Shown here: one piece after another, positions 1 to 64,000 of the stretch
Position numbering within the stretch: position 1 is the stretch's first letter
Layout of the letters: each line of letters starts with the position of its first letter
The notes under the pieces: generated by a model
What the model saw: only the letters and a program-made list of their open reading frames with translations
Told to the model about the DNA's origin: nothing
Databases searched by the model: none
Position numbers and translations under genes: made by a program
Origin: Pseudofrankia sp. DC12
GTDB lineage: Bacteria; Actinomycetota; Actinomycetes; Frankiales; Frankiaceae
Length of the DNA stretch: 64,000 nucleotides
Assembly: GCF_000966285.1 (NCBI RefSeq)
Contig: NZ_KQ031391.1
Location: 1,332,919-1,396,918, forward strand
Direction of reading: 5' to 3'

Positions 1-2
1 GC

Positions 3-296
3 GCCGCAGTGACCATCGTGCCGTCGCTGCGCGAGACCTTCGGCCTCGTCGCCGCCGAGTCCCTGTCCGCCGGCACACCCGTCATCGCCTACTCCGTCGG
101 GAACCTGCCCGACCTCATCGGCGACGCCGGCATCCTCGTCCCACCCGACCGCGGCCCCGCCGGGCTTTGGGAGGCCGTGAAGACGCTACTCACTGATCCG
201 CTACGCTACAGCGCAACGTGTGGTGCTGCGTACTACCGGTCACGGGACTATCGGCCCACCACTGTCGCTGACGCATTCCTGAAAGCGGTGTGGTGA
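3..296 (+). CDS. glycosyltransferase C-terminal part (GT4/GT1-like), 5' end outside window
   Basis: The open frame enters from the left edge, so only about 97 C-terminal residues are visible. They contain ETFGLVAAESLSAGTPVIAY, the E-x7-E nucleotide-sugar-binding signature of GT-B retaining glycosyltransferases, followed by a typical 'GDAGILVPP' segment. Such enzymes move a sugar from an NDP- or GDP-sugar to an acceptor; the acceptor cannot be inferred here. The stop is 3 nt before the exonuclease ATG, so the two genes are probably co-transcribed. The GTG at position 9 is internal to the family fold and is not the real start. Confidence 0.85.
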   Translation, partial: AAVTIVPSLRETFGLVAAESLSAGTPVIAYSVGNLPDLIGDAGILVPPDRGPAGLWEAVKTLLTDPLRYSATCGAAYYRSRDYRPTTVADAFLKAVW

Positions 297-299
297 ACG

Positions 300-1193
300 A
301 TGTCCCTGGTACCTCTCCTGCTCGTTGACGGGCACAACCTGCTTTACCGCGCCTGCTTCGCCACGCCCGCGCAGATCTACTCCCGGGATCCGGCTCGGCG
401 TGACATCACGACCCAGTTCATGTTCTTCGCGCTGCTACGCAAGGCGATCACCGCCGAGCTCGCCGGCTGGCCTGAGGTCCTTGTCGTCTTCGACGGTGAG
501 CACGGCGCCGCCGGCCGCCAGGCCGCAGATCCTGCCTACAAAGCCAACCGGCCTACTAACGAGGAGGCCCGCCGGCCGCTCGAAGCGCTGGCCGACATTA
601 AGACCGGCCTCGACCTGCTCGCCGTCGCCTGGCTCGAATGCGAGGACGCCGAGGCGGACGACGCCATCGCCACCCTCGCCCACGCGGCCCGACCCGCCCG
701 CGAGGTGCTGATCCTCTCGACCGACCAGGACTACTTCCAGCTCCTCACCGGGCCGGACGGGCTCGGCCAGGCGGTCCGCGTCCTCAACACCGCCCGCCAC
801 CCCGGCAACCGCCTCCTCGGACCAGCCGACGTCCGCGCACGCTATGGCGTCGAACCCGCCCAGTTCCCCGACCTGCGCGCGCTCGCCGGTGACCCCGCCG
901 ACAACATCCCAGGCATCCGCGGCATCGGGCCGAAGACCGCCGCCGCGCTCCTCGCCGACGGCCTCAGTCTCGACGACCTCCCAGCCTCCGGCCGCCTGAC
1001 CGGCACCCGAGGCGCCGCGATCCACACCGCATGGCCGCAGATCCTCGCCTGGCGCGACATGATCCGCCTGCGCCGTGACCTCCCAGTACCGCACGAGCCC
1101 GCTGGCACTCCGACCGCCGCGTTCCCGATCCCAGGCGAGATCATCACCAAACTCGGGCTCTGGTGGGCCGACGGCGCCCCCACGGCGCCATGA
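300..1193 (+). CDS. stand-alone 5'-3' exonuclease / flap endonuclease-like protein
   Basis: This 297-residue protein matches the 5'-3' exonuclease domain found at the N terminus of DNA polymerase I, without polymerase domains. Visible signatures are the N-terminal VDGHNLLYRA strand with its metal-binding Asp, 'VVFDGEHG', the acidic cluster 'CEDAEADDAIA', 'STDQDYFQLL' and the helix-hairpin-helix 'GDPADNIPGIRGIGPKTAAALL'. The family removes 5' flaps, RNA primers or nicked strands. It starts 3 nt after the glycosyltransferase and shares an ATGA overlap with the PIG-L gene downstream, so the three form an operon. A stand-alone copy in an operon with sugar-modifying enzymes is unusual for a housekeeping repair gene. 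Confidence 0.9.
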   Translation: MSLVPLLLVDGHNLLYRACFATPAQIYSRDPARRDITTQFMFFALLRKAITAELAGWPEVLVVFDGEHGAAGRQAADPAYKANRPTNEEARRPLEALADIKTGLDLLAVAWLECEDAEADDAIATLAHAARPAREVLILSTDQDYFQLLTGPDGLGQAVRVLNTARHPGNRLLGPADVRARYGVEPAQFPDLRALAGDPADNIPGIRGIGPKTAAALLADGLSLDDLPASGRLTGTRGAAIHTAWPQILAWRDMIRLRRDLPVPHEPAGTPTAAFPIPGEIITKLGLWWADGAPTAP

Positions 1194-1822
1194 CCGGGCC
1201 CGGAGCTTCTCGACGCTCCGCGCTGCTCGCGGTGATGGCCCACCCCGACGACGCGGAGCTGTGGGCCGGCGGCACCCTCGCGCTTCACGCCCAGTCCGCC
1301 CACGTCACCATCGCGATCCCGCCGTCAGACCCCGCCCGCCTCGCTGAGGCCGCTGCTGGCGCCGACATCCTCGGCGCGCACCTCCAGCTCCTCGACGATC
1401 CCGTGACGCCCCAGGCGCTGAGCGCTGTGCTGACGGAGCTACGTCCGGACGTGGTCATCACCCATCCGTTCGCCGATGTCCACCCGGACCACCGGGGCCT
1501 CGCGGCGTCCGTCCTCGCGGCCCTCCCCGACGCGGTCATCGCCACCGGCTTCCCGCGGCGGCTCTATACCTGCGACACGTACAACTCGCTGACCCTGGAC
1601 GGCCCACTCGCCGCCACTGCGATCATCGATATCACCCAGACCTACTCGACGAAGATGCGCGCCCTCGCCGCACACAGCACCACACAGCCCATCACCGATC
1701 ACTTCGGTCCCATGGCCGAAAACCTTGCCCGCCTCTGGGGAGCCCGCTGTGGCACCCACTACGCCGAACCCTTCACGGCCGTCCCGATCCTGGGACGCCT
1801 TCCCAGCGCATCTCATCTCTGA
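1190..1822 (+). CDS. PIG-L family deacetylase
   Basis: The protein has the hallmark AHPDDAE metal-binding motif near residue 14 and the second motif HPDHRG about 85 residues later, both diagnostic of PIG-L/LmbE zinc-dependent N-acetylglucosamine deacetylases. At about 210 residues it is near the usual family length. I chose the ATG at 1190 because it overlaps the preceding stop as ATGA; an upstream in-frame start at 1163 would overlap the exonuclease further. Together with the glycosyltransferase it could build and deacetylate a glycoside, as MshA/MshB do in mycothiol synthesis. That substrate is only an analogy, because no other mycothiol gene is present. Confidence 0.9.
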   Translation: MTGPGASRRSALLAVMAHPDDAELWAGGTLALHAQSAHVTIAIPPSDPARLAEAAAGADILGAHLQLLDDPVTPQALSAVLTELRPDVVITHPFADVHPDHRGLAASVLAALPDAVIATGFPRRLYTCDTYNSLTLDGPLAATAIIDITQTYSTKMRALAAHSTTQPITDHFGPMAENLARLWGARCGTHYAEPFTAVPILGRLPSASHL

Positions 1823-1985
1823 AATGCCAGCAGGACCCTCTCAACGTCCTGTATTCCGGGTCCGTGGAGCAAGGAGGAAACACAGTTCCGTCATCCCTGG
1901 TCGACAGCGGATCGAGCCAAGCGGATCTTCGTCGCCATGATGTGAAGCGGGATTCCCGCCCAGTGTGCTTCGGACCGCGCGGCGG

Positions 1986-2483
1986 TCATCGTTTGACGTC
2001 GCTGAGACGTTCAGCGCCGGAAGGCCAGATGATCTCCACCCGCAGGCTCCTGGACCTGGCGGACTCGACCACCGCCGCCGTACCACCTCGGTCGACCGGT
2101 GACCGGCCGTCCCAGACGGCCATGAGGAGGTCGACGGAGCCCAGGAGCGCCTCGTTCGCAGCCTCGTAGGCTGCACGGTTGGACTCCTCGAAGGGCATAA
2201 CTCGCACGTGCGCGGCGCGACTAATGAGCGCGTCGAACAGCTCGGCGTGGTCTGGTTTGACCTTCCGCGCTCGGTAGTCGGAGGCCGGCAGGATGACTTC
2301 CAACTCGCCGCCAAGACTGAGCGCAACATCGGCGAAGATGCTGTCCGCTCCGGCCGCGATGCAACTGACTCCCGTGAGTCCCTTCTGCGCCTGCGGGGTG
2401 AGAGCTTCGGTGAGGGCAGCGCGGACAAGTTCTGCGCTGGCGGGTGTGAGATCCATATGACCGGTTATGCCGACGCGGACCAC
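1986..2483 (-). CDS. SLOG-like nucleotide-binding Rossmann protein
   Basis: This 165-residue protein begins with MVRVGITGHMDL, the beta-strand/Gly-rich loop typical of SLOG/DUF1273-type Rossmann proteins (GxTGHR), and later has 'GLTGVSCIAAGADSIFADVA' and 'DLLMAVWDGR', matching the remaining strands of that fold. SLOG domains bind or cleave nucleotides and are frequent in prokaryotic conflict systems as sensors or nucleotide-processing parts. It lies 34 nt downstream of the XRE/TPR regulator on the same strand, so the two probably form one transcript. Catalytic ability cannot be judged from the sequence alone. Confidence 0.6.
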   Translation of the reverse strand: MVRVGITGHMDLTPASAELVRAALTEALTPQAQKGLTGVSCIAAGADSIFADVALSLGGELEVILPASDYRARKVKPDHAELFDALISRAAHVRVMPFEESNRAAYEAANEALLGSVDLLMAVWDGRSPVDRGGTAAVVESARSRSLRVEIIWPSGAERLSDVKR

Positions 2484-2517
2484 GAATCCGGCCTCCTCTT
2501 CGATCTGTCGCGACGGG

Positions 2518-3921
2518 TCAGGCGGCCGGCGCCGCGCGCAGGATGGGTTCTATTCGGCTGCGCAGCGCGGCGATCGTGCCCGTCGCTGTCGTACTTCCGG
2601 CGTGGCGGTAGAACTCGGCAAGCTTGACCCGCACCCGGGTCGACTGCGTCTGTTCCACCGTGTTCACGGCTTCATGACCGAGCCGGGCCGCTTCGTCGTA
2701 CTCGCCCTGGATCAGGCGGACCTCAGCGAACCCGAGTTGGTCGAGCGCCGCGCTCCGCAGGCTGTGGCGATCTCGCAGCGCTACGGCCTGGCCCAGCCAG
2801 GTCGCCGCTTCGTCGGCATGCTCGGGTGCCTGGTAGGCGATCTCAAGGAGCCGTCCTCCGGTGACGCCGGCGAGTTCAGCCTGATCGAAGTAGGAGATCC
2901 AGTACGGTTCGACGGTCGGATCGGCGTCCCGCAAGCGATCCTCCGCGTAACCAGTCGCCCGGCGGAACGCACCGAGCCGGCCCTGCTTCGCATACGCCCA
3001 CGCCTCCCGCGTGTGCAACATCCCGAGGACAGCAGGGGTCAGACGCCGGCCGGTGCCGTCCTGCGCGAGGCGAACCAGTTCAAGTCCTTCAGAGACACGG
3101 CCGAGGTAGTACTGCTGGCGCGCCATCCCGGCGAGGATGTTCGCGCAGAACGCGGGATCGTCAGCGGCCTTGGCCGCGCGCAGCGCGAGCAGGTAGTACC
3201 GCTGCGCGACCCCGCCTTGGCCCGAGTCCCAGGACATCGTCGCCGCGGTCGCGGCGAGCTGTGCCATCGCGCCGTGCAGGCGCCGCGTCAGCTCAGCAGG
3301 GTGGGAGAAGTCGCGCAGCTCGTCGGCGACCTCCGTCAGTTGGCCGATGACCGCCTTACGACGAAGACCGCCGCCGAACTGGTTGTCCCACGAACGGAAC
3401 AGCCGCGCCCCCTGCTCAATCTGCTCGATCTCCTGATACCCAATGCCGGCGGTACGTCGCGGCGTCAACGACGGCTCGGCGGCGAACAGCCAACCCTCAG
3501 CTCGTTCGAGCAACGCCGCACCGAAGAGGATGGCGACAAGGGAACGTGCTGCTTCACGACGGTCATAGGCAAGATCCTCCTTCGTGAAACGGCTGATCAG
3601 TTCTGCGGTCGAGGTCCCACGCACGATCAGGAGATCTGCCTCGGTCTCGCCGGAGCCGACCGCCGATACCTCACGCAGCGCAGACAGCGTGCGAGCCTCG
3701 GCGGTTTCGTCGGACGGGGCCGGATCCTCGGAGGAAGCCGCTACGATCTTGACCCCGAGTGCCTGTTCGTAGGCGTGAAGGAGCGCTGGGGTGACCTGCC
3801 GGCCATGCCCCGTCTCGACACGGCTGAGATGGCCCTTGTCGCGGCCGATCAGACGGCCCAGCTGGCCCAGACTCAGCCCACAGCTCAGACGCGCGGTCCG
3901 CAGGTCGTCGCCGCTGATCAC
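2518..3921 (-). CDS. XRE-family regulator with long TPR-like C-terminal region
   Basis: With the GTG start at 3921, preceded by GGGAGG seven bases upstream, the protein has 467 residues. Residues about 4-60 form a Cro/C1-type helix-turn-helix ('SLGQLGRLIGRDKGHLSRVE'). The remainder is alpha-helical with degenerate TPR-like repeats ('AVALRDRHSLRSAALDQLG', 'RVSEGLELVRLAQDG'), as in actinobacterial XRE-TPR regulators that sense peptides or small ligands. A longer frame back to 4080 exists, but its first 53 residues lack any domain and an RBS. It is divergent from the ATPase gene at 4256, and the spacer holds an inverted repeat that may be its operator. The SLOG-like gene follows it. Confidence 0.85.
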   Translation of the reverse strand: MISGDDLRTARLSCGLSLGQLGRLIGRDKGHLSRVETGHGRQVTPALLHAYEQALGVKIVAASSEDPAPSDETAEARTLSALREVSAVGSGETEADLLIVRGTSTAELISRFTKEDLAYDRREAARSLVAILFGAALLERAEGWLFAAEPSLTPRRTAGIGYQEIEQIEQGARLFRSWDNQFGGGLRRKAVIGQLTEVADELRDFSHPAELTRRLHGAMAQLAATAATMSWDSGQGGVAQRYYLLALRAAKAADDPAFCANILAGMARQQYYLGRVSEGLELVRLAQDGTGRRLTPAVLGMLHTREAWAYAKQGRLGAFRRATGYAEDRLRDADPTVEPYWISYFDQAELAGVTGGRLLEIAYQAPEHADEAATWLGQAVALRDRHSLRSAALDQLGFAEVRLIQGEYDEAARLGHEAVNTVEQTQSTRVRVKLAEFYRHAGSTTATGTIAALRSRIEPILRAAPAA

Positions 3922-4161
3922 GTAGTGGCCTCCCGCCAGGGCCGCGCAACGTATCGGCACCAAACATACCGGCCACGGCACCGTCTGATCGCGGCATAAG
4001 GGTCTTCTGGGCCGGAACGTCGTCGTGGATCGTTGCCGCAACGCTGTGGCGGCAACAGCCAACGGCGACATGGACCGCACGGAGCCCGATCCTGAGTACT
4101 GAAACCGGTCGACGGCGGAAGGCGCAGCCCACGAGTGGGCTTATTCGGCCATTCGTCGGGC

Positions 4162-4189
4162 ATTCGCGCTCTCGGCCCGAGAGCGAATT
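4162..4189. promoter_or_regulatory. inverted repeat between divergent genes, candidate operator
   Basis: Perfect 9-bp arms CGCTCTCGG and CCGAGAGCG are separated by one base, with outer ATT/AAT bases extending the symmetry. It lies between the XRE/TPR gene (leftward) and the ATPase gene (rightward), where an autoregulatory operator would be expected. No Rho-independent tail follows, so a terminator is less likely. Confidence 0.45.
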
Positions 4190-4255
4190 GCCTTGTTCCA
4201 GCCATCGGCGCAGCGGGACATCCGCCGCGTGAACCGCATGCAGAGGGAATTAGCC

Positions 4256-4732
4256 ATGACCGACTCCGGCGACCGATTGCGGCGCATAGACCGCACTCCC
4301 GGCGGCCCGCGAGGACCTGTCGCGCTGCTCGCTCAGCGTCCTGCACCGGCCGAGCGGGTCGCTGCCGCTCGATTCCCACTGACCGATGAGGCCGTGCCGG
4401 CGGTGCGGAAGGGCACGGTCGAAACATTGACCGCATGGTCGGTCGATGCGGACGCCGTCGCGGTTGCTGAGACCGTCGCCTGCGAGCTAGTCGCGAATGG
4501 CGTCCAAGCGAGCAAGCCCGGCGACGAGTACGGGGCTGTACGGCTGACCGCGAGCAACGGCACGGTCGTCATCGAAGTCTGGAACCGCGACCACGGATCC
4601 GTACCGCGCCTGACCCCGCCCGACGTCGACAGCGAGACAGGCCGTGGCCTGCAGCTGGTCGACGCGCTGTGCAGCCAGTGGCATTCCTACCGGGCGGCGT
4701 CGGGCGGGATCGTCGTGCGCGCGGAGTTATGA
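4256..4732 (+). CDS. anti-sigma-type ATP-binding protein (HATPase_c_2)
   Basis: This 158-residue protein resembles the GHKL ATPase domain of RsbW/SpoIIAB-like regulators common in actinomycetes. It contains the N-box region 'ETVACELVANGVQAS' and the G-box region 'DSETGRGLQLVDALCSQW', followed by the closing strand 'GIVVRAEL'. Such proteins bind ATP and sequester or phosphorylate sigma-factor pathway partners. The ATG at 4256 follows an AGAGGGA Shine-Dalgarno; an ATG at 4238 is also in frame. No cognate anti-anti-sigma factor is adjacent. The gene is divergent from the XRE/TPR regulator. Confidence 0.85.
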   Translation: MTDSGDRLRRIDRTPGGPRGPVALLAQRPAPAERVAAARFPLTDEAVPAVRKGTVETLTAWSVDADAVAVAETVACELVANGVQASKPGDEYGAVRLTASNGTVVIEVWNRDHGSVPRLTPPDVDSETGRGLQLVDALCSQWHSYRAASGGIVVRAEL

Positions 4733-4875
4733 GCGTTATTGCATCGGATACAACACTCGCCATTGCCCGATAATGCTGATTATGGGTCGGGTCTGCCTGG
4801 GCGCTGTGTTGCGACACGCGAGAGTTCTGGGTGGTTGAGCCGGGATTTCGTGAACGCTAGCGTCTCCGCATCAAT

Positions 4876-4892
4876 GTTGCGTCTGATGCAAC
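4876..4892. promoter_or_regulatory. palindrome upstream of tyrosine recombinase
   Basis: GTTGC and GCAAC arms flank a 7-nt centre just before the recombinase GTG start. A related half-site, GATACAAC, lies at 4747-4754. Repeated GAT(A/G)CAAC half-sites in the 170-nt leader could be operators for the small HTH protein encoded downstream or recombinase arm sites. This is a pattern observation only. Confidence 0.35.
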
Positions 4893-4903
4893 GGGAGGTT
4901 CGG

Positions 4904-6022
4904 GTGAGTGCGACCGGGTTGCCTGGTTCGGCTCGTTTGGAGATTGTGGAGAACGTTGTCCCTTTGGATCAGGCGGGGACGACGTTTGAGGCGATGCTGT
5001 CAGGCTGGGCACGTCAGCAGCGCGCGCGGTTCCTGCGGGAGGCGGAGACGATAGCGCCGCGGCTGGCGCTGGTGAGGCGGCTGGTGGCGTTCAGCGGGCT
5101 GTTCCCGTGGGAGTGGACGCCGGCGGAGGGCGAGGCGTTCATCAGCGATCGGCGGTCCGGTTCTCGCCCGGTATCCGTGTCGACGGCGCGCGGGTACGAA
5201 GTTGCGCTGCGGATGTTCTGCGAGTACGTCACGGACCCTCGCTACGAGTGGCCGCGGGTCTGTGAGGAGCGGTTCGGCCGGTGCCCTGCGCAGATCTTCC
5301 ATGAGTGGAACAGCGTGGCGCATGTCGTCGAGTACGAGGGGTCGGCGGGCAGGCGGCCGTTGACATACGACGAGGTGCAGGCGTTGTTCGACGCCGCGGA
5401 CGGGCTCGTCGAGGAGATCCGGGGCCGGGGCCGCAAGGGCGCGTTGCCGGCGATGCGTGACGCCGCCCTACTCAAGACGATCTACGCGTTCGGCCTCCGG
5501 CGCCGGGAGGCGCGTGGTCTGGATCTGACGGACCTGCGGCGGTCTCCGAAAACGGCGCAATACGGGCAGTATGGCGCGCTGTTCGTCCGATACGGGAAGG
5601 CGTCCCGTGGCAGCCCGCCGAAACGGCGAACGGTGTTGACGGTTCCCGAGATGGACTGGGTCGTCGAGGTGCTCGCGCACTGGGTCGGCGAGCTGCGGCC
5701 GTTGTTCGGGCCGGGGCCTCTGACGGCGCTGTGGGTGACCGAACGTGCGAGCAGGATCTCCACGCGAGGCGTCAACGAGGCGTTCGAGACCGCGCGGCGG
5801 GCAGCGGGGCTGCCCGCGGAGCTTGACCTGCACTGCCTGCGGCATTCCTACGTCACGCACCTTGTTGAGTTCGACTATCCCGAGCGGTTCGTCGCCGAGC
5901 AGGTCGGGCACCGGTGCACCTCGACGACCGCGATTTACACGGGTGTCTCGGACGAGTACCGCAATCGGTTGGTGCGTCGGTCGCTGGAGCGGCACGAAGA
6001 GTTGTGGGAGCGTGCCCAGTGA
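4904..6022 (+). CDS. tyrosine recombinase / integrase
   Basis: The catalytic domain carries the expected residues: Arg in 'FGLRRREARGLDL' (about residue 198), H-C-L-R in 'LHCLRHSYVTHLV' (about 310-313), GH in 'EQVGHRCTSTT' and the nucleophile Tyr in 'AIYTGVSDEY' (about 345). The N-terminal part is a SAM-like core-binding domain ('RPVSVSTARGYEVALRMFCEY'). I prefer the GTG at 4904, which has GGGAGG upstream, over more distant starts back to 4739 whose translation looks non-coding. The enzyme should cut and rejoin DNA through a 3'-phosphotyrosine. Its stop overlaps the GTG of the HTH gene. Confidence 0.9.
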   Translation: MSATGLPGSARLEIVENVVPLDQAGTTFEAMLSGWARQQRARFLREAETIAPRLALVRRLVAFSGLFPWEWTPAEGEAFISDRRSGSRPVSVSTARGYEVALRMFCEYVTDPRYEWPRVCEERFGRCPAQIFHEWNSVAHVVEYEGSAGRRPLTYDEVQALFDAADGLVEEIRGRGRKGALPAMRDAALLKTIYAFGLRRREARGLDLTDLRRSPKTAQYGQYGALFVRYGKASRGSPPKRRTVLTVPEMDWVVEVLAHWVGELRPLFGPGPLTALWVTERASRISTRGVNEAFETARRAAGLPAELDLHCLRHSYVTHLVEFDYPERFVAEQVGHRCTSTTAIYTGVSDEYRNRLVRRSLERHEELWERAQ

Positions 6023-6339
6023 TACGGAAGATGGGCTATCGCTGGAACCTGCGGAAAGTCATGGCCGACCGTGGCCTGTTCCAGACAAGTGACCTGGTGC
6101 CGCTGCTGGCCGAACGGGGTGTTCACCTGTCTCGGGAGCAGGTCTTCCGGCTGGTGACCCAGCCGCCGCAGCGGCTGTCGATGGATACTCTCGCCGCGTT
6201 GTGCGACATCCTCGCCGCGACTCCCAACGACCTTGTCGACATCGAGGTCGTCAACGTTCAGGTCGCCAAGGCGGCCGGGCAGGCGCGGCCGGTGCCGACC
6301 GGCCGGCGCACCGTCGTCCGCCGACCGGGCCTGCCGTGA
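6019..6339 (+). CDS. small XRE-like helix-turn-helix protein
   Basis: The protein has 106 residues from the GTG at 6019, which overlaps the integrase stop. The segment 'WNLRKVMADRGLF' through 'SMDTLAALCDILAATPNDLV' is a Cro/C1-type HTH of the compact kind (YdaS/DUF955-like 'LCDIL' signature). Lying between two recombinase genes with start/stop overlaps, it is probably the unit's own regulator or a directionality/accessory factor. The C-terminal tail is Arg/Pro-rich with no recognisable domain. Confidence 0.8.
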   Translation: MIRKMGYRWNLRKVMADRGLFQTSDLVPLLAERGVHLSREQVFRLVTQPPQRLSMDTLAALCDILAATPNDLVDIEVVNVQVAKAAGQARPVPTGRRTVVRRPGLP

Positions 6340-8444
6340 CTGGCCGACCGGGCCGACCGGCTCGGGACGAGGGCGCGGTGACCCGCGTCGCGACCGCGAT
6401 CGTGGGCACGACGACCGGGCTGGGCCTGACCGCGGCCTGCGCTCTGGTGGACAGGGCGGCGCCACGGCCCGCGGCGCTGCGTGCCCTCGACGAACATCTG
6501 GCCGCTCACCCGGACGCGCTACGGTCTGGTGCCTCCGACGTCCCCAGCAGCCTGATCGCGTTGACCCGCCTGCTGGTCGAGGCCGGTCAGGGTGGCGTCC
6601 GTGCGCCGCACTGCCTGCGGTGCCTGCGGACGGCGGACCTACGTCACCGCGCTGCGGGCGGGCGGCTCTGCGACACCTGCTACCGCACGTCGACCCGCAG
6701 ACCGTGCCACCGCTGCGGCCAGACCCGCAGGGTGGACACCGCGTCGGCGCAGGGCCCGCTGTGCTCGGCCTGCGCCCGGCCCGTCAGGCCCTGCGCCCGC
6801 TGCGGCGAGCTCTGCCGTCCGACGGCCCGCGACCACGACGGCGGGCCGCTCTGCCGGAACTGCTACCAGCCACCCCAACACACCTGCGCCTCGTGCGGCC
6901 AGGTCCGCGCCGGCTACGCCCGGACGCCCGCGGGGCCGGTCTGCCGCGCCTGCTACACCCAGCCAACCCGGCCCTGCGGCGTCTGCGGCCAGCAACGCCC
7001 GCTGTCCCGCCGGGGCCGCGACGGCCAGCCAGACACATGCGATCGCTGCCGTCGGCGCCCGCTGGTGACCTGCACCCGATGCGGGCAGCCACGCCGCTGC
7101 GATCCCTGGATGCTGGCACCGGTCTGCCTGACCTGCAGCGGCGAACCAGAACCACAAACCCGACGCCGTCGCTACAGCAACGAGCGTGAGTATCGCGTCG
7201 CACGCGCCCGCCGGCTCGTGCCCGAGCGTCTGCACGCCCTGCTCGCCGACTCCGTGGGCACCATGCCCGAGCAGCTGACGCCCCTGGCCACCGCACTCGC
7301 CGCCGCGCCCAACCCGACGTCAGCCCTGGACTGGCTGACCCGGTGCTCCGGCGGCCGACTGCTCGCAGACCTCGCCCGCCGCGCACACCACGAACCGGTC
7401 AGCCACGCCCTCCTCGACAGCTACCCCCAGACCTACGACCTGCACCACCTGCGCGGCATGCTCGTCCGCGCCGGTGTCCTGCCCGAACGTCTCGAGTACC
7501 TTGAACGCCTCGAACCGTGGCTCGACCAGACCCTCAGCGGCTGCCCTAAAGCGCACGCCCGGGTCGTGCGCCCGTTCGCGCAGTGGCACCTCCTACGCCG
7601 CGCCCGTGCCCGAGCCGCCCGCCAGGGCTTCACCTCACACGCCGCGCGCTGGGCGCGGACCCACGTCCTCATCGCCCTGGAGTTCCTCGCCTGGCTCGAT
7701 GAACGCGGCACCAGCCTCGCCGACGCCCGCCAGGCCGACATCGACGACTGGCTGCACGACGCCGCTCAAACTCGCTACCTGGTGCGCGCCTTCCTCGCCT
7801 GGACCAGGGCCCGCCGACTGACCAGCGACCTCCAGGTGCCGACGCTGCCCCACTCCGAGCCGGACACCTTCCTCGACGAGGCCAGCCGCTGGCAGCTACT
7901 CGAGCGCTGCCTCAACGACGGGCAGATGCCCCTCGATGTCCGCACCGCCGGCGGACTGCTCCTGCTCTACGGCCAGATGATCTCCCGCCTGACCCGTCTG
8001 ACCAGCGGCGACATCCACCACAACCAGGCCGAGACCTACCTGCGGCTCGACAACGTTCCGGTGCTGATCCCTGGCAAGCTCGCCACCGTCGTGCGCGCAC
8101 AGCAGGACGCAGCCACACGACGACGAAACTCCGCAGACCCCGACCGGCCGCTCTTCCCCGGCCGCGCCCCAGGAGCACGAGCCTCCAACGAGGTCCTGAC
8201 CCGCCGGCTCCGCCAGCACGGCATCGAACCTCGCCACTCACGCAACCGCGCCCTCGCGGACTGGGCCAGCGAACTCCCCGCCCCGGTCCTCGCAGACCTC
8301 CTCGGCATCCACATCACCACAGCCGCCCGATGGGCACAGCGCACCCGCCACGACTGGACGAGCTTCATCGCCGCCCGAGCCGACCAGGGGATGTCCACCA
8401 ACCAACGAAGATCGATATCTAGGAATACCGCATGGTCCGATTAA
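6336..8444 (+). CDS. zinc-ribbon-rich, tyrosine-recombinase-like protein
   Basis: From the GTG at 6336, which overlaps the HTH stop as GTGA, the protein has 702 residues. Residues about 80-270 carry about eleven CxxC pairs ('CLRC', 'CDTC', 'CHRC', 'CSAC', 'CARC', 'CRNC', 'CASC', 'CRAC', 'CGVC', 'CDRC', 'CTRC'), enough for several zinc ribbons. The C-terminal 300 residues are helical and resemble a degenerate tyrosine-recombinase catalytic domain: 'LLYGQMISRLTRLTSGDI', then 'PRHSRNRALADWASELP' and 'VLADLLGIHITTAARW'. The usual catalytic Tyr is not evident. A DNA-binding partner of the intact integrase is the most reasonable role. Confidence 0.7.
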   Translation: MTGRPGRPARDEGAVTRVATAIVGTTTGLGLTAACALVDRAAPRPAALRALDEHLAAHPDALRSGASDVPSSLIALTRLLVEAGQGGVRAPHCLRCLRTADLRHRAAGGRLCDTCYRTSTRRPCHRCGQTRRVDTASAQGPLCSACARPVRPCARCGELCRPTARDHDGGPLCRNCYQPPQHTCASCGQVRAGYARTPAGPVCRACYTQPTRPCGVCGQQRPLSRRGRDGQPDTCDRCRRRPLVTCTRCGQPRRCDPWMLAPVCLTCSGEPEPQTRRRRYSNEREYRVARARRLVPERLHALLADSVGTMPEQLTPLATALAAAPNPTSALDWLTRCSGGRLLADLARRAHHEPVSHALLDSYPQTYDLHHLRGMLVRAGVLPERLEYLERLEPWLDQTLSGCPKAHARVVRPFAQWHLLRRARARAARQGFTSHAARWARTHVLIALEFLAWLDERGTSLADARQADIDDWLHDAAQTRYLVRAFLAWTRARRLTSDLQVPTLPHSEPDTFLDEASRWQLLERCLNDGQMPLDVRTAGGLLLLYGQMISRLTRLTSGDIHHNQAETYLRLDNVPVLIPGKLATVVRAQQDAATRRRNSADPDRPLFPGRAPGARASNEVLTRRLRQHGIEPRHSRNRALADWASELPAPVLADLLGIHITTAARWAQRTRHDWTSFIAARADQGMSTNQRRSISRNTAWSD

Positions 8445-8511
8445 GTGATCTCCACCAGTGTTCCCAGGCCATCGGCTGTCTGCCCCCCGTGTCGGCGACG
8501 ACAGCCTGCCG

Positions 8512-8775
8512 ATGCCGACCCGGAGGCCGCAACCCGTGGACGAGCCAACGAGGCCTATGGACGCCCCTACGGAATTCAGCACCGACCCTGAGGTCGTCGC
8601 GCGCGTCGCTCGCCTCTTGCGAGCTTTGGACCCTTGGTACGAGATCCAGGAAGACGCGCGACCTGAAGTCGAGCAGGGGTCCACGGCTGGCCTCAACCGT
8701 CCCCCTGCGGCGGCACAGGCCGATCTGGCGGCCGACGTGGAGGTGAGGTGCTGTGGCGCCTTCGCCCGTCGCTAA
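8512..8775 (+). CDS. small hypothetical protein
   Basis: This is an 87-residue frame starting with MPTRRPQP. The middle ('TDPEVVARVARLLRALDPWYEIQ') looks like an amphipathic helix and codon use is plausible, but no domain is recognised. It overlaps the start of the next gene, which has its own GGAGGTGAGG Shine-Dalgarno inside this frame. It may be a real small gene or leader sequence. Confidence 0.35.
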   Translation: MPTRRPQPVDEPTRPMDAPTEFSTDPEVVARVARLLRALDPWYEIQEDARPEVEQGSTAGLNRPPAAAQADLAADVEVRCCGAFARR

Positions 8776-9340
8776 CCGTCCCGCCAGCCGGGACGAGGAC
8801 GCTCGGACGGTCACCCTCGCGCCGAGGACCGCACGGCTGCGTGGTGATGACGAGGTTGATGGTGAGGCGCGTTTGCCGTGGCTGCGGCTTCCGGCGGGAA
8901 CAGCGGGGTTGTTGATCCGCCGTCAGTCGGGCCCGGGCGGCGGGGGCTGGGAGGGGCCGGTCGCCTGCCATGTTCCCGACGCGGCGGCGGTGGAGTTCCA
9001 CGCCGTGCGCCCGGGAGGTCTGTGGCCGGCCGCAGTGGCGATGTCCCTGCTCCCTCAGGTGCGTCATGTGGTGATCTGTCCGCTAAATGGCGCGCCGTCG
9101 CGGGCCGCGCTGGCGTTCGCGGTCGGTGATCTGCTGCCCCGTCCGTCGCGGCGGGTGTTGTCCGCGACGGTTGTCTGCGGGTCCGAGCTGCCAGCAGGTG
9201 CGGGGCTGAGCGTAGTGCGCCACGAGGTTCGGCTGAATGCTCCGAGCGGATGTAGTGACTGGGTCGTCTGGCAGTTCCTGGCCGCCGGCCCGGTCGGCGG
9301 CCGTGGACGGCGTGGAACCCGGGAAGCGGAGGTTCGGTGA
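8753..9340 (+). CDS. hypothetical protein, paralogue of the gene at 10361
   Basis: This 195-residue protein starts with GTG after a strong GGAGGTGAGG site. No known domain is recognised. It shares a backbone with the product at 10361-10921: 'AGLLIRR' vs 'AGLLLRR', 'LPQVRHVVICP' vs 'LPPVRVVVLHP', 'ALAFAVGDLL' vs 'ALALAVADLL', 'VVRHEVRL' vs 'TVRHDIHL' and 'VVWQFLAAG' vs 'FVWQLLATG'. It overlaps the methyltransferase start by 4 nt. The conserved pair bracketing a SAM methyltransferase suggests partners or substrates of that enzyme. Confidence 0.7.
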   Translation: MAPSPVANRPASRDEDARTVTLAPRTARLRGDDEVDGEARLPWLRLPAGTAGLLIRRQSGPGGGGWEGPVACHVPDAAAVEFHAVRPGGLWPAAVAMSLLPQVRHVVICPLNGAPSRAALAFAVGDLLPRPSRRVLSATVVCGSELPAGAGLSVVRHEVRLNAPSGCSDWVVWQFLAAGPVGGRGRRGTREAEVR

Positions 9341-10383
9341 ACGTTGACGAGGCTTTGAAACTGCTCGCGCAGAACTCGCCCGATGGTGGGGGGAGCGACG
9401 AGAGCATCGCCGACCTATTCCGCCGAATGGACACCGATCCCCGGGAGTCCCGTCGTATCCAGCACATATGCGAACTGTTCGATATGGAGGACCGGCTGTG
9501 TGCACAGGCCGTCCGGCTCAACAGACCCGACGCATACGCGCCTGACGACGAAAGGTTGGACCAAGCCGTGACCCGCGATAATTTCTCCCCGACGAGGGTC
9601 GGACTGGCGCTGGACCGAGCCCACCCGGCCCGGATGTACGACTATTACCTCGACGGTAAGGACCATTTCCCCGCGGACCGGGAGGCGGCGGAGAAGGCGC
9701 TGGAAGTGTTTCCGCATCTGCGGACCACCGCGCGGGAGAATCGGGCGTTCCTGCGGCGCGCCACCGCGCATCTGACCCGGGCCGGGTACCGGCAGTTCCT
9801 CGACATCGGAACCGGCGTCCCCACCACGCCCAACCTGCACGAGGTCGCCCAGAGCATCGCCAAGGAGGCGCGGGTGGTCTACGCCGACAACGATCCGCTG
9901 GTCCTGACGCAGGCCCGCGCACTGCTGACCAGCGACCCGGCGGGGCGGACCGCCTACCTGCACGGCGATCTCCGCGAACCGGAAGGCATCCTCGCCGCGC
10001 CGGAACTCGCCGACGCGTTGGACCTGACCCGTCCCGTGGTGCTGAGCCTCGTCGCGGTCCTGCACTTCATCCCCGACGCATTCGACCCCTACGGCATCGT
10101 CGCCACGCTGCTCGCCGGACTGCCACCGGGAAGCGCGCTGATGCTCAGCCACATCACCGCCGACCACGACCCCGCCCCGATGGCCGAACTCGTCGCCACC
10201 TACGAAGCCGCCGGCATCCCGGTGCAGGCACGTAGCCGCGAGCAGGTCGCCCGATTCTTCACCGGCCTCGACCTCGACGCCCCCGGCCTCACCTGCTGCC
10301 AGCGCTGGAACCTCGATACCGCCGCCGCCGATGCACCCACCGACGCGGAGGTCAGCTGCTATGCCGCCGTCGGCCGCGCCTAG
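9337..10383 (+). CDS. SAM-dependent methyltransferase of the DUF574 (Methyltransf_19) family
   Basis: The body is diagnostic: 'HPARMYDYYLDGKDHFPADR' is the family signature, 'FLDIGTGVPTTPNLHEVA' is SAM motif I, 'VVYADNDPLVLTQA' is motif II, and 'SLVAVLHFIPD' and 'SALMLSHITAD' follow. DUF574 proteins are abundant in actinomycetes; their substrates are largely unknown. The GTG at 9337 gives 348 residues, with about 77 extra at the N terminus. An internal GTG at 9568 would give about 271 residues, the usual family length. The frame between them is open and protein-like, so this may be an N-terminal fusion. Neighbouring genes on both sides are paralogues of each other. Confidence 0.9.
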   Translation: MNVDEALKLLAQNSPDGGGSDESIADLFRRMDTDPRESRRIQHICELFDMEDRLCAQAVRLNRPDAYAPDDERLDQAVTRDNFSPTRVGLALDRAHPARMYDYYLDGKDHFPADREAAEKALEVFPHLRTTARENRAFLRRATAHLTRAGYRQFLDIGTGVPTTPNLHEVAQSIAKEARVVYADNDPLVLTQARALLTSDPAGRTAYLHGDLREPEGILAAPELADALDLTRPVVLSLVAVLHFIPDAFDPYGIVATLLAGLPPGSALMLSHITADHDPAPMAELVATYEAAGIPVQARSREQVARFFTGLDLDAPGLTCCQRWNLDTAAADAPTDAEVSCYAAVGRA

Positions 10384-10921
10384 ACCGCCCGCCCGCAGGA
10401 CCGTTCATCCGGCGGCCACCGCTACCCCGACGTCCGCCACCGTGGCTCTGAGCAGGGAGGCCGACGCCAGGCACACACCGGTCCTCGGGCTACAGCTCCC
10501 CGCCAACCATGCGGGCCTGTTGCTACGCCGCCGACCGGGCGAGCCAACAGGCTGGGGCTCCGCTTCGGAACGACGCTTCATCCATATTCTCGGCGACCGG
10601 CCGGGGCTGTCGTTCCTCCCCGTGCACCAGGCTGAACTGATAAAAGCCGCCAACGCGTTGGCCCGACTGCCGCCGGTTCGCGTTGTCGTGCTCCACCCGC
10701 CCGGCGCCTCGCCCCAGCAGACAGCGCTCGCGCTTGCGGTCGCGGACCTGCTCACCGAACCGGATCACCCCAGGGTGCCAGGCACGGTCACCAGCGGGAC
10801 GCCCCCGCCTCTCAACAACGGGCTGACCACCGTGCGACACGACATCCACCTCACCACCGCCGGGCGGACCCACGACAAGTTCGTCTGGCAGCTCCTGGCC
10901 ACCGGCCAGCTACCCATCTGA
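10361..10921 (+). CDS. hypothetical protein, paralogue of the gene at 8753
   Basis: I start it at the ATG at 10361 inside the end of the methyltransferase gene; an earlier ATG at 10331 is in frame but lengthens the overlap. About 186 residues. It aligns along its length with the product of 8753-9340, including the AGLLLRR, ALALAVADLL, VRHD and WQLLATG blocks. There are no transmembrane segments or signal peptide and no known function. It is the last gene before a hairpin terminator, so 8753-10921 is probably one operon. Confidence 0.7.
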   Translation: MPPSAAPRPPARRTVHPAATATPTSATVALSREADARHTPVLGLQLPANHAGLLLRRRPGEPTGWGSASERRFIHILGDRPGLSFLPVHQAELIKAANALARLPPVRVVVLHPPGASPQQTALALAVADLLTEPDHPRVPGTVTSGTPPPLNNGLTTVRHDIHLTTAGRTHDKFVWQLLATGQLPI

Positions 10922-11002
10922 CAGGCGATACGCCGCCACAGCAGAATTCTCACAGCCGCCGAGCCACCGATTGTCGCGCTGACCGTCCTAGAAGAAGTGC
11001 GC

Positions 11003-11040
11003 GGCCCGCGAACCGGCAACCACCGTCACCGCGGGCCTTT
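11003..11040 (+). terminator. Rho-independent-type terminator
   Basis: An 8-bp perfect stem GGCCCGCG/CGCGGGCC with a 19-nt loop is followed by TTT. It lies 80 nt after the last gene of the 8753-10921 operon and before the glycosylase gene. Confidence 0.6.
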
Positions 11041-11213
11041 CGGGACGTCTCCCGCGCCGATTTCAACTCGCACGTTCTGATGATCCACAGGTATTGCTTC
11101 GGAACGGCGACGGCCAACGCGTTCCGGACGCCCGTCTTCCCCAGGAGTGACGTCATGAGAGACTAATCATCCGCCTGACTACCCAACGCGCCTTCCACTC
11201 GGAGTGTTTCCTC

Positions 11214-12020
11214 ATGCCGCTCGCCGCAGATCACTGGATGACCGAACACCCCGCGTGGCTTCCCACGCCCGACGGGGCACACCGGGTATGTCCACTGGCC
11301 GGCGGTCTCGTTCTGGCACAGGTGACGCGCGGAACCCTCGTGCTCACCGCGCTGGACGGCGGGGATACAGAACCGGCGGCAGACGTCTTCGCCCTGCCGC
11401 AAGGCGCCGCCGACGATGTGCCCGAACTAGCGAAGGAACTGACAGACCTCGGCCGGGTCGGACGTCTGCGGAACCCGTCGCTGTGGGAGGCACTAGGAAC
11501 CGCCATCCTGCGCCAGGTCATCCGGGCGGGACAGTCCAAGAGGCTCTACCGGGCGCTGTGCGCGGCCCACGGCCGGCGGGTGACGCTGCCGGACGGCGAA
11601 TCCTACGCGCTGTTCCCGACACCCGAAACACTTCTCGACCTGGATGACGCACAGTTCACCAACCTGGGACTAGCCTTCAAACGGCCGGTGTTGCGATCCG
11701 CAGCCACAGCATTCATCGCCCACGGCGATGAATGGATGCGTCTATCCCAACCGGCCCTGGTTGACGAACTGCAAGCTGTCCGACGCGTCGGACCGTGGAC
11801 GGCGGGAGCCGCCGTCGCGGACTACACCAACCGCTGGGACCTGTATCCCTACGCCGATCTGGCTGTGCGCACCTGGGCACGACGAGCCGCCCCCTCACAC
11901 GCCTGGTTCGACAACGAGCGTGCCTTCGGCGCCCAGTGGCGACACCTGGCCGACGCGCACCTTTCCTCACTTACTCTCCTCACCCTCGCTTGGGGATCGC
12001 AGCATGGAGACATCGGATGA
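11214..12020 (+). CDS. HhH-GPD DNA glycosylase (AlkA-like)
   Basis: This 268-residue protein has an N-terminal beta-rich segment and the HhH-GPD module 'LQAVRRVGPWTAGAAVADY' followed by 'YPYADLAVRTWARR', where the Asp in 'YADLAV' occupies the catalytic position of the GPD loop. 'LWEALGTAILRQVIRAGQSKRL' is the preceding helix typical of AlkA/3-methyladenine glycosylases. The family excises damaged or modified bases. The ATG of the radical SAM gene lies 17 nt inside its 3' end, so the two are translationally linked. That makes a role with modified nucleobases worth considering over general repair. Confidence 0.85.
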   Translation: MPLAADHWMTEHPAWLPTPDGAHRVCPLAGGLVLAQVTRGTLVLTALDGGDTEPAADVFALPQGAADDVPELAKELTDLGRVGRLRNPSLWEALGTAILRQVIRAGQSKRLYRALCAAHGRRVTLPDGESYALFPTPETLLDLDDAQFTNLGLAFKRPVLRSAATAFIAHGDEWMRLSQPALVDELQAVRRVGPWTAGAAVADYTNRWDLYPYADLAVRTWARRAAPSHAWFDNERAFGAQWRHLADAHLSSLTLLTLAWGSQHGDIG

Positions 12021-13467
12021 CGGCGCCGTCCGAGGCGCCGACCTGAGTCGTCCACTCGACGCCATATTCATCAACGCGCCGCTACGCGACTACGGCCAGA
12101 GACCCAGGGTCAACGACTTCACCCTGCCCGTCCTGGGCATGGCCTACATCGCCACCTACGCCGCCACGCAAGGCTTCAACGTGGGAGTACTCGACGCCGA
12201 ATCCCTGGGCCTCGGCATTGAAGAGACCTACCGACTCGTCAACCGCCTCGGACCACGGTGGGCAGGATTCAACCTTCTCGCCCCCACCTACGAGATAAGC
12301 GCTCAGATCGCCGCCGGCCTGGACCCAGGAATCATGGTCATGGTCGGCGGCCACCAGGCCAAAGCCATGCCCGACGCCATCATCACAGACCCCCGCTTCA
12401 CAGCATTGGAAGCCCTCGTGCTCGGCGAAGGGGAAACGCGGGTAGCGGAACTACTGGACGACAAGCGTTCCCGCGCCGACCTGCCCGGCGTGATGTGGCT
12501 CGACCCCATCCTGCACACACCGGTCACGGGTGGCAGGCCCGGCGCCGGGCACCACCTGGCCCCGGACGTCGACCGGCTGCCCTTCGTCGACCGCCGCTAC
12601 CTGGTCAACGACCCCTACCCAAGCCCAGACGGCAGAGTCGAGGCCAACATGGTCGGCGCCCGCGGCTGCCCCTACGACTGCTCCTTCTGCGGCGCCGCCG
12701 TCAGCGCCAACCCAGACATCACCATCCGCACCCGCACACCCACAGGCATTCTCGCCGAAATGGAAGTCCTGCACGCGACCCACAACGTCACGGCGTTCCG
12801 CTTCGTGGACGACCTCTTCCTCGGCTACGAACGCTTTATCCGCCGCGCCATGGACGCGTTCACCGCCCAACGCGTCGGTGACCGATACGTCTGGGACGCC
12901 ACCGGGCGCATCAACATCCTGCACCGCGCCGACGACACGCTCCTCGACCAACTCGCCGCCAACGGGCTGCGCGAGGTCGCCCTCGGCGTCGAGTCCGGCA
13001 GCGAGCGGCTACTCGGCTACATGGGCAAGCGCATCAACCCCGACCTGACCCGTTCCGTCGTCCGGCGCCTCACCGAACGCGGTATCTCGGTCAAGGGCTA
13101 CTTCATCCTCGGATTCCCCACCGAAACCCGCGACGAACTGGCCGCCACCGTACGCCACGTACGAGAGCTCTGGGAGTTGACGGACGCGCGTCCCGGAACC
13201 TTCCGAGCGTCTGTCTTCGAGTTCCGCCCCTACCCGGGCACCCCGGAATGGGATCGCCTGCTCGCCACCGGCCGCCACAAACCCGCCCAACTGCTCGACT
13301 ACACCGCCGTCGATCTCACCAGCGGCGGACTCGACGAAGCCATGCGTGGGCGGGACGAATTCAACTTCTCCGTGAACCTTCAGTTCGGAGAAGCCAGCAC
13401 CGACGAGATTCGGGCCGCTCTGGTCGACCTCTCCCGGGAGCAGTACGAGCGCAGCGGGCGGCGATGA
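12004..13467 (+). CDS. B12-binding-domain radical SAM protein
   Basis: Starting at the ATG at 12004 inside the glycosylase 3' end, the protein has 487 residues. The N-terminal Rossmann part ('PVLGMAYIATYAATQGFNV', 'MVMVGGHQAKAMPDAII', 'VLGEGETRVAELL') is the cobalamin-binding domain. The radical SAM core has 'GARGCPYDCSFCGAA' (CxxxCxxC for the 4Fe-4S cluster), then 'GVESGSERLLGYMGK' and 'FILGFPTETRDEL'. Such enzymes often methylate unactivated carbons or rearrange antibiotics, cofactors or tRNA and lipid substrates. It overlaps both neighbours, so it belongs to the glycosylase/kinase operon. Confidence 0.92.
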   Translation: METSDDGAVRGADLSRPLDAIFINAPLRDYGQRPRVNDFTLPVLGMAYIATYAATQGFNVGVLDAESLGLGIEETYRLVNRLGPRWAGFNLLAPTYEISAQIAAGLDPGIMVMVGGHQAKAMPDAIITDPRFTALEALVLGEGETRVAELLDDKRSRADLPGVMWLDPILHTPVTGGRPGAGHHLAPDVDRLPFVDRRYLVNDPYPSPDGRVEANMVGARGCPYDCSFCGAAVSANPDITIRTRTPTGILAEMEVLHATHNVTAFRFVDDLFLGYERFIRRAMDAFTAQRVGDRYVWDATGRINILHRADDTLLDQLAANGLREVALGVESGSERLLGYMGKRINPDLTRSVVRRLTERGISVKGYFILGFPTETRDELAATVRHVRELWELTDARPGTFRASVFEFRPYPGTPEWDRLLATGRHKPAQLLDYTAVDLTSGGLDEAMRGRDEFNFSVNLQFGEASTDEIRAALVDLSREQYERSGRR

Positions 13468-14096
13468 GCGCCGGATATTTCGTGGCCATCGACGGGCCGA
13501 GCGGCATCGGCAAGACCACCGTCACCGCAGCCCTGGTGCACCGCCTTGCCCAGGCAGGATTGCCCGCGCTCGCTACCAAGGAACCCAGCACCAGCCCGCT
13601 GGGCAACCTCGTCCGCTTCGGGACCGACGACTACCGAGGCCTGGCCTTGGCCTGCCTGGTGGCCGCCGACCGCGACCAGCACCTCGACACCGACATCCGC
13701 CCAGCCCTCGCCCGAGGCGCCATCGTCATCTGCGATCGGTACATCGCCTCAACCCTCGTCCTACAACGCCTTGACGGTGTACCGGCCGGCTTCCTCTGGG
13801 CGCTCGCCGAGCAGGCCGACCGGCCCGACCTGACCGTCATCCTGCTGGGCGAACCCACCCGCTCCCGCGAGCGGGCAGCCCAGCGCGGCCACTACAGCCG
13901 CTTTCACGGCGGCGGCCCCGAGGCCGCGTTAGCCGAAGCCGCGACCTACCGCAATGTCGCCGCCGAGCTACACGCGGCCGGCTACCCCGTCCTCGTGCAC
14001 GACATCGGCGCTCAGAGCGCCGCCGAAGTGGCCGCGTTCCTCGCGGACTCGGTGCTGACCCGGCTAGCAGGCAGCGCGACCGCCGGACCGTCCTGA
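13464..14096 (+). CDS. thymidylate-kinase-like P-loop nucleotide kinase
   Basis: This 210-residue protein has Walker A 'IDGPSGIGKTT' at residues 9-19, the dTMP-kinase-type 'ICDRYIASTLVLQ' and 'PDLTVILLGEP'. The LID segment 'RSRERAAQRGHYSRFHGG' differs from canonical Tmk, so the substrate may be another nucleotide or nucleoside. The start overlaps the radical SAM stop as ATGA. Its 3' end overlaps the convergent CYTH gene by about 85 nt. It is probably an accessory, pathway-specific paralogue. Confidence 0.88.
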   Translation: MSAGYFVAIDGPSGIGKTTVTAALVHRLAQAGLPALATKEPSTSPLGNLVRFGTDDYRGLALACLVAADRDQHLDTDIRPALARGAIVICDRYIASTLVLQRLDGVPAGFLWALAEQADRPDLTVILLGEPTRSRERAAQRGHYSRFHGGGPEAALAEAATYRNVAAELHAAGYPVLVHDIGAQSAAEVAAFLADSVLTRLAGSATAGPS

Positions 14097-14623
14097 GCCG
14101 CGCGGACCAGCGAGTCATACGTCTCACTCGTTCGCACCGCGTCGATACCCAGGGACGCGACGAACGCCGCCAACTCCGCCTGAACCGCGTCGGCCGGCTC
14201 GTCGTCGGGCACCAGCCGTTCGAGTTCCAGGAACGCCCCCACGCCCTCGACCTCATCGAGGCACAGCGAGATATCGCCGTGCCGGCCCGTACGCCGCGAC
14301 TTCGCTACACGAACAGTGGCCGCGTACCCCATCAGCAGGACCGCCTGGTGCATCTGCCCTCGGTCCAGGACCTCTGTTTCATACTCCAAACAGTCCTGTG
14401 CATTCGCGACGGGCTGCTTGAGAGCAAACCAGTGGCGACCGTTCACCGTGCGTAGGCGTAGGAACGAGACACCCAGCTTGCTGTCGCCGAAAGACCACCC
14501 GACGGGCGCAAAAGCCTGGTCATCCTGAAAAACCGGACCATCGAGAACTATTCCGCGCTCTGCGAACGCTACAGCCACCGCCTGGGCGTCCGACAGCGCA
14601 TACTTCACTTCCACTTCACGCAA
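14012..14623 (-). CDS. CYTH-domain protein (class IV adenylate cyclase / triphosphatase-like)
   Basis: The N terminus MREVEVKYAL has the ExExK motif defining CYTH triphosphate-tunnel enzymes. Further charged strands follow: 'SFLRLRTVNGRHWFALKQP', 'CLEYETEVLD' and 'DISLCLDEVEGVGAFLELE'. The family includes CyaB-type adenylate cyclases, thiamine triphosphatases and inorganic triphosphatases, all acting on triphosphates. It is convergent with and overlaps the kinase gene. Together with the kinase and exonuclease it adds to the nucleotide-metabolism theme of the first 15 kb. Confidence 0.88.
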   Translation of the reverse strand: MREVEVKYALSDAQAVAVAFAERGIVLDGPVFQDDQAFAPVGWSFGDSKLGVSFLRLRTVNGRHWFALKQPVANAQDCLEYETEVLDRGQMHQAVLLMGYAATVRVAKSRRTGRHGDISLCLDEVEGVGAFLELERLVPDDEPADAVQAELAAFVASLGIDAVRTSETYDSLVRAAQDGPAVALPASRVSTESARNAATSAAL

Positions 14624-15152
14624 GATATCTCCTACAAGGCCTGAGGTAGATCGGGCATCTAGTTATCCGATCTCATCCGTTCGTGTCACCGCAACGGCAA
14701 CCGGCGCTGCAAACGGTCATTCGGAATCATGTTAGCGGCCGTTCCCGTCGGCAGCGTGAGACGCCGACGCCTGATGGCGACGCCCCGCCGGCAGACCCGT
14801 CCGGCGGCGCCGGAGGGGCGGCACGTGCTGTGGATCTTTCCGTCTCCCGACGAGGCCCTATCTGCCTGGCAGCACGTCTCCCCACACGGGCGACTCGTCT
14901 CCGGTTGGAAGGCCACCGAGGCAAGTCGATTGTCAGCCCCCGCGCGCACCCGACCCCGTGCATCACGCCGGGTACGACGACGACCAAGACCGACACGGGC
15001 ATCCACCGAGAAGCTGGACATCGAAGGGCCGACCGGCCAGCGCTCCCGAGGTCGGCGCCACTGCGGGCTCCCTCAGGACCGTTGGCTTGTCAGAGGAGCC
15101 TGATGTCGGTAGCGAGGTGGCGTAGCGACACGGCGGGCGTGGCGCTACCGGG
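14624..15152. other. 529-nt stretch without a supported gene
   Basis: Several overlapping frames are open on both strands, but none has a good Shine-Dalgarno together with a recognisable domain. One rightward frame includes 'GRHVLWIFPSPDEALSAWQHV', which might be a gene remnant. I see no terminator or repeat of note. Confidence 0.4.
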
Positions 15153-16103
15153 CTACCTCCGGAATGGGCGCCGCCCGTCGCGTGCTTTCTCGCTGCGGAA
15201 GGGTCTGAACCAAGCGACGGGCCGATAGTCTCCGATGCCAAGCCTCTGGTTCTCAGGGTCGTCCGGGTCTTCCATCCCATCGCGACTCGCATTGAAAAGA
15301 CCGAGGATGTCGGTGTCTTCGAATAGCTCTTCGACGCATGCTTCCTTGTCGAAGTCATCGGGATGGGCGGGGTAAGCTGCGATCCAGTCATCCAGAGCAC
15401 CATCGGCGCCGAGGTCGGTCGCAAGGCCGATTGCTAGGTGAAGTGCCATTTCTTCGCCTGGACTGCGTGGGGTTGGCCAGGCGCCCGCAGCGAGGTCGGC
15501 TGCCAGGTCGTCGAAGCTGCGAGCGGCTTGGCGTCGCCAGACGGCATCCTGGCTGAAGGTGATACGGGGATAGTCGGCGAATAACACCCAAATTCCGCTC
15601 TCCTCGACGGGTTCGTCGCCGTGTTCCTCGACATCGCGGTAGCCTTGGTCCGCGAAGTGCTGCAGCGCGAACCACAAGCCCGCCGCCGTCCGAGGCGTCA
15701 GCTGAAACCCTCCGCATAGTTCGCAGTCGTCCCGGTTGCACGTGCAGGCAGCGAAGAGCACGTCGAACGGCGGCCGTGCCTCCCGGTCTTTCGCGAGGTC
15801 TGACTCGGTGTCGTTGTCGGTGGTCGTCACCGAGTAGTGGGAACCGTGCGCTTCGACGCCGTCGAGGTCGTCCGCGAGACTGTGCGGATTGAGGACCACG
15901 CCCAAAGCGTAGGCAAGATCGGTGCGTACGTCGGCGCGGTCGCGTTCGGCGAGTTCTTCGGGAGTCGCATGGTCCTCTGCGGTGTAAGAGGTACCCACGA
16001 GGGCGTCCAATGCCTGCTGTCGGAGTGCGACGGCATCGCACACCTCGACGTCCAGCACGAGTTCGATGCGGAAGGCAGGCGCCGCGTCCCGGTCGCTTGA
16101 CAT
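15153..16103 (-). CDS. hypothetical protein with a Cys cluster
   Basis: From the ATG at 16103 the protein has 316 residues and is acidic and soluble. The central sequence 'FAACTCNRDDCELCGGFQL' has four cysteines suitable for one metal site. Codon use is convincing throughout. The C terminus is 'RPFRSEKARDGRRPFRR'. No family is recognised. An extension back to 16334 is open but reads as low-complexity Arg/Pro sequence. It lies at the left boundary of the conflict island. Confidence 0.65.
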   Translation of the reverse strand: MSSDRDAAPAFRIELVLDVEVCDAVALRQQALDALVGTSYTAEDHATPEELAERDRADVRTDLAYALGVVLNPHSLADDLDGVEAHGSHYSVTTTDNDTESDLAKDREARPPFDVLFAACTCNRDDCELCGGFQLTPRTAAGLWFALQHFADQGYRDVEEHGDEPVEESGIWVLFADYPRITFSQDAVWRRQAARSFDDLAADLAAGAWPTPRSPGEEMALHLAIGLATDLGADGALDDWIAAYPAHPDDFDKEACVEELFEDTDILGLFNASRDGMEDPDDPENQRLGIGDYRPVAWFRPFRSEKARDGRRPFRR

Positions 16104-16737
16104 GTCACCAACCTTAGGCTGCGCCACCGACAACTCGCCGCCAGGAGCTCGCCGACGAGTGAGCCGGGCCGATACCGCCGACGGACCCGTGCCGTCAGAT
16201 CGCGCAAATGTCAACCCGTTTCTTGACAGCGCCGTCGACCACTCACCCGCCAACCACGGCGCTCTCAGGCTCAGGTCCGCGCCGCTTGGAGCTGCACGGT
16301 GGCCACGCCAGCGCCGGTCCCGCGGCGCGGCCACCGCGCGCCAAAACCGCCTTCGGCGCGGTCAACGACAGACGAATGGCTGGATGAGATCGCCAAGAGC
16401 GACCCTGGCCTGCGGACCTCAGACCTCGTCCCGCCCCAGCCGCCACACGCAGACACGACTGCCGCCGCCGTGCTCGAACTGGGCGCTGCCACGCGCCAGC
16501 GCCCTCAGTAGATACGCTGACGATGTCGACTGGCCTGAGGTTATTGATCGTTGCAGTTGATGTGCAAGCGACAGCGGCGAACCCCTCCCGCATCGCCCCT
16601 CCGCTACACGGCGGTAGAAGGTGGACTTGTCGCCATGGGAACCCAGCGGCCCAACGCGGCACCGAACTCGTCCGCGAAACTCGCCCGGCACACATGGAAA
16701 TTGCGGCTGCGCCGCAATTTCCATGGAGTCATCGCGA
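16104..16737. other. 634-nt stretch without a supported gene, containing a perfect hairpin
   Basis: The short frames here lack domains and RBS. The only striking structure is the long perfect inverted repeat at 16693-16725 described separately. Confidence 0.45.
16693..16725. repeat. perfect 15-bp inverted repeat with 3-nt loop
   Basis: The arms CATGGAAATTGCGGC and GCCGCAATTTCCATG are separated by TGC. The arms are perfectly complementary and A/T-containing, unlike surrounding DNA. It could fold as a stable cruciform or RNA hairpin, or be a protein-binding palindrome or transposable-element end. It lies just past the end of the leftward gene at 16738, so it could also terminate that transcript. 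Confidence 0.75.
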
Positions 16738-17271
16738 TCAACGTCGCGGTGCATCAACCTGTGCATCGTGGGTGAATGTCATTGTGTGCCGTCGCGTCCG
16801 CCAACGGGCACGAGCGATGAGATTGCCGTAGTCGTTGCGGTGGTCAGCGCCCAGGCGAGGCGCGGCCGGCGACGGAGTTTGGTTGTTGTCACCGTTTCGC
16901 GTTCGGTGCGTGGCAGTGGGGCTCTGGGTCTGATTCCGGCGTAGAAGGCCAACTGGCGTGGGGCCGGCGTCGTAGCGTCCAGCGTTGGAGAGGTAGACGG
17001 CCATCCATGCCTGCTGGGCTTTGGGAAGGGGTTGCCAGGTCGTCGCGGCGTCTGCTGCCAGCCAGGCGCGCAGCCGCGCGTCCGAGCGAGACCAAGCGGG
17101 GGTCCGGGTCGGCGGCGGCGCGCAGGTCCGCTTCCACGCTGTGCCAGCCACCGGCTTCCCGGGTGAGAAGCCAGGCCGGCCTGGGCCGTTCCGCAGGACG
17201 CGGATCTTCCCCAGGACGGCCTGGAACAACGGTTCCGGTCCCGGCGGCCCTTGCGCCGCCCATGTGATCAC
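16738..17271 (-). CDS. hypothetical protein downstream of TIR gene
   Basis: This is a 177-residue frame whose GTG start overlaps the stop of the TIR gene (GTGA), suggesting translational coupling. 'LPKAQQAWMAVYLSNAGRYDAG' is protein-like, but the C-terminal third is Thr/Arg/Asn-rich and may not be functional. A second frame over the same stretch also has protein-like segments ('AAADPDPRLVSLGRAAARL'), so a frameshifted gene is possible. No family is recognised. Confidence 0.4.
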   Translation of the reverse strand: MITWAAQGPPGPEPLFQAVLGKIRVLRNGPGRPGFSPGKPVAGTAWKRTCAPPPTRTPAWSRSDARLRAWLAADAATTWQPLPKAQQAWMAVYLSNAGRYDAGPTPVGLLRRNQTQSPTATHRTRNGDNNQTPSPAAPRLGADHRNDYGNLIARARWRTRRHTMTFTHDAQVDAPRR

Positions 17272-17738
17272 TGCCCCGGGAAGTCGGGCTCCTCGGTGAT
17301 CTTGCGTCGGCTGCGGACGATCATTCGATCGAGGCGGCCGCGTGCCTTCTCACGGTCGATGTCGAACAGGTCGACGGAGACGAGTTCCCGAAGGAGGCCA
17401 GGGCGGTCGCAGTCCTCCACTCGGACGACCAGTAGGTGGCGTTTCGTTCCGTCGGGGTCGACGCCGTACGCGGCCTGCCACTCGTTGCTCGCGTACACGG
17501 AGCGCAGGTAGGCCGCCGACAGAATGGCTATGGTGCGCCGGCCGGGATCGCTGAGCGCGCGTTGCATCTCGCCGAGGAAATGTGATCCGGGGCCGAAGTC
17601 CCATGCCTGGATGGTGGTTTGGTGGCCCTGCTCCTCCAGTGTCCAGGCGACCCACTCCGCCCAGCGCTCGTCGGCGCTAGTGTAGGAGATGAAGAAGCGT
17701 TGGCTCTCCGCGTCCGGATTCACGTCGCTGTCGCTCAC
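17268..17738 (-). CDS. TIR-domain protein
   Basis: This 156-residue protein is essentially a single TIR domain: 'RFFISYTSADERWAEWVAWTLEEQG' (strand A and box 1), 'AWDFGPGSHFLGEMQRAL' (BB loop region), 'RRTIAILSAAYLRSVYASNEWQAAY' and 'HLLVVRVEDCDRPGLL'. Bacterial TIR domains commonly hydrolyse NAD+ or make cyclic ADP-ribose isomers during abortive infection. The Glu before Trp in 'ASNEW' is in the region of the usual catalytic Glu. A SLATT-like membrane gene and an EAD/cyclase/TIR gene lie upstream on the same strand. Confidence 0.88.
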   Translation of the reverse strand: MSDSDVNPDAESQRFFISYTSADERWAEWVAWTLEEQGHQTTIQAWDFGPGSHFLGEMQRALSDPGRRTIAILSAAYLRSVYASNEWQAAYGVDPDGTKRHLLVVRVEDCDRPGLLRELVSVDLFDIDREKARGRLDRMIVRSRRKITEEPDFPGQ

Positions 17739-17848
17739 AAGGCCAGCATGCTATAGGTCGTGGTCCTCTTTCTGGATTCAGCGCTGTCCCGATGGAGACA
17801 CCGTGGACATCCCTAGCCAGGGCACCAGCCGTGACGGGAACCGGCGTG

Positions 17849-18292
17849 TCAGACGCTGGCGATGACGACCAGCGCGCAGCCGTAGGCGGCGACCGCCAGG
17901 TGCAGACCTGTCCACAGCCAGTGCAGCCGCAGCCGTGACAGCCGCGGGTACTTCGCGTAATGGTCGACGCGGTAGGCCGGTGTCGCCGTGGTGGCTGGCA
18001 GGGCGCCTTCGTCCTTCAGATCCTTGGTCAAGGCGCGGGCCTGCGAGAGGTGGTAGTTCGCGCGCTCGTGGAACTTCGCCGCCGTGATGGCGCCGTAGAG
18101 CCCGACGACGACGATCAGCGCGGCCAGCGGAATCGTGGTCGTGGCGTACTTCTGCTGGGCGATCAGTCCGCTGAGACCGGCCGCGATGACGAGCACGTAG
18201 TTCGTCATGGACGACCGCTGGCTCTCCGACTGCCGTAGCTGCGTGCGCTGCTCGGTCCAGTAGGCGAGTATCGCCTCGGACTTGTCGCTCAT
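17849..18292 (-). CDS. SLATT-like small membrane protein
   Basis: This 147-residue protein begins MSDKSEAILAYW. Two adjacent hydrophobic helices ('YVLVIAAGLSGLIAQQ' and 'IPLAALIVVVGLYGAITAA') are followed by a charged cytoplasmic stretch and a C-terminal helix pair region 'LHLAVAAYGCALVVIASV'. The layout matches SLATT-type effectors proposed to form pores in nucleotide-signal-dependent conflict systems. It lies between the EAD/cyclase/TIR gene (80 nt upstream) and the TIR gene (110 nt downstream), all leftward, so the three may be one transcript. Assignment to SLATT is by layout and needs a profile search. Confidence 0.6.
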   Translation of the reverse strand: MSDKSEAILAYWTEQRTQLRQSESQRSSMTNYVLVIAAGLSGLIAQQKYATTTIPLAALIVVVGLYGAITAAKFHERANYHLSQARALTKDLKDEGALPATTATPAYRVDHYAKYPRLSRLRLHWLWTGLHLAVAAYGCALVVIASV

Positions 18293-18372
18293 CAGAAATT
18301 CCCTCTCCCCGGTACTCGGGATGAGTGCGAGAATCGCCCGCGCCGATGCGGCGAGCGGGAAGGCGAGCGGCG

Positions 18373-19863
18373 CTATGAGGCCATTCCGGGATAGACAGGC
18401 GGTGTGGCCGGCCGGTACTTGCCGTTGACCGTCCGGCGGAGTTGCTCGCGCAGCTCGCGCTCGTCAGCGTCCGGACTCGTGCCGGTCAGCCGGATGGGTT
18501 TGATGCTGGCCAGGAAGCCGGTTGGCTGGTAGTCGCCGACGATCACCGGGACGAGGGAGCGGCCCTGCCCGACCGGGTCCTTGCGCCACGCCTCCATCCA
18601 CACGGCCTGAGCCTTCGGCGAGCTGAGGAGGTTCGCGGAGACGATCACGATCGTTCGTTTCGCGACGGCCATCGCCTCCTCGAGTTTCCATATGAGGTTC
18701 TCCGCCGCCTGGATGTCCCAGGTCTCGATGTGGACGTTGTACGCAGCGTCTTTTTCCAGCGTGTGGGCGATCCACGCGCCCCAGCTCTCGTCCGTGTCGG
18801 CGGCGGCGATCAGGAAATCCCACTGCACGGCGTCCTCAGGCAGCTCGTCGGCACCACTCGCGTCGGCCGCGGCCGACGCGGAGCCAGGGGTCGCAGCGCC
18901 GTCGCCGTCGGCCGGCACCTCGAGCGTCCAGCCGGTCAGGCCGGGCACCGTCAGCCAGGCCCTACCGGTGAACTTGGGTACCACGACCTCGACCTCGCGG
19001 TACGAGCCGGGGTCCAGGCCGAGCAACTCCTGCGCCGCAGTGGTGCCGTAGAACTCCGAGGACATGATGACCGCGAGGCTCGCCGCGGGGTTTGTGGGGA
19101 ATACCGCGCGGATCGGCGGTGCGTCCACCAGCCGCGTGCCGACGATGACGGCGTCCCCGGCCCAGCCGGTGCGGTCCTCCACGACGTCGCCGTGGTGCAG
19201 CGACAGTCGTAGGCGGATGGCGCCGGCATCCTTGCGGCCGCGGTTGTAGCCGCGCACGCCGCGGCGCAGCTGTTCGACCAGGTCGGCGGCCACCACCGCT
19301 TTCGGCACGTCACCGGAGATGACGACGATGAGACCGTCGCCGGTGTCCTGAACCTTCACGGCGGCAGCGGAGATATCGGCATCCGCGAGCGCGTCGTAGA
19401 AAATCTCTCGTAGGCCATCACGGATCGCAAGCTGAACCATGACGCCATTGCGGCTGTAACCGACAGCGTCCAGCACGGCCACGGTAGCGGGCCGTGGGAG
19501 CCGGTCGCGGCCGGTGGGCTTACCGGCCGGCTCGGCTGCCGCGCCCCCGGATTCGGTGGCCGCCAAGCGCTGCGCCGCGCGCCGGGCCTCGGCGACCCCC
19601 TGCTTGAAGACGTCGTTCGCCGGGTAGCGGTCCAGCGCGAGCTCGAGAATCCGCAGCCGTCCGCCAGGCACCGAGCCGTCGCCGAGGGTGACGTTCACAT
19701 CAGCCCACCGGCCACCCGAGGTAGAGGCGTCCGGAAGGTTCTTGCGGCTGAACCCGGCGTCCGCCAGCAGGTGGTCGGCTGTCTGCCGCTGGTAGAAGAC
19801 GTCCGCGAGTTCCGCGAGATCTTCAGCGCGCAGCTGGCGCAACTGCTTCACATCGTCCGTCAT
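18373..19863 (-). CDS. EAD-like / class III nucleotidyl-cyclase-like / TIR fusion protein
   Basis: From the ATG at 19863 the protein has 496 residues. Residues 1-90 form a small helical domain shared with the EAD-TPR protein at 25299. Residues about 122-290 resemble a class III nucleotidyl cyclase: 'VAVLDAVGYSRN' (first metal Asp), 'VKVQDTGDGLIVVI' (second Asp) and 'LRLSLHHGDVV'. In 'AVIVGTRLVD' the Arg of the usual N-x3-R pair is present but the Asn is not. Residues about 355-480 are a TIR domain ('WDFLIAAADTDESWGAWIAHTLE', 'RTIVIVSANLLSS'). The domain order suggests a sensor or cyclase joined directly to a death effector. An open frame back to 20049 is probably non-coding. Confidence 0.8.
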   Translation of the reverse strand: MTDDVKQLRQLRAEDLAELADVFYQRQTADHLLADAGFSRKNLPDASTSGGRWADVNVTLGDGSVPGGRLRILELALDRYPANDVFKQGVAEARRAAQRLAATESGGAAAEPAGKPTGRDRLPRPATVAVLDAVGYSRNGVMVQLAIRDGLREIFYDALADADISAAAVKVQDTGDGLIVVISGDVPKAVVAADLVEQLRRGVRGYNRGRKDAGAIRLRLSLHHGDVVEDRTGWAGDAVIVGTRLVDAPPIRAVFPTNPAASLAVIMSSEFYGTTAAQELLGLDPGSYREVEVVVPKFTGRAWLTVPGLTGWTLEVPADGDGAATPGSASAAADASGADELPEDAVQWDFLIAAADTDESWGAWIAHTLEKDAAYNVHIETWDIQAAENLIWKLEEAMAVAKRTIVIVSANLLSSPKAQAVWMEAWRKDPVGQGRSLVPVIVGDYQPTGFLASIKPIRLTGTSPDADERELREQLRRTVNGKYRPATPPVYPGMAS

Positions 19864-20090
19864 GACAACCCCCGTGCTGCCGACGCCGCTCACCCGACTG
19901 GCCACGGACACGGCTCGATCAGCCACGCACCGCCCGGCTCGCGAATGGCGCGATCGTACTCGCTCGGAAGGGCAGGCAGGCCGGCCGGATCTGGGCGGCG
20001 GATCTTGCCTGATCATGCCCATGGCGAGGACAACAACACGATCGGGCACGTCGAGACTGGCTGACCGTCAGCGAGGATACAGAGCACACG

Positions 20091-20732
20091 GTGGTGCGAG
20101 TCAAGCGCGCCCATGACGCCCCAGAGTCCGAAGGCGGGTTGCGGGTCCCAGCCGACCGACTGCGGCCGCGGCGCCTGTCGAAAGAGCGCGCCGCCGTCGA
20201 CCAGTGGTGCAAGGAGGTCGCTCCCAGCGGGCAGCTACGTACCTTTTACGGCCAACACCAGAATCGTTTCTCGGACTTCGGCAACCGCTACCGGGCCGAG
20301 TTCAACGAGAATCACGCGGTCGGCCGCCTCCGCGAAACTGTGGCAACGCTCCCGACGAGGACGTTTCTCTATGCAGCCAAGGACGAGGCCATCAACCACG
20401 CCGTGGTTCTGGCCGACTACCTCGCGCGGCCGGCAGCCGGCTACCGTCGTCAGGCGCGCGAGAGGAGCATCGCGACCGGGCCCGCCGCCTGGACGGACGT
20501 CCTCACTGTCCCCAGCATCAGGGGCCTATGGCCGATCGACTTGACCGGACGTGATGACCGCGGATCGGAGCTCCGGTCGCGTCAGCGCGCCGCGGTCCGC
20601 CAGGGGAGAGCGCAGTTGTGCTACCTCCCATCGGATGAGCGCCAGCGTCGCGCCCCTGAGATCGGGCGCATCGGGCGGGAGCGCCTGACCTGCGGCTCTG
20701 CCGCACTTCCGGGAAGTCCCCCGCCGGGCTGA
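20091..20732 (+). CDS. DUF488-family protein with unusual C-terminal extension
   Basis: The first ~115 residues match DUF488: 'DRLRPRRLSKERAAVDQW' followed by 'KEVAPSGQLRTFYG', 'RFSDFGNRYRAEF' and 'TRTFLYAAKDEAINHAVVLADYL'. DUF488 proteins are small, of unknown function, and normally end soon after the last motif. Here the frame continues about 85 residues with Arg-rich sequence resembling translated non-coding DNA, so the 3' end may be frameshifted. The start is the GTG at 20091, divergent from the EAD/cyclase/TIR gene. Confidence 0.7.
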   Translation: MVRVKRAHDAPESEGGLRVPADRLRPRRLSKERAAVDQWCKEVAPSGQLRTFYGQHQNRFSDFGNRYRAEFNENHAVGRLRETVATLPTRTFLYAAKDEAINHAVVLADYLARPAAGYRRQARERSIATGPAAWTDVLTVPSIRGLWPIDLTGRDDRGSELRSRQRAAVRQGRAQLCYLPSDERQRRAPEIGRIGRERLTCGSAALPGSPPPG

Positions 20733-21256
20733 ACGCCGCGTCTCACAGCGCGAACTCGCCGATCGCTCCGGCGTCTCCGTGGCAATACTGCGGGTCCTGC
20801 AGCGCGGCACCGGGGACCTCCGCCTCACGATGCCACGCTTGCCGCCGCCGCCCCTGCCCCCGACTGGCCGCCGGACAGCCCTGGTCGGCTGACCACGGCG
20901 GGCGCGCCTCGTGGCCGGCGGCGGCGCCCGTCCGACCCTTGGCGCTGCCGCTCTCGGCGCGGTCCTTGCTCGCGCGGGCTCCGGCCAGTCGAATGATCCC
21001 TCGCCCGACCGGGCCGCCAGATGATGATCCTCTCGGTCGCGTTTCGCGTCACGACGTCCCGACCCAGACCGACACACGTCCAGGTCCTCGCCGTCCCATC
21101 AGCAGGGCCGGTTGAGCAGCGACTCCCGCCGGGTGGATGATGTGCACGTCGCGACACGCGACAGTCATGGGTCGGGGGGCGCATGAAGATATTTTCCGTC
21201 GAGGTCGGCTGCTCTACTCCTGGTGTTTCCCCTACGTCGCCGAGCGGTAGGGTCTG
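20733..21256. other. 524-nt stretch without a supported gene
   Basis: No domain-bearing frame is visible on either strand. A leftward frame crossing most of it is Arg-rich and lacks any recognisable family. It probably carries the promoter for the DUF4407 gene. Confidence 0.4.
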
Positions 21257-22111
21257 ATGTCGCCGGCAGCCGACAGGGTCCGTTCGTCGCTGAAGGTCCT
21301 GAGGATCTGGGCGGCGCAGGCACGCAGTCACACGGTCACGGCCGTGAAGCAGCTCTGGTGGGAGCTGCTCGGGCTGCCGATTCGGCTGACGGGAACTCGG
21401 CCGAGTGACGTGATGACCGCGGGCCGCCGCGCGGGCTACCGCGCGCTCGGGCTCTCCATGGTGGTCGTCATCGCCATTCACTGGATCTGCGCGCGTATTT
21501 TCCTGACACTCGCCCTCGACGCCCAAGCGCTGCGCGACCTGACCGGCTCATCGAGCACCAGGGGCGCGGCGAGGTTCGTGGGTCACCTGAGCTACTGGGA
21601 GGCGGCCACCGTCTGGGCCATTTTCATCTACGCGCTTGAGCTTTCCATCACCAGCCAGGTCGGGACGTCTTCGGTGCGCCCGGCGACGACCAAGTCCGGC
21701 CGGCGCCACGGCGTTCATCGGCTGTACGGGCTCTGGGGCCGGGTCGGTGTCGCTATCGTGTTCGGTGTTCTCGTCTCCGAGATGCTCGTTCAGCTGCTTT
21801 TCGCGCCGAGCCTGACCCGAGTGGTGGCCGCCAACCATTCCAAGGAGAACACGGCCGCAGTCAATACGGAGACGAACACGGCGACCGGCGCGCAGGCGAA
21901 CGGGCTGGTCGATGCGAAGGGGCAGCCCACCGGTGTCTACGCCCAGCTGCTCAACCAGCAACGCCAGCTGCAGAACAATAAGAACGCCGCGCGCGAGCGG
22001 CTCGCCTGCGAGCAGAATGGTAACGTCAGCCACCTGACGAATGATCCCGAAACCACAGTCGACTGCGCCTCCTTCCCAGGAACGGGCCGGCCGGGTTACG
22101 AGGTCGCGGCG
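21257..22111 (+). pseudogene. DUF4407-like membrane protein, 5' part (split by IS)
   Basis: These are the first 285 codons of a gene interrupted by the IS4-family element at 22112. Hydrophobic helices are at 'YRALGLSMVVVIAIHWICARIF', 'ATVWAIFIYALELSIT' and 'VGVAIVFGVLVSEMLVQLLF', then a long soluble Asn/Thr/Gln-rich segment ending in the IS. Removing the IS and one copy of the 10-bp duplication joins this frame exactly to codons starting at 24207, giving one protein of about 647 residues. The layout (paired N-terminal helices, long soluble coil, a further membrane helix near 'LVLLLAGVLIDLVPLIIK') fits DUF4407. The gene is disrupted unless the IS excises precisely. Confidence 0.7.
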
Positions 22112-24196
22112 CAATGCCAGTGAAACTCTCTTGATCGCGTGGGTCAGGCTGCCATGGCTGGCTGAGTGTGGTCACGTTCGGTGACATCGGGAAGCGTGAG
22201 TGTTGGGGCCGCCGTGGTGAGGGTGTCGGTGATCGGTCCGCAGATCCGGGTCTCGTAGACGACCTTGCGGGTGGTGAGGCCGGGTCCGGCGTGGGGGAAC
22301 TCCGAGACGCTCTTCGCCCGGCGTTCGCGGGTGCGGTTGCGGTCGGGGGTGTTGCGCCGCCGGCTGAGTGCGCTGTGGATGGCGGCGAGCCGGTGCGCGA
22401 CGACCTCGTCGGGCAGGCCGGGGGTCGCCGCGCCGAGGTGGCGGGTGAGCGCGAGCACCGTGGCCTTGGTGGACAGTTCCCGGGCCAGGACCGGCTGCCC
22501 GGCGCGGGCGCCGCGCTGGGCGGGGGTGGCCTGCGCGGCGGCGCTGCGCTGCACCGCGCGCAGGAGAGCCGCCCCGAGCAGGAGAGCGGGGATCTCCTGG
22601 TCGACCTCGAACGGGTCGGTGGCGCGCAGCATCGGCCCGGCTCCGGGTCCGGAGTCGTTCAGGGTGGCCTTGGTCTCGCGGATCGGGGTCTCGGTCGCGC
22701 CCCATCGGGCCCGGTAGCCGGCGGTGAGAGCGAGCGCGGGCAGCGCGGCGGGGTCGGTGATGTTCGTGGCCACGGCGAACGTCTCACCGGTGTGGACGCC
22801 GTCGGCGAACACGTCCCACTCGACGTCGCGCCAGCCGTGCAGCACGTCGTCGGTGCCGAGGTCGACGAGCGCCGAGCCGTCGGGCAGCCACGTGTCGACG
22901 TCGACGGTGATCCCGGCGCGCAGCCGCACCGCGAGGTTCATCCCGGCGCCGGTCAGCCGCCTCAGCCGCTCGGCGCCGGGGAAGTTACGGTCCCCGACGT
23001 GCAGGAGCCCAGGGTGACAGATCGCCGGGGTGGCGGTCGCGACCTGCTCGAGCAGCGTCTGCTCACCGGCGTCCTTCGCGCCCGAGGACGGGCCGTGGGC
23101 GTAGCCGAGCGGGGTCTTCGTCCCAGCGTCGACGTCGATCAGAAGGCGGACGTGCGGGAACGGCGCCGGGTCGGTGCCCGCCCCGAAGCGCTCCCGGTTC
23201 GCCGCCGTGTCGGGCAGCCGCAGGAGGGTCCCGTCGAAGCCGGCGACCCGGAACGCTCCCGCGGCCAGCGCCTGTGGGTCGTGCGGGTCGAGGAGCTCCG
23301 CGCGCAGCACCACCAGGACCGCCTCGCACACCGCGGCGACCACCACCCCCGGCACGCCGCGCCGCGCCCGGGAGAACGCCGGCCCGCCGGGCGTGGCGGA
23401 GCAGCGGGTGAACGGGACGTCCGCGACCGGCGCGAACAACGCCGCCAGCACGTCGTCCCACCCGGTGCCCGCCATCCACGACCCCAGGACCAGCGCCCGC
23501 ACGACGACCCCCCGGGTCAACGCCAACGCCGTCTCCTGCCCGCGCACGGCGTCATCAGGTGCGGCGTCGTCGCTGCCGGGCGGTGTCGTCGCCTGGAACT
23601 GGGTGAACGCCTCGGCGATCAGCCGGTCGAGCGCGCCGGGGCCGAGCCGCCGGTCGAGCTCGGCCTCCGCCGCTCCCAGCGACACGTGGTCCGCCGCCCG
23701 GCCCGACAGGGCCAGATCCCCGTTGTCGTAGGCCCTGAGCGTCCCGGCCAGCACCGGCCGGTAGACGATCACCTGGTCGCCGTGGCGGGCCGGGAGCGCG
23801 CCCTCAGCCAGCGTGAGCAGGCCGCGGCGGTCGCGGGCCGGCGCCCGGCCGCCGCCGCGGCGCCCGGCCGTGCGAACCGGCCCCGCGGCCAGGTCCTCGG
23901 CACGCACCGCCAGCAGCCCGGCACCGACCCGGCCGAAGGCCACCCCGGGCAGCGCGACCGACGGGACGACAGGATAGAAACAGGACACGGCGGACTCCGG
24001 GTCAGGGAACTGGCTTCGACACCCTTCACCTCACCCGGAGATCCGCTCAAACCCCGCAATCCGGGCACTCCCAGCACCCAAATCCTCCGCTCCGGCGACC
24101 TCCCACCCCACCCCCGACCGTCACCCAACGTCACCGTTAGCTCAGGCGCGGCCGGGTACCTCACACCTCGCGATCAAGCGCCTTACAACGGCATTG
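22112..24196. mobile_element. IS4-family insertion sequence, copy 1
   Basis: The element is 2,085 bp with imperfect terminal inverted repeats of about 28 bp (outer CAATGCC and inner CTTGATCGCG blocks match at both ends). It is flanked by the perfect 10-bp duplication GGTCGCGGCG (22102-22111 and 24197-24206). It carries one transposase gene on the minus strand. A second copy at 53421-55505 has the same length; I find two differences, 22396 C versus 53705 T and 24137 T versus 55446 C. The near identity and intact duplications indicate recent movement. Confidence 0.95.
22144..23988 (-). CDS. IS4-family transposase (copy 1)
   Basis: This 614-residue transposase starts with GTG. DDE-type motifs are 'VAGFDGTLLRLPDTAANRERFG' (first Asp), 'LLHVGDRNFPGAERL' (second Asp) and 'YRARWGATETPIRETK', which resembles the Y-R-E-K signature of the IS4 group. 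The C terminus 'YETRICGPITDTLTT' is shared by actinobacterial members. It appears full length. The protein is identical to copy 2, so both are probably functional. Long rightward frames over this interval are antisense shadows. Confidence 0.92.
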   Translation of the reverse strand: MSCFYPVVPSVALPGVAFGRVGAGLLAVRAEDLAAGPVRTAGRRGGGRAPARDRRGLLTLAEGALPARHGDQVIVYRPVLAGTLRAYDNGDLALSGRAADHVSLGAAEAELDRRLGPGALDRLIAEAFTQFQATTPPGSDDAAPDDAVRGQETALALTRGVVVRALVLGSWMAGTGWDDVLAALFAPVADVPFTRCSATPGGPAFSRARRGVPGVVVAAVCEAVLVVLRAELLDPHDPQALAAGAFRVAGFDGTLLRLPDTAANRERFGAGTDPAPFPHVRLLIDVDAGTKTPLGYAHGPSSGAKDAGEQTLLEQVATATPAICHPGLLHVGDRNFPGAERLRRLTGAGMNLAVRLRAGITVDVDTWLPDGSALVDLGTDDVLHGWRDVEWDVFADGVHTGETFAVATNITDPAALPALALTAGYRARWGATETPIRETKATLNDSGPGAGPMLRATDPFEVDQEIPALLLGAALLRAVQRSAAAQATPAQRGARAGQPVLARELSTKATVLALTRHLGAATPGLPDEVVAHRLAAIHSALSRRRNTPDRNRTRERRAKSVSEFPHAGPGLTTRKVVYETRICGPITDTLTTAAPTLTLPDVTERDHTQPAMAA

Positions 24197-24206
24197 GGTC
24201 GCGGCG

Positions 24207-25295
24207 ACTGCGCGCGATTCGGATCTGACCACGGCGACGAAAGCCCTGGACGAATGGAACGCCAAGAACGGTTCCACGCTCACGCAACTGCAGAACGAAG
24301 CCGGCGAGATTCAGGGAAAGACGCACGACCGCACGCTCGACAGCCAGACCGCCATAGCCGCCGACGACGGCATCGGGCCACGCATCGAGGCAGGTATCGA
24401 CTACCTCGCGGAACGTCCGACCACCCGACTGCCAACCCGCCTGGTCCTGTTGCTCGCCGGTGTCCTCATCGACCTGGTACCCCTCATCATCAAGCGGAGC
24501 CTGGTAGTCGCCTCCACCGACAGCGAGGGCCGTCAGGTGAGTGGCGAGGTCGTCGCGGCGCAGATGGAGCTCGAGGTCGGCATTCTCGAGGTCCGGCTGA
24601 AAGCTGCCGCCCGTCGGCGCGAGCTGTATCAGAAATACGGCATGGCGTTCGAAGGCGGCGTGTACTCCTCCGACGACCTGACAGACCAGGGAGCCTCGAA
24701 GTTCGAGGAGGACGTCAAACCGGTCTTCGATGCGCTCCATCTCGAGGTCTCCCTGGCCGGCGACGTGATTCGCGGCTCCTGGATGCGCATGTACCTGCTG
24801 CGGCCGGTGGGTGGCTACACGGCGGAGGCCGTCCGTCTGGAAGCGCGCCGCGCGCTGGATGCCGTCGCGCCGGCGAGTGCCAGCAGCTCCGCCGAGCTCG
24901 ACGAGGCCACGCGGCGAGGCGGTCAGGCAGTGCTGGGATTCTTCCGCGAGACCTCGATGCTGGCCGGGTTCACCTTGATTGCCGGGCCGCTGGTCCTCGC
25001 GCGCCACGGCAACGAGGCCGCCGTGACGATGCTCGACGAGGCCGACAGCCCCAGTGACTACCCGCTCGACCGCCCGGAACAGGTCGTCGCCCGAGCGCGC
25101 GAGCGCGGGAATGACCGCGCACGTGATCTGTCCGACTGGTACACCGATGGCCGGGACACCGACCCGCCCGAGGACGGCTATGGTCCGGTTCCGCGGAACG
25201 CCGACGCGGCCCCCGGTGCCGGCCGGCCGGCACCGGACCGCGAGCCCTTCGGTGAGCCGGACGACCCACCCGAGATCCAGAACCCGCTGCCGTGA
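24207..25295 (+). pseudogene. DUF4407-like membrane protein, 3' part (split by IS)
   Basis: This is the continuation of the gene at 21257 after the IS and duplicated target. It begins in frame with 'TARDSDLTTATKALDEWNAK', then a coiled region, one strong hydrophobic helix ('RLVLLLAGVLIDLVPLIIK') and a long soluble C-terminal part. The end is acidic and Pro-rich ('DREPFGEPDDPPEIQNPLP'). A stand-alone start could only be internal (ATG at 24450). The gene converges on the EAD-TPR gene with a 3-nt gap. Confidence 0.75.
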
Positions 25296-25298
25296 GGA

Positions 25299-26552
25299 CT
25301 ACCGTCGGCGCCGGGCCTGCATGGCTTCCTCGGCCAGTTCGAGGTAGCGCCCGAGTTGCGAGGTCAAAGGATGGGAGGGGCCAAGGACACGCTGACTCGC
25401 CAAGAAGGTCCGCCGCGCGAGTGGCTCGGCCTCGACCCAGCGCCGGAGCTGGAGTAGCACCGCTACCAACGGCGCGGCCGACTCGAGCGTCGCCACACTG
25501 TCCGCGCCGAAGATCTCCATCCGGCCGCCGTGGCCGCGTCTCAGCCCTTCGACCGCCAAAGCATAGTTCGCCTCCTTCGCGTCTCGCTTCTGGTAGCCGC
25601 GGGCCAGCCAGATGAGATCCACGCTGACGCGGACCACCGCCTCCAGCGTCAGCGGATGCTTGCCGCCCAGGTGCTTCTCGGCGGAGGCAAGGGCCTCGGC
25701 ATCGAGCCGGTAGGCGTCGTCCGCCTCCTCGCGCTCGCGGTGCCAGGCGGCGAGGTTCAACCTCGACATCACCGTGTCCCCGTGGTTGGCACCGAGGATT
25801 GCGATCCGGTCTCGCAGCGCCGTGCGGAGATGATCCTCCGCGTCCTGGAGTCGATTCAGCCGGGTGAGGGCCACGCCAAGGTTCGCCCGGGTGGCGCTGG
25901 TGGCCGGGTCGCGTGCGCCCAGCCGCCGCTCGCGCGCGGCCAGCACCTCGGTCAGGAGCACGGCCGCCGTCTCATAGTCCTTCCCGCCGAGGAGCGCGCT
26001 CGCAAGGTGGTGCGCCGCGGCCCACGTGTCCAGGTCGTCGACTCCCAGCGCGACGGTCAGGTGTCCGCGCAGGCCAGCGGCTAGTTCGCGAGCCACGTCG
26101 TATCGGCCAACCGCGTGCAGGTACGTACAGGTCTTCAGAAGGTCCGCGCGCAGCTTGGCGTCGGTTTCGGCGTCCGAGATGCTCTGCGCGGGCGCCCGCA
26201 GATAGCCAGCCAGCACGCCCTCATAACGTGGCCAATTCGCCGGGTCGACGGGATCTTCGCGGGCTGAGGGGCGTGGGCCGCTGGCCGGGCGCCGAGCCTT
26301 GACGCCGGCGGTGAATACGAAATTTCCCGGACGTTCGTCACTGGCAGCCTCGAGCAGCCTGAGTGCGCCGTCAATCAGCAGACCGCTGGCGAGCTGACGC
26401 GCGGCTCCTCGCCAAAACATCGTGGCGGTCACCGATTCCCAGGTCACGCTGCCCGCGCGTACACCCGCACGAATCAGGATCTCCCTGGCCTCCACAGGCC
26501 CGGGAAATGCATCGATCAGCGCCTGTATTTCTTGCTCGGAGAGCTCTTTCAT
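25299..26552 (-). CDS. EAD-like domain / TPR protein
   Basis: From the ATG at 26552 the protein has 417 residues. Residues 1-~80 ('LSEQEIQALIDAFPGPVEAR' to 'RLLEAASDERPGNFVFTAGV') match the N-terminal domain of the EAD/cyclase/TIR protein ('RILELALDRYPANDVFKQGV'). The rest is a run of TPR/kinesin-light-chain-like repeats ('LGARDPATSATRANLGVALT', 'LGANHGDTVMSRLNLAAWH', 'LGGKHPLTLEAVVRVSVDL', 'LGPSHPLTSQLGRYLELA'). Effector-associated domains are thought to bring sensors and effectors together by like-like contacts, so this may be a scaffold for the TIR fusion. It lies 81 nt after the sigma-STAND-TPR gene in the same direction. Confidence 0.78.
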   Translation of the reverse strand: MKELSEQEIQALIDAFPGPVEAREILIRAGVRAGSVTWESVTATMFWRGAARQLASGLLIDGALRLLEAASDERPGNFVFTAGVKARRPASGPRPSAREDPVDPANWPRYEGVLAGYLRAPAQSISDAETDAKLRADLLKTCTYLHAVGRYDVARELAAGLRGHLTVALGVDDLDTWAAAHHLASALLGGKDYETAAVLLTEVLAARERRLGARDPATSATRANLGVALTRLNRLQDAEDHLRTALRDRIAILGANHGDTVMSRLNLAAWHREREEADDAYRLDAEALASAEKHLGGKHPLTLEAVVRVSVDLIWLARGYQKRDAKEANYALAVEGLRRGHGGRMEIFGADSVATLESAAPLVAVLLQLRRWVEAEPLARRTFLASQRVLGPSHPLTSQLGRYLELAEEAMQARRRR

Positions 26553-26633
26553 AATTCCACCACTTCTCAATTGCCCGGTCCGCGCGGAATCCCGTTCCGG
26601 CGCCAGAGATTGCTCCTGGCGCCGAGCTCCGGT

Positions 26634-29522
26634 TCATTCCCACCGCTCCTCGGGGCCATCGTCAGCAGCGAGAGAATCGAGCTCATCCGACGCCCGCCGC
26701 ACCGATTCGCTCAGTGGATGTCGAGCGCCGAGCACCTCCTGGAGCCTGGAAAGGAGATCCCTGAACCTTTCCTTGGCCTCAGATGGGTCACCCTGTGACC
26801 GTATAACGAACGCGAGCTCATAGCGGGTCGTCAGCGTGTCGACGTGATCCTCACCCAAAACGCGGGTCCGCCTCCGCAGCAGATCTTCGAACAAGCCCCT
26901 CGCCTCCGCGAGGTCACCCCGAACCCGCAAGACCGACGCGACGTTGTGGGCGGCCTTCAGGGCGCTCGGGTCGTCGGCGCCGAACCTGCGCCGCCGCCGG
27001 GCGAGCAGATCGCTGAACATCGCCTGCGCGGCCGCATAGTCGCCGCGCTCGCGAGCCACCGACGCGAGGGCATGCGCGGTCGCGAGCGTGCGCGGGTCGT
27101 CATTGCCGAGAACCCGACGGCGCCTGGGAAGAAGATCTTCCAAAATCACGTGCGCGCCGGACCAGTCGCCCGCCGCGTGCATGACGACTGCCAGGTAGTG
27201 AGTGGTGGTGAGCGTGGCCGGGTGATCCGGGCCTAGAACACGCCGTGCACGTGCGAGTACATCTTCGAACATCCCTCGAGCCGACTCATGATCGCCCTCG
27301 GCAGCCAAGGTCGAAGCTAGGTTGTGCGCGGTCACGAGCACGTTAGGGTCGTCCTCGCCGAACGCCCGGCGCGCTCGGTCCAGCACGTCGGAGAAGATCT
27401 CGCGCGCCGTTCGGGTGTCGCCCTGGTAGCGAAGCGCGCGGGCGAGATTGTGCTCGGCTTTCAGAGTGACGGGGTGGTCCTCTCCGAGGGCGGTGCGCGC
27501 CCGGCTGACGAGGTCGGCGGACATCTCCCGCGAGGAGGCCGGGTCACCACCGTCGAGGATCACGGACGCCAGCGAACACCAGGCGCGGAGAGTGTCGCCC
27601 GCGTTCTCGCCGAGCGTCCGACGCGACATGTTCAGCAGCTCGTTAAACATGTCGCGTGCGGCGAGATAGTCGCCTTGGGAGCGCGCCACCGCGCCCAGGC
27701 TACCGAGCGTCGTGATCAGATCGGGATGGTCTTCGCCGAGAGGCTCCGACCACCTGCGCAGCGCGTCGGTACCAAGGCGGCGGCCATTCACGTGGTCGCC
27801 GAGCGCGGACAGGTGGGAAATGAGAACAATGACGACGCGTCGACTGGCTGCACCGTCGTCACCGACCAGACCGGTCGCAAGCGCGTGGACGTGGATATCG
27901 GCGGACCGTTCCAACGCGGCAGGGTTCCGTGTCGACGAAACGAGTTCGCCCTGCGCGAGCAGCGCTCGCGCCACGGCACGCAGTTTTGATCGCAGATCGG
28001 CCGGGGTGTCGTCACGCAGTGTCCACTGAGTCAGTCTGTGCATCGAGACGGTGCCGTTCGTGCGGCGGACGCAGGCCAAGGCGACGAGCCGGTCGACCAG
28101 CGCAGTGAACAGCGCAGTGAACAGCGCCGGAGCATCGGCCAGTTCTCGGAGTGGCGGCGGCAGTAGGCCGGCCGTCCGGGGCCGGATCAGATCTAGGGGA
28201 ATCGGGCTGGCGCCGAAATGCGCCCAGAGTTGAGCGAGAAGCAACACGGCTGGTTCCGCCGGTCCCAGCACGTCTTGCGCGACGGCCCAGGTCGCCGCGA
28301 CCGCCGGTGCCGGCGCGGATCGCTCCTCCCGCGCCTGGCTGTGCGACTGGGCATGCAGCCGGCTCAGGTACTCCGCCGGTTCCATTCCAGTGGCGCCGAG
28401 GAACGCCCCCGCCTGGTCCAGAGCCAGCGGGAGCCCCTCGAGCGCCGCCGCCAGTTCGTGTGCGTCCTCTGCGCCGATCTGTGGCACGTGGCCGCGCAGG
28501 AGAGACACCGCATCGGCCGCCGGCAGCGCATCGACCTCCAGGGTCCGCATCCTCGTCGACCACCCGGGGTCGCGCGACGTCACCAGTACCTGGCCGTTGC
28601 CGGACTGCGCCGCCTGGAGCAGACCGAGCACGATGGTCGACGGCTCTGCGCCGGAGATCCAGTCGCCCAGGGCACGAGCAGTGTCGTCGACCGCTTCTGG
28701 CGCGTCGGCGTCCTGCAGAACCAGCAACCAGCGGCCCTGCGGAGGTCCCCAGGCCAGGAGCGCCGTCACCGCACGGACCGTGTTCATCACGGACCCGGCA
28801 TGGGAGACGCCGAGCCGATCCGCCAGCCTGGCGAGCGACGCGGTCATCAAGGCCAGGCCATCAGCTCGCACCCACCAGACGACCTGGTATTCGGCGGCGT
28901 GGAGGTAGCAGTACTCGACCGCCAGCTGGGTAAGGCCGACACCACCCAGCGCGTGCGACCGCGCCGGCAGCAGGACTAACGCGCCCGATGCGGCCAGCCC
29001 GGCGTTCAGCGCCGCGAGTTCGCCGACGCGGCCCGCGAAGTGCGGGTTCCGTGGCCACGGAAGGTCCCACACGATCGCGCTTTCCGGCGCCACGCCGCCG
29101 GGAGCGGCGACAGCCCCGTCGTCCTCGCCCGCCCAAAGACCATCCACGCTGTGCCGTCCCCCCGAACGAACAACCATCGACCGGAGCATGGCCCCGTAAC
29201 CGAGATCTTTGCCGAAAGATCGGAGTTGGTCTATGAGGAGATCGATGTCGGCGAGGACAAGCCGCACGAACCCGACCATCCGGACTTCGAGCCGTAGCCG
29301 TCGGATCCCCGCGCGGCGCTGGTCGCGCACGACATTGCCGGCGATTCCAAACGGCCACGCCCTGGTCTCCTCCGAGGTGGCGGGGCTGCCCTGCCAATGG
29401 CGCCAAGCCGCGAGGAAGGTCTCCGACACGACGTCCCAGGCGGCGTCACTACCAAGGCGTCGCTGCGCGAACCGCAGGACCGCCCCGCGGTGCTCCCCGA
29501 ACAGCGCCTCGAACGAGGGCAC
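26634..29522 (-). CDS. sigma-70 region 2 / STAND (NB-ARC-like) / TPR fusion protein
   Basis: This 962-residue protein has three parts. Residues 1-75 match ECF sigma region 2 ('FGEHRGAVLRFAQRRLGSDAAWDVV', 'FLAAWRHW'). Residues about 160-520 resemble the STAND/NB-ARC core of FxS-type actinobacterial proteins ('NPHFAGRVGELAALNAGL', 'YQVVWWVRADG', 'LVTSRDPGW', 'GLPLALDQAGAFL'). Residues about 592-940 are eight 42-residue TPR repeats of the form LGxDHPxTL...GD...A. The P-loop reads GGVGLTQLA, so the Walker A Lys is Leu (codon CTT). No sigma region 4 follows region 2. It heads a probable operon with the EAD-TPR gene. Confidence 0.8.
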   Translation of the reverse strand: MPSFEALFGEHRGAVLRFAQRRLGSDAAWDVVSETFLAAWRHWQGSPATSEETRAWPFGIAGNVVRDQRRAGIRRLRLEVRMVGFVRLVLADIDLLIDQLRSFGKDLGYGAMLRSMVVRSGGRHSVDGLWAGEDDGAVAAPGGVAPESAIVWDLPWPRNPHFAGRVGELAALNAGLAASGALVLLPARSHALGGVGLTQLAVEYCYLHAAEYQVVWWVRADGLALMTASLARLADRLGVSHAGSVMNTVRAVTALLAWGPPQGRWLLVLQDADAPEAVDDTARALGDWISGAEPSTIVLGLLQAAQSGNGQVLVTSRDPGWSTRMRTLEVDALPAADAVSLLRGHVPQIGAEDAHELAAALEGLPLALDQAGAFLGATGMEPAEYLSRLHAQSHSQAREERSAPAPAVAATWAVAQDVLGPAEPAVLLLAQLWAHFGASPIPLDLIRPRTAGLLPPPLRELADAPALFTALFTALVDRLVALACVRRTNGTVSMHRLTQWTLRDDTPADLRSKLRAVARALLAQGELVSSTRNPAALERSADIHVHALATGLVGDDGAASRRVVIVLISHLSALGDHVNGRRLGTDALRRWSEPLGEDHPDLITTLGSLGAVARSQGDYLAARDMFNELLNMSRRTLGENAGDTLRAWCSLASVILDGGDPASSREMSADLVSRARTALGEDHPVTLKAEHNLARALRYQGDTRTAREIFSDVLDRARRAFGEDDPNVLVTAHNLASTLAAEGDHESARGMFEDVLARARRVLGPDHPATLTTTHYLAVVMHAAGDWSGAHVILEDLLPRRRRVLGNDDPRTLATAHALASVARERGDYAAAQAMFSDLLARRRRRFGADDPSALKAAHNVASVLRVRGDLAEARGLFEDLLRRRTRVLGEDHVDTLTTRYELAFVIRSQGDPSEAKERFRDLLSRLQEVLGARHPLSESVRRASDELDSLAADDGPEERWE

Positions 29523-30177
29523 GGTGCACAGGGGCAGTCCTTTCGCGGGTCGTCATCCGGCTAATGTCCAGCACCCCTCACCCGGTTACATCACACCGTC
29601 CATTCGACCGCCCTCACCCTGACCCTCGCTGGGCCCCCGCGTCGCGCACCTGTCGCGCCTACGCCGCTTCTCCGAGCATGCGGGGACGCCAAAACGCGAG
29701 CCGGCGCGGTCGCGCCCATCCCCGCAGAACGGCAGGAGCGACCGGACCGGCCGGCGGCGGGCCAGGCGCGCGTCGGAGAGATCGAGCTGGCCGATGATCT
29801 CCCTCGCCGCCAGACGATCAACCTCCCGCGGTCCCGCCATCAGTCGTGGGCGACGCTCGTAATGCCCATGTATCGCGATCCAGAAAGCCAGAGCCGCCCT
29901 GCCGAGATCGGATGGGCCGCCAGCGGGAGCCCGCGTACCGGACCGGGCTCGGATCGACATCACTGTGTGTCATTGACAGTGTGTTGCAGCTTCTCCGATA
30001 GGACGGCGGATCGATGACGCCGACGTGATGCCGAACTACACAGCACAGCGCGCCCCGGTGGAGCACATTGCGGCATATACCGACGGCGGCCAAGGCTCGG
30101 GGGGCCTTGCTGGGCGGACGACGCGGCATCAAACGATCTTCGCCGGCACGCGGCGACAAGCGGCCACGTCGCCGAAG
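29523..30177. other. about 650-nt stretch without a supported gene
   Basis: This is the spacer between the conflict island and the integrative element. A leftward frame of 125 codons crosses it ('AALAFWIAIHGHYERRPRL') but has no domain or convincing RBS. The promoter of the sigma-STAND gene should lie in its left part. Confidence 0.4.
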
Positions 30178-30181
30178 GTCG

Positions 30182-30228
30182 CTCTCATAATCCTCCGGTC
30201 GTGGGTTCGAGCCCCACCCGCCCCACCA
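30182..30228 (+). other. att core: 3' fragment of a CAU-anticodon tRNA gene
   Basis: The sequence reads as the 3' part of a tRNA: anticodon loop CTCATAA, T-arm GTGGG-TTCGAGC-CCCAC, acceptor strand CCGCCCC, discriminator A and CCA. The upstream 60-100 nt contain no D-arm, and the anticodon and acceptor stems lack partners, so this is not an intact tRNA. A tRNA 3' end beside an integrase gene marks the attachment core of an integrated element. The serine integrase 3' end lies inside it on the opposite strand. Confidence 0.8.
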
Positions 30229-31903
30229 ATGTAGGCATTGCGCGAACCGCTCCCTTCGGGGGCGTTGTGGCTGGTAGGACGGCTGCGGCGGCTCTTTGGG
30301 GGGCGTCGTTCGAGGCTGGTCGGGTCGCTTTGGGCCGGTCGGTGGCTCCAGTGTCTGCCTTGGCGGCGTCCCCTGGAGCGTGGGGTCTTGGCACTTTGAA
30401 GATCGGCCTGAGCCTGTCCGGTCCGACGATCTTCACTTCGGCGACGAGGGCTTCGATTAGGGCTTTGCGTCGGAGATCGTCACCTGTCTCGATGATCGTC
30501 TCGATGTGTCTGGTGACCGCGCGGAGAGTGGAGCGGGTCGGCATGACGGGGGCGTCGTCGATCTCTTCGGTGAGTTCGGCTTGCCTGTGGCGGAGCTGTT
30601 TCTGCTTGGTACGCAGCGCTTCGAGCCGGGCGGCGAGGATCCCTTCGTCGAGGGTACCGCGCTCGAAGGCGCCCAGGTAGCGGTCGATGGCCTGGTCAGT
30701 CTGGATGAGTTCGGTTTCGATGGCGGTGAGTTCGTCGGTGCGGTCGGAGCGGGCGTCACGGTGGCGGCGTTTGGCGTTGGCGACGGTGTCGGCGATGAGT
30801 TGCTGGTGGTCGCGGTAGAAGGTCGTGAGGGCGGTGAGGACGGCGGCGTCGACGGCGCCGGCGTCGAGGCGGGGCGCGTCGCACTGGTTGCTGTCGTAGC
30901 GGTTGCGTGTCCGACAGGTGTAGTAGCGGTAGGTGTGGTTGCGGCCGGTGGCGCGCGTGCCGATGACGGCTTTGCCGCATTGGGGGCAGCGCATCCGGCC
31001 GGTGAGGTAGTAATCGGAGGGGTTGGAGGCGCGGCGAGAGGTGTCCTCGCTGCGTTCGGTGAGGATTTTCTGGGCGGCCTCGAATGTCTCCTCGTCGATG
31101 ATCGGGGCGTGGGTGCCGGTGACGGTGATCTCTCGGAAGGTCAGTTCGCCGAGGTAGATCCGGTGGTCTAGGACGCGGATGACCTGATGGCCGGACCATG
31201 GCCCGCCGACGGTCGTGCGGTAGCCGCGGCTGTTGAGTGTCTTGGCGATCGCCCGTGTACCGAGGCGCTCGCGGATGTAGAGGTCGAAGATCGTCCTGAT
31301 GATCGGGGCTTCGGTCTCGTCGATGATGAGCTGGTTCGCGGTCTTGTCGACCTGGTAGCCGAACGGCCGCCTGCCTCCCATCCAGAGGCCCTTGGAGGCT
31401 TTGCGTTCCATGCCGCCGATGACCCGGTCGATGATCATGTCGCGTTCGAACTGGGCGAACATCGCCAGCAGTTGCAGGAGCATGCGGCCCATGGGAGTCG
31501 AGGTGTCGATCGGCTCGGTCGCCGAGCGGAACACGACCTTGGCCTTGTCGAGTTCTTCGAGGAGTTGGACGGTGTCGCGCAGGCTGCGGGAGAGCCGGTC
31601 GACGCGGTAGACGAGCAGGACGTCGATCAGGCCGTTGCGGGCCGCGCTCAGCGCCCGTTGGAGGTCCTTGCGTTGGGTGGTGGCGCCGGAGGCGTCGTCG
31701 GCGAATCGTAGGGCGACGACCCAGTTGGGCTGGGAGTCGACGTAGGAGCGTAGGCGTTCGTCTTGGACTTCGATGGAGTAGGGCTGGTGCTCGTCGTCGG
31801 TGGAGCGGCGCAGATAGATCCCGACCCGCACGGTCTCGGGCAGCGCTGCGACGGCCTGCTGGGTTCGTTTTGCGGTGGTGCGGCGCGCGGTCGAGCGCGG
31901 CAT
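30185..31903 (-). CDS. large serine integrase
   Basis: The protein has 572 residues. The N-terminal resolvase domain has 'VGIYLRRSTDDEHQPYSIEVQ' with nucleophile Ser34, then 'VYRVDRLSRSLRDTVQLLEEL' and 'MLLQLLAMFAQFERDMI'. A recombinase domain ('GRRPFGYQVDK', 'IIRTIFDLYIRERLGTRAIA'), a zinc ribbon ('MRCPQCGKAVIG' with a later CRT...C) and a coiled coil ('TELIQTDQAIDRYLGAFERG') complete a typical integrase. It should recombine attP with the tRNA site. The last residues, 'GRVGLEPTTGGL', are antisense to the tRNA T-arm, so the C terminus is encoded by the att core itself. Confidence 0.95.
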   Translation of the reverse strand: MPRSTARRTTAKRTQQAVAALPETVRVGIYLRRSTDDEHQPYSIEVQDERLRSYVDSQPNWVVALRFADDASGATTQRKDLQRALSAARNGLIDVLLVYRVDRLSRSLRDTVQLLEELDKAKVVFRSATEPIDTSTPMGRMLLQLLAMFAQFERDMIIDRVIGGMERKASKGLWMGGRRPFGYQVDKTANQLIIDETEAPIIRTIFDLYIRERLGTRAIAKTLNSRGYRTTVGGPWSGHQVIRVLDHRIYLGELTFREITVTGTHAPIIDEETFEAAQKILTERSEDTSRRASNPSDYYLTGRMRCPQCGKAVIGTRATGRNHTYRYYTCRTRNRYDSNQCDAPRLDAGAVDAAVLTALTTFYRDHQQLIADTVANAKRRHRDARSDRTDELTAIETELIQTDQAIDRYLGAFERGTLDEGILAARLEALRTKQKQLRHRQAELTEEIDDAPVMPTRSTLRAVTRHIETIIETGDDLRRKALIEALVAEVKIVGPDRLRPIFKVPRPHAPGDAAKADTGATDRPKATRPASNDAPQRAAAAVLPATTPPKGAVRAMPTLVGRVGLEPTTGGL

Positions 31904-31960
31904 GGCGGCTATTCCCCTTTCCTGCGCCTGGATGCTTTCTGCTGCGACGGACGGGCGGGT

Positions 31961-32224
31961 CTATTCGCGGCGCTGGTCGGCGCGGGATCCGGGTGGTCCG
32001 GCGGCCCGGACCCGAGACCGGCCGGCGGCGTTGCCGGTAGGGGTGAGGTGGAAGCCGGTGGTGTGGGCCGCGAGGAAGGCCAAGACCTGCTCGTGCTGTG
32101 CATCAAGGGACTGATCGCCGTCGCAGGTGCCGTGCCGGAGGTAGAGGACAACCGGCACGGCACCGGAAACGATGTCCGCCGTGTTCTTCGCGGTGGACTG
32201 ACGGGCCGAAAATGGGCGCGGCAT
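31961..32224 (-). CDS. small resolvase-fold protein lacking the catalytic Ser
   Basis: This 87-residue protein starts at the ATG at 32224 with an AAAGGAG Shine-Dalgarno. 'VPVVLYLRHGTCDGDQSLDAQHEQVLAFLA' aligns with the start of serine recombinases ('VGIYLRRSTDDEHQ...IEVQDERLRSYV' in the integrase), but the nucleophile Ser position is Gly. The frame ends where the rest of the resolvase domain would begin. It may be an excision or directionality factor derived from a recombinase, or a decayed gene; the good RBS favours function. It lies 57 nt upstream of the integrase on the same strand. Confidence 0.65.
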   Translation of the reverse strand: MPRPFSARQSTAKNTADIVSGAVPVVLYLRHGTCDGDQSLDAQHEQVLAFLAAHTTGFHLTPTGNAAGRSRVRAAGPPGSRADQRRE

Positions 32225-32287
32225 ACCGACGCTCCTTTCTTGTGCGGGTTGACGGCGGCCCACTTTGAGGGAGGGTCGGTAAGGGCG

Positions 32288-32479
32288 TCAGGCCGCCTTG
32301 TTCGGCGCCCCGTTCCTTTCCCACTGTAGGACGAGTTCTGTCAGAGCGGACACGGCGGTGGCGTATTCCTCGGCGGTCATTTCGACGGTATCGATCCCGT
32401 CGATGTCGACGTGGCGGGCCACGTCTTGCCTTCCGCTGGAAGGAGACCCCGAATCGCCTGTAGCGGCCGTGTGGCTCAT
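32288..32479 (-). CDS. small hypothetical ICE protein
   Basis: This 63-residue frame starts at the ATG at 32479. The C-terminal half ('VEMTAEEYATAVSALTELVLQWER') is a well-formed amphipathic helix and acidic overall. It fits the spacing between the two recombinase-like genes. No family is recognised; the size and charge would suit an excisionase or a small regulator, but nothing specific supports that. Confidence 0.5.
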   Translation of the reverse strand: MSHTAATGDSGSPSSGRQDVARHVDIDGIDTVEMTAEEYATAVSALTELVLQWERNGAPNKAA

Positions 32480-32597
32480 TGTGATCTCGATTCCGACCAC
32501 GGATTCCTATACGGCGGGAAGCCGCAGCCGTCATACCGCGACGCGGGGGCCGGCGCCCTCTTGACTGGGAATGAGGACAGGCGTGGTGGGAATGGCG

Positions 32598-33302
32598 TCA
32601 CGCGCGTACACCCCGGTTGCCGCTACCGGTTCCCGGGTCGGTCGGAGGGTCTGGGGGCATCTCCCAGGACGGCAGATGCGGGCTGAAGACCCCCTGACCG
32701 GGAGGGGCGAGCAGTTGGGCGCGGTAGAACGTCCGCCCGTCGATGATCGGACGGTGGGCGTGGAGGCAGACGACCCAGTGTTCGGGTGGGACGGGTCGGC
32801 CGGCATGGGTGCGGCCCCAGACGGTGGCGCCGGTGTACACGGGGTTGGCCAGGATGCGGCCGACCGACGCAGGCGTCCAGGGACGCGGCAGGCCGGTGGC
32901 CGGGTCGGCGATGCCGTAGAGGTCATCGACGATGAGTAGGCGGGTGACGATGGCGCTGGGGGTGAGCCGGTCCTCGACTCGCCATTGAAAGATCAGCCCG
33001 ACGACGGCCGCGGGTTCGGGGTCGAGGACCAGGAGCATGCGGCGGCGGGACTGGCCGTGCTGATCCGGCACGCTGACCTGGTGCGGGAGATAGCCGTAGG
33101 GCACGGGGCCGAGGTGGAAGCCGGCGCGGACGAGGTCGATCTGAGCGTGGCGGGCGCGTTCGGTGGTCCAGGCGTGGTGGGCGGCGAGTAGCCGCGCCTG
33201 GCGCACGGCACGGGGGTGGGTGAACCGCTCCCACCAGCTGGGCCGGCGTTGCGGCTCGGGCCGGGCGGGCGGCAGCGCGGGGATGGGCAGCAGGTCAGAC
33301 AT
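32598..33302 (-). CDS. recombinase-domain protein without resolvase catalytic domain
   Basis: From the ATG at 33302 the protein has 234 residues. 'RAGFHLGPVPYGYLPHQVSV', then 'LDPEPAAVVGLIFQWRVEDRL', 'IVTRLL', 'WTPASVGRILANPVYTGATVWGR' and 'HRPIIDGRTFYRAQ' follow the Recombinase (PF07508-type) DNA-binding domain of large serine recombinases, but the catalytic resolvase domain is absent. The longer open frame back to 33635 reads as low complexity. Paired with the Ser-less resolvase-fold gene nearby, it may be part of a split recombinase-derived accessory system. Confidence 0.78.
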   Translation of the reverse strand: MSDLLPIPALPPARPEPQRRPSWWERFTHPRAVRQARLLAAHHAWTTERARHAQIDLVRAGFHLGPVPYGYLPHQVSVPDQHGQSRRRMLLVLDPEPAAVVGLIFQWRVEDRLTPSAIVTRLLIVDDLYGIADPATGLPRPWTPASVGRILANPVYTGATVWGRTHAGRPVPPEHWVVCLHAHRPIIDGRTFYRAQLLAPPGQGVFSPHLPSWEMPPDPPTDPGTGSGNRGVRA

Positions 33303-33372
33303 GTGGGCTCCAGCCAAAGGGGATGGGGCCGGTCGCGGCGCGATGCCACCGCCGGACCAGCGCGGGGCGGGT

Positions 33373-33819
33373 CTAGGCGGCGCGGTTCGCCGCGGCGGTA
33401 GGCGCGCCGGCGGCGGCCGGCTGGTCCGGTGGTCGTGGGAGCCGCGGCTGCTGCCCACCGCCGGGAAAGAGCAGCACATCGTCGTGGGTGGGCCAGGCCC
33501 GTCCAGTCGCGGGCGGGGCGGCGTCGAGCCTCGGGGGGTGGGGCACGGTGGCGAGCGGGACCGCGCGGTGCGCGGGTCGCCAGCGTGCCTCGCGGCTAGC
33601 GGCACCGGTCCGCCTGGCCAGTCGGAGATCGTCATTGAGGTGGCTGGCGGACCGGCCTGGTTCCCGACTTCTGGCGGGGCGGTCCGGGAGCTGGTCGCCG
33701 CTGAGACGGAGGCGGTCGGCGGGGTCGGTCGGCGATCCGATCGCGGTCGGGAGCAGGCTGACCGGTCCGAGTCCGGTCCTGGACCGCCGCTCGGGCGGGT
33801 GCGCGGCGTGGCCGGTCAT
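33373..33819 (-). CDS. hypothetical protein in ICE accessory operon
   Basis: This is a 148-residue Arg/Pro-rich frame whose ATG overlaps the stop of the methyltransferase-like gene (ATGA), which supports translation. It has short plausible motifs ('DDVLLFPGGGQQPRLP') but no known domain. High Pro and Arg content makes a non-coding origin possible, so confidence rests mainly on the start/stop coupling. Confidence 0.45.
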   Translation of the reverse strand: MTGHAAHPPERRSRTGLGPVSLLPTAIGSPTDPADRLRLSGDQLPDRPARSREPGRSASHLNDDLRLARRTGAASREARWRPAHRAVPLATVPHPPRLDAAPPATGRAWPTHDDVLLFPGGGQQPRLPRPPDQPAAAGAPTAAANRAA

Positions 33820-34508
33820 CGGCGCTCCTGCGGCCCGGCGGGCGCGACCGGGACGAACAGGAACAGGTCGGAGTGGACTCTGCGGGCGACGCTTCGCCGT
33901 GGCTGCGGGGTCCGCGGCTGGTCGAGCTCGTCGAGGTGGACTTCGAGCAGGACGAACCGGTCAAGCAGCGCGAGGCCGTGGCGGGCGGTGGCGGCGTTCA
34001 GGTCGACCGTGGGGTCGATCAGCCAGCCGGCGACGGTGTCGCTGTGGGTGATCACGGCCAGCCGGCCGCCTGGTGTGAGCATGTCGGCCCACGGGACGCC
34101 ATGGAGCCAGCCGATCCCGGTCGGTTCGACGACCGTGAGAACCAGCGGGCGGCGGTCGCCGCTCAGATTGTGCTCGGGGAGGTCCGGTCCGGATTCGGAC
34201 CCGGACGGACGCGGGGCTTCGGCGGTGGGCGCGGGGCGGACCTCGACGGTGCGGCCGAGTCGGGCGACAGCCCCGGCTATCGCGGCGAGGAGGTCCTCCT
34301 GCGTCTCGCTGCGGCCGTCGGTGGGCGCGTCGGTCTCGTCCGGCGGCGGGGTCAGGAGCCGGACCGGGTCGCCGGGCCGGGTGTGGGTGGCGACGAGCTG
34401 TTCGACGGCGGTCTGAAGCCAGCCGGCCGGCGTTCGGTCCGGGCCCTCGGGCGGGCAGGGCCAGACGGTCGCCGGACGGGTGTCGCGGTCCGGGTCGGAT
34501 ACGGGCAT
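33816..34508 (-). CDS. methyltransferase-fold-like ICE protein
   Basis: From the ATG at 34508, nine bases after AAAGGAA, the protein has 230 residues. 'ATHTRPGDPVRLLTPPP' resembles the start of DNA methylases (the usual 'T..GD.VLDPF'), 'EDLLAAIAGAVARLGRTVEV' would be the next helix-strand, and 'PWADMLTPGGRLAVITHSD' is typical of a class I methyltransferase core. No [DN]PP[YF] catalytic motif is present, so it is probably non-catalytic or acts differently. It begins the leftward accessory operon beside the repeat region. Confidence 0.5.
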   Translation of the reverse strand: MPVSDPDRDTRPATVWPCPPEGPDRTPAGWLQTAVEQLVATHTRPGDPVRLLTPPPDETDAPTDGRSETQEDLLAAIAGAVARLGRTVEVRPAPTAEAPRPSGSESGPDLPEHNLSGDRRPLVLTVVEPTGIGWLHGVPWADMLTPGGRLAVITHSDTVAGWLIDPTVDLNAATARHGLALLDRFVLLEVHLDELDQPRTPQPRRSVARRVHSDLFLFVPVAPAGPQERR

Positions 34509-34996
34509 CGAGAGGGTTCCTTTCACGGCGGGGCGTTTCCGCGGTCGTGAAAGGAGACCGTCTGCTGGGCATGTTTCCGACACCAGGCCGACAGTCTTTT
34601 TCAAGATTTTTCTCGCTGGGCATGACCTAGTCCGACCGGACTATTGATCGCTGGGAGATCGCTGGGCAGTACCCAGAGAGCTGCCCAAAAACTTTTTCAA
34701 GATTTTTCTCGCTGGCATTCTTGCCGACCGGTCGCGTTGCCGGCGGTGGCGCCCAGAGATCTTCGTGATTTGTCACAGCACCGCAGCTCGTGGGCCTGCT
34801 GTGCAGGCGCCAGCCACGCCTGGCCGCAGCTCGACTCGGGGGCGGCCAGGAGCCTCGGATCAAGATCTCTGGGCTTCTTGTGGAAGACAGCGATCTTCTC
34901 TGTGCATTCACCGGTAGATCATTCTGGCTTTTTGCTGGGCACGACGTGGCTTCCTGATGGCTGTCCAAAATCCGCGACAGCGAAGGACGGCGATAA
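34509..34996. promoter_or_regulatory. divergent intergenic region, candidate oriT/promoter region
   Basis: The 488 nt between the leftward accessory genes and the rightward T4SS operon are relatively A/T-rich and have no convincing gene. They contain two copies of a 24-bp A/T-rich repeat (34596-34619 and 34692-34715) and several short repeats around GATCGCTGGG and AGATCT(T/C). This is where bidirectional promoters and the origin of transfer would be expected. No nick-site consensus is recognised. Confidence 0.5.
34596..34715. repeat. 24-bp direct repeat pair
   Basis: Identical copies lie at 34596-34619 and 34692-34715, 96 bp apart. Each begins CTTTTTCAAG, continues through ATTTTTCTCG and ends CTGG, unusually A/T-rich for this DNA. 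They may be iterons for the replication/relaxation protein, a conserved upstream control element or part of oriT. Confidence 0.8.
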
Positions 34997-35869
34997 ATGC
35001 CTGACGGAATGTCTTCTGCTCCTGCCCCGCCGGTCGGCCGGGGTGTGTCCGCGTTGCCGTTGGCGACGTTGCGGAACTGCTTTGACCTACTCGTCGCCGG
35101 CCCGTCGCCGCTGGGGCTGGACGGCGCGTTGGTGGCGGGCCTGCCAGCGCGGCTGGTCGCGTTGGACGAGCTGCGCGACCTCCTGCTGGCCGGCTCCTGC
35201 CCACAGACGGTGCGCGACGCGGCGTGGGCGGTGGTGCTCCGCCGCTCCCGCCACTACGGCGGCGCGTGGACGGTCGGTGTCGCCGGGATGGCGCTGCCGG
35301 CCCTGCGCGCGGTGGCCGCCCGGCTCGGTGGCTACAGCGCCCTCGATACCGCGGACGTGCAGGCCGAGGTGCTGACCGGATTCCTCGAAGCGGCGGCCAC
35401 GGTCCGCCTGGACCTACCGCGGATCACGGTGCGGCTGCGGTGGGCCACCTACCGGGCCGGCCTGGCGGCGACCGTCCAGCAGCGGGAAGCCCCCCGTCCA
35501 TCCACGGACCTGTTCGAGACCCTCGCCCAGGCGGAGGCGCCGTGGTTCGGTCCGGTCCCGACCGGTCCCGACCAGGTCCTCACCGGCGCGGTCGCCGCCG
35601 GACTCCTGACCGACACCGAGGCCGACCTGATCGCCGCGACCCGCCTCGACGACCTCTCGATCAGCACCTGGGCCGGCCACCACGGGATGGCACCTCAGCG
35701 GGCCTCCCGACTGCGCCAGCGCGCCGAGCAGCGCCTCGCGGACCACCTCACCGACCCGGCCGACACCAGCCGGACCCCGCGCTCGCACCCGAGCCAGCCC
35801 CGGCCGCAGACAGACGCGGACCGCTTTCTGCCGGCCGGCTCGCGCTCGCTGGCGGAGGTGTCCGCATGA
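34997..35869 (+). CDS. sigma-factor-like protein heading T4SS operon
   Basis: This 290-residue protein has an N-terminal half of the form 'RHYGGAWTVGVAGMALPALRAV', 'TADVQAEVLTGFLEAAATV' and 'RITVRLRWATYRAGLA' that recalls sigma-70 region 2 helices. The C-terminal 'LTDTEADLIAATRLDDLSIS' and 'WAGHHGMAPQRASRLRQRAEQRL' read as a region-4 helix-turn-helix. It may direct transcription of the transfer operon it begins. Sigma identity is by layout, and divergence is high. The stop overlaps the next ATG. Confidence 0.55.
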   Translation: MPDGMSSAPAPPVGRGVSALPLATLRNCFDLLVAGPSPLGLDGALVAGLPARLVALDELRDLLLAGSCPQTVRDAAWAVVLRRSRHYGGAWTVGVAGMALPALRAVAARLGGYSALDTADVQAEVLTGFLEAAATVRLDLPRITVRLRWATYRAGLAATVQQREAPRPSTDLFETLAQAEAPWFGPVPTGPDQVLTGAVAAGLLTDTEADLIAATRLDDLSISTWAGHHGMAPQRASRLRQRAEQRLADHLTDPADTSRTPRSHPSQPRPQTDADRFLPAGSRSLAEVSA

Positions 35870-36285
35870 CCCCGACCGGTCCGCCGGCCGCGGCTGGTCC
35901 CGCACACGGTGGTACCCGTCGCCGTCTCGCGCTGCGTCGCACTCTGCTGATCGCCGCCGTCATCGCCGTGATGATGCTCGTCGGCGGCGTGGCGTTCGCC
36001 GCCACCCCCGCCCCCGCGCCGATTCCCGCGGTGCCGCCGGGACCTCCGGTCGCGGGCGACCTGAACGCGGTCCTGAACAACATCCGCAACTGGGTCATGG
36101 GGATCCTCGCGCTGCTCTCGACGGTGGCTCTCACAGCCGGCGGCGTGCGCTACCTGATCTCCAACGGCGACCCGGCAGAGATCAACAAAGCCAAGGAGGC
36201 GTTCCGCAACGCCGGGTGGGGCTATGCCCTGACCGCGCTCGCCCCGGTCGGCGTGGCGATTCTCAAGCAGATCGTCGGGGGCTAG
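35866..36285 (+). CDS. VirB2/TrbC-like pilin subunit
   Basis: This 139-residue protein has a long Arg-rich N region and hydrophobic signal 'LLIAAVIAVMMLVGGVAFAA' with an AxA-like cleavage site. Two further hydrophobic helices follow ('WVMGILALLSTVALTAGGVRYL' and 'GYALTALAPVGVAILKQIV'). This is the arrangement of T4SS pilins and of actinobacterial pilin-like proteins at the start of transfer operons. The ATG at 35866 overlaps the previous stop. Confidence 0.8.
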   Translation: MTPTGPPAAAGPAHGGTRRRLALRRTLLIAAVIAVMMLVGGVAFAATPAPAPIPAVPPGPPVAGDLNAVLNNIRNWVMGILALLSTVALTAGGVRYLISNGDPAEINKAKEAFRNAGWGYALTALAPVGVAILKQIVGG

Positions 36286-36287
36286 CC

Positions 36288-38240
36288 ATGACCCCCACCG
36301 TGCTTCCCCGAGGCGCCCGCGCCACAGAGCGCCGCCCCGCGGTCCGCGTGCCGGGCATCCGGAAACGCCTGGGGCTGCGGCTCGCCGGGCTGCTGCTGGC
36401 CGCGGTGGTCGTGCTCCTCGCCCTGCCCAGGACGGCTTGGGCCGCCGGCGCCACCCCCATCACACCGCCCACGCCAACGACGTCCGGACCGCCCGCGGCG
36501 ACGCCGCAGGCACAGCCGGGACCGTCTCCCACCGCGCCCAGCGATACCGCCGGCGATACGCCCAGCACGGGCAGCGCCCCGTCCGGTGGATCGACACCAC
36601 AGACCTGCGCGAGCGGCGACCAGTCGTGCACGACCCCTCCCGCGACGCCGAGCACCCCGGTCACGCCGTCGGCTCCCGTACCGACGACGACCCCACCGGC
36701 GCCCACCATCCCCGGTGACGGGGGGTCTGGCGGTGTCGCCGGCTGGCTCGTGGACCAGATCACGAAAGCCGTCGACAACTTTTTCCGAGGGCTGGTGATC
36801 GGCGGCCTGAATCCGCTGTTGGACCTGCTCGGTCGGACGTTGTTGACGACTCCAGCGCCCTCGGATCTTCCGGCGATCGGCCAGCTGTGGTCGACCTCCT
36901 GGGCCATCACCGTCGCCGCTTACGGCCTGCTGATCATGGCCGGTGGGATCACCGTCATGGCCTACGGGACAACCCAGACACGCACCTCGATCAAAGAGAT
37001 CGCGCCACGCATCCCGGTGGGTTTCCTCGCCGCCGCCTTCTCCCAGTTCCTCGCCAGCAAGGCGATCGCACTGGCCAATCCGCTCCCCGCAGCGATTCTC
37101 GGCCAGGGCGTCGACCCGCAATCCGCCTCCACTCAGCTACGCACCATCGTTCTTGGCGCGCTTAGTGGCGGCCCCGACAGCGCCTACCGCGACATCTTCT
37201 CGATCTTCCTCGGCCTGTTCCTGGCAGGTGCGATTGTCGCGCTGCTCTGTGTCTACATCGGCCGAGTCGTCCTGACGGTGGTACTGATCGGGATAGGGCC
37301 GCTGGCGTTGGCCTGTCATGCCCTCCCGCAAACCGAGCGGATCGCGTTCTGGTGGTGGCGGGCGTTGTTCTCGGTCCTGGGTATTCAGGTCGCCCAGGCC
37401 TTCGTTCTGATCGCCTCGTTCCGCCTGTTCTTCACCCCCGGCGGGTTCACGTTGCTGGGTCCGACGCCGGACGGGATCGTGAACCTGCTGGCGGCGATCA
37501 CGATGGTCTATTTCCTGTTCAAACTGCCGTTCTGGTTGATGCCGCGGATCGGCCAGGGCCGCGGCGTGCTCGGCCGGATCGTGCGTGCCTACGTGATGGG
37601 CCGTGCACTCGGTCTGCTGCGTGGCGGGTTCGGAACACGCCGCCGCCCGACCGTTCCCCGAGGCCGCCGGCGTGGCCGGGGCGGGCCCGGTCGTGGGCGC
37701 GGCGGGCGCCGGCGTGGGCCCGGCGGCGGCCCCAGGAACGGGCCGTCGGATCCCTACGAGCGCATCGAGGTCGACCCGACCGGCCAGGGGCTGATCCCGA
37801 TGACCCGCGTCCCCCGGGTGCGCCGGCCCGGCCCGGCCCGCGGGGTGCCCCGCCCCCCACGACCGGCCAGGACGCGCGCCAGGCCCGGTCACCGCCAGCT
37901 GTCGATCCCGTTCAACAGCGCCCTCGGCCAGGGCGGACGGTATCTGGCCCGCGACGGCGGGACGTGGATCGACCAGCACGGTCAGACCCTGCTCCCGTTC
38001 GACGTCGAGCAGCTCCCGCCCGTCCCCGCCCCGCCAGGCCGTCGCGCGCCGCAGCCGGGCGCGGGCAGCCGACGCGGCGCGGCTACTCGCGCGCCGCGGC
38101 CAGCTCCCCGCCGCACGCGCACAGCCGCTCCGGTGCCGCCGGTGGCGCGCTTCCGGCAGCCGATGTTGCCCGGCATGACCACCCGGCCCCGGCCGCGACC
38201 CCGTCCGTCCCAGCCTGAAAGGCGACCCGACCCGTCATGA
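36288..38240 (+). CDS. VirB6/TrbL-like polytopic T4SS channel protein
   Basis: From the ATG at 36288 the protein has 650 residues. It has a signal peptide ('LAGLLLAAVVVLLALPRTAWAA'), a Thr/Pro/Ser-rich extracytoplasmic linker (residues about 45-145), then five or more transmembrane helices, including 'WAITVAAYGLLIMAGGITVMAY', 'FLGLFLAGAIVALLCVYIG' and 'VVLTVVLIGIGPLALACHALP', as in VirB6/TrbL inner-membrane channel subunits. After the last helix comes an Arg/Gly-rich tail ('GRRRGRGGPGRGRGGRRRG') and a long Arg/Pro region, probably cytoplasmic and able to bind nucleic acid. It overlaps the PrgI-like gene by 4 nt. Confidence 0.82.
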   Translation: MTPTVLPRGARATERRPAVRVPGIRKRLGLRLAGLLLAAVVVLLALPRTAWAAGATPITPPTPTTSGPPAATPQAQPGPSPTAPSDTAGDTPSTGSAPSGGSTPQTCASGDQSCTTPPATPSTPVTPSAPVPTTTPPAPTIPGDGGSGGVAGWLVDQITKAVDNFFRGLVIGGLNPLLDLLGRTLLTTPAPSDLPAIGQLWSTSWAITVAAYGLLIMAGGITVMAYGTTQTRTSIKEIAPRIPVGFLAAAFSQFLASKAIALANPLPAAILGQGVDPQSASTQLRTIVLGALSGGPDSAYRDIFSIFLGLFLAGAIVALLCVYIGRVVLTVVLIGIGPLALACHALPQTERIAFWWWRALFSVLGIQVAQAFVLIASFRLFFTPGGFTLLGPTPDGIVNLLAAITMVYFLFKLPFWLMPRIGQGRGVLGRIVRAYVMGRALGLLRGGFGTRRRPTVPRGRRRGRGGPGRGRGGRRRGPGGGPRNGPSDPYERIEVDPTGQGLIPMTRVPRVRRPGPARGVPRPPRPARTRARPGHRQLSIPFNSALGQGGRYLARDGGTWIDQHGQTLLPFDVEQLPPVPAPPGRRAPQPGAGSRRGAATRAPRPAPRRTRTAAPVPPVARFRQPMLPGMTTRPRPRPRPSQPERRPDPS

Positions 38241-39496
38241 CGAATCCCGTGCGCATCCCTGCTGACGTTGACCGCGAGGACCGGTTGATCGCGAACCTGA
38301 CCGCCCGGCAGGTTCTGATCCTCACCCTCACCGCCGCTGGCCTCTATCTCGCCTGGACCCTCACCCGCCCGCTGCTGGCGCTGCCGGTGTTCGCGCTGCT
38401 CGCGCTCCCGGTGACCGTCACCGCTTGTGTCCTCGTGCTGGGCCACCGTGATGGCCTTTCCCTGGACCAGCTGCTCGTCGCCGCGGTCCGCCAACGCACC
38501 AGCCCACGCCAGCGGATCAACGCCCCGGAAGGGGTGATCCCCCCGCCCAGGTGGCTGGCGGCCCGCGCGACCCCAGATGACCGTCACCCCGCCGGCGGCC
38601 AGCCGGCGGCGCCGCTGCGGCTGCCGGCCCGCACCGTCACCGGCACCGGCACCGGCGGACTCGGCGTGATCGACCTCGGGGCCGACGGGCTGGCCGTGGT
38701 CGCGGTCGTGTCCACGGTGAACTTCGCGCTGCGCACCCCCGACGAGCAGGACGCCCTGGTCGCCGTGTTCGCCCGCTACCTGCACAGCCTCACCGCGCCG
38801 GTGCAGATCCTCATCCGGGCGATGCCCGCCGACCTGACCAGCCACATCCGCCACCTCGACGACGCCGCCGACCAGCTGCCCCACCCCGCGCTCGCCCACG
38901 CGGCCCGCCAACACGCCACTTACCTGGCCGAGCTCACCGCCGACATGGCGTTGTTGACCCGCCAGGTCCTGCTGGTCCTGCGCGAACCGCTCGTCCCCGC
39001 CGGCCCTGTCGACGGGCTCGGCGGCGCGTCCCCGCTGGCCACGTTCACCAGCCGGCGGACAGCGGCCCGCGACGCCCGCCGTACCGGGGACGCCACCCGC
39101 CGTGCTGCCCACACCCGTCTCGCCCGCCGGCTCGCCGAAGCGACCGACCTGCTCGCCCCGGCCGGGATCGTCGTCACGCCCCTGGACGCCGGCACGGCGA
39201 CCAGCGTGCTCGCCGCGGCCTGCAACCCCGCCGGCCTCGTGCCACCCGGGGCGCTCGCCGCCCCTGACGAGGTCATCACCGCCGACCCGGCCGTCGGATT
39301 TCTGCCTGATGACGACGGCTTTTCGGACGACGCAGGTGTCGAGGACCCGGACGACCCGATCGACGCGGACGGCTACGCCGACCCCTTCGACAACTGGGAC
39401 AGCCGCGACGGCTGGGTCCCCGACGTGCCGCCGCCCCCACGACGCTCCCGCCCGCCGGCGCGACGCACCCTCGACGTGCGCAGGGGGCGGGCCTGA
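38237..39496 (+). CDS. PrgI/VirB3-like protein with long cytoplasmic domain
   Basis: The N terminus 'VRIPADVDREDRLIANLTARQVLIL' followed by two hydrophobic helices ('LTAAGLYLAWTL' and 'LLALPVFALLALPVTVTACVLVLG') and 'RDGLSLDQLL' is the PrgI-family signature found just upstream of VirB4-like ATPases in Gram-positive T4SS. The rest of the 419 residues is a soluble domain ending in an acidic stretch ('DDDGFSDDAGVEDPDDPIDADG'). It probably anchors the ATPase to the membrane channel. Start and stop both overlap neighbours. Confidence 0.85.
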   Translation: MTNPVRIPADVDREDRLIANLTARQVLILTLTAAGLYLAWTLTRPLLALPVFALLALPVTVTACVLVLGHRDGLSLDQLLVAAVRQRTSPRQRINAPEGVIPPPRWLAARATPDDRHPAGGQPAAPLRLPARTVTGTGTGGLGVIDLGADGLAVVAVVSTVNFALRTPDEQDALVAVFARYLHSLTAPVQILIRAMPADLTSHIRHLDDAADQLPHPALAHAARQHATYLAELTADMALLTRQVLLVLREPLVPAGPVDGLGGASPLATFTSRRTAARDARRTGDATRRAAHTRLARRLAEATDLLAPAGIVVTPLDAGTATSVLAAACNPAGLVPPGALAAPDEVITADPAVGFLPDDDGFSDDAGVEDPDDPIDADGYADPFDNWDSRDGWVPDVPPPPRRSRPPARRTLDVRRGRA

Positions 39497-41379
39497 TGAG
39501 TCGAGCCCGACGCCATAAGGCCGCTCCGTCCCACGGCCCGTCCCCGCGATCGATCGACGCCGCCGCGGCGGCGTTCGTCCCGGACTCCTTGACGATCGCG
39601 TCTCGACACCTCGAAGTCGGAGGCGACCTGCTCGCCACGATGGCGATCACCGGCTATCCCCGCGAGGTCCACGCCGGCTGGCTCGCACCACTGCTGACCT
39701 ACCCGGGCCGCGTCGACGTCGCGGTCCACATCGACCCGATCGACCCGGTCACCGCCGCCCACCGGCTCCGCCGCCAGCTGGCCAAGCTGGAGTCCGGCCG
39801 CCAGCTCGGCGACGAACGCGGCCGGCTCGTGGACCCGCAGGTCGAGGCCGCGACCGAGGACGCCTACGACCTGTCCGCCCGCGTCGCCCGCGGCGAAGGC
39901 AAGCTCTACCGCCTCGGCCTTTACCTCACCATCCACGCGGCCAGCGAAGCGGAACTGGCCGACGAGGTCGCCGCCGTCCGGGCACTCGCGGCCAGCCTGC
40001 TGCTGGACGCGAAACCCGCCAGCTACCGGTCCCTGCAAGGCTGGGTCACCACTCTGCCTCTCGGTCTCGATCAGCTCCGGATGCGGCGCACCTTCGACAC
40101 TGCGGCGCTCGCGGCGGCGTTCCCGTTCACCTCGCCCGACCTGCCGCCCGTCGACCCGACGTCGCTGGCCCCGTCCGGGGTGCTCTACGGGCTCAACGTC
40201 GCCAGCAACGGGCTGGTGCACTGGGACCGGTTCGGCGACGTCGACAACCACAACGCCGTCGTCCTCGGCCGCTCCGGGTCGGGGAAGTCCTACCTGGTCA
40301 AGCTCGAACTCCTGCGGTCGCTTTTCCGGGGCGTCGAGATCCACGTCGTCGACCCCGAAGACGAATACGCCCGCCTCGCCCACGCCGTCGGCGCGACCTA
40401 CCTGCATCTCGGCGCCGCCGGAGTGCGCCTCAACCCCTTCGACCTGCCGATCCAGACCACCCCCGACGGCCGGCGCACCGCTCCGCGTGACGCCCTGGTG
40501 CGGCGCAGCCTGTTCCTGCACACCGTGATCTCCGTACTCATCGGCGAACTCACGGCAACCGAACGCGCCGTGCTCGACGTCGCGATCGCCGCGACCTACC
40601 AGGCGGCCGGGATCACCGCCGACCCGCGCACCTGGAACCAGCCGGCGCCGCTGCTGTCCGACCTCGCAACCACCCTCGCCGGGACACAGAACCCGGTGGC
40701 GGTGGCGCTCGCCGCCCGGCTGCACCCGTACACCGCCGGCGCGTTCTCCGGACTGTTCGACGGACCAACCAGCGGCAGCGGCGACGGCTACCTCGTCGTC
40801 TACTCCCTGCGCGACCTCGCCGACGAGGTGAAACCGATCGGGACGCTGCTCGTCCTGGACGCCGTCTGGCGCCGCGTGTCCAACCCCGCCGACCGCCGTC
40901 CCCGGATGGTCGTCGTCGACGAGGCGTGGCTGCTCATGCGCCAGCCCGCCGGCGCCGCGTTCCTGTTCCGGATGGCGAAGGCAGCCCGCAAGCACTGGGC
41001 CGGACTCACCGTCGCCACCCAGGACACCGCCGACGTCCTGGCCACCGACCTCGGCAAAGCGATCGTCACGAACTCGGCCACCCAGATCCTGCTGCGCCAA
41101 GCGCCGCAAGCGATTGACGAGATCACCGGCCTGTTCGACCTGTCCGACGGCGAACGGCAATTTCTGCTGTCCGCCGACCGCGGCCAAGGCCTGCTCGCCG
41201 CCGGTGCCCAGCGGGTCGCGTTCCAAGCGCTGGCCTCCGACATCGAACACCGCCTGATCACGACCAACCCGGCCGAACTCGCCGCCGACCCCGACCTCGT
41301 CGACGACGGCTTCATCAACCTCACCGGGCCCGACGACCCGGCCGCGGACGACGGCCAGATCTACCTCGACCCCGCCTGA
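39496..41379 (+). CDS. VirB4-like conjugation ATPase
   Basis: This 627-residue protein has an N-terminal CagE/TraE/VirB4-type region ('YPREVHAGWLAPLLTYPGRVDVAVHIDP' is split here only for description), Walker A 'LGRSGSGKSYLVK' near residues 258-266, 'HVVDPEDEYARL', Walker B 'RMVVVDEAWLL' near residue 473 and 'TVATQDTADVL'. It powers assembly of the secretion channel and DNA transfer from the cytoplasmic side. It sits between the PrgI-like and the coupling-protein genes, the standard order. Confidence 0.93.
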   Translation: MSRARRHKAAPSHGPSPRSIDAAAAAFVPDSLTIASRHLEVGGDLLATMAITGYPREVHAGWLAPLLTYPGRVDVAVHIDPIDPVTAAHRLRRQLAKLESGRQLGDERGRLVDPQVEAATEDAYDLSARVARGEGKLYRLGLYLTIHAASEAELADEVAAVRALAASLLLDAKPASYRSLQGWVTTLPLGLDQLRMRRTFDTAALAAAFPFTSPDLPPVDPTSLAPSGVLYGLNVASNGLVHWDRFGDVDNHNAVVLGRSGSGKSYLVKLELLRSLFRGVEIHVVDPEDEYARLAHAVGATYLHLGAAGVRLNPFDLPIQTTPDGRRTAPRDALVRRSLFLHTVISVLIGELTATERAVLDVAIAATYQAAGITADPRTWNQPAPLLSDLATTLAGTQNPVAVALAARLHPYTAGAFSGLFDGPTSGSGDGYLVVYSLRDLADEVKPIGTLLVLDAVWRRVSNPADRRPRMVVVDEAWLLMRQPAGAAFLFRMAKAARKHWAGLTVATQDTADVLATDLGKAIVTNSATQILLRQAPQAIDEITGLFDLSDGERQFLLSADRGQGLLAAGAQRVAFQALASDIEHRLITTNPAELAADPDLVDDGFINLTGPDDPAADDGQIYLDPA

Positions 41380-41415
41380 CCGCCACCGCCCCAACCCGCA
41401 AGGAGATCGGAACCC

Positions 41416-43923
41416 ATGGATCTGCTCGCCGCGGCGGCGGGCGCGCCGTCCTCGCCGCTCGCCACCTACCTGACCGACCCGTGGGGATTTCTCCACCAGC
41501 TCCTCAGCGCGCTGCGCGCGTGGACGCTGACGTGGGGACCCGTCGCCGGCCCGCTCCTGCTGATAGCCGCCGTCGGCCTGCTCACCGGCCGGGCCCGCCT
41601 GCGCCGCCGCTATCAACGGCACCTGGCTGCTGGTGCCCGGGTTGTCACTGTTCTCGCGCCGCCCTCCGTCGACCCGGCCGGGGCGACCGTGCTGTGGTCG
41701 AACCTGCTCGGGCTGCTTCGCCCCCGTTGGCAGCGGTGGGCCGGTCAACCCCACCTCGCCTGGGAATACCTGTTCTCCGCCGACGGGGTCCGCATCCAGA
41801 TCTGGGTGCCCGGCGTCGTCCCCACCGGATTCGTGGAACGGGCCGTCGAGGCGGCCTGGCCCGGGGCGCACACCCGTGCCGATCCCGCGCGGGGACCGCT
41901 GCCGGTCGTGACCCGGCCTGGCCGGCGGCTGCTCGCGGCCGGAGGGGAACTGCGCCTTGCCCGGCCCGAAGCGCTGCCGCTGCGCACCGACCACGACGCC
42001 GACCCGATCCGCGCGCTGCTCGCCGCGCCCGGTGGGCTGGCCCGCAACCAGCGAGCCGCCGTGCAGATCCTGGCCCGACCGGTCACCGGCCGCCGCGTCA
42101 TCAAAGCCCGCCGAGCGGCCCGGCGGCTACGGGGCGGCGGGTCGCCCACCCCGATCGGCAGCTTGCTCGACCTCCTCACCCCCCACGCACGGCGCAGCGG
42201 ACGCGCCCGCCAGACCTCCCCACCGAAACTCGACCACCAGACGTCACTCGCGCTGTCCGCCGAAGACCGCGCGATCGTCACCAAGGGCCGCGGCGCCCAG
42301 TTCGAGGTCCGCGTCCGCTACGCCATCGCCGCAGTCGTCGACGAGCACACCGACGACGACACCACTCGCCGCGTCGACGGAGCGCTGCGCGGACGGGCCC
42401 ACGCCATCGCCTCAGCGTTCGCCGCCTACGGCGAGCACAACTACCTCGCACGCGCCCGGCTGCGCCACCCTCTGCCGTTCCTCGCCGCCCGCCACCTCGG
42501 CCACGGCGACCTCCTGTCCGTCGGTGAACTCGGCGCGTTGGCCCACCTACCCCTCGACGCGGCGGTCCCCGGCCTGCAACGCGCCGGGGCGAAAGCGGTC
42601 GCACCACCGCCCGGCGTCGCCAGCGTCGGCCCGCATGTCCGCCCGGTCGGCCGCTCCGACGGCGGACATGCCCGTCCGGTCGGCCTGCGGGTCCCTGACG
42701 CCCGCCACCACCTGCACATTCTCGGCGCCACCGGCAGCGGCAAGTCCGAGCTGCTCGCCCGCATGACGCTCGACGACATCGCCTCCGGCCGGGGTGTGGT
42801 GAACGTCGACCCGAAGGGCGACATGGTCGTCGACATCCTCGCCCGCTACCCGCTAGACGCCCTCGGCCGCCTCGTGCTGTTCGACGCCGACTCGCCGGGC
42901 CGCCCGCCGTGCCTGAACCCCCTCGACCAGCCCGACCGGGGCCGCGCCGTCGACAACCTCGTCAGCATCTTCAGCCGCGTCTACGCCGAGTCGTGGGGGC
43001 CACGCACCGACGACATCTTCCGCGCTGGCCTGCTCACCCTCGCCGCCCAATCCGAGGTTCCCGTCCTGACCCAGCTGCCCAGGCTCCTGACCGACGTCGC
43101 TTACCGGCAGCGCCTCGTCGGTGAGATCAAAAAGGGTGACGGCAACGAGATCCTCGCTGGCTTCTGGCAGTGGTACGAGGCGCTGTCCGAGCCTGCGCGC
43201 GCGCACGCCGTCGGCCCGCTGATGAACAAGTTGAGGGGGTTCTTGCTGCGGCCGTTCGTGCGGGCGGCGATCGCCGCCGGCCCGTCCACCGTCGATATGG
43301 ACGCCGTACTGAACAACGGCGGGGTCTGTTTGGTCCGTATCGCCCAGGACGCCCTCGGCGTCGAGACCGCCGCGCTCATGGGCTCGATCGTCGTGTCGGC
43401 GGTCTGGCAGGCCACCACCCGGCGCGCCCGGATGCCCCAAAGCAAAAGGCCAGACGCCAGCCTGTTCCTCGATGAAGCCCACCATTTCTTGACGTTGCCT
43501 TACGCGTTGGAGGACATGCTCGCCGCCGCCCGCGGCTACCGGCTCGGGATCACCCTGGCCCACCAGAACCTCGCCCAGCTGCCACGCCATCTGGAAGAGG
43601 CCATCGCCGCGAACGCCCGCTCCAAGATCTACTTCACGGTGTCACCGGCGGACGCGAAGCACCTCGTCCGCCACGTCGAGCCACGGCTGTCCGAGCACGA
43701 CCTGGCCCACCTCGGCGCCTTCCACGCCGCCGCCCGCCTCGTCGTCGCCGGCGAACAGGCACCCGCCTTCACCCTGCGCACCCAGAAGCTGCCCGCCCCC
43801 GTGCCCGGCCGCGCCACGCAGATCCGCCGGGAGCTGCGCCGCCGCGCGCCCATCCCCGCGCCGACACCACCAGATACCACGGCCCCCCAGCCGCAGGCCG
43901 ATCCACGCCGCCGCGCCCGCTGA
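41416..43923 (+). CDS. VirD4/TraG-like type IV coupling ATPase
   Basis: This 835-residue protein follows a clear AAGGAGAT site. It has an N-terminal hydrophobic anchor ('LTWGPVAGPLLLIAAVGLLTG' region), then Walker A 'LGATGSGKSELLAR' near residue 437, 'VNVDPKGDMVVDIL', Walker B 'LFLDEAHHFLTLP' near residue 683 and 'TLAHQNLAQLPRHLEEAI'. Coupling proteins bring the relaxosome or DNA substrate to the channel. The C terminus is a Pro/Arg-rich tail. Confidence 0.92.
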   Translation: MDLLAAAAGAPSSPLATYLTDPWGFLHQLLSALRAWTLTWGPVAGPLLLIAAVGLLTGRARLRRRYQRHLAAGARVVTVLAPPSVDPAGATVLWSNLLGLLRPRWQRWAGQPHLAWEYLFSADGVRIQIWVPGVVPTGFVERAVEAAWPGAHTRADPARGPLPVVTRPGRRLLAAGGELRLARPEALPLRTDHDADPIRALLAAPGGLARNQRAAVQILARPVTGRRVIKARRAARRLRGGGSPTPIGSLLDLLTPHARRSGRARQTSPPKLDHQTSLALSAEDRAIVTKGRGAQFEVRVRYAIAAVVDEHTDDDTTRRVDGALRGRAHAIASAFAAYGEHNYLARARLRHPLPFLAARHLGHGDLLSVGELGALAHLPLDAAVPGLQRAGAKAVAPPPGVASVGPHVRPVGRSDGGHARPVGLRVPDARHHLHILGATGSGKSELLARMTLDDIASGRGVVNVDPKGDMVVDILARYPLDALGRLVLFDADSPGRPPCLNPLDQPDRGRAVDNLVSIFSRVYAESWGPRTDDIFRAGLLTLAAQSEVPVLTQLPRLLTDVAYRQRLVGEIKKGDGNEILAGFWQWYEALSEPARAHAVGPLMNKLRGFLLRPFVRAAIAAGPSTVDMDAVLNNGGVCLVRIAQDALGVETAALMGSIVVSAVWQATTRRARMPQSKRPDASLFLDEAHHFLTLPYALEDMLAAARGYRLGITLAHQNLAQLPRHLEEAIAANARSKIYFTVSPADAKHLVRHVEPRLSEHDLAHLGAFHAAARLVVAGEQAPAFTLRTQKLPAPVPGRATQIRRELRRRAPIPAPTPPDTTAPQPQADPRRRAR

Positions 43924-43940
43924 CCACCTCCGGAGTCCTC

Positions 43941-44960
43941 ATGGTCGCCTACCCGCAGCCCCAACGTGCCCTGCGCACACCGCCCCGGCCCACCGACGGC
44001 CGGATCGTCGCCGACGCCGCGCATCTGACGTTCCTCGCCCGCCACCTCTCACCCCGCGACCGGTGGATCACCCGCCTCGTCCACGAGCACCGGGTACTGA
44101 CCACCCACCAGCTCGTCGAGGCCGCCTGGCCCAGCCGCCGGGCCGCCAACCACCGGCTGCTGGAGCTCTACCGCTGGCGCGTCCTCGACCGCTTCCAACC
44201 CCTCGTCCCCGTCGGACAGGGACTACCCCCAGCGCACTACGTCTGTGACACCGCCGGCGCCACCGTCCTGGCCGCCGAGGACGGCATCGAGCTGAAGGAC
44301 ACCGGCTACCGCCACACCCGCGCCCTCGCGATCGCCCACTCCCAGCGCCTCGCCCACACCCTCGCCGTCAACGGCTTCTTCACCAGCCTCATCGCCCACA
44401 CCCGCCAACCCACCCCACCCGGCACGCTCACCGCCTGGTGGTCAGAAACCCGCTGCCTGCGCGCGTTCGGCGACCTCGTCCGCCCCGACGCCTACGGCCG
44501 CTGGACCTCCACCCGCGGTGAGATCGAATGGTTCCTCGAACTCGACTGGGCCACCGAGCAGGTCAGCCGCCTCGCCCTCAAGATCGGCGACTACGGCCGC
44601 CTCGCAACGGCGACGAGGATCAGCACGCCCGTGCTGTTCTGGTTCCCCACCGCCCAGCGCGAGACCCACGCCCGTCAAGCACTCGCCGCGGCGGTGACCG
44701 GACTCGACCTGCCCGACATGGTCCCGGTCGCCACCACCGCCGCGAGCCTCGTCCCCGCCGACAGCCAGCTCGATCCCACCCTCGCCCGCTGGCTGCCACT
44801 GACCCAGACCCGCGCCGGCCGACTACCCCTCGACCAGCTGACCCGCGCCTGGCCCCGACTCCGACCCCCCGCGCCCGTCGACGGCCGCTCCACGAACACC
44901 TCGACCGGCCCAGGACTGCGCCCGCCGACGCCGATGCCGCCCGCGAACAACCAGGGGTGA
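43941..44960 (+). CDS. replication-relaxation (Replic_Relax) family protein
   Basis: This 339-residue protein has an N-terminal winged helix: 'LTFLARHLSPRDRWITRLVHEH', 'LTTHQLVEAAWPSRRAANHRLLELYRW' (in consecutive blocks) and 'PLVPVGQGLPPAHYVCDTAG'. The core has 'ALAIAHSQRLAHTLAVNGFF' and 'GEIEWFLELDWATE', with the conserved acidic residues of PF13814-type proteins found next to coupling proteins on actinobacterial conjugative elements. It is the only candidate for a DNA-processing initiator in this transfer region. It lies 17 nt after the coupling-protein gene. Confidence 0.85.
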   Translation: MVAYPQPQRALRTPPRPTDGRIVADAAHLTFLARHLSPRDRWITRLVHEHRVLTTHQLVEAAWPSRRAANHRLLELYRWRVLDRFQPLVPVGQGLPPAHYVCDTAGATVLAAEDGIELKDTGYRHTRALAIAHSQRLAHTLAVNGFFTSLIAHTRQPTPPGTLTAWWSETRCLRAFGDLVRPDAYGRWTSTRGEIEWFLELDWATEQVSRLALKIGDYGRLATATRISTPVLFWFPTAQRETHARQALAAAVTGLDLPDMVPVATTAASLVPADSQLDPTLARWLPLTQTRAGRLPLDQLTRAWPRLRPPAPVDGRSTNTSTGPGLRPPTPMPPANNQG

Positions 44961-44966
44961 GCGGCC

Positions 44967-45995
44967 ACGTCCAAATACCTCGCCGCCGCCGCCGCCGTGG
45001 CGGTCCTCCTCATCGCGATCATGGGAGCCGCCGCAGGGCAGTTCGCCGAACGGGCCCTCTGCGTGCCCGTCGTCGGCTGGTTCCTCGGCTGCACCAGCGG
45101 TGGTAGTCCCAGCCAGACCGCGCTCGACGACATCCCCACCGACTACCTCGCCCTCTACATGCAGGCCGCGACCACCTGCCCCGGCCTATCCTGGACAACC
45201 CTCGCGGCCATCGGTGAAGTCGAATCCGATCACGGCCGCAGCCGGCTTCCAGGCGTGGCCAGCGGCACCAACAGCGCCGGAGCCGGCGGTCCCATGCAGT
45301 TCCTCGCCCCGACATTCGCCGCAGTCGTCGCGCACCACCAACTGCCGGCGGGAGGGGCGAACCCGCCGTCGCTCTACAACCCGCAGGACGCCGTCTACGC
45401 CGCCGCGGCCTACCTGTGCGACAACCACGCCGCCACTGACCTGACCGGCGCCCTCTGGAACTACAACCACTCGGATGCCTACATCGCCCAGGTCCTCACC
45501 CAAGCCACCCAGTACTCTGAACCGAACCCGAACGCTTCAGTAGCGTGCGCTACATTTCAGTCATCGTTTCAGTCCGGGATCGATCATTTCAGTAGCGTCG
45601 CGCTGACTGCCGTTCAGTTCGCTTGCGGGCAGATCGGTAAGCCCTACGTCTGGGGTGGTAATGGCGAGCCCGGGTTCGACTGCAGTGGTCTGACGGCTGC
45701 CGCCTATGCCGTCGCGGGTGTCCAGATCCCTCGTACGGCCCAGGGTCAGTACAACGCCGGCCCGCTTGTTTCAGCTGGTTGGCCCCTGCTGCCGGGGGAC
45801 CTGGTGTTCTTCGGTGGTGGACCAGCCGCTGTCGCCCATGTCGGCATCTTCCTTGGCATCCAGAATGGTCAGGCGATGATAGTGGACGCGCCTCACGAGG
45901 GGGCTTACGTCCGCGTCGAACCGTTTCCCGCGACGGTGGGTGCCCGATGGGGATCAGAGTTCTACCTCGGAGCGAGTACGCCGGCCGGCGGCTGA
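44967..45995 (+). CDS. bifunctional lytic transglycosylase / NlpC-P60 peptidoglycan hydrolase
   Basis: After an N-terminal membrane anchor ('YLAAAAAVAVLLIAIMGAAAG') comes an SLT domain with 'LAAIGEVESDHGRS' (catalytic Glu), 'GPMQFLAPTFAA' and 'YAAAAYLCDN', then an NlpC/P60 domain with 'FDCSGLTAAAYAVAG' (nucleophile Cys), 'RTAQGQY', 'LLPGDLVFF' and 'VAHVGIFLG' (His). It opens the cell wall locally for the T4SS. The first standard start in frame is the GTG at 44997, in mid-helix. The ACG at 44967, six bases after AGGGGTGA, gives the expected 'TSKYLAAA' anchor, so a non-canonical start or lost ATG is likely. Confidence 0.88.
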   Translation, partial: TSKYLAAAAAVAVLLIAIMGAAAGQFAERALCVPVVGWFLGCTSGGSPSQTALDDIPTDYLALYMQAATTCPGLSWTTLAAIGEVESDHGRSRLPGVASGTNSAGAGGPMQFLAPTFAAVVAHHQLPAGGANPPSLYNPQDAVYAAAAYLCDNHAATDLTGALWNYNHSDAYIAQVLTQATQYSEPNPNASVACATFQSSFQSGIDHFSSVALTAVQFACGQIGKPYVWGGNGEPGFDCSGLTAAAYAVAGVQIPRTAQGQYNAGPLVSAGWPLLPGDLVFFGGGPAAVAHVGIFLGIQNGQAMIVDAPHEGAYVRVEPFPATVGARWGSEFYLGASTPAGG

Positions 45996-46060
45996 CGCGG
46001 ACGACGGGAGGCTGGAGCGCCGTGTGCCGGCCTGGGCCGCTCGCGCTGCGTGCACGCCGT

Positions 46061-46669
46061 TCAGCGAGGTGGGCCGAGTCGGTGGTCGAGATGGCGGGCG
46101 AGGACGCGTCGGGCGTCGTCTGCTGATCGGCGACCGCCGAGGATGGCGTTGCCGAGCCCGACGCCCAGGGCGAGGATGGCCAGCGCCTCGTCGGCGAGGT
46201 CCTGTTCCGGGGGGAGCTGCCCGTCGGCCTGACAGGCGCGTAGCTGCTCGATCAGCCATGCCTCCAGGGCGTCGGGGTCGCTGCCGTAGGGCTGGGCCGC
46301 CAACGAGGAGTCGGTCAGCGCGAGTGCGAAGTACTGGTTGTACAGGACGTGCAGCGACCGGCTTTCGGCGTCGAGGGGCAGCGTCGCGAGCAGGACGAAC
46401 TCGATCCGCTCCCGGCCTGCGGCAGGCAGCCCGGCGGTGGCGAGGCGCGGCAGCACCCGCTCGGCGAACTGCTCACCGACCCGGCGCAGCCCGAACAGCA
46501 GCAACTGCTCCTTGGTCTGGAAGTAGTACTGGACCAGCCGCACCGACACCCCGGCCTCGGCCGCCACCTCCCGGAACCCGGCTGTGTGCAGCCCCTGTGT
46601 GGCCGCGACGCGCAGCAGTGCGTCGGCGATGTGGCGGCGGCGCTGCTCGTGGTCAACCCGCTTCGGCAT
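46061..46669 (-). CDS. TetR-family regulator
   Basis: From the ATG at 46669 with AAAGGA upstream, the protein has 202 residues. The HTH is 'RRHIADALLRVAATQGLHT', 'FREVAAEAGVSVRLVQYYFQT' and 'KEQLLLFGL'. A ligand domain follows ('ALDEALAILALGVGLGNAILGG'-type helices near the end). It is divergent from the hydrolase at 46697 with only 27 nt between starts, the classical arrangement of a TetR repressor controlling the neighbouring enzyme. Confidence 0.92.
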   Translation of the reverse strand: MPKRVDHEQRRRHIADALLRVAATQGLHTAGFREVAAEAGVSVRLVQYYFQTKEQLLLFGLRRVGEQFAERVLPRLATAGLPAAGRERIEFVLLATLPLDAESRSLHVLYNQYFALALTDSSLAAQPYGSDPDALEAWLIEQLRACQADGQLPPEQDLADEALAILALGVGLGNAILGGRRSADDARRVLARHLDHRLGPPR

Positions 46670-46681
46670 CGCATCCTTTCG

Positions 46682-46697
46682 TGATACAACGGTACCA
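46682..46697. promoter_or_regulatory. imperfect palindrome between TetR and hydrolase genes, likely operator
   Basis: TGATAC-AACG-GTACCA has 5 of 6 matched positions in each arm and fills the 27-nt gap between the two divergent starts. It also overlaps a possible -10 (TACAAC) for the hydrolase, whose ATG lacks a Shine-Dalgarno and may be leaderless. Confidence 0.5.
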
Positions 46698-47599
46698 TGA
46701 TAGCTCAGGAGGACCCGGCGGTCGGCCGGTTCCGCGGCGACAAGCAGCGTGCCAGGTTCCTCGCCGCGTACGACGCGGCCTTCGCCGCGCTGTGGCCGAC
46801 GCCGTGGACGGAAGCCGACGTGGAGACCGACTTCGGCACGACCCATGTGCACCGCCACGGTCCCGACACCGGCGTGCCGGTCGTGCTCCTGCACGGCGCG
46901 AACTCGAACGCGGTCCAGTGGTATCCGTTCCTGGTCGCCCTCGCCCGGCGCCCGGTCATCGCGCTGGACACCCTCGGGGATCCTGGCCGCAGCGTGGCCC
47001 GCCGGCCTATTCACGACCCGCCGGACAGCGCCGCCTGGCTCGATCAGACCCTCGCCGGCCTCGACATCGACCGGGCGCACCTGATCGGGCACTCCTACGG
47101 CGGTTGGCTGGCCCTCAACCAGGCCCGCCACGCCCCAGACCGGGTCGTGAGCGTGACCGCGCTCGATCCGGGCGGGCTGGAGAAGGTCAGCGCCCGGTTC
47201 ATCTGGATGATGTATCTGCATGGGATGGCCGGACTCGCGCCGGCACCGCTACGCCGGCGGCTCGCGGTCTGGCTGGACAACCCGGTCCTGCTCGTCCCCG
47301 AGCTCAAGAAGGTCCTGCTGACCGGCGCGCGGACGTTCCGCACCCGCCGGCCCGCGCCCGCACCGCTGTCCGACGAGGACCTGCGCGCCATCCAGACCCC
47401 GGCCCTCGTCCTGATCGGGCAACGCAGCCCCCTACTCCATCCCACCCGCGCCCAGGCCCGCGTGGCGCTCATGCCGCACGGCCACGCCGAGATCCTGCCC
47501 GGAGTCGGCCACGGACCGGGCTTCCAGCACGGCGGCGACGTCAACAATCGCCTCCTCGCCTTCCTCGATTCCACCCAGGACCGCTCTCCGCAGAACTAA
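46697..47599 (+). CDS. alpha/beta hydrolase
   Basis: This 300-residue protein has the oxyanion segment 'VPVVLLHGANSNAVQWYPF', the nucleophile elbow 'LIGHSYGGWLALNQA' (GxSxG), 'LVLIGQRSPLLHP' near the acid residue and a late 'EILPGVGHGPGFQHGG' containing the catalytic His. These are the marks of soluble esterase/epoxide-hydrolase-like enzymes; the substrate is unknown. It is under likely control of the divergent TetR gene and may be cargo of the conjugative element. Confidence 0.88.
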   Translation: MIAQEDPAVGRFRGDKQRARFLAAYDAAFAALWPTPWTEADVETDFGTTHVHRHGPDTGVPVVLLHGANSNAVQWYPFLVALARRPVIALDTLGDPGRSVARRPIHDPPDSAAWLDQTLAGLDIDRAHLIGHSYGGWLALNQARHAPDRVVSVTALDPGGLEKVSARFIWMMYLHGMAGLAPAPLRRRLAVWLDNPVLLVPELKKVLLTGARTFRTRRPAPAPLSDEDLRAIQTPALVLIGQRSPLLHPTRAQARVALMPHGHAEILPGVGHGPGFQHGGDVNNRLLAFLDSTQDRSPQN

Positions 47600-47725
47600 A
47601 ACCTCCCGCACCACGGCTCCCCTCTGGCCAAAAAGACCGCGTGGCACGGGTTCTCGTCGACGCGTAAGGCGGACGCGAGGCATCCCGCATTCTCTTATCG
47701 CCGCATCGCGGCTTTGGAGACTTCG

Positions 47726-48556
47726 ATGACAACGCCACCCACCACTGGCGAGGGCTTCCACGCCCCAACCACGGCCGTCTTCCAACCAAGACATTGGTTC
47801 GACGTCCACCTCGGACCGATCGATTTCTATCTGAACAAGGCTACGGGACTGACAATATTCTCCGCTCTCTTTGTCGGAGTCGTCTTCTGGCTCGGGTTCC
47901 GCCGCCCGCAGATCGTTCCCCGCGGCATGCAGAATATCTGCGAAAGTATCTACGACTTCATCGACCTGCAGGTCTCCCGGGCGGTGATCGGCGAACAGGG
48001 TCGCCGTTACACCCTCTACCTGGTCGTTCTCTTCTGCTTCGTGCTGACCTGCAACCTCCTCGGGATCGTTCCCGTCGCACAGTTCCCAGCGACGTCGCGG
48101 ATCGCGATCCCGATGCTGCTCGCGGCCGTCACCCTGGTGCTTTTCAACTACGCGGGCATCCGGGCCCACGGCGCACGGGGCTACTTCCTGGAAATGATCA
48201 ATCCGGCGCCTATCGCGCCGCTCTGGATCAAATTCCTGCTGGCACCCCTCGAAGTGGTCCACATGCTGGTCATCCGACCGTTCACTCTCGCGGTGCGACT
48301 GTTCGCCAACATGTTCGCCGGCCACATGCTGCTGTTGATCTTCTCGCTCGGGGCCACCTATCTGCTTCCCAGGCCGCCCTACATCTTTGGCGTGACGTCG
48401 CTCCTGCTGGCGATCATTCTCACCGGGTTCGAGGCGGTGATCGCTTTTCTCCAGGCGTACGTGATAACGGTCTTGACCGCTGCCTACATTGCCGGCGCGC
48501 AGGCGTCGGCGGGGCCTACCCGCACGGTCGGCACAGCAGAGCGCGAGCCGACCTGA
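47726..48556 (+). CDS. atpB: ATP synthase F0 subunit a (orphan copy)
   Basis: From the ATG at 47726 after TTTGGAGA, the protein has 276 residues. Five to six membrane helices are visible. The essential region '[19 protein letters not shown]' contains the conserved Arg that faces the c-ring, followed by '[21 protein letters not shown]'. In a normal operon atpE, atpF and the F1 genes follow; here the next gene is tniQ, and upstream is a hydrolase. It appears intact. It may be a stray accessory copy, or the sequence beside which the Tn7-like element inserted. Confidence 0.93.
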
Positions 48557-48659
48557 CCTGGCGCCACGGTGTGATCCTCCCGTTGCCTCCTTTTCTTGGC
48601 CGGACGGCGCTCGGCGTGTCCGGCGGCCCGGAGCCGGGTCTATCGCGACGATTCGGATC

Positions 48660-50528
48660 ATGTCGTCTGATCTTTCTGTTTCGGCCGCTGGTGATCGGAC
48701 ATGGCCCAACCCCTCAGAAACGCGGGTCGTCGGCGGACCATCGAAAACCTCGGTGCGTCGCCTCGCGGCCGTTGTCGTGCCAGCGGCAGGTGAGGCGTTC
48801 GGGTCGTGGGTAGATCGGGTCGCCGCCGACTTAGGCACATCGACAGGGAACGCGGCCAGGTGGCTGGGGGTGGAGTGCCGGGTGGGGCCGGGAGGCAGCA
48901 CCATGCAGCCCCGGTTCTACGGGGTGACGTTGACCCCGGCCACGGCTGCCGGACTGGTCGCCTCGACCGGGCTGCCCAGCGTGACGTTCGAGACGATGTG
49001 TCTGTCACGGTTCGCTGGGACGGCGTTGGATTTCACCGGGTTGGACGTGGCGCGTGACGCGTCGCTGAGGCCGCTGGCGCTGCGGGAGTGGGCGCTGTTC
49101 ATCGGTAGCCGCGCCTGCTCCCAGTGCCTGGCCGAGTCGAACGGGATGTGGCTGCTGTGGTGGCGGCTGGGCGTTGCTGCGGCGTGCCCCCGGCACCGGG
49201 TGCTGCTGGCGGACTGCTGTCCCCGCTGCGGGCTGCGGCTGCGTCGGGGGCACGCGAGCCGAGGAGGGGTGGCACGCCGAGGAGCGGTGGACGTGCTGCG
49301 GTGCGGCAATTCCGGCCCACACGTCGCCGAGCGAGCCGGGTGCAGCCAGCGGCTGGACCAGATCGAGGGCCGCCCGGCCACAGTCGACCTGCTCGCCGCG
49401 CAGCAGGCTGTGCTGGACGCGGCGTTCGGCGGGCCCACGACGATCGCGGGTGTCCCCGTCGGGGCCGCGGATTGGTTCCGGGGGCTGCGGTTCGCGGCGG
49501 CGCTGCACCGCGTGTTCGCGCCCGTCGACTACGTCGCCGCCTATCCAGGGATGCCGCCGGTGGCGGCTGACGCGTTCGCGACCGCAGCGCAGACCCGGTC
49601 GAGCAAAGCCGCGTTACGGGCGCGGAACCCGCCGAACGTCGGCCATGCCGCGGCAGATCTGTTGCTGGCGTTTCGGGCGCTGGCCGCCGCCGATCCCGAC
49701 GCGTGCACGCAGCTGCTGATGCCGCTGGCGGCGGCAGAGGCCCAGCTGCTGAACACGTCGACCGACCAGCGGCGGCGTGACCAGATGTGGACCGTGGACT
49801 GCCCCGGGATCCTGCCGCGGCTCTGGAAGGCGATCCGCCGCTCCCGGCACCGGGTCTTCGACGCCACCGTGCGGCCAGTGCTGCGGACGCCGACTGCGGC
49901 GGGACTGGAGTTCCGCCACCTTCCCCATCTGATCGGCGCCGAGGACTACCGGCAGCTGGTCGCCTCCCGCCTTCCGGGATGCAATGAGGTGGTCGGACGG
50001 CGGCTGACGGCCGCGGCGTGCGCGCGCCTGCTCGGCGCCCGTTCCTGGCACGCGGCGACGGAGAGGCTCGGCATGCCTGGCCACGCAAAAGTCGTAGTCC
50101 AGAACGCGGGGCTGGTCCGCCGGCTGCCGGAGCCAGACGCCTTCTGGGCCGCAGCGTCGGCGGTGATGGACCGGCTGGCGGCCCGCGGGCCAGTCGACTA
50201 CGCCGCCCGCCGCACAGCGCTGGCCAGCCTGGCCGAGCTCCCCCCGACCGTGGCGGAGCGGATCGACGCCAGGTCGGGGGTGCGCATCGTCCCACGGCAA
50301 CGCCGGCACGCCGCCGCCTGGATCTGGGCCGAGCTGACCAGCGGTGACATCCGTGACGCCCCCGCCTATCCGGCCTGGCTGCCGGACGGGCAGCCGGTGC
50401 GCGGCGCCGCCCACCGGCTGGACGGCGCCCACCGCCGCGCGTTCGTCGCGGACCTGCCGGCGCCAGCCGCCGCAGAGCTCCGCCGCTACGGCGTCGGCCT
50501 GCTGGCCCGCCATGGGATCAGCGCATGA
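48660..50528 (+). CDS. tniQ: TniQ/TnsD-family target-selection protein
   Basis: The protein has about 622 residues from the ATG at 48660; a GTG at 48753 is also possible and would match the usual family start 'VRRLAAVVVPAAGEAFGSW'. The TniQ domain has 'GEAFGSWVDRVAADLGTS' and the zinc site 'CSQCLAESNGMW', 'CPRHRVLL' and 'CCPRCGLRLRRG'. TniQ proteins bind the target or a targeting partner and recruit TnsC. The stop overlaps the tnsA start (ATGA). Here it is the first gene of the module, about 100 nt after atpB. Confidence 0.88.
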   Translation: MSSDLSVSAAGDRTWPNPSETRVVGGPSKTSVRRLAAVVVPAAGEAFGSWVDRVAADLGTSTGNAARWLGVECRVGPGGSTMQPRFYGVTLTPATAAGLVASTGLPSVTFETMCLSRFAGTALDFTGLDVARDASLRPLALREWALFIGSRACSQCLAESNGMWLLWWRLGVAAACPRHRVLLADCCPRCGLRLRRGHASRGGVARRGAVDVLRCGNSGPHVAERAGCSQRLDQIEGRPATVDLLAAQQAVLDAAFGGPTTIAGVPVGAADWFRGLRFAAALHRVFAPVDYVAAYPGMPPVAADAFATAAQTRSSKAALRARNPPNVGHAAADLLLAFRALAAADPDACTQLLMPLAAAEAQLLNTSTDQRRRDQMWTVDCPGILPRLWKAIRRSRHRVFDATVRPVLRTPTAAGLEFRHLPHLIGAEDYRQLVASRLPGCNEVVGRRLTAAACARLLGARSWHAATERLGMPGHAKVVVQNAGLVRRLPEPDAFWAAASAVMDRLAARGPVDYAARRTALASLAELPPTVAERIDARSGVRIVPRQRRHAAAWIWAELTSGDIRDAPAYPAWLPDGQPVRGAAHRLDGAHRRAFVADLPAPAAAELRRYGVGLLARHGISA

Positions 50529-51265
50529 CCCGACACCCCAGCGGCGACAGCAGGGTGAAAGTCCGCTACCTCGACGCCGGGGGCGTCGACCGGCTCGTGA
50601 CGGCAGAACAGGTCGGCGAGGTCGCGTTCGAGACCTGCCCGCCGGTCCGCACGATCCCCGCCTATCACGGGCAGAAACACACCCCGGGCCGCTACTGGTC
50701 GGCCACCGCGAGCGGGCTGCTGGCCTACGAAAGCTTTCTGGAATGCCAGTGGCTGACGCTGCTGGACTTCGACGTGACGGTGACCGCGATCGCCACCCAG
50801 GCCCTGGAGCTGCACGGCAACGACACCGACGGGAAATGGCGGCACGTCCCGGACATCTTCACCCGCCGCAGCGACGGATCGGTACTCGTCGTGGACGTGA
50901 AGAACCCTCACCGACGGCACGATCCCGCGGTGGTCCGGCAAGCCGAGCGGACCGCGGTGGCCTGCGGCCGGCTGGGCTGGGCCTATGAGATGGTGACCGT
51001 CCCACCCAGGCAGCGATACGCCACCATTGCCTGGCTGGCCGGCTACCGCCGGCCGCTACGGGCCACCGCCAGCCTGGTGACGCCCGTCCTGAGCTCGGCG
51101 GCGGATCCGGTGCGGCTGGCGGACCTGCTCGCCGCGACCGGCGCGCCAGAGCTGGCCCGGCCGGTGGTCTTCCACCTCCTCTGGCACCACCGGCTGCTCT
51201 GCGACCTGGATACGCCGCTGCGCGAGCACACCCTGGTCCACGCGGCACCCCCACAGCCGTCATGA
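50525..51265 (+). CDS. tnsA: TnsA-like heteromeric transposase endonuclease subunit
   Basis: This 246-residue protein has the restriction-like fold: 'LLAYESFLECQWLTLLDFD' (catalytic Glu), 'RHVPDIFTRRSDGSVLVVDVKNP' in which 'PDIF' gives the Asp and 'DVK' the Lys, then a C-terminal helical/winged domain ('RPVVFHLLWHHRLLCDLDTPL'). TnsA cuts the 5' strand at transposon ends, enabling cut-and-paste transposition together with TnsB. Both ends overlap neighbours by 4 nt. It appears intact. Confidence 0.88.
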   Translation: MTRHPSGDSRVKVRYLDAGGVDRLVTAEQVGEVAFETCPPVRTIPAYHGQKHTPGRYWSATASGLLAYESFLECQWLTLLDFDVTVTAIATQALELHGNDTDGKWRHVPDIFTRRSDGSVLVVDVKNPHRRHDPAVVRQAERTAVACGRLGWAYEMVTVPPRQRYATIAWLAGYRRPLRATASLVTPVLSSAADPVRLADLLAATGAPELARPVVFHLLWHHRLLCDLDTPLREHTLVHAAPPQPS

Positions 51266-53342
51266 CCGGGAAGACCAGGCTCGCCCTGGGCGACTGGATC
51301 ACCTTCGACGACCAGCGACACCAGGTCGTCGGGTTCACCGACACCGGCATCCGGCTACGGTCACAGACCGGCCGCACGCAGCTCGTCCTCGTCGGTGCCC
51401 TGCTGGGCGATCCCAGCTTCCAAACCGAGCCGACCCCGACGACCAGCCGGCCGGCCCCGACCGCAGGCGCGGCGGACCGGGAGGCGGTGCTGCTCGGCCT
51501 GCCCGCCGCGGAAAGGGCACGGGTCGAGGAGATGGAAGCCCACCTGCTGGAAGCCGAGACCGGCTACCGATCCGGCGACCCTGCCAGCGGCAAACCTCAC
51601 GTCGGCTACGACCCGGCGCACACGACGTTGAGTGAACGGATCGAGGCCAAGGCCAGCGAGCTGGGACTGACCAGCCGCAGGCTCTGGCAGCTGCGCCGGT
51701 CCTGGCAACGTGACGGGCTGATCGGCCTCGCAGACAAGCGCAAGACCCGCCCCCACGCACCGCTGGCCCGCGTCGATCCACGGATCATCACAGCCATCCG
51801 GGAGCAGGCCGCGGCCGACCGGCTGGACTCCTCAGCAACGGTCGGGAACCGGTTTCACCGCCGGACCCAGAACCGCTCGACGCCCAGCACGGGCCCGGCG
51901 TGGTCGTGCTGCCCGGCAAGGACAGCTTCCGGCGGATCGTGAACCTGCTGGTCGACAGCAGACCCAGCGATCCCGCCGCCCGGCGGATCCGCGCGGCGAA
52001 TCAGCCCGACCGGACCTACGGAGCGGTGGCCGCCACCAGACCAGGCGAAGTCGTGATGATGGACACCACCGGACTCGACGTGATCGCGTACGACCCGGCT
52101 TGCAACGTCACCGTGCCGGTGGAACTCACCGTCGCCTTGGACCTGGCGACCCGGTCCCTGCTGGCCTGGCGGCTCACACCCCGTAGCACCAAAAGCGTCG
52201 ACATCGGCCTGCTGCTCGCGGACGTCATGAGCCCAGAGCCGATGCGCCCGCACTGGCCCGACGCCCTGCGCTTCGCGATGCTGCGAATCCCGCACGAACG
52301 GATCCTGACCGTCGACGAACGTCTCGCCCATGCCGCGGCCCGGCCGGTGATCTACCCGGAGACGTTGCTGTTCGACCACGGCAAACCCTACAAGTCCGAG
52401 GTCGTCACCCGGGCCTGCCGACGGCTGGGTATCAGCATCCAGGACGCCAGGACATTCACCCCCACCGACAAACCTCACGTCGAGCGGGTCTTCGAGACGA
52501 TCAACCGGCAGTTCTGCGAACACGTGGCCGGCTACAAAGGTTCGGACATCGCCCACCGGGGCGCGCACGTCGAGGACAGCGCCCGGTGGAGCATCGACGA
52601 CCTCGCCGAACTGTTCGCCGAATATGTCGTCGCGATCTACCAGCGCCGCCACCACTCCGGTCTGATCCTGCACGGCTTCCCCGACCTGCACGCCTCCCCG
52701 AACGAGGCATACACGATGGCCATAGCCGCCGCCGGATACGTCGACTGCCCGACCGACCCGGACCTCTACTACGAGTTGCTGCCGATCGCGGACGGCAAGG
52801 GCCGCACCATCCAACCGGCCGGCGTCCGCATCGGCTACCTCACCTACAACGCGGACATCCTCTACCGCTACCGCAAGACCCGCTCGCCCTACCCGGACGG
52901 GCTCTGGCCCATCCGCCGCGATCCCCGCAACCTGCTGCACGCCTATTTCCACGACCCGGCCGACGGACGGTGGCACGTGCTGCGCTGGACCCACGCACTG
53001 GATGCCCACCAGCCGTTCACCGACCTCACCGTCCGCGAAGCCCGCCGGCTTGTCGCCCTACGCGGGCGGAACCCCGCCGACCAGGACGAGGTCGCCGTCG
53101 CTCTACTCGAACTGCAGAACCGCGTCGACGCGCCAGAAACCTGGACCCGCACCGCGCGCATCCGACAGACCCGCGACGCCCACCGCGGCCGGGCCGCTCA
53201 CCGCGATGCCCAGCGAGGCAGACCGCCAACCGACGACCAGCAAGACCTCCCGCTGCGGCCCGTTCCCGAAGACGACGACCTGGACCTCGACGAACTGCCG
53301 GCCGCCGAGGTCTGGGACCCCCACCACGCCGGGACGGCCTGA
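51262..53342 (+). pseudogene. tnsB: TnsB-like DDE transposase with internal frameshift
   Basis: The frame from 51262 encodes the N-terminal beta and HTH domains ('ERIEAKASELGLTSRRLWQL') to about 51870. The DDE core is in the frame one base back (open from 51714 to 53342): 'PGEVVMMDTTGLDV' (Asp), 'LLFDHGKPYKSEVV' (Asp) and 'KPHVERVFETINRQF' (Glu), then the acidic C terminus. The joined reading 'GNRFHRRTQ' + 'PLDAQHGPGVVVLPGKDSF' is continuous if one base is missing near 51870. No slippery heptamer is seen there, so this is probably a frameshift mutation or a sequencing error rather than programmed frameshifting. Confidence 0.82.
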
Positions 53343-53420
53343 TGCACTTCGCGCACCCGGGCCTCGCCGAACCCCGCACCAAAGAGGAATGGCGCGCCTA
53401 CCTCGACGCCGCCCCACCCG
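53342..53420 (+). pseudogene. tnsC: TnsC-like ATPase, 5' end (split by IS)
   Basis: The ATG overlaps the tnsB stop (TGATG). The first 26 codons ('MHFAHPGLAEPRTKEEWRAY') run into the second IS4-family copy. With the IS and one 10-bp duplication removed, the frame continues exactly at 55516. Confidence 0.8.
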
Positions 53421-55505
53421 CAATGCCAGTGAAACTCTCTTGATCGCGTGGGTCAGGCTGCCATGGCTGGCTGAGTGTGGTCACGTTCGGTGACATCGGG
53501 AAGCGTGAGTGTTGGGGCCGCCGTGGTGAGGGTGTCGGTGATCGGTCCGCAGATCCGGGTCTCGTAGACGACCTTGCGGGTGGTGAGGCCGGGTCCGGCG
53601 TGGGGGAACTCCGAGACGCTCTTCGCCCGGCGTTCGCGGGTGCGGTTGCGGTCGGGGGTGTTGCGCCGCCGGCTGAGTGCGCTGTGGATGGCGGCGAGCC
53701 GGTGTGCGACGACCTCGTCGGGCAGGCCGGGGGTCGCCGCGCCGAGGTGGCGGGTGAGCGCGAGCACCGTGGCCTTGGTGGACAGTTCCCGGGCCAGGAC
53801 CGGCTGCCCGGCGCGGGCGCCGCGCTGGGCGGGGGTGGCCTGCGCGGCGGCGCTGCGCTGCACCGCGCGCAGGAGAGCCGCCCCGAGCAGGAGAGCGGGG
53901 ATCTCCTGGTCGACCTCGAACGGGTCGGTGGCGCGCAGCATCGGCCCGGCTCCGGGTCCGGAGTCGTTCAGGGTGGCCTTGGTCTCGCGGATCGGGGTCT
54001 CGGTCGCGCCCCATCGGGCCCGGTAGCCGGCGGTGAGAGCGAGCGCGGGCAGCGCGGCGGGGTCGGTGATGTTCGTGGCCACGGCGAACGTCTCACCGGT
54101 GTGGACGCCGTCGGCGAACACGTCCCACTCGACGTCGCGCCAGCCGTGCAGCACGTCGTCGGTGCCGAGGTCGACGAGCGCCGAGCCGTCGGGCAGCCAC
54201 GTGTCGACGTCGACGGTGATCCCGGCGCGCAGCCGCACCGCGAGGTTCATCCCGGCGCCGGTCAGCCGCCTCAGCCGCTCGGCGCCGGGGAAGTTACGGT
54301 CCCCGACGTGCAGGAGCCCAGGGTGACAGATCGCCGGGGTGGCGGTCGCGACCTGCTCGAGCAGCGTCTGCTCACCGGCGTCCTTCGCGCCCGAGGACGG
54401 GCCGTGGGCGTAGCCGAGCGGGGTCTTCGTCCCAGCGTCGACGTCGATCAGAAGGCGGACGTGCGGGAACGGCGCCGGGTCGGTGCCCGCCCCGAAGCGC
54501 TCCCGGTTCGCCGCCGTGTCGGGCAGCCGCAGGAGGGTCCCGTCGAAGCCGGCGACCCGGAACGCTCCCGCGGCCAGCGCCTGTGGGTCGTGCGGGTCGA
54601 GGAGCTCCGCGCGCAGCACCACCAGGACCGCCTCGCACACCGCGGCGACCACCACCCCCGGCACGCCGCGCCGCGCCCGGGAGAACGCCGGCCCGCCGGG
54701 CGTGGCGGAGCAGCGGGTGAACGGGACGTCCGCGACCGGCGCGAACAACGCCGCCAGCACGTCGTCCCACCCGGTGCCCGCCATCCACGACCCCAGGACC
54801 AGCGCCCGCACGACGACCCCCCGGGTCAACGCCAACGCCGTCTCCTGCCCGCGCACGGCGTCATCAGGTGCGGCGTCGTCGCTGCCGGGCGGTGTCGTCG
54901 CCTGGAACTGGGTGAACGCCTCGGCGATCAGCCGGTCGAGCGCGCCGGGGCCGAGCCGCCGGTCGAGCTCGGCCTCCGCCGCTCCCAGCGACACGTGGTC
55001 CGCCGCCCGGCCCGACAGGGCCAGATCCCCGTTGTCGTAGGCCCTGAGCGTCCCGGCCAGCACCGGCCGGTAGACGATCACCTGGTCGCCGTGGCGGGCC
55101 GGGAGCGCGCCCTCAGCCAGCGTGAGCAGGCCGCGGCGGTCGCGGGCCGGCGCCCGGCCGCCGCCGCGGCGCCCGGCCGTGCGAACCGGCCCCGCGGCCA
55201 GGTCCTCGGCACGCACCGCCAGCAGCCCGGCACCGACCCGGCCGAAGGCCACCCCGGGCAGCGCGACCGACGGGACGACAGGATAGAAACAGGACACGGC
55301 GGACTCCGGGTCAGGGAACTGGCTTCGACACCCTTCACCTCACCCGGAGATCCGCTCAAACCCCGCAATCCGGGCACTCCCAGCACCCAAATCCTCCGCT
55401 CCGGCGACCTCCCACCCCACCCCCGACCGTCACCCAACGTCACCGCTAGCTCAGGCGCGGCCGGGTACCTCACACCTCGCGATCAAGCGCCTTACAACGG
55501 CATTG
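53421..55505. mobile_element. IS4-family insertion sequence, copy 2
   Basis: The element is 2,085 bp, the same length and end structure as copy 1, in the same orientation. It is flanked by the perfect 10-bp duplication GCCCCACCCG (53411-53420 and 55506-55515). Only two base differences from copy 1 were found. It disrupts tnsC. Confidence 0.95.
53453..55297 (-). CDS. IS4-family transposase (copy 2)
   Basis: This 614-residue protein is identical to copy 1. The one internal base difference (53705) is silent. It should catalyse cut-and-paste of the 2,085-bp element. Confidence 0.92.
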   Translation of the reverse strand: MSCFYPVVPSVALPGVAFGRVGAGLLAVRAEDLAAGPVRTAGRRGGGRAPARDRRGLLTLAEGALPARHGDQVIVYRPVLAGTLRAYDNGDLALSGRAADHVSLGAAEAELDRRLGPGALDRLIAEAFTQFQATTPPGSDDAAPDDAVRGQETALALTRGVVVRALVLGSWMAGTGWDDVLAALFAPVADVPFTRCSATPGGPAFSRARRGVPGVVVAAVCEAVLVVLRAELLDPHDPQALAAGAFRVAGFDGTLLRLPDTAANRERFGAGTDPAPFPHVRLLIDVDAGTKTPLGYAHGPSSGAKDAGEQTLLEQVATATPAICHPGLLHVGDRNFPGAERLRRLTGAGMNLAVRLRAGITVDVDTWLPDGSALVDLGTDDVLHGWRDVEWDVFADGVHTGETFAVATNITDPAALPALALTAGYRARWGATETPIRETKATLNDSGPGAGPMLRATDPFEVDQEIPALLLGAALLRAVQRSAAAQATPAQRGARAGQPVLARELSTKATVLALTRHLGAATPGLPDEVVAHRLAAIHSALSRRRNTPDRNRTRERRAKSVSEFPHAGPGLTTRKVVYETRICGPITDTLTTAAPTLTLPDVTERDHTQPAMAA

Positions 55506-56195
55506 GCCCCACCCGTCCCGCCGGCGATGCCCACCCACGCCGACTACCAGCGGATGCACCCTGACCAGCGCACCCTGCTCGACGAAGCCCGAGAGGACTA
55601 CCACAGCGCGCTGGTCATCGTGCGCACCGAGCAGATGAAACGCATTCACCACCAGATCTACCGCCGGATGCGGACCAATGCCCGCCAAGCCGCCGGCGCC
55701 CGCCGCGGCATCGTCCTGGACGGCCCAGCGACCGTCGGCAAGTCCACCCTGGTCAAAATGTTCGCCGCCGACCTCGAACACAGCCTGCGCCGCCGGCATC
55801 CGGACCGCTTCGGCCCCGACGGCCTGCCCTACATCGTCGACGGCTACACGGTCGACTACACCCCGGTCGTCTACCTCAACATCCCCTCCCAGGCCACCCC
55901 GAAAGACCTTTCCGTCCTGCTCGCCGACTACCTCGGCCACCCACATTCCAACCACGCCACCAAGAACGAGATCACCAAGGCCGTACTGGACGCGATGCGG
56001 CTCTGCGGAGTCGAACTCGTCATCATCGACGACATCCACTTCCTCGACCTGTCAGCACGCGAAGGAAAGGTCGTCAACGACCACCTGAAATACCTGGCCA
56101 ACCACACCGCCGCCACCTTCGTCTACACAGGTGTCGACCTGAACACCTCCGGGCTGTTCCTCGAAGGCCACGGCAGCAGTCGCGCCACCCAGACC
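55506..56195 (+). pseudogene. tnsC: TnsC-like AAA+ ATPase, main part, 3'-truncated
   Basis: The frame continues from the 5' fragment. Walker A is 'VLDGPATVGKSTLVKMF', Walker B is 'ELVIIDDIHFLDLS' and the sensor region is 'ATFVYTGVDLNTS'; these identify the TnsC/TniB regulator that links TniQ target sites to the transposase. The family normally continues well past 'GSSRATQT', but here the sequence enters the ISAs1 left end at 56196 and stops at 56303 in IS sequence. So the gene is broken twice and cannot make a full protein. Confidence 0.88.
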
Positions 56196-58014
56196 CACGG
56201 CGTACCGCAAAGTCAGTTGTCGCAGGTCAAGGCCAGTTTTCGGCACTGCGCCATGGCGGGAGGATCCTGCCGCCGCCTTGATCTTATGATCTTGGTTTGG
56301 TGACTGTCCGTCGCTGACGGCGCCAGGCGCGGGCGGCTCGCGGCCCCCTGAGCTAATGACTGACAGTGACACCGGTGAGGTCGGGTCTGTCCGGGAGATG
56401 CCGGGTTGTCACGTTCGGCGTGCCGGCGGGGAGAAGGGCAACGGGGCGCGGTTAGGACAGGGGCTTCCTAGGTCCGATGTCCGCCGGAGGCCCCGTTGCC
56501 CGTCCAGTCTCGCATGCCCGTCTCGCGGAGCTCCCGGTCGACGGCGGCCCCTCGACGTCCCGCCCGTAGGGCGGCGACCGCGGCGAGGAAGGCTGTGGTG
56601 ACGGCGGCTCGGTCCGAGGTGGCGAGGGCGCTGGCCGCGGCCGAACGCGAGGAGACCCTGGCTCGCGCGCAGGTGACAGTGAATGCGCTGGTCGCGCGGG
56701 CGGTGGCGGTGCGGGCACTGGCGGGCGGGTCGCTGCTCGAGGCGTTCGCGTCGGTGGTCGACCCGCGTCACCCGCGCGGGGTGCGCCACGCGCTCCCGGT
56801 GATCCTGACGTTGTGCGTGGGGGCGGTGCTGCGTGGGGAGACCGAGGTCCTCGACGTGGCGGTCGCGGTCGAGCACGCCGACCAGGTGCTGCTCGCCGCG
56901 TGCGGCGCCCGGACCTCGCCGACGACCGGCCTGTTCGAGGCCCCGTCGCAGGACACGGTGCTGCGCGTGCTCGCGAAGCTGAGCGCGGCATCCCTGGACG
57001 AGACCGTCGGGGCCCACCTGTCCGGCCGCGTGCGCCGCGTCCACGGCGAACGCCCCGACCCCGACGACCCTGCCGGCCCGGACGGGAACGGGCAACCGGC
57101 GCACGCGGGCCGGGCGGGGCGGCGGCGTGAGCAGCGCGCCGCGCGGCGTGCGTTCGCCGCGGACGGCAAGGCGCTGCGCGGCGCCGCGCGCGACGGGACG
57201 CGCACGTACCTGCTCTCGGTGGCGACCCACGACGAGGGCGTCGTCGTCGCCCAGCACGAGATCGGCGAGAAGACCAACGAGGTCCCCGCCCTGGTCCCGC
57301 TACTGAAGGCCCTGGACGCCTACCAGCCCCTGGCCGGCGCCGTGATCACTGTCGATGCCGGCCACACCGTACGCGCGCACGGCAGGGCGATCCGCGCGCT
57401 CGGCGCGCACTTCGTGTTCACCGTCAAACTCAACACCCCGGCACTCAATGCCGACTGCGAGGCCGCCGCGGACTGGAACAACCTGCCCGTCGAGCACGCG
57501 GCCGAGACCCACGGCCACGGACGCGAGGAACTGCGCACGATCCGCCGCGCTCCGGCGACCGCCGAGATCCGCGCCCGCCACCCGGGCGCCCGCACCGTCG
57601 CGCTCATCGAGCGCTACGCCACCCACACCGTCCACAAGGGCAAGGGCGCCAGGCGGGTCACGCAGACCGTGACCACCGCGGTGTCGGTGTTCGTCATCAC
57701 CAGCCTGGAACCCGACGAGGTCACCGCCGAGGAACTCGCGGGCTACGTGAAGGGCCACTGGGCCATCGAGAGCAAGGTCCACTATGTCCGTGACGTCACC
57801 TACCGTGAGGACGCCTCTCAGGTGAGGACCGGTGACCTCCCCCGAGTCATGGCCACGCTCCGTAACACAGCGATCAGCCTGATCCGGCTCGCCGGCCACA
57901 AGGCGATCAAGCCCACCATTCGGCGGCTCAAGCACGACACAGCCCTACTCCTGAACGTCCTCGGCCTCAAACACCCCGCCTGACCAGCACAGACAGACTT
58001 TGCGGTACGCCGTG
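56196..58014. mobile_element. ISAs1-family insertion sequence without target duplication
   Basis: The element is 1,819 bp, bounded by identical 19-bp inverted repeats starting CACGGCGTACCGCAAAGTC at 56196 and complementary at 57996-58014. The left flank is tnsC (ends ACCCAGACC) and the right flank (CGACATCCCC) is the inside of a methyltransferase gene. The flanks show no 8-10 bp duplication. Two different broken genes on the two sides point to an adjacent deletion or recombination between two copies. Confidence 0.88.
56496..57983 (+). CDS. ISAs1-family transposase
   Basis: This protein of about 495 residues has a TTG start with GGAGG six bases upstream; an ATG at 56514 is the alternative. 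Family signatures are 'VVDPRHPRGVRHALPVILTL', 'APSQDTVLRVL', 'FAADGKALRGA' (first Asp), 'AVITVDAGHTVRAH' (second Asp) and 'GHWAIESKVHYVRDVTYRED' (Glu), then 'LRNTAISLIRLAG'. It looks full length, so the element may still be mobile. Confidence 0.92.
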   Translation: MPVQSRMPVSRSSRSTAAPRRPARRAATAARKAVVTAARSEVARALAAAEREETLARAQVTVNALVARAVAVRALAGGSLLEAFASVVDPRHPRGVRHALPVILTLCVGAVLRGETEVLDVAVAVEHADQVLLAACGARTSPTTGLFEAPSQDTVLRVLAKLSAASLDETVGAHLSGRVRRVHGERPDPDDPAGPDGNGQPAHAGRAGRRREQRAARRAFAADGKALRGAARDGTRTYLLSVATHDEGVVVAQHEIGEKTNEVPALVPLLKALDAYQPLAGAVITVDAGHTVRAHGRAIRALGAHFVFTVKLNTPALNADCEAAADWNNLPVEHAAETHGHGREELRTIRRAPATAEIRARHPGARTVALIERYATHTVHKGKGARRVTQTVTTAVSVFVITSLEPDEVTAEELAGYVKGHWAIESKVHYVRDVTYREDASQVRTGDLPRVMATLRNTAISLIRLAGHKAIKPTIRRLKHDTALLLNVLGLKHPA

Positions 58015-58015
58015 C

Positions 58016-60304
58016 GACATCCCCGACGACACAATCTTCAAGGATGTCACCACCCTCGACCGGCTCAAGGACTACGAGGCAGCCCTTCCCAGCCTCATGG
58101 GCATGGGCCTCGGTGACCCCGAGGAGCGCTTCCCCTGGCTACATGTCGTCGAGGACATCGCCAACCGGGAAGGGTTCCTTCACTGGGAATTGGAGTTCGC
58201 TCACGTCTTCAACGACGCAGGCGGATTCGAAATTCAAGTTGGCAATCCACCGTGGTTTCCACCGCGGTGGAAAGAAGATGCTGTCCTTGCAGAGTTCCAA
58301 CCCTGGTTCGAAACCGAGGAAGAGCCATCCGAAAGCGATAGGGTGCTCCGCCGCACAGAACTGCTAAGCCAGCCGCTAGTGCGTAGATATTTTCTCGATC
58401 AGCTGACAAAAAATGGCGCGGTAGTCGCATTTCTTGGGTCATCTCAGATCTATCCACTCGTGACGGGCACGAAGCCCGACCTGTACCGGGCTTTTATGTG
58501 CCAGGTTTGGACGCATACCACGACATCGGGTGTCATTGGAATGCTCCATCCAAGCACCCATTTGACGGGAAACAGTGAAGCGAGACTGCGCGAGTCTTCT
58601 TACCAACGACTGCGCGTCCACGCAGACTTCGTCAACGCAGGGCAACGCTTTTTCCCGGAACCTGTAGGCCATTCGCGCCATTTTAGCGTCAACGTCTACG
58701 GTGCACCGCAAGAGGTGAGCTTCGATCACTTCTCATGGCTGGTCTCGGTTGAGGCCTTGCGCCTGTCGAATGGGCACGATGGTTCCGGCGAACTCCCTGG
58801 GGTGCGCTACCAGAATGCAGAGTTCGACGAGCGTCCGCATCGGTCGCGAATCGTGCACGTCACGCCCGCTACCCTTCAGGTATGGCAACGGCTTCGGAAC
58901 GACATCGATCGACCATACGGCGAGGCTCGCCTGCTATTTCCAGTAAGCACCGGCGAGGCGGATGCTATCGCTGCGTTGGCTGACTTCCCGGTTCGACTGG
59001 GTGACTTCTCGCCTCCAATTTCCGATGGATTCAATGAGGGTGACGCGAAGAAAGTACTATTGATTGACTACAAACGAGAGATCGCGGACTCGCCCCCCGA
59101 TGGCAGCCCGAAACAAGTCGGATGGGATGACGTTATCCTCAAGGGGATCCAGTTGGGTCCTGCCACGCCTATCTTCAAGCGCCACGACGCGAACACTAAT
59201 GATGCCTACGGTCTAGATCTTGTCGAAATCCCTGACAATTTTGTGCCTGACACCCAGTATGAAGTAATTGATGGCAATCGGGCGAAATTCGATACTGCCG
59301 TCAACCAAGACTGTTGGGTTGACTACAGACTGCTATCGACAATGCGGGATGATGGCGTTACGGTAAGCAACCTTCGAGACGAGATCGCGTTGGACTCTGG
59401 CGTCTCGGAAATCGAAGCCTCTCAGGTCATTGAAGCGAGACTGACAGAAGCTGCGATCCGCCCGTACACATCGTTCTACAGGCTAGCCTGGCGTAACCAA
59501 GTCGCCTCTGATACCGAGCGCGCACTCTACGCGGCTCTCATTCCACCCGGTCCGACGCACGTCGATGGTATCCGCACGACGGCGCTGTCGACACTGCGAC
59601 AGACTGCGCTCCTTGCGGGTTTCTGGACCTCCATTCCGCTGGATTACTTCCTTCGAGCAACCGGGCGTCGCCACCTGCACGTCAATGACGCTATAGTTAT
59701 GCCGGCCCCTGATCGGATTCATCCACTGGCCTCGGGTTTGCTACTCCGAACTCTTCGATTGAACTGTCTAACGACAGCCTACGTCGACATTTGGACGGAG
59801 CTATATGACGAGGCTTGGTCCGGGGAATGCTGGGCATTTGAATGGCTTGGGATGCCCGCCCTGCAAGAAGTCGCTCCGACCTGGACCCGTAATACCCCCT
59901 TGCGGACTGAACGTGCTCGCCGATCGGCGCTCGTTGAGATCGACGCACTAGTTTCCGTCTGGCTCGGAATGGACGCAGACGCGCTTATCGGCGCCTACCG
60001 CGGCAGATTTCCCGTGCTGCAGAAATTTGAGGCAGCTACCTGGTTCGATGCGCATGGATGGAAGATATCAAGTGACTCGCGGACCAAGGGGCAACGGCAG
60101 TCAGAAGATAGTTGGATGAAATTCGAGAACTATCTCGAGAGCCAGAGCCACCAGGACGCTCCAACGGGATACACAGCCCCCTTCTACAAAGCAGACCGTG
60201 AGACGGAGATGCGCGCGGCGCACGCGGTGTTCCAGAAGCGGTTGGATGACGCGGTCGTGCGGGGTGAGTGGGACCCGGAGAAGCGTGAGGTGCCGGCGCG
60301 GTGA
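58016..60304 (+). pseudogene. N6-adenine DNA methyltransferase, C-terminal part (5' deleted)
   Basis: The frame emerges from the ISAs1 right end ('DIPDDTIFKDVTTLDRLKDY') and continues about 760 residues. 'FEIQVGNPPWF' is motif IV (NPPW) of amino-methyltransferases of the Eco57I/DrmMI type, followed by 'VAFLGSSQIYPLVTG', 'MLHPSTHLTG' and a long target-recognition region. The SAM-binding motif I (FxGxG), which should lie upstream, is missing, so the product is probably inactive. An internal ATG at 58097 could start a truncated protein. Base composition is clearly more A/T-rich than its neighbours. The stop overlaps the helicase GTG. Confidence 0.82.
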
Positions 60305-63300
60305 GGCCGACGCTGGAGGCTCGGGGGCTGAAGGAGAGCCTGCTGCAGTACCTGACGACCACGTACGCGCTGGCGGACGAGGGAGTGCGGGAGGCGCTGC
60401 ATCGGTTCCTGGGCGATGAGGCCTCGGGGATGTTCCGGGGCCCGTTCCTGCGGATCCGGACGCCGTTCGCGCAGGCCAGTCCAGGTTGGGAGCAGCACCT
60501 GGAGTGGCGGCCGGACGGCTTCAGGCCGTACGCGCACCAGGCGGCGGCGTTCGCGCGGCTGACGTCGGCGCACGGACACGTGCCGGAGCCGACACTGGTG
60601 ACGACGGGTACCGGGTCGGGGAAGACGGAGTCGTTCCTGTACCCGGTGCTGGATCACTGTCGCCGCGAGCGTGCCGCCGGCAAGGCCGGGGTGAAGGCCG
60701 TGTTCCTGTATCCAATGAACGCGTTGGCAACCGACCAGGCGAACCGGATCAACGGGCTTCTCAAGGTTCATGACGCGGACCTGAGCCGGGTGTGGGCCGG
60801 CCTGTATATCGGTGACAAGGCCGCGGTGACCTACGACCGGGTGCTCACGAGCAGGTCGGATATGCGGCTGTCGCCGCCGGACATTCTGATCACGAACTAC
60901 AAGATGTTGGACCTGATGCTGCACCGTGGCGAGGACGTGGCGCTGTGGGCGGGCGCGGACATCCGCTACGTGGTGGTGGACGAGTTCCACACCTACGACG
61001 GGGCCCAGGGCACGGACGTGGCGATGTTGCTGCGCCGGCTCGCCTCGGCGGTGGGCGCGGCGGAGCCGGGCCGGCCGCTGGGGGCGATGTGCCCGGTGGC
61101 GACGTCCGCGACGCTGTCGTCAACCGGCGAGGCCGGCCTGCGCGACCTGCTCGACGTGGCAGGCCAGGTGTTCGGCGCCGAGCTCACCGCGGACGCGGTG
61201 ATCGGGGAGAACCGGCAGTCGGTGGACGTGTTCATTCCGGCGGGTGAGCTGGATCACCAGCCGTTGCCGACGCCGGAGGAGCTGCTTGCGTTGCCGGACC
61301 CGGCGACGAGCGACGATGGCCTGGCTCGGCTGGCCGTGGCGGTGACCGGCGAGGTGGACCTGGATCCGTTCGCGCTGGCGGAGCGGCTGCGTCGACATCT
61401 GCTCACTCGGGCGGTGTTGATCGCGCTCGGGGACGAGGTGCGGACAGGTCCGGAGGTTCTGGACCTGATGTGGCGGCACGGCGCGTCGAACTGGTCGGAG
61501 GCGGTGATGCGCCGGCCGGAGAAGGCGGCCGAGGCGCTGGCGCGGTTCGTCGCCCTGCTGTCGTGGGCTCGCGATCCGGCGTCGCGGGGCGAGACGACGG
61601 CGCGGCCGTTTGTGCATGTCGAGGCGCACCAGTGGGCTCGGTCGGTGTCGCGGCTGCTGCGCGGGGTGCTGCCGTGGCCGCGGGCGGAGTTCCGGTGGGA
61701 CGTGGCCGGCTCGACGGCAGCGGTACCGGACGATGGCGGCCGGGTGACGCCGACCGCGACGACGACGGCGGGGCAGGCCGCGAACGTGTTCCTGCCGGCC
61801 GTCTACTGCCGGGCGTGTGGCCGGTCGGGCTGGGCGGTGTTCTCGCCGGAGAGCGACGACACGGTCATCGAGTTCGACACCTTCAAGATCCGTCGGGCGT
61901 CGGCCGGGCCGGACAAGCTGCGGGTCCGGGCCCTGATCGCGGCGACCGAAGAGGAGGCCGCGGCGGGCGCACGGGCCGGCCTGCCCGGTGCGCGCCTCAG
62001 TGGCTCGGCACTCCAGACGGTCGGCGGGGAGGTGCAGGTCCTGGAGACGGTCACGCAGCGGCTGCGCCTACCCGTTCTCGAACGGGACTACGACCCTGAG
62101 ACCCAAACGCCGCGGCCGGCGCCGGACAGCGCGTTCGTGCTGGTGCAGTTGGGGGCTTCGGCGAACACGGCTGCCGAGCAGGACTGGTGCCCGGCGTGTG
62201 GCGAGCGCAACGCGATCCGGTTCTTGGGCACCGGCCCGGCTGCGATCGCCGCCGCGTCGATCACGCAGTTGTTCACGGCAGGGGAGTTGGACCGATCGCT
62301 GCGCGAGGACAAGACGTTGATGTTCAACGACTCGGTCCAGGACGCGGCGCACCGGGCCGGGTTCGTGGCGACCCGGTCGTTCACGTTCTCGCTGCGCGCG
62401 CTGCTGGTCAGCCGGCTGTCGCAGGACGGGCCGACAGCGCTCAACGACCTGATCGCCGATGTGATCACGGCGGTTGATGAGGCGCCGGCCGAGGACAAGA
62501 CGCTGTCGGCCGTGGTCCCGCCGGACCTGCATGGGCTGCGCCCGGTGGAGCGGCTGTTGTCCGGCAAGGGCGGCGACCGGGCGACGTGGGATCTGATCGG
62601 GCAGCGGCTCGCGTTCGACACGCTGATGGAGTTCGGGTTCCGCTCCCGCAACGGCCGCACCCTGGAGCTGACCCGCACCGCCGCGGCGCACGTCCACATC
62701 CCGGATCCGGCCGGCGCGGTCGCGCTGACCCGCGAGATCCACCGCGGGCTCGGTCGAGAGGACATGCCGGTCCGGGAACAGGACGACGCTCGGTACCTGG
62801 CGCTGCTGCGGGTGTTCCTGGAACGTCTGCGTACCCGCGGCGCGGTGGCGCACCAGTGGCTGGGCGGCTACCTCGACGAGGCGGGGACGAACCGCTACCA
62901 GGTCTGGGGCGGCCGGCCGCTTGGTATGCGGGCGTTCCCACGCGGGATCGCCGCGCCGAAGTTCCTGCTGGCGAAGCCCAAGAACCGCAGCGAGTTCGAC
63001 GTCGCCACCGGCCGGCTGTCCTGGTACGAGCGGTGGGCGCAGCGCTGCCTGGAGGTGACCCGCGACCAGGCCGGCGACTTCTGGGGAGAGCTGCTGCCCT
63101 TGCTCGTCCGTGCCGGGCTGCTCGCGGTGCACACGCCGCTGGACACGTCGGGGCGCATCTACGGCCTGTTGCCCGGGATCATCGACGCGGAGCTGCTCAC
63201 AGACGAGGAGGTACAGGTCGCCTTCGTGCGCTGCCCGGTGTGTTTTTGGGAGCAGACGGTGCATCCGGCGCTGCTCGACCAGTGGCGTGGCCAGCCGTGC

Positions 63301-64000
63301 CCGTCCTACCGGTGCCGCAGCGGCCGGCTCGTCGCCGGTGACCAGCCGGACGGGCTCGGCCGGCACCATCGCGACCGTGACTACACCCAGGACTACTACC
63401 GGCGTCTTTACCGGACGGCCGGCCCCTACCATGTGATCACTGCCGAGCACACCGGGATGCTGACCCGCTCGCAGCGGGAGAAGGTTGAGAAGGCGTTCCG
63501 CGACGGCGTCGGGTTCAAGGCGCCGAACGTGCTGTCGTGCACGCCGACGCTGGAGCTCGGCATCGACGTAGGCGATCTGTCGGCGGTGGTGCTGGCCGCA
63601 TTGCCGCGCCGGCCGGCGAACTACGCCCAGCAGGTTGGCCGGGCCGGGCGTCGGACCGGCAACGCGTTCCTGCTGACGATCCTCGACCGGCAGCGGCGTG
63701 ACCTGTACTTCCTGGACCAGCCGAAGGACATGATCGCCGGGACGATCGTTCCGCCGGGCTGCTACCTGTCCGCGGTGGAGATCCTGCGCCGTCAGTACCT
63801 GGCGCACCTGCTGGACCTGGCTGCCGCCGGCAGGCTGCTGCGGCCGGACGAGGTGCCGTTGCGTCCGCTGCCGGCGCGGGCGCCGAAGCTGTTCGGCCCG
63901 TCGGGCTACCTCGTCGATCTGGTGGCCGCCGCGCTCGCCCACGGCGCCGAGCTCGCCGACCGCTTCCTCGGCCTGTTCCCTGCCGGTGTCAGCGAGCAGG
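60301..64000 (+). CDS. very large DEAD/DEAH-like helicase, 3' end outside window
   Basis: The frame starts with the GTG at 60301 overlapping the methyltransferase stop and stays open for more than 1,230 codons. Motif Q/I is 'PYAHQAAAF' and 'TLVTTGTGSGKTESFLYP' (residues about 98-115), motif Ia 'VFLYPMNALATDQ', motif II 'VVVDEFHTYDGAQGTDVAML' (DEFH, about 227), motif III 'TSATLSS' (about 267) and C-terminal motifs 'CTPTLELGIDVGDLSAVV' and 'QQVGRAGRR' (about 1110). Between them are cysteine pairs for zinc ('CRACGRSG', 'CPACGERN', 'CPVCF'). Such helicases (YprA-like, DrmA, DruE) are parts of phage-defence systems. Confidence 0.85.
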   Translation, partial: MRPTLEARGLKESLLQYLTTTYALADEGVREALHRFLGDEASGMFRGPFLRIRTPFAQASPGWEQHLEWRPDGFRPYAHQAAAFARLTSAHGHVPEPTLVTTGTGSGKTESFLYPVLDHCRRERAAGKAGVKAVFLYPMNALATDQANRINGLLKVHDADLSRVWAGLYIGDKAAVTYDRVLTSRSDMRLSPPDILITNYKMLDLMLHRGEDVALWAGADIRYVVVDEFHTYDGAQGTDVAMLLRRLASAVGAAEPGRPLGAMCPVATSATLSSTGEAGLRDLLDVAGQVFGAELTADAVIGENRQSVDVFIPAGELDHQPLPTPEELLALPDPATSDDGLARLAVAVTGEVDLDPFALAERLRRHLLTRAVLIALGDEVRTGPEVLDLMWRHGASNWSEAVMRRPEKAAEALARFVALLSWARDPASRGETTARPFVHVEAHQWARSVSRLLRGVLPWPRAEFRWDVAGSTAAVPDDGGRVTPTATTTAGQAANVFLPAVYCRACGRSGWAVFSPESDDTVIEFDTFKIRRASAGPDKLRVRALIAATEEEAAAGARAGLPGARLSGSALQTVGGEVQVLETVTQRLRLPVLERDYDPETQTPRPAPDSAFVLVQLGASANTAAEQDWCPACGERNAIRFLGTGPAAIAAASITQLFTAGELDRSLREDKTLMFNDSVQDAAHRAGFVATRSFTFSLRALLVSRLSQDGPTALNDLIADVITAVDEAPAEDKTLSAVVPPDLHGLRPVERLLSGKGGDRATWDLIGQRLAFDTLMEFGFRSRNGRTLELTRTAAAHVHIPDPAGAVALTREIHRGLGREDMPVREQDDARYLALLRVFLERLRTRGAVAHQWLGGYLDEAGTNRYQVWGGRPLGMRAFPRGIAAPKFLLAKPKNRSEFDVATGRLSWYERWAQRCLEVTRDQAGDFWGELLPLLVRAGLLAVHTPLDTSGRIYGLLPGIIDAELLTDEEVQVAFVRCPVCFWEQTVHPALLDQWRGQPCPSYRCRSGRLVAGDQPDGLGRHHRDRDYTQDYYRRLYRTAGPYHVITAEHTGMLTRSQREKVEKAFRDGVGFKAPNVLSCTPTLELGIDVGDLSAVVLAALPRRPANYAQQVGRAGRRTGNAFLLTILDRQRRDLYFLDQPKDMIAGTIVPPGCYLSAVEILRRQYLAHLLDLAAAGRLLRPDEVPLRPLPARAPKLFGPSGYLVDLVAAALAHGAELADRFLGLFPAGVSEQ

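Follow-up and report, generated by a model that had tools for sequence, protein, structure and literature searches.

A decayed ARMADA type II operon beside a Druantia type IV operon with an added chaperone-like gene trio in Pseudofrankia sp. DC12

The window analysed here is a 64,000-nucleotide stretch of the Pseudofrankia sp. DC12 genome (assembly GCF_000966285.1, contig NZ_KQ031391.1, positions 1,332,919 to 1,396,918 of the forward strand), and features past its end are given in the window's numbering continued beyond 64000. The window contains a degraded Tn7-like module on the plus strand, consisting of a TniQ-like gene (48903..50528; PF06527, 36.9 bits), a TnsA-like gene assigned by its position and without a Pfam match (50525..51265), a TnsB-like transposase gene (51262..53342) and a TnsC/TniB-like ATPase gene (55527..56195; PF05621, 54.3 bits). 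The TnsB-like gene, probably a pseudogene, is split into two frames (51262-51942 and 51900-53342), whose matches to the rve and Mu C-terminal models (27.1 and 18.4 bits) are both below the Pfam cut-off. Between TnsB and TnsC lies an IS transposase gene on the minus strand (53453..55297; DDE_Tnp_1, 20.2 bits, below the cut-off), the element of which has a 99.9% identical copy at 22110-24161. The TnsC-like gene is cut at the edge of a further insertion sequence (56196..58014, plus strand) with 34-nt terminal inverted repeats (56196-56229 and 57981-58014) and a DDE_Tnp_1 plus DDE_Tnp_1_assoc transposase gene (56595-57983), which forms the junction of the truncated TnsC gene with a truncated methyltransferase gene. 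The TniQ-TnsABC module of the first-pass annotation is thus present upstream but not intact. The TniQ-like gene is regarded as a neighbour of the island described below.

At the edge of this IS starts a methyltransferase-helicase pair, which was confirmed: the last 4 nt of an Eco57I/PglX-like frame (58016..60304, plus strand) are shared with a giant YprA-type helicase gene starting at 60301. The first frame is the 3' fragment of ArmB, a PglX/IIG-like N6-adenine methyltransferase (PDLC03611, 338 bits; best stretch at profile positions 902-1279 of 1532), which keeps the NPPW motif and has lost the SAM motif together with approximately 900 N-terminal residues. Elsewhere in the genome, the N-terminal part of ArmB was found only at a second ARMADA locus, whose ArmB copy carries the SAM motif. 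Since the divergence of the fragment from the close relative L018 (pS 0.70) is far above that of ArmC (pS 0.32), the fragment may have another history than ArmC. The helicase ArmC (2234 aa, plus strand) occupies 60301..64000 in the window and continues to 67005 (G000:C1:1393219-1399923), contains DEAD, Helicase_C and MZB (DUF1998) domains according to Pfam, and has relatives in 80 loci. Its DEFH motif II and interspersed cysteine pairs, previously taken to define a distinct subgroup, are indeed present (seven CxxC pairs), but match zinc-binding modules already described for the ArmC-type helicase clade in the available excerpts of Bell et al. (2025; PMC12458937). DEFH occurs in 79 of the 80 related loci, a biased count because the loci were partly retrieved with that same peptide. 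When the ArmC C-terminus was modelled for the L018 relative, the five top rows of VIA-align comprised four endonucleases or endonuclease-like proteins (Z 5.3-6.5), Vsr (1cw0) among them, with unrelated ubiquitin-conjugating enzymes next at Z 5, and Foldseek returned nothing at E<0.001 for the same region.

Past the window, ArmC is followed by ArmD (67002-69299, plus strand), a GajB-like UvrD helicase with an N-terminal RelE-like domain identified by profile matches; the N-terminus of the L018 homolog folds as RelE in a model (2khe, E 2.5e-5). ArmA, the BrxHII/RapA-like SNF2 helicase encoded by the first gene of ARMADA type II operons, is absent from the locus, where IS and Tn7-like genes are found instead. 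As judged from its gene content, the pair represents the 3' end of an operon of the ARMADA type II virus-defence system, named only recently; at this site the operon has decayed through loss of ArmA and truncation of ArmB and retains complete ArmC and ArmD genes. It shares with ARMADA type II, as far as the excerpts of Bell et al. (2025; PMC12458937) describe the system, the order ArmB-ArmC-ArmD, a YprA-type ArmC with a putative C-terminal nuclease-like domain, a RelE-UvrD ArmD and a location beside a Druantia system, and differs in the missing ArmA and the truncated ArmB. The defence function proposed in the first-pass annotation is supported by this membership and by the defence-related genes downstream, whereas its assignment of the pair to DISARM class 1, Druantia or Hma found no support. 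The helicase scored 48 bits against DrmA compared to 288 bits against DruE3, the latter a partial match, and the methyltransferase 24 bits against DrmMI compared to 338 bits against the IIG-type profile. Among the matches listed for ten scanned proteins there is no separate DrmB or DrmC, with DUF1998/MZB located inside the helicase, which speaks against DISARM class 1, and none to HmaA, HmaB or HmaC.

Relatives keep the order ArmA-ArmB-ArmC-ArmD. Where the DNA upstream is long enough, all 35 close relatives carry ArmA and 32 have an uninterrupted ArmB, which is frame-shifted in two others (L029, L054) and split in one (L040); this set excludes L021, L027, L034, L055 and L076, whose contigs end too early. 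The second ARMADA locus of the genome (1243-1263 kb) encodes an intact ArmA (P0014), with a lower score against HmaA (159 bits) than against DrmD (297 bits), and an ArmB that is broken by a transposase insertion.

ArmD is followed by an intact Druantia type IV operon on the plus strand, comprising DruF (69636-71714; DruF4, 335 bits), DruL (71711-72679; DruL4, 309 bits), both with starts set by homology, and an 1847-aa DruE (72676-78219; DruE4, 2095 bits). Full-length DruE, DruF and DruL agree with Druantia type IV as given in the consulted part of the PADLOC paper (PMC8565338), whereas the J-like, GrpE-like and Hsp70 genes that extend the operon lie outside that definition. Downstream of the three added genes, the island contains a TIR-NTPase-TPR gene and an Mrr type IV restriction gene, so that defence genes are present beyond 64000, where the first-pass annotation had advised a search. 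As far as the retrieved flanks reach, a single one of the 80 ARMADA loci has Druantia IV next to it. Conversely, ARMADA II genes occur at most ~20 kb away in 4 of the 9 Druantia IV loci linked to the trio, a raw count over flanks of differing length. In the stretches searched, the other five have no ARMADA II genes apart from one ArmD-like gene (35%) ~14 kb away in G565, which was excluded from the count. The ARMADA type II partners in the excerpted description are Druantia III and Zorya II, in contrast to Druantia IV and the chaperone trio here (Bell et al., 2025; PMC12458937); a repeated neighbourhood of ARMADA II with Druantia IV, with Druantia III in the E. coli system, would support a joint working of both families.

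The trio directly follows DruE and consists of three overlapping genes on the plus strand, encoding a J-like protein (78216-79925), a GrpE-like protein, here called X (79922-80695), and a short Hsp70 (80692-82380), which was identified by Pfam and retains its ATPase motifs. Neither X nor J matches the GrpE and DnaJ Pfam models, and their naming expresses a putative likeness derived from profile-profile matches. X matched GrpE with 51% probability (E 1.5e-4, above all controls) and the J-like protein matched the J domain with 72% probability, and each outscored all 100 column shuffles and all 50 decoys; these hhalign comparisons used 22 of 25 loci for GrpE and 23 of 25 for the J domain, excluding L124, L136, L138, L153 and L172. 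The HPD motif is absent from all 14 J-like proteins. A sequence search of the PDB, which brought up no GrpE or J chain, gave no hit for J, and the sole match to X was a designed repeat protein. Furthermore, a scan of viral contigs for the J-like family yielded 94 pattern matches and no relatives, and tblastn of J and DruL against plasmids returned nothing.

The trio follows DruE in nine genomes and is absent from six other Druantia IV loci, and in this sample the nine linked DruE form one clade apart from the six unlinked ones. As six of the nine Druantia IV genomes of the class sample lack an adjacent trio, it is not required by every Druantia IV. The J gene was identified in at least 4 of 393 class genomes, all within the nine that encode DruL (p 1.3e-7, window genome counted), and in at least 10 of 295 genomes of the genus of G149; these counts are lower bounds, as the large genome searches scored 3 to 5 candidates per genome, and G025, with its weak match to DruL (E 1.4e-4), was left uncounted. 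Both searches pooled gave 13 genomes, eight with a contiguous DruF-DruL-DruE-J-X-Hsp70 order and five with the trio and no adjacent Druantia, while a ninth contiguous case, Streptomyces stelliscabiei (L120), whose DruE has a break near the C-terminus, was reached through the ARMADA search. Overlaps of 4 nt join X and Hsp70 at 13 of 13 loci and J and X at 10 of 13, with some starts picked automatically and X of L186 and L187 assigned by position alone.

In the five genomes where the trio occurs away from Druantia, the C-terminal end of Hsp70 is an NYN-type nuclease domain, which aligns among all five copies (pairwise hhalign 97.8-99.6%) and matches PF11977 above the cut-off in L116, L187 and L190, below it in L186 and not in L185. 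This domain is missing from all nine Druantia-linked Hsp70 copies, and the copies show a series that leads from a fused nuclease over a degenerate one to its absence. In L187, a neighbouring SNF2 gene matches the DpdE profile of PADLOC along its entire length (1939 bits), and the operon there is called ARMADA type I-like by its gene order. Because nine of nine linked loci lack the nuclease domain and keep the same gene order, and their DruE fall into a single clade, the trio appears to have lost its own effector and to have been inherited together with DruE.

To our knowledge, little has been described of the way in which YprA-helicase defences, among them Druantia IV and ARMADA, sense infection. 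From the gene content, order and overlaps of the extended operon, its recurrence, its confinement, within the sample, to a single DruE clade and the presence of the NYN-type domain on the unlinked Hsp70, we infer a chaperone module that would gate a helicase defence system in place of its own nuclease. The reading of the locus as a composite anti-phage island, in which a decayed ARMADA II operon stands beside an intact Druantia IV operon whose added genes form a dedicated chaperone trio gating DruE, has in our estimation an even chance of being correct. Hsp70 would cycle on a client whose amount or state shifts during infection; this client could be a protein of the phage, a host protein that is occupied, or DruF/DruL. 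The cycling would license DruE, acting as a DNA-directed helicase effector in place of the NYN nuclease of an ancestral trio. Since it lacks HPD, the J-like protein would pick the client and not trigger ATP hydrolysis; a degenerate J without HPD may also not work with Hsp70 at all. More tentatively, the trio may be a portable infection sensor for different executioners (the Hsp70-fused nuclease, the ARMADA type I-like operon and Druantia IV), with the Druantia line having traded the nuclease for control of a YprA-type helicase, which would constitute a chaperone-gated anti-phage class. A dedicated chaperone cycle within the operon would provide a concrete, testable sensing device and a possible view of chaperones switching on virus defence.

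Chaperones are known from other conflict systems. The GAP1-N2 GTPase systems, found mainly in Actinobacteria and Firmicutes, likewise bring HSP70, GrpE and a protein with a J domain together in a single predicted conflict neighbourhood, but according to the consulted sections of Kaur et al. (2020; PMC7159879) their core is a GTPase instead of a YprA helicase and their J domain forms part of a fusion with an FNIII-repeat protein, unlike here. CnuD of the CoCoNuT systems is also an Hsp70 homolog within a restriction system, but is fused or linked to McrBC homologs and has a degenerate Walker A-like motif, in both of which it differs from the trio Hsp70, and DnaJ and GrpE are unmentioned in the main text as available (Bell et al., 2024; PMC11090510). 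bNACHT25, in the portion of PMC12169576 consulted, relies on the DnaJ of the host, whose co-chaperone activity it requires, in contrast to the dedicated trio here. The literature excerpts examined contained no description of Druantia IV combined with a J-like/GrpE-like/Hsp70 trio; the parts are of known kinds, and it is their combination that seems to be new.

Alternatively, the trio could be a private folding helper that keeps the very large DruE soluble and has no sensing or switching role, as its overlapping genes in the DruE operon and the retained Hsp70 ATPase motifs would allow. We regard this as rather unlikely, as Druantia IV helicases of similar size lack the trio in six loci, no trio was found in the fetched flanks of 80 ARMADA loci with their large ArmC, and an Hsp70-fused nuclease domain, as in the trios away from Druantia, would be superfluous for folding. 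The trio could also work on its own as a defence or toxin-like system that was captured beside Druantia IV and acts separately from it; the nuclease-bearing trios of the five other genomes suggest this, but it is improbable given the missing nuclease domain, constant gene order and single DruE clade of the linked loci.

The ARMADA half of the island is probably inactive as ARMADA at this site, because each of the four genes is required in E. coli, as stated in the excerpts of Bell et al. (2025; PMC12458937). Even in the absence of ArmA and ArmB, ArmC and ArmD might still work together as helicase and nuclease, or they might borrow the intact ArmA of the second locus. In favour of this, both frames are intact and conserved (dN/dS against L018 0.15 for ArmC and 0.16 for ArmD), and 14 divergent relatives for which 9 kb or more of upstream DNA is available have no ArmA or ArmB frame in that DNA, one of them showing a partial ArmA-like match on the opposite strand. 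The chance of this is low in view of the E. coli requirement and of an ArmB that is broken at both loci; moreover, the conservation may predate the gene loss, and ArmA and ArmB of the divergent relatives may sit further off.

Mobilisation of the island as defence cargo of a Tn7-like transposon, as proposed in the first-pass annotation from the TniQ-TnsABC-like genes directly upstream in the same orientation, is very improbable and was rejected on the genes alone, given the frame-shifted TnsB, the truncated TnsC, the IS at the junction and the lack of Tns homologs (E 1e-5) in all 92 other loci (80 ARMADA relatives, eight trio loci and four other stretches of the window genome). Further upstream, outside the window, the genome encodes QueC/D/E, from which a Dpd system is suspected.

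As the first-pass annotation had described, Pseudofrankia sp. DC12 encodes a methyltransferase whose frame overlaps that of a giant helicase. Both frames are present, and the overlap measures 4 nt. The helicase (ArmC, 2234 aa) ends past the window at position 67005 and is followed, as next operon member, by a gene for a RelE-UvrD protein (window, C1:1332919-1396918 of G000, a genome of one 6.88-Mb contig). Bell et al. (2025; PMC12458937) give SNF2 helicase, methyltransferase, YprA helicase and RelE-UvrD as the order of ARMADA type II, and the pair and the RelE-UvrD gene belong to this gene order. A second copy (L012), ~70 kb upstream of where the window begins, contains all four genes in this order. 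Its methyltransferase (ArmB) is interrupted by a transposase gene (L012 7587-8585), which we take to be IS30-like, and ArmB is thus interrupted in both ARMADA copies of this genome.

In the window, the methyltransferase frame remains open as far as the edge of an insertion sequence (IS), whose 34-nt inverted repeats occupy 56196-56229 and 57981-58014. The best profile stretch of the fragment begins at 902 of 1532; NPPW is kept, the SAM motif is absent, and the missing N-terminal part occurs elsewhere in the genome only at the second, paralogous locus. A TnsC-like gene is cut on the opposite side of the same IS and TnsB is split across two frames. What had been proposed as a Tn7-like element carrying the methyltransferase-helicase pair is therefore a junction of two broken modules, and none of 92 further loci (80 ARMADA relatives, eight chaperone-trio loci and four other stretches of this genome) yielded a Tns homologue. 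Another insertion element is present in two 99.9% identical copies (window 22110-24161 and 53381-55470).

Intact relatives were identified among the best 80 of 520 related loci, taken from named genomes. In the 35 close relatives with enough upstream DNA, ArmA was always present (35/35) and ArmB was uninterrupted in 32. The closest ArmC among these 80 loci is that of Frankia sp. AgB1.9 (89%), whose ArmD has a RelE-like fold at its N-terminus. The ArmC C-terminus shows a modest-Z resemblance to Vsr-type and related endonucleases, for which Foldseek gave no support. A second ARMADA II clade (L068, L079 and L087, at ~4.6-9.9 kb in these loci) carries, between ArmB and ArmC, a gene for a 314-aa protein and genes presumably encoding a regulator, a DUF262-like protein and an ATPase, names assigned by reading rather than by domain search.

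The sequence beyond 64000 further encodes, after RelE-UvrD, the full-length Druantia type IV proteins DruF, DruL and DruE (335, 309 and 2095 bits); like ARMADA II, this is a known system. DruE is followed by three genes, each overlapping the preceding one by 4 nt, for proteins of 569 and 257 aa and for an Hsp70 (Pfam HSP70, 178 bits), none with a convincing PADLOC match. The 569-aa protein aligns with the start of the J-domain (hhalign 72%, E 3.5e-5) and the 257-aa protein, across a portion of its C-terminal half, with GrpE (51%, E 1.5e-4), scores unmatched by 100 column shuffles and 50 decoy profiles. Neither has a direct Pfam DnaJ or GrpE match, and we therefore call them J-like and GrpE-like. 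The HPD motif is absent from all 14 J-like proteins, and the nucleotide-binding motifs checked are present in 14/14 Hsp70s. Hsp70 copies adjoining Druantia stop at 560-588 aa, which probably leaves no room for the usual helical lid. Directly past the Hsp70 gene of this island, a TIR-NTPase-TPR gene and an Mrr type IV restriction gene lie on the opposite strand (L016, 4476-11602, minus strand).

Relatives of the J-like gene (E 1e-10) were identified in four of the 393 genomes sampled from the class, all within the nine genomes with DruL (E 1e-15; Fisher p 1.3e-7 with the window genome, ~6e-6 without it, calculated by hand); the adjoining trio is absent in six of these nine. Ten of 295 genomes in the genus of G149 also encode the J-like gene (E 1e-6). 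Across both searches, the contiguous run DruF-DruL-DruE-J-X-Hsp70 (X, the GrpE-like gene) was found in eight of 13 genomes, window genome counted, and the trio without adjoining Druantia in five, one of which (G291) carries Druantia IV on a separate contig. A ninth contiguous case, Streptomyces stelliscabiei, was reached via its ARMADA locus. In the DruE tree, the nine linked proteins form one clade, with six unlinked ones outside.

The Hsp70s of all five trios away from Druantia are longer (684-705 aa) and share a C-terminal domain that can be aligned with the Zc3h12a/NYN nuclease. PF11977 (cut-off 23 bits) scored 32.7, 25.4, 24.9 and 20.7 bits for L116, L187, L190 and L186, with no match for L185 and none in the nine linked copies; pairwise hhalign between groups of these domains gave 97.8-99.6%. 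L185 and L190, the NYN-bearing Hsp70s nearest to the linked ones in the tree, have some catalytic-looking acidic positions substituted, as judged by eye from the alignment. The L187 trio shares a 4-nt overlap with a row of genes for a YprA helicase (truncated where the stretch stops), an SNF2 helicase and a methyltransferase. ARMADA type I has been described with this order, although PADLOC assigns the SNF2 gene to DpdE (1939 bits). At L197 (4859-11000), GrpE-like, Hsp70, 389-aa and CHAT-domain (CHAT protease; 95.6 bits) genes form a row, perhaps another chaperone-based conflict system. Taken together, the NYN domain confined to trios away from Druantia, the L187 helicase run and the L197 CHAT gene suggest that one chaperone module can be combined with interchangeable executioners.

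Four of the nine linked loci have ARMADA II genes no further than ~20 kb from Druantia IV and the trio: complete and adjoining in S. stelliscabiei (L052), downstream in the same direction in G618, as ArmA and ArmB on the opposite strand in G149, where the available stretch stops before ArmC, and as a remnant in the window genome. Conversely, only one of the 80 ARMADA loci (best 80 of 520) has Druantia IV in its fetched flanks. Synergy of ARMADA II with Druantia III against a subset of phages in E. coli is described by Bell et al. (2025; PMC12458937).

Our best guess is that an infection-dependent client would load the Hsp70 cycle, which in turn may release DruE, or allow its assembly, to act on phage DNA. 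Druantia III DruE is described as an effector with helicase and nuclease functions that engages replication intermediates containing ssDNA (PMC13192584). The dependence of bNACHT25 on host DnaJ (PMC12169576) offers a precedent for a chaperone cycle as phage sensor, and predicted conflict systems centred on a GTPase already combine HSP70, GrpE and DnaJ (PMC7159879). Among the matches listed (titles and abstract starts, most subscription journals being outside the search), there was no Druantia-chaperone operon. In the library searched, Druantia and Hsp70 are named together only in two versions of the CoCoNuT work, which concerns other systems.

Elsewhere in the genome (L013, 2-12072; ~3635-3647 kb), genes for Wadjet type II-like JetC, JetB and JetA adjoin, on the same strand, those for a YprA/DruE3-like helicase of 1557 aa and for a 419-aa protein that matched nothing; together they possibly form a combined system. 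Just upstream of the window (L014, 13029-18564), QueC, PTPS-family (QueD-like) and radical SAM (QueE-like) genes, together with a reverse transcriptase and a second radical SAM gene, constitute a predicted 7-deazaguanine cluster within 6 kb.
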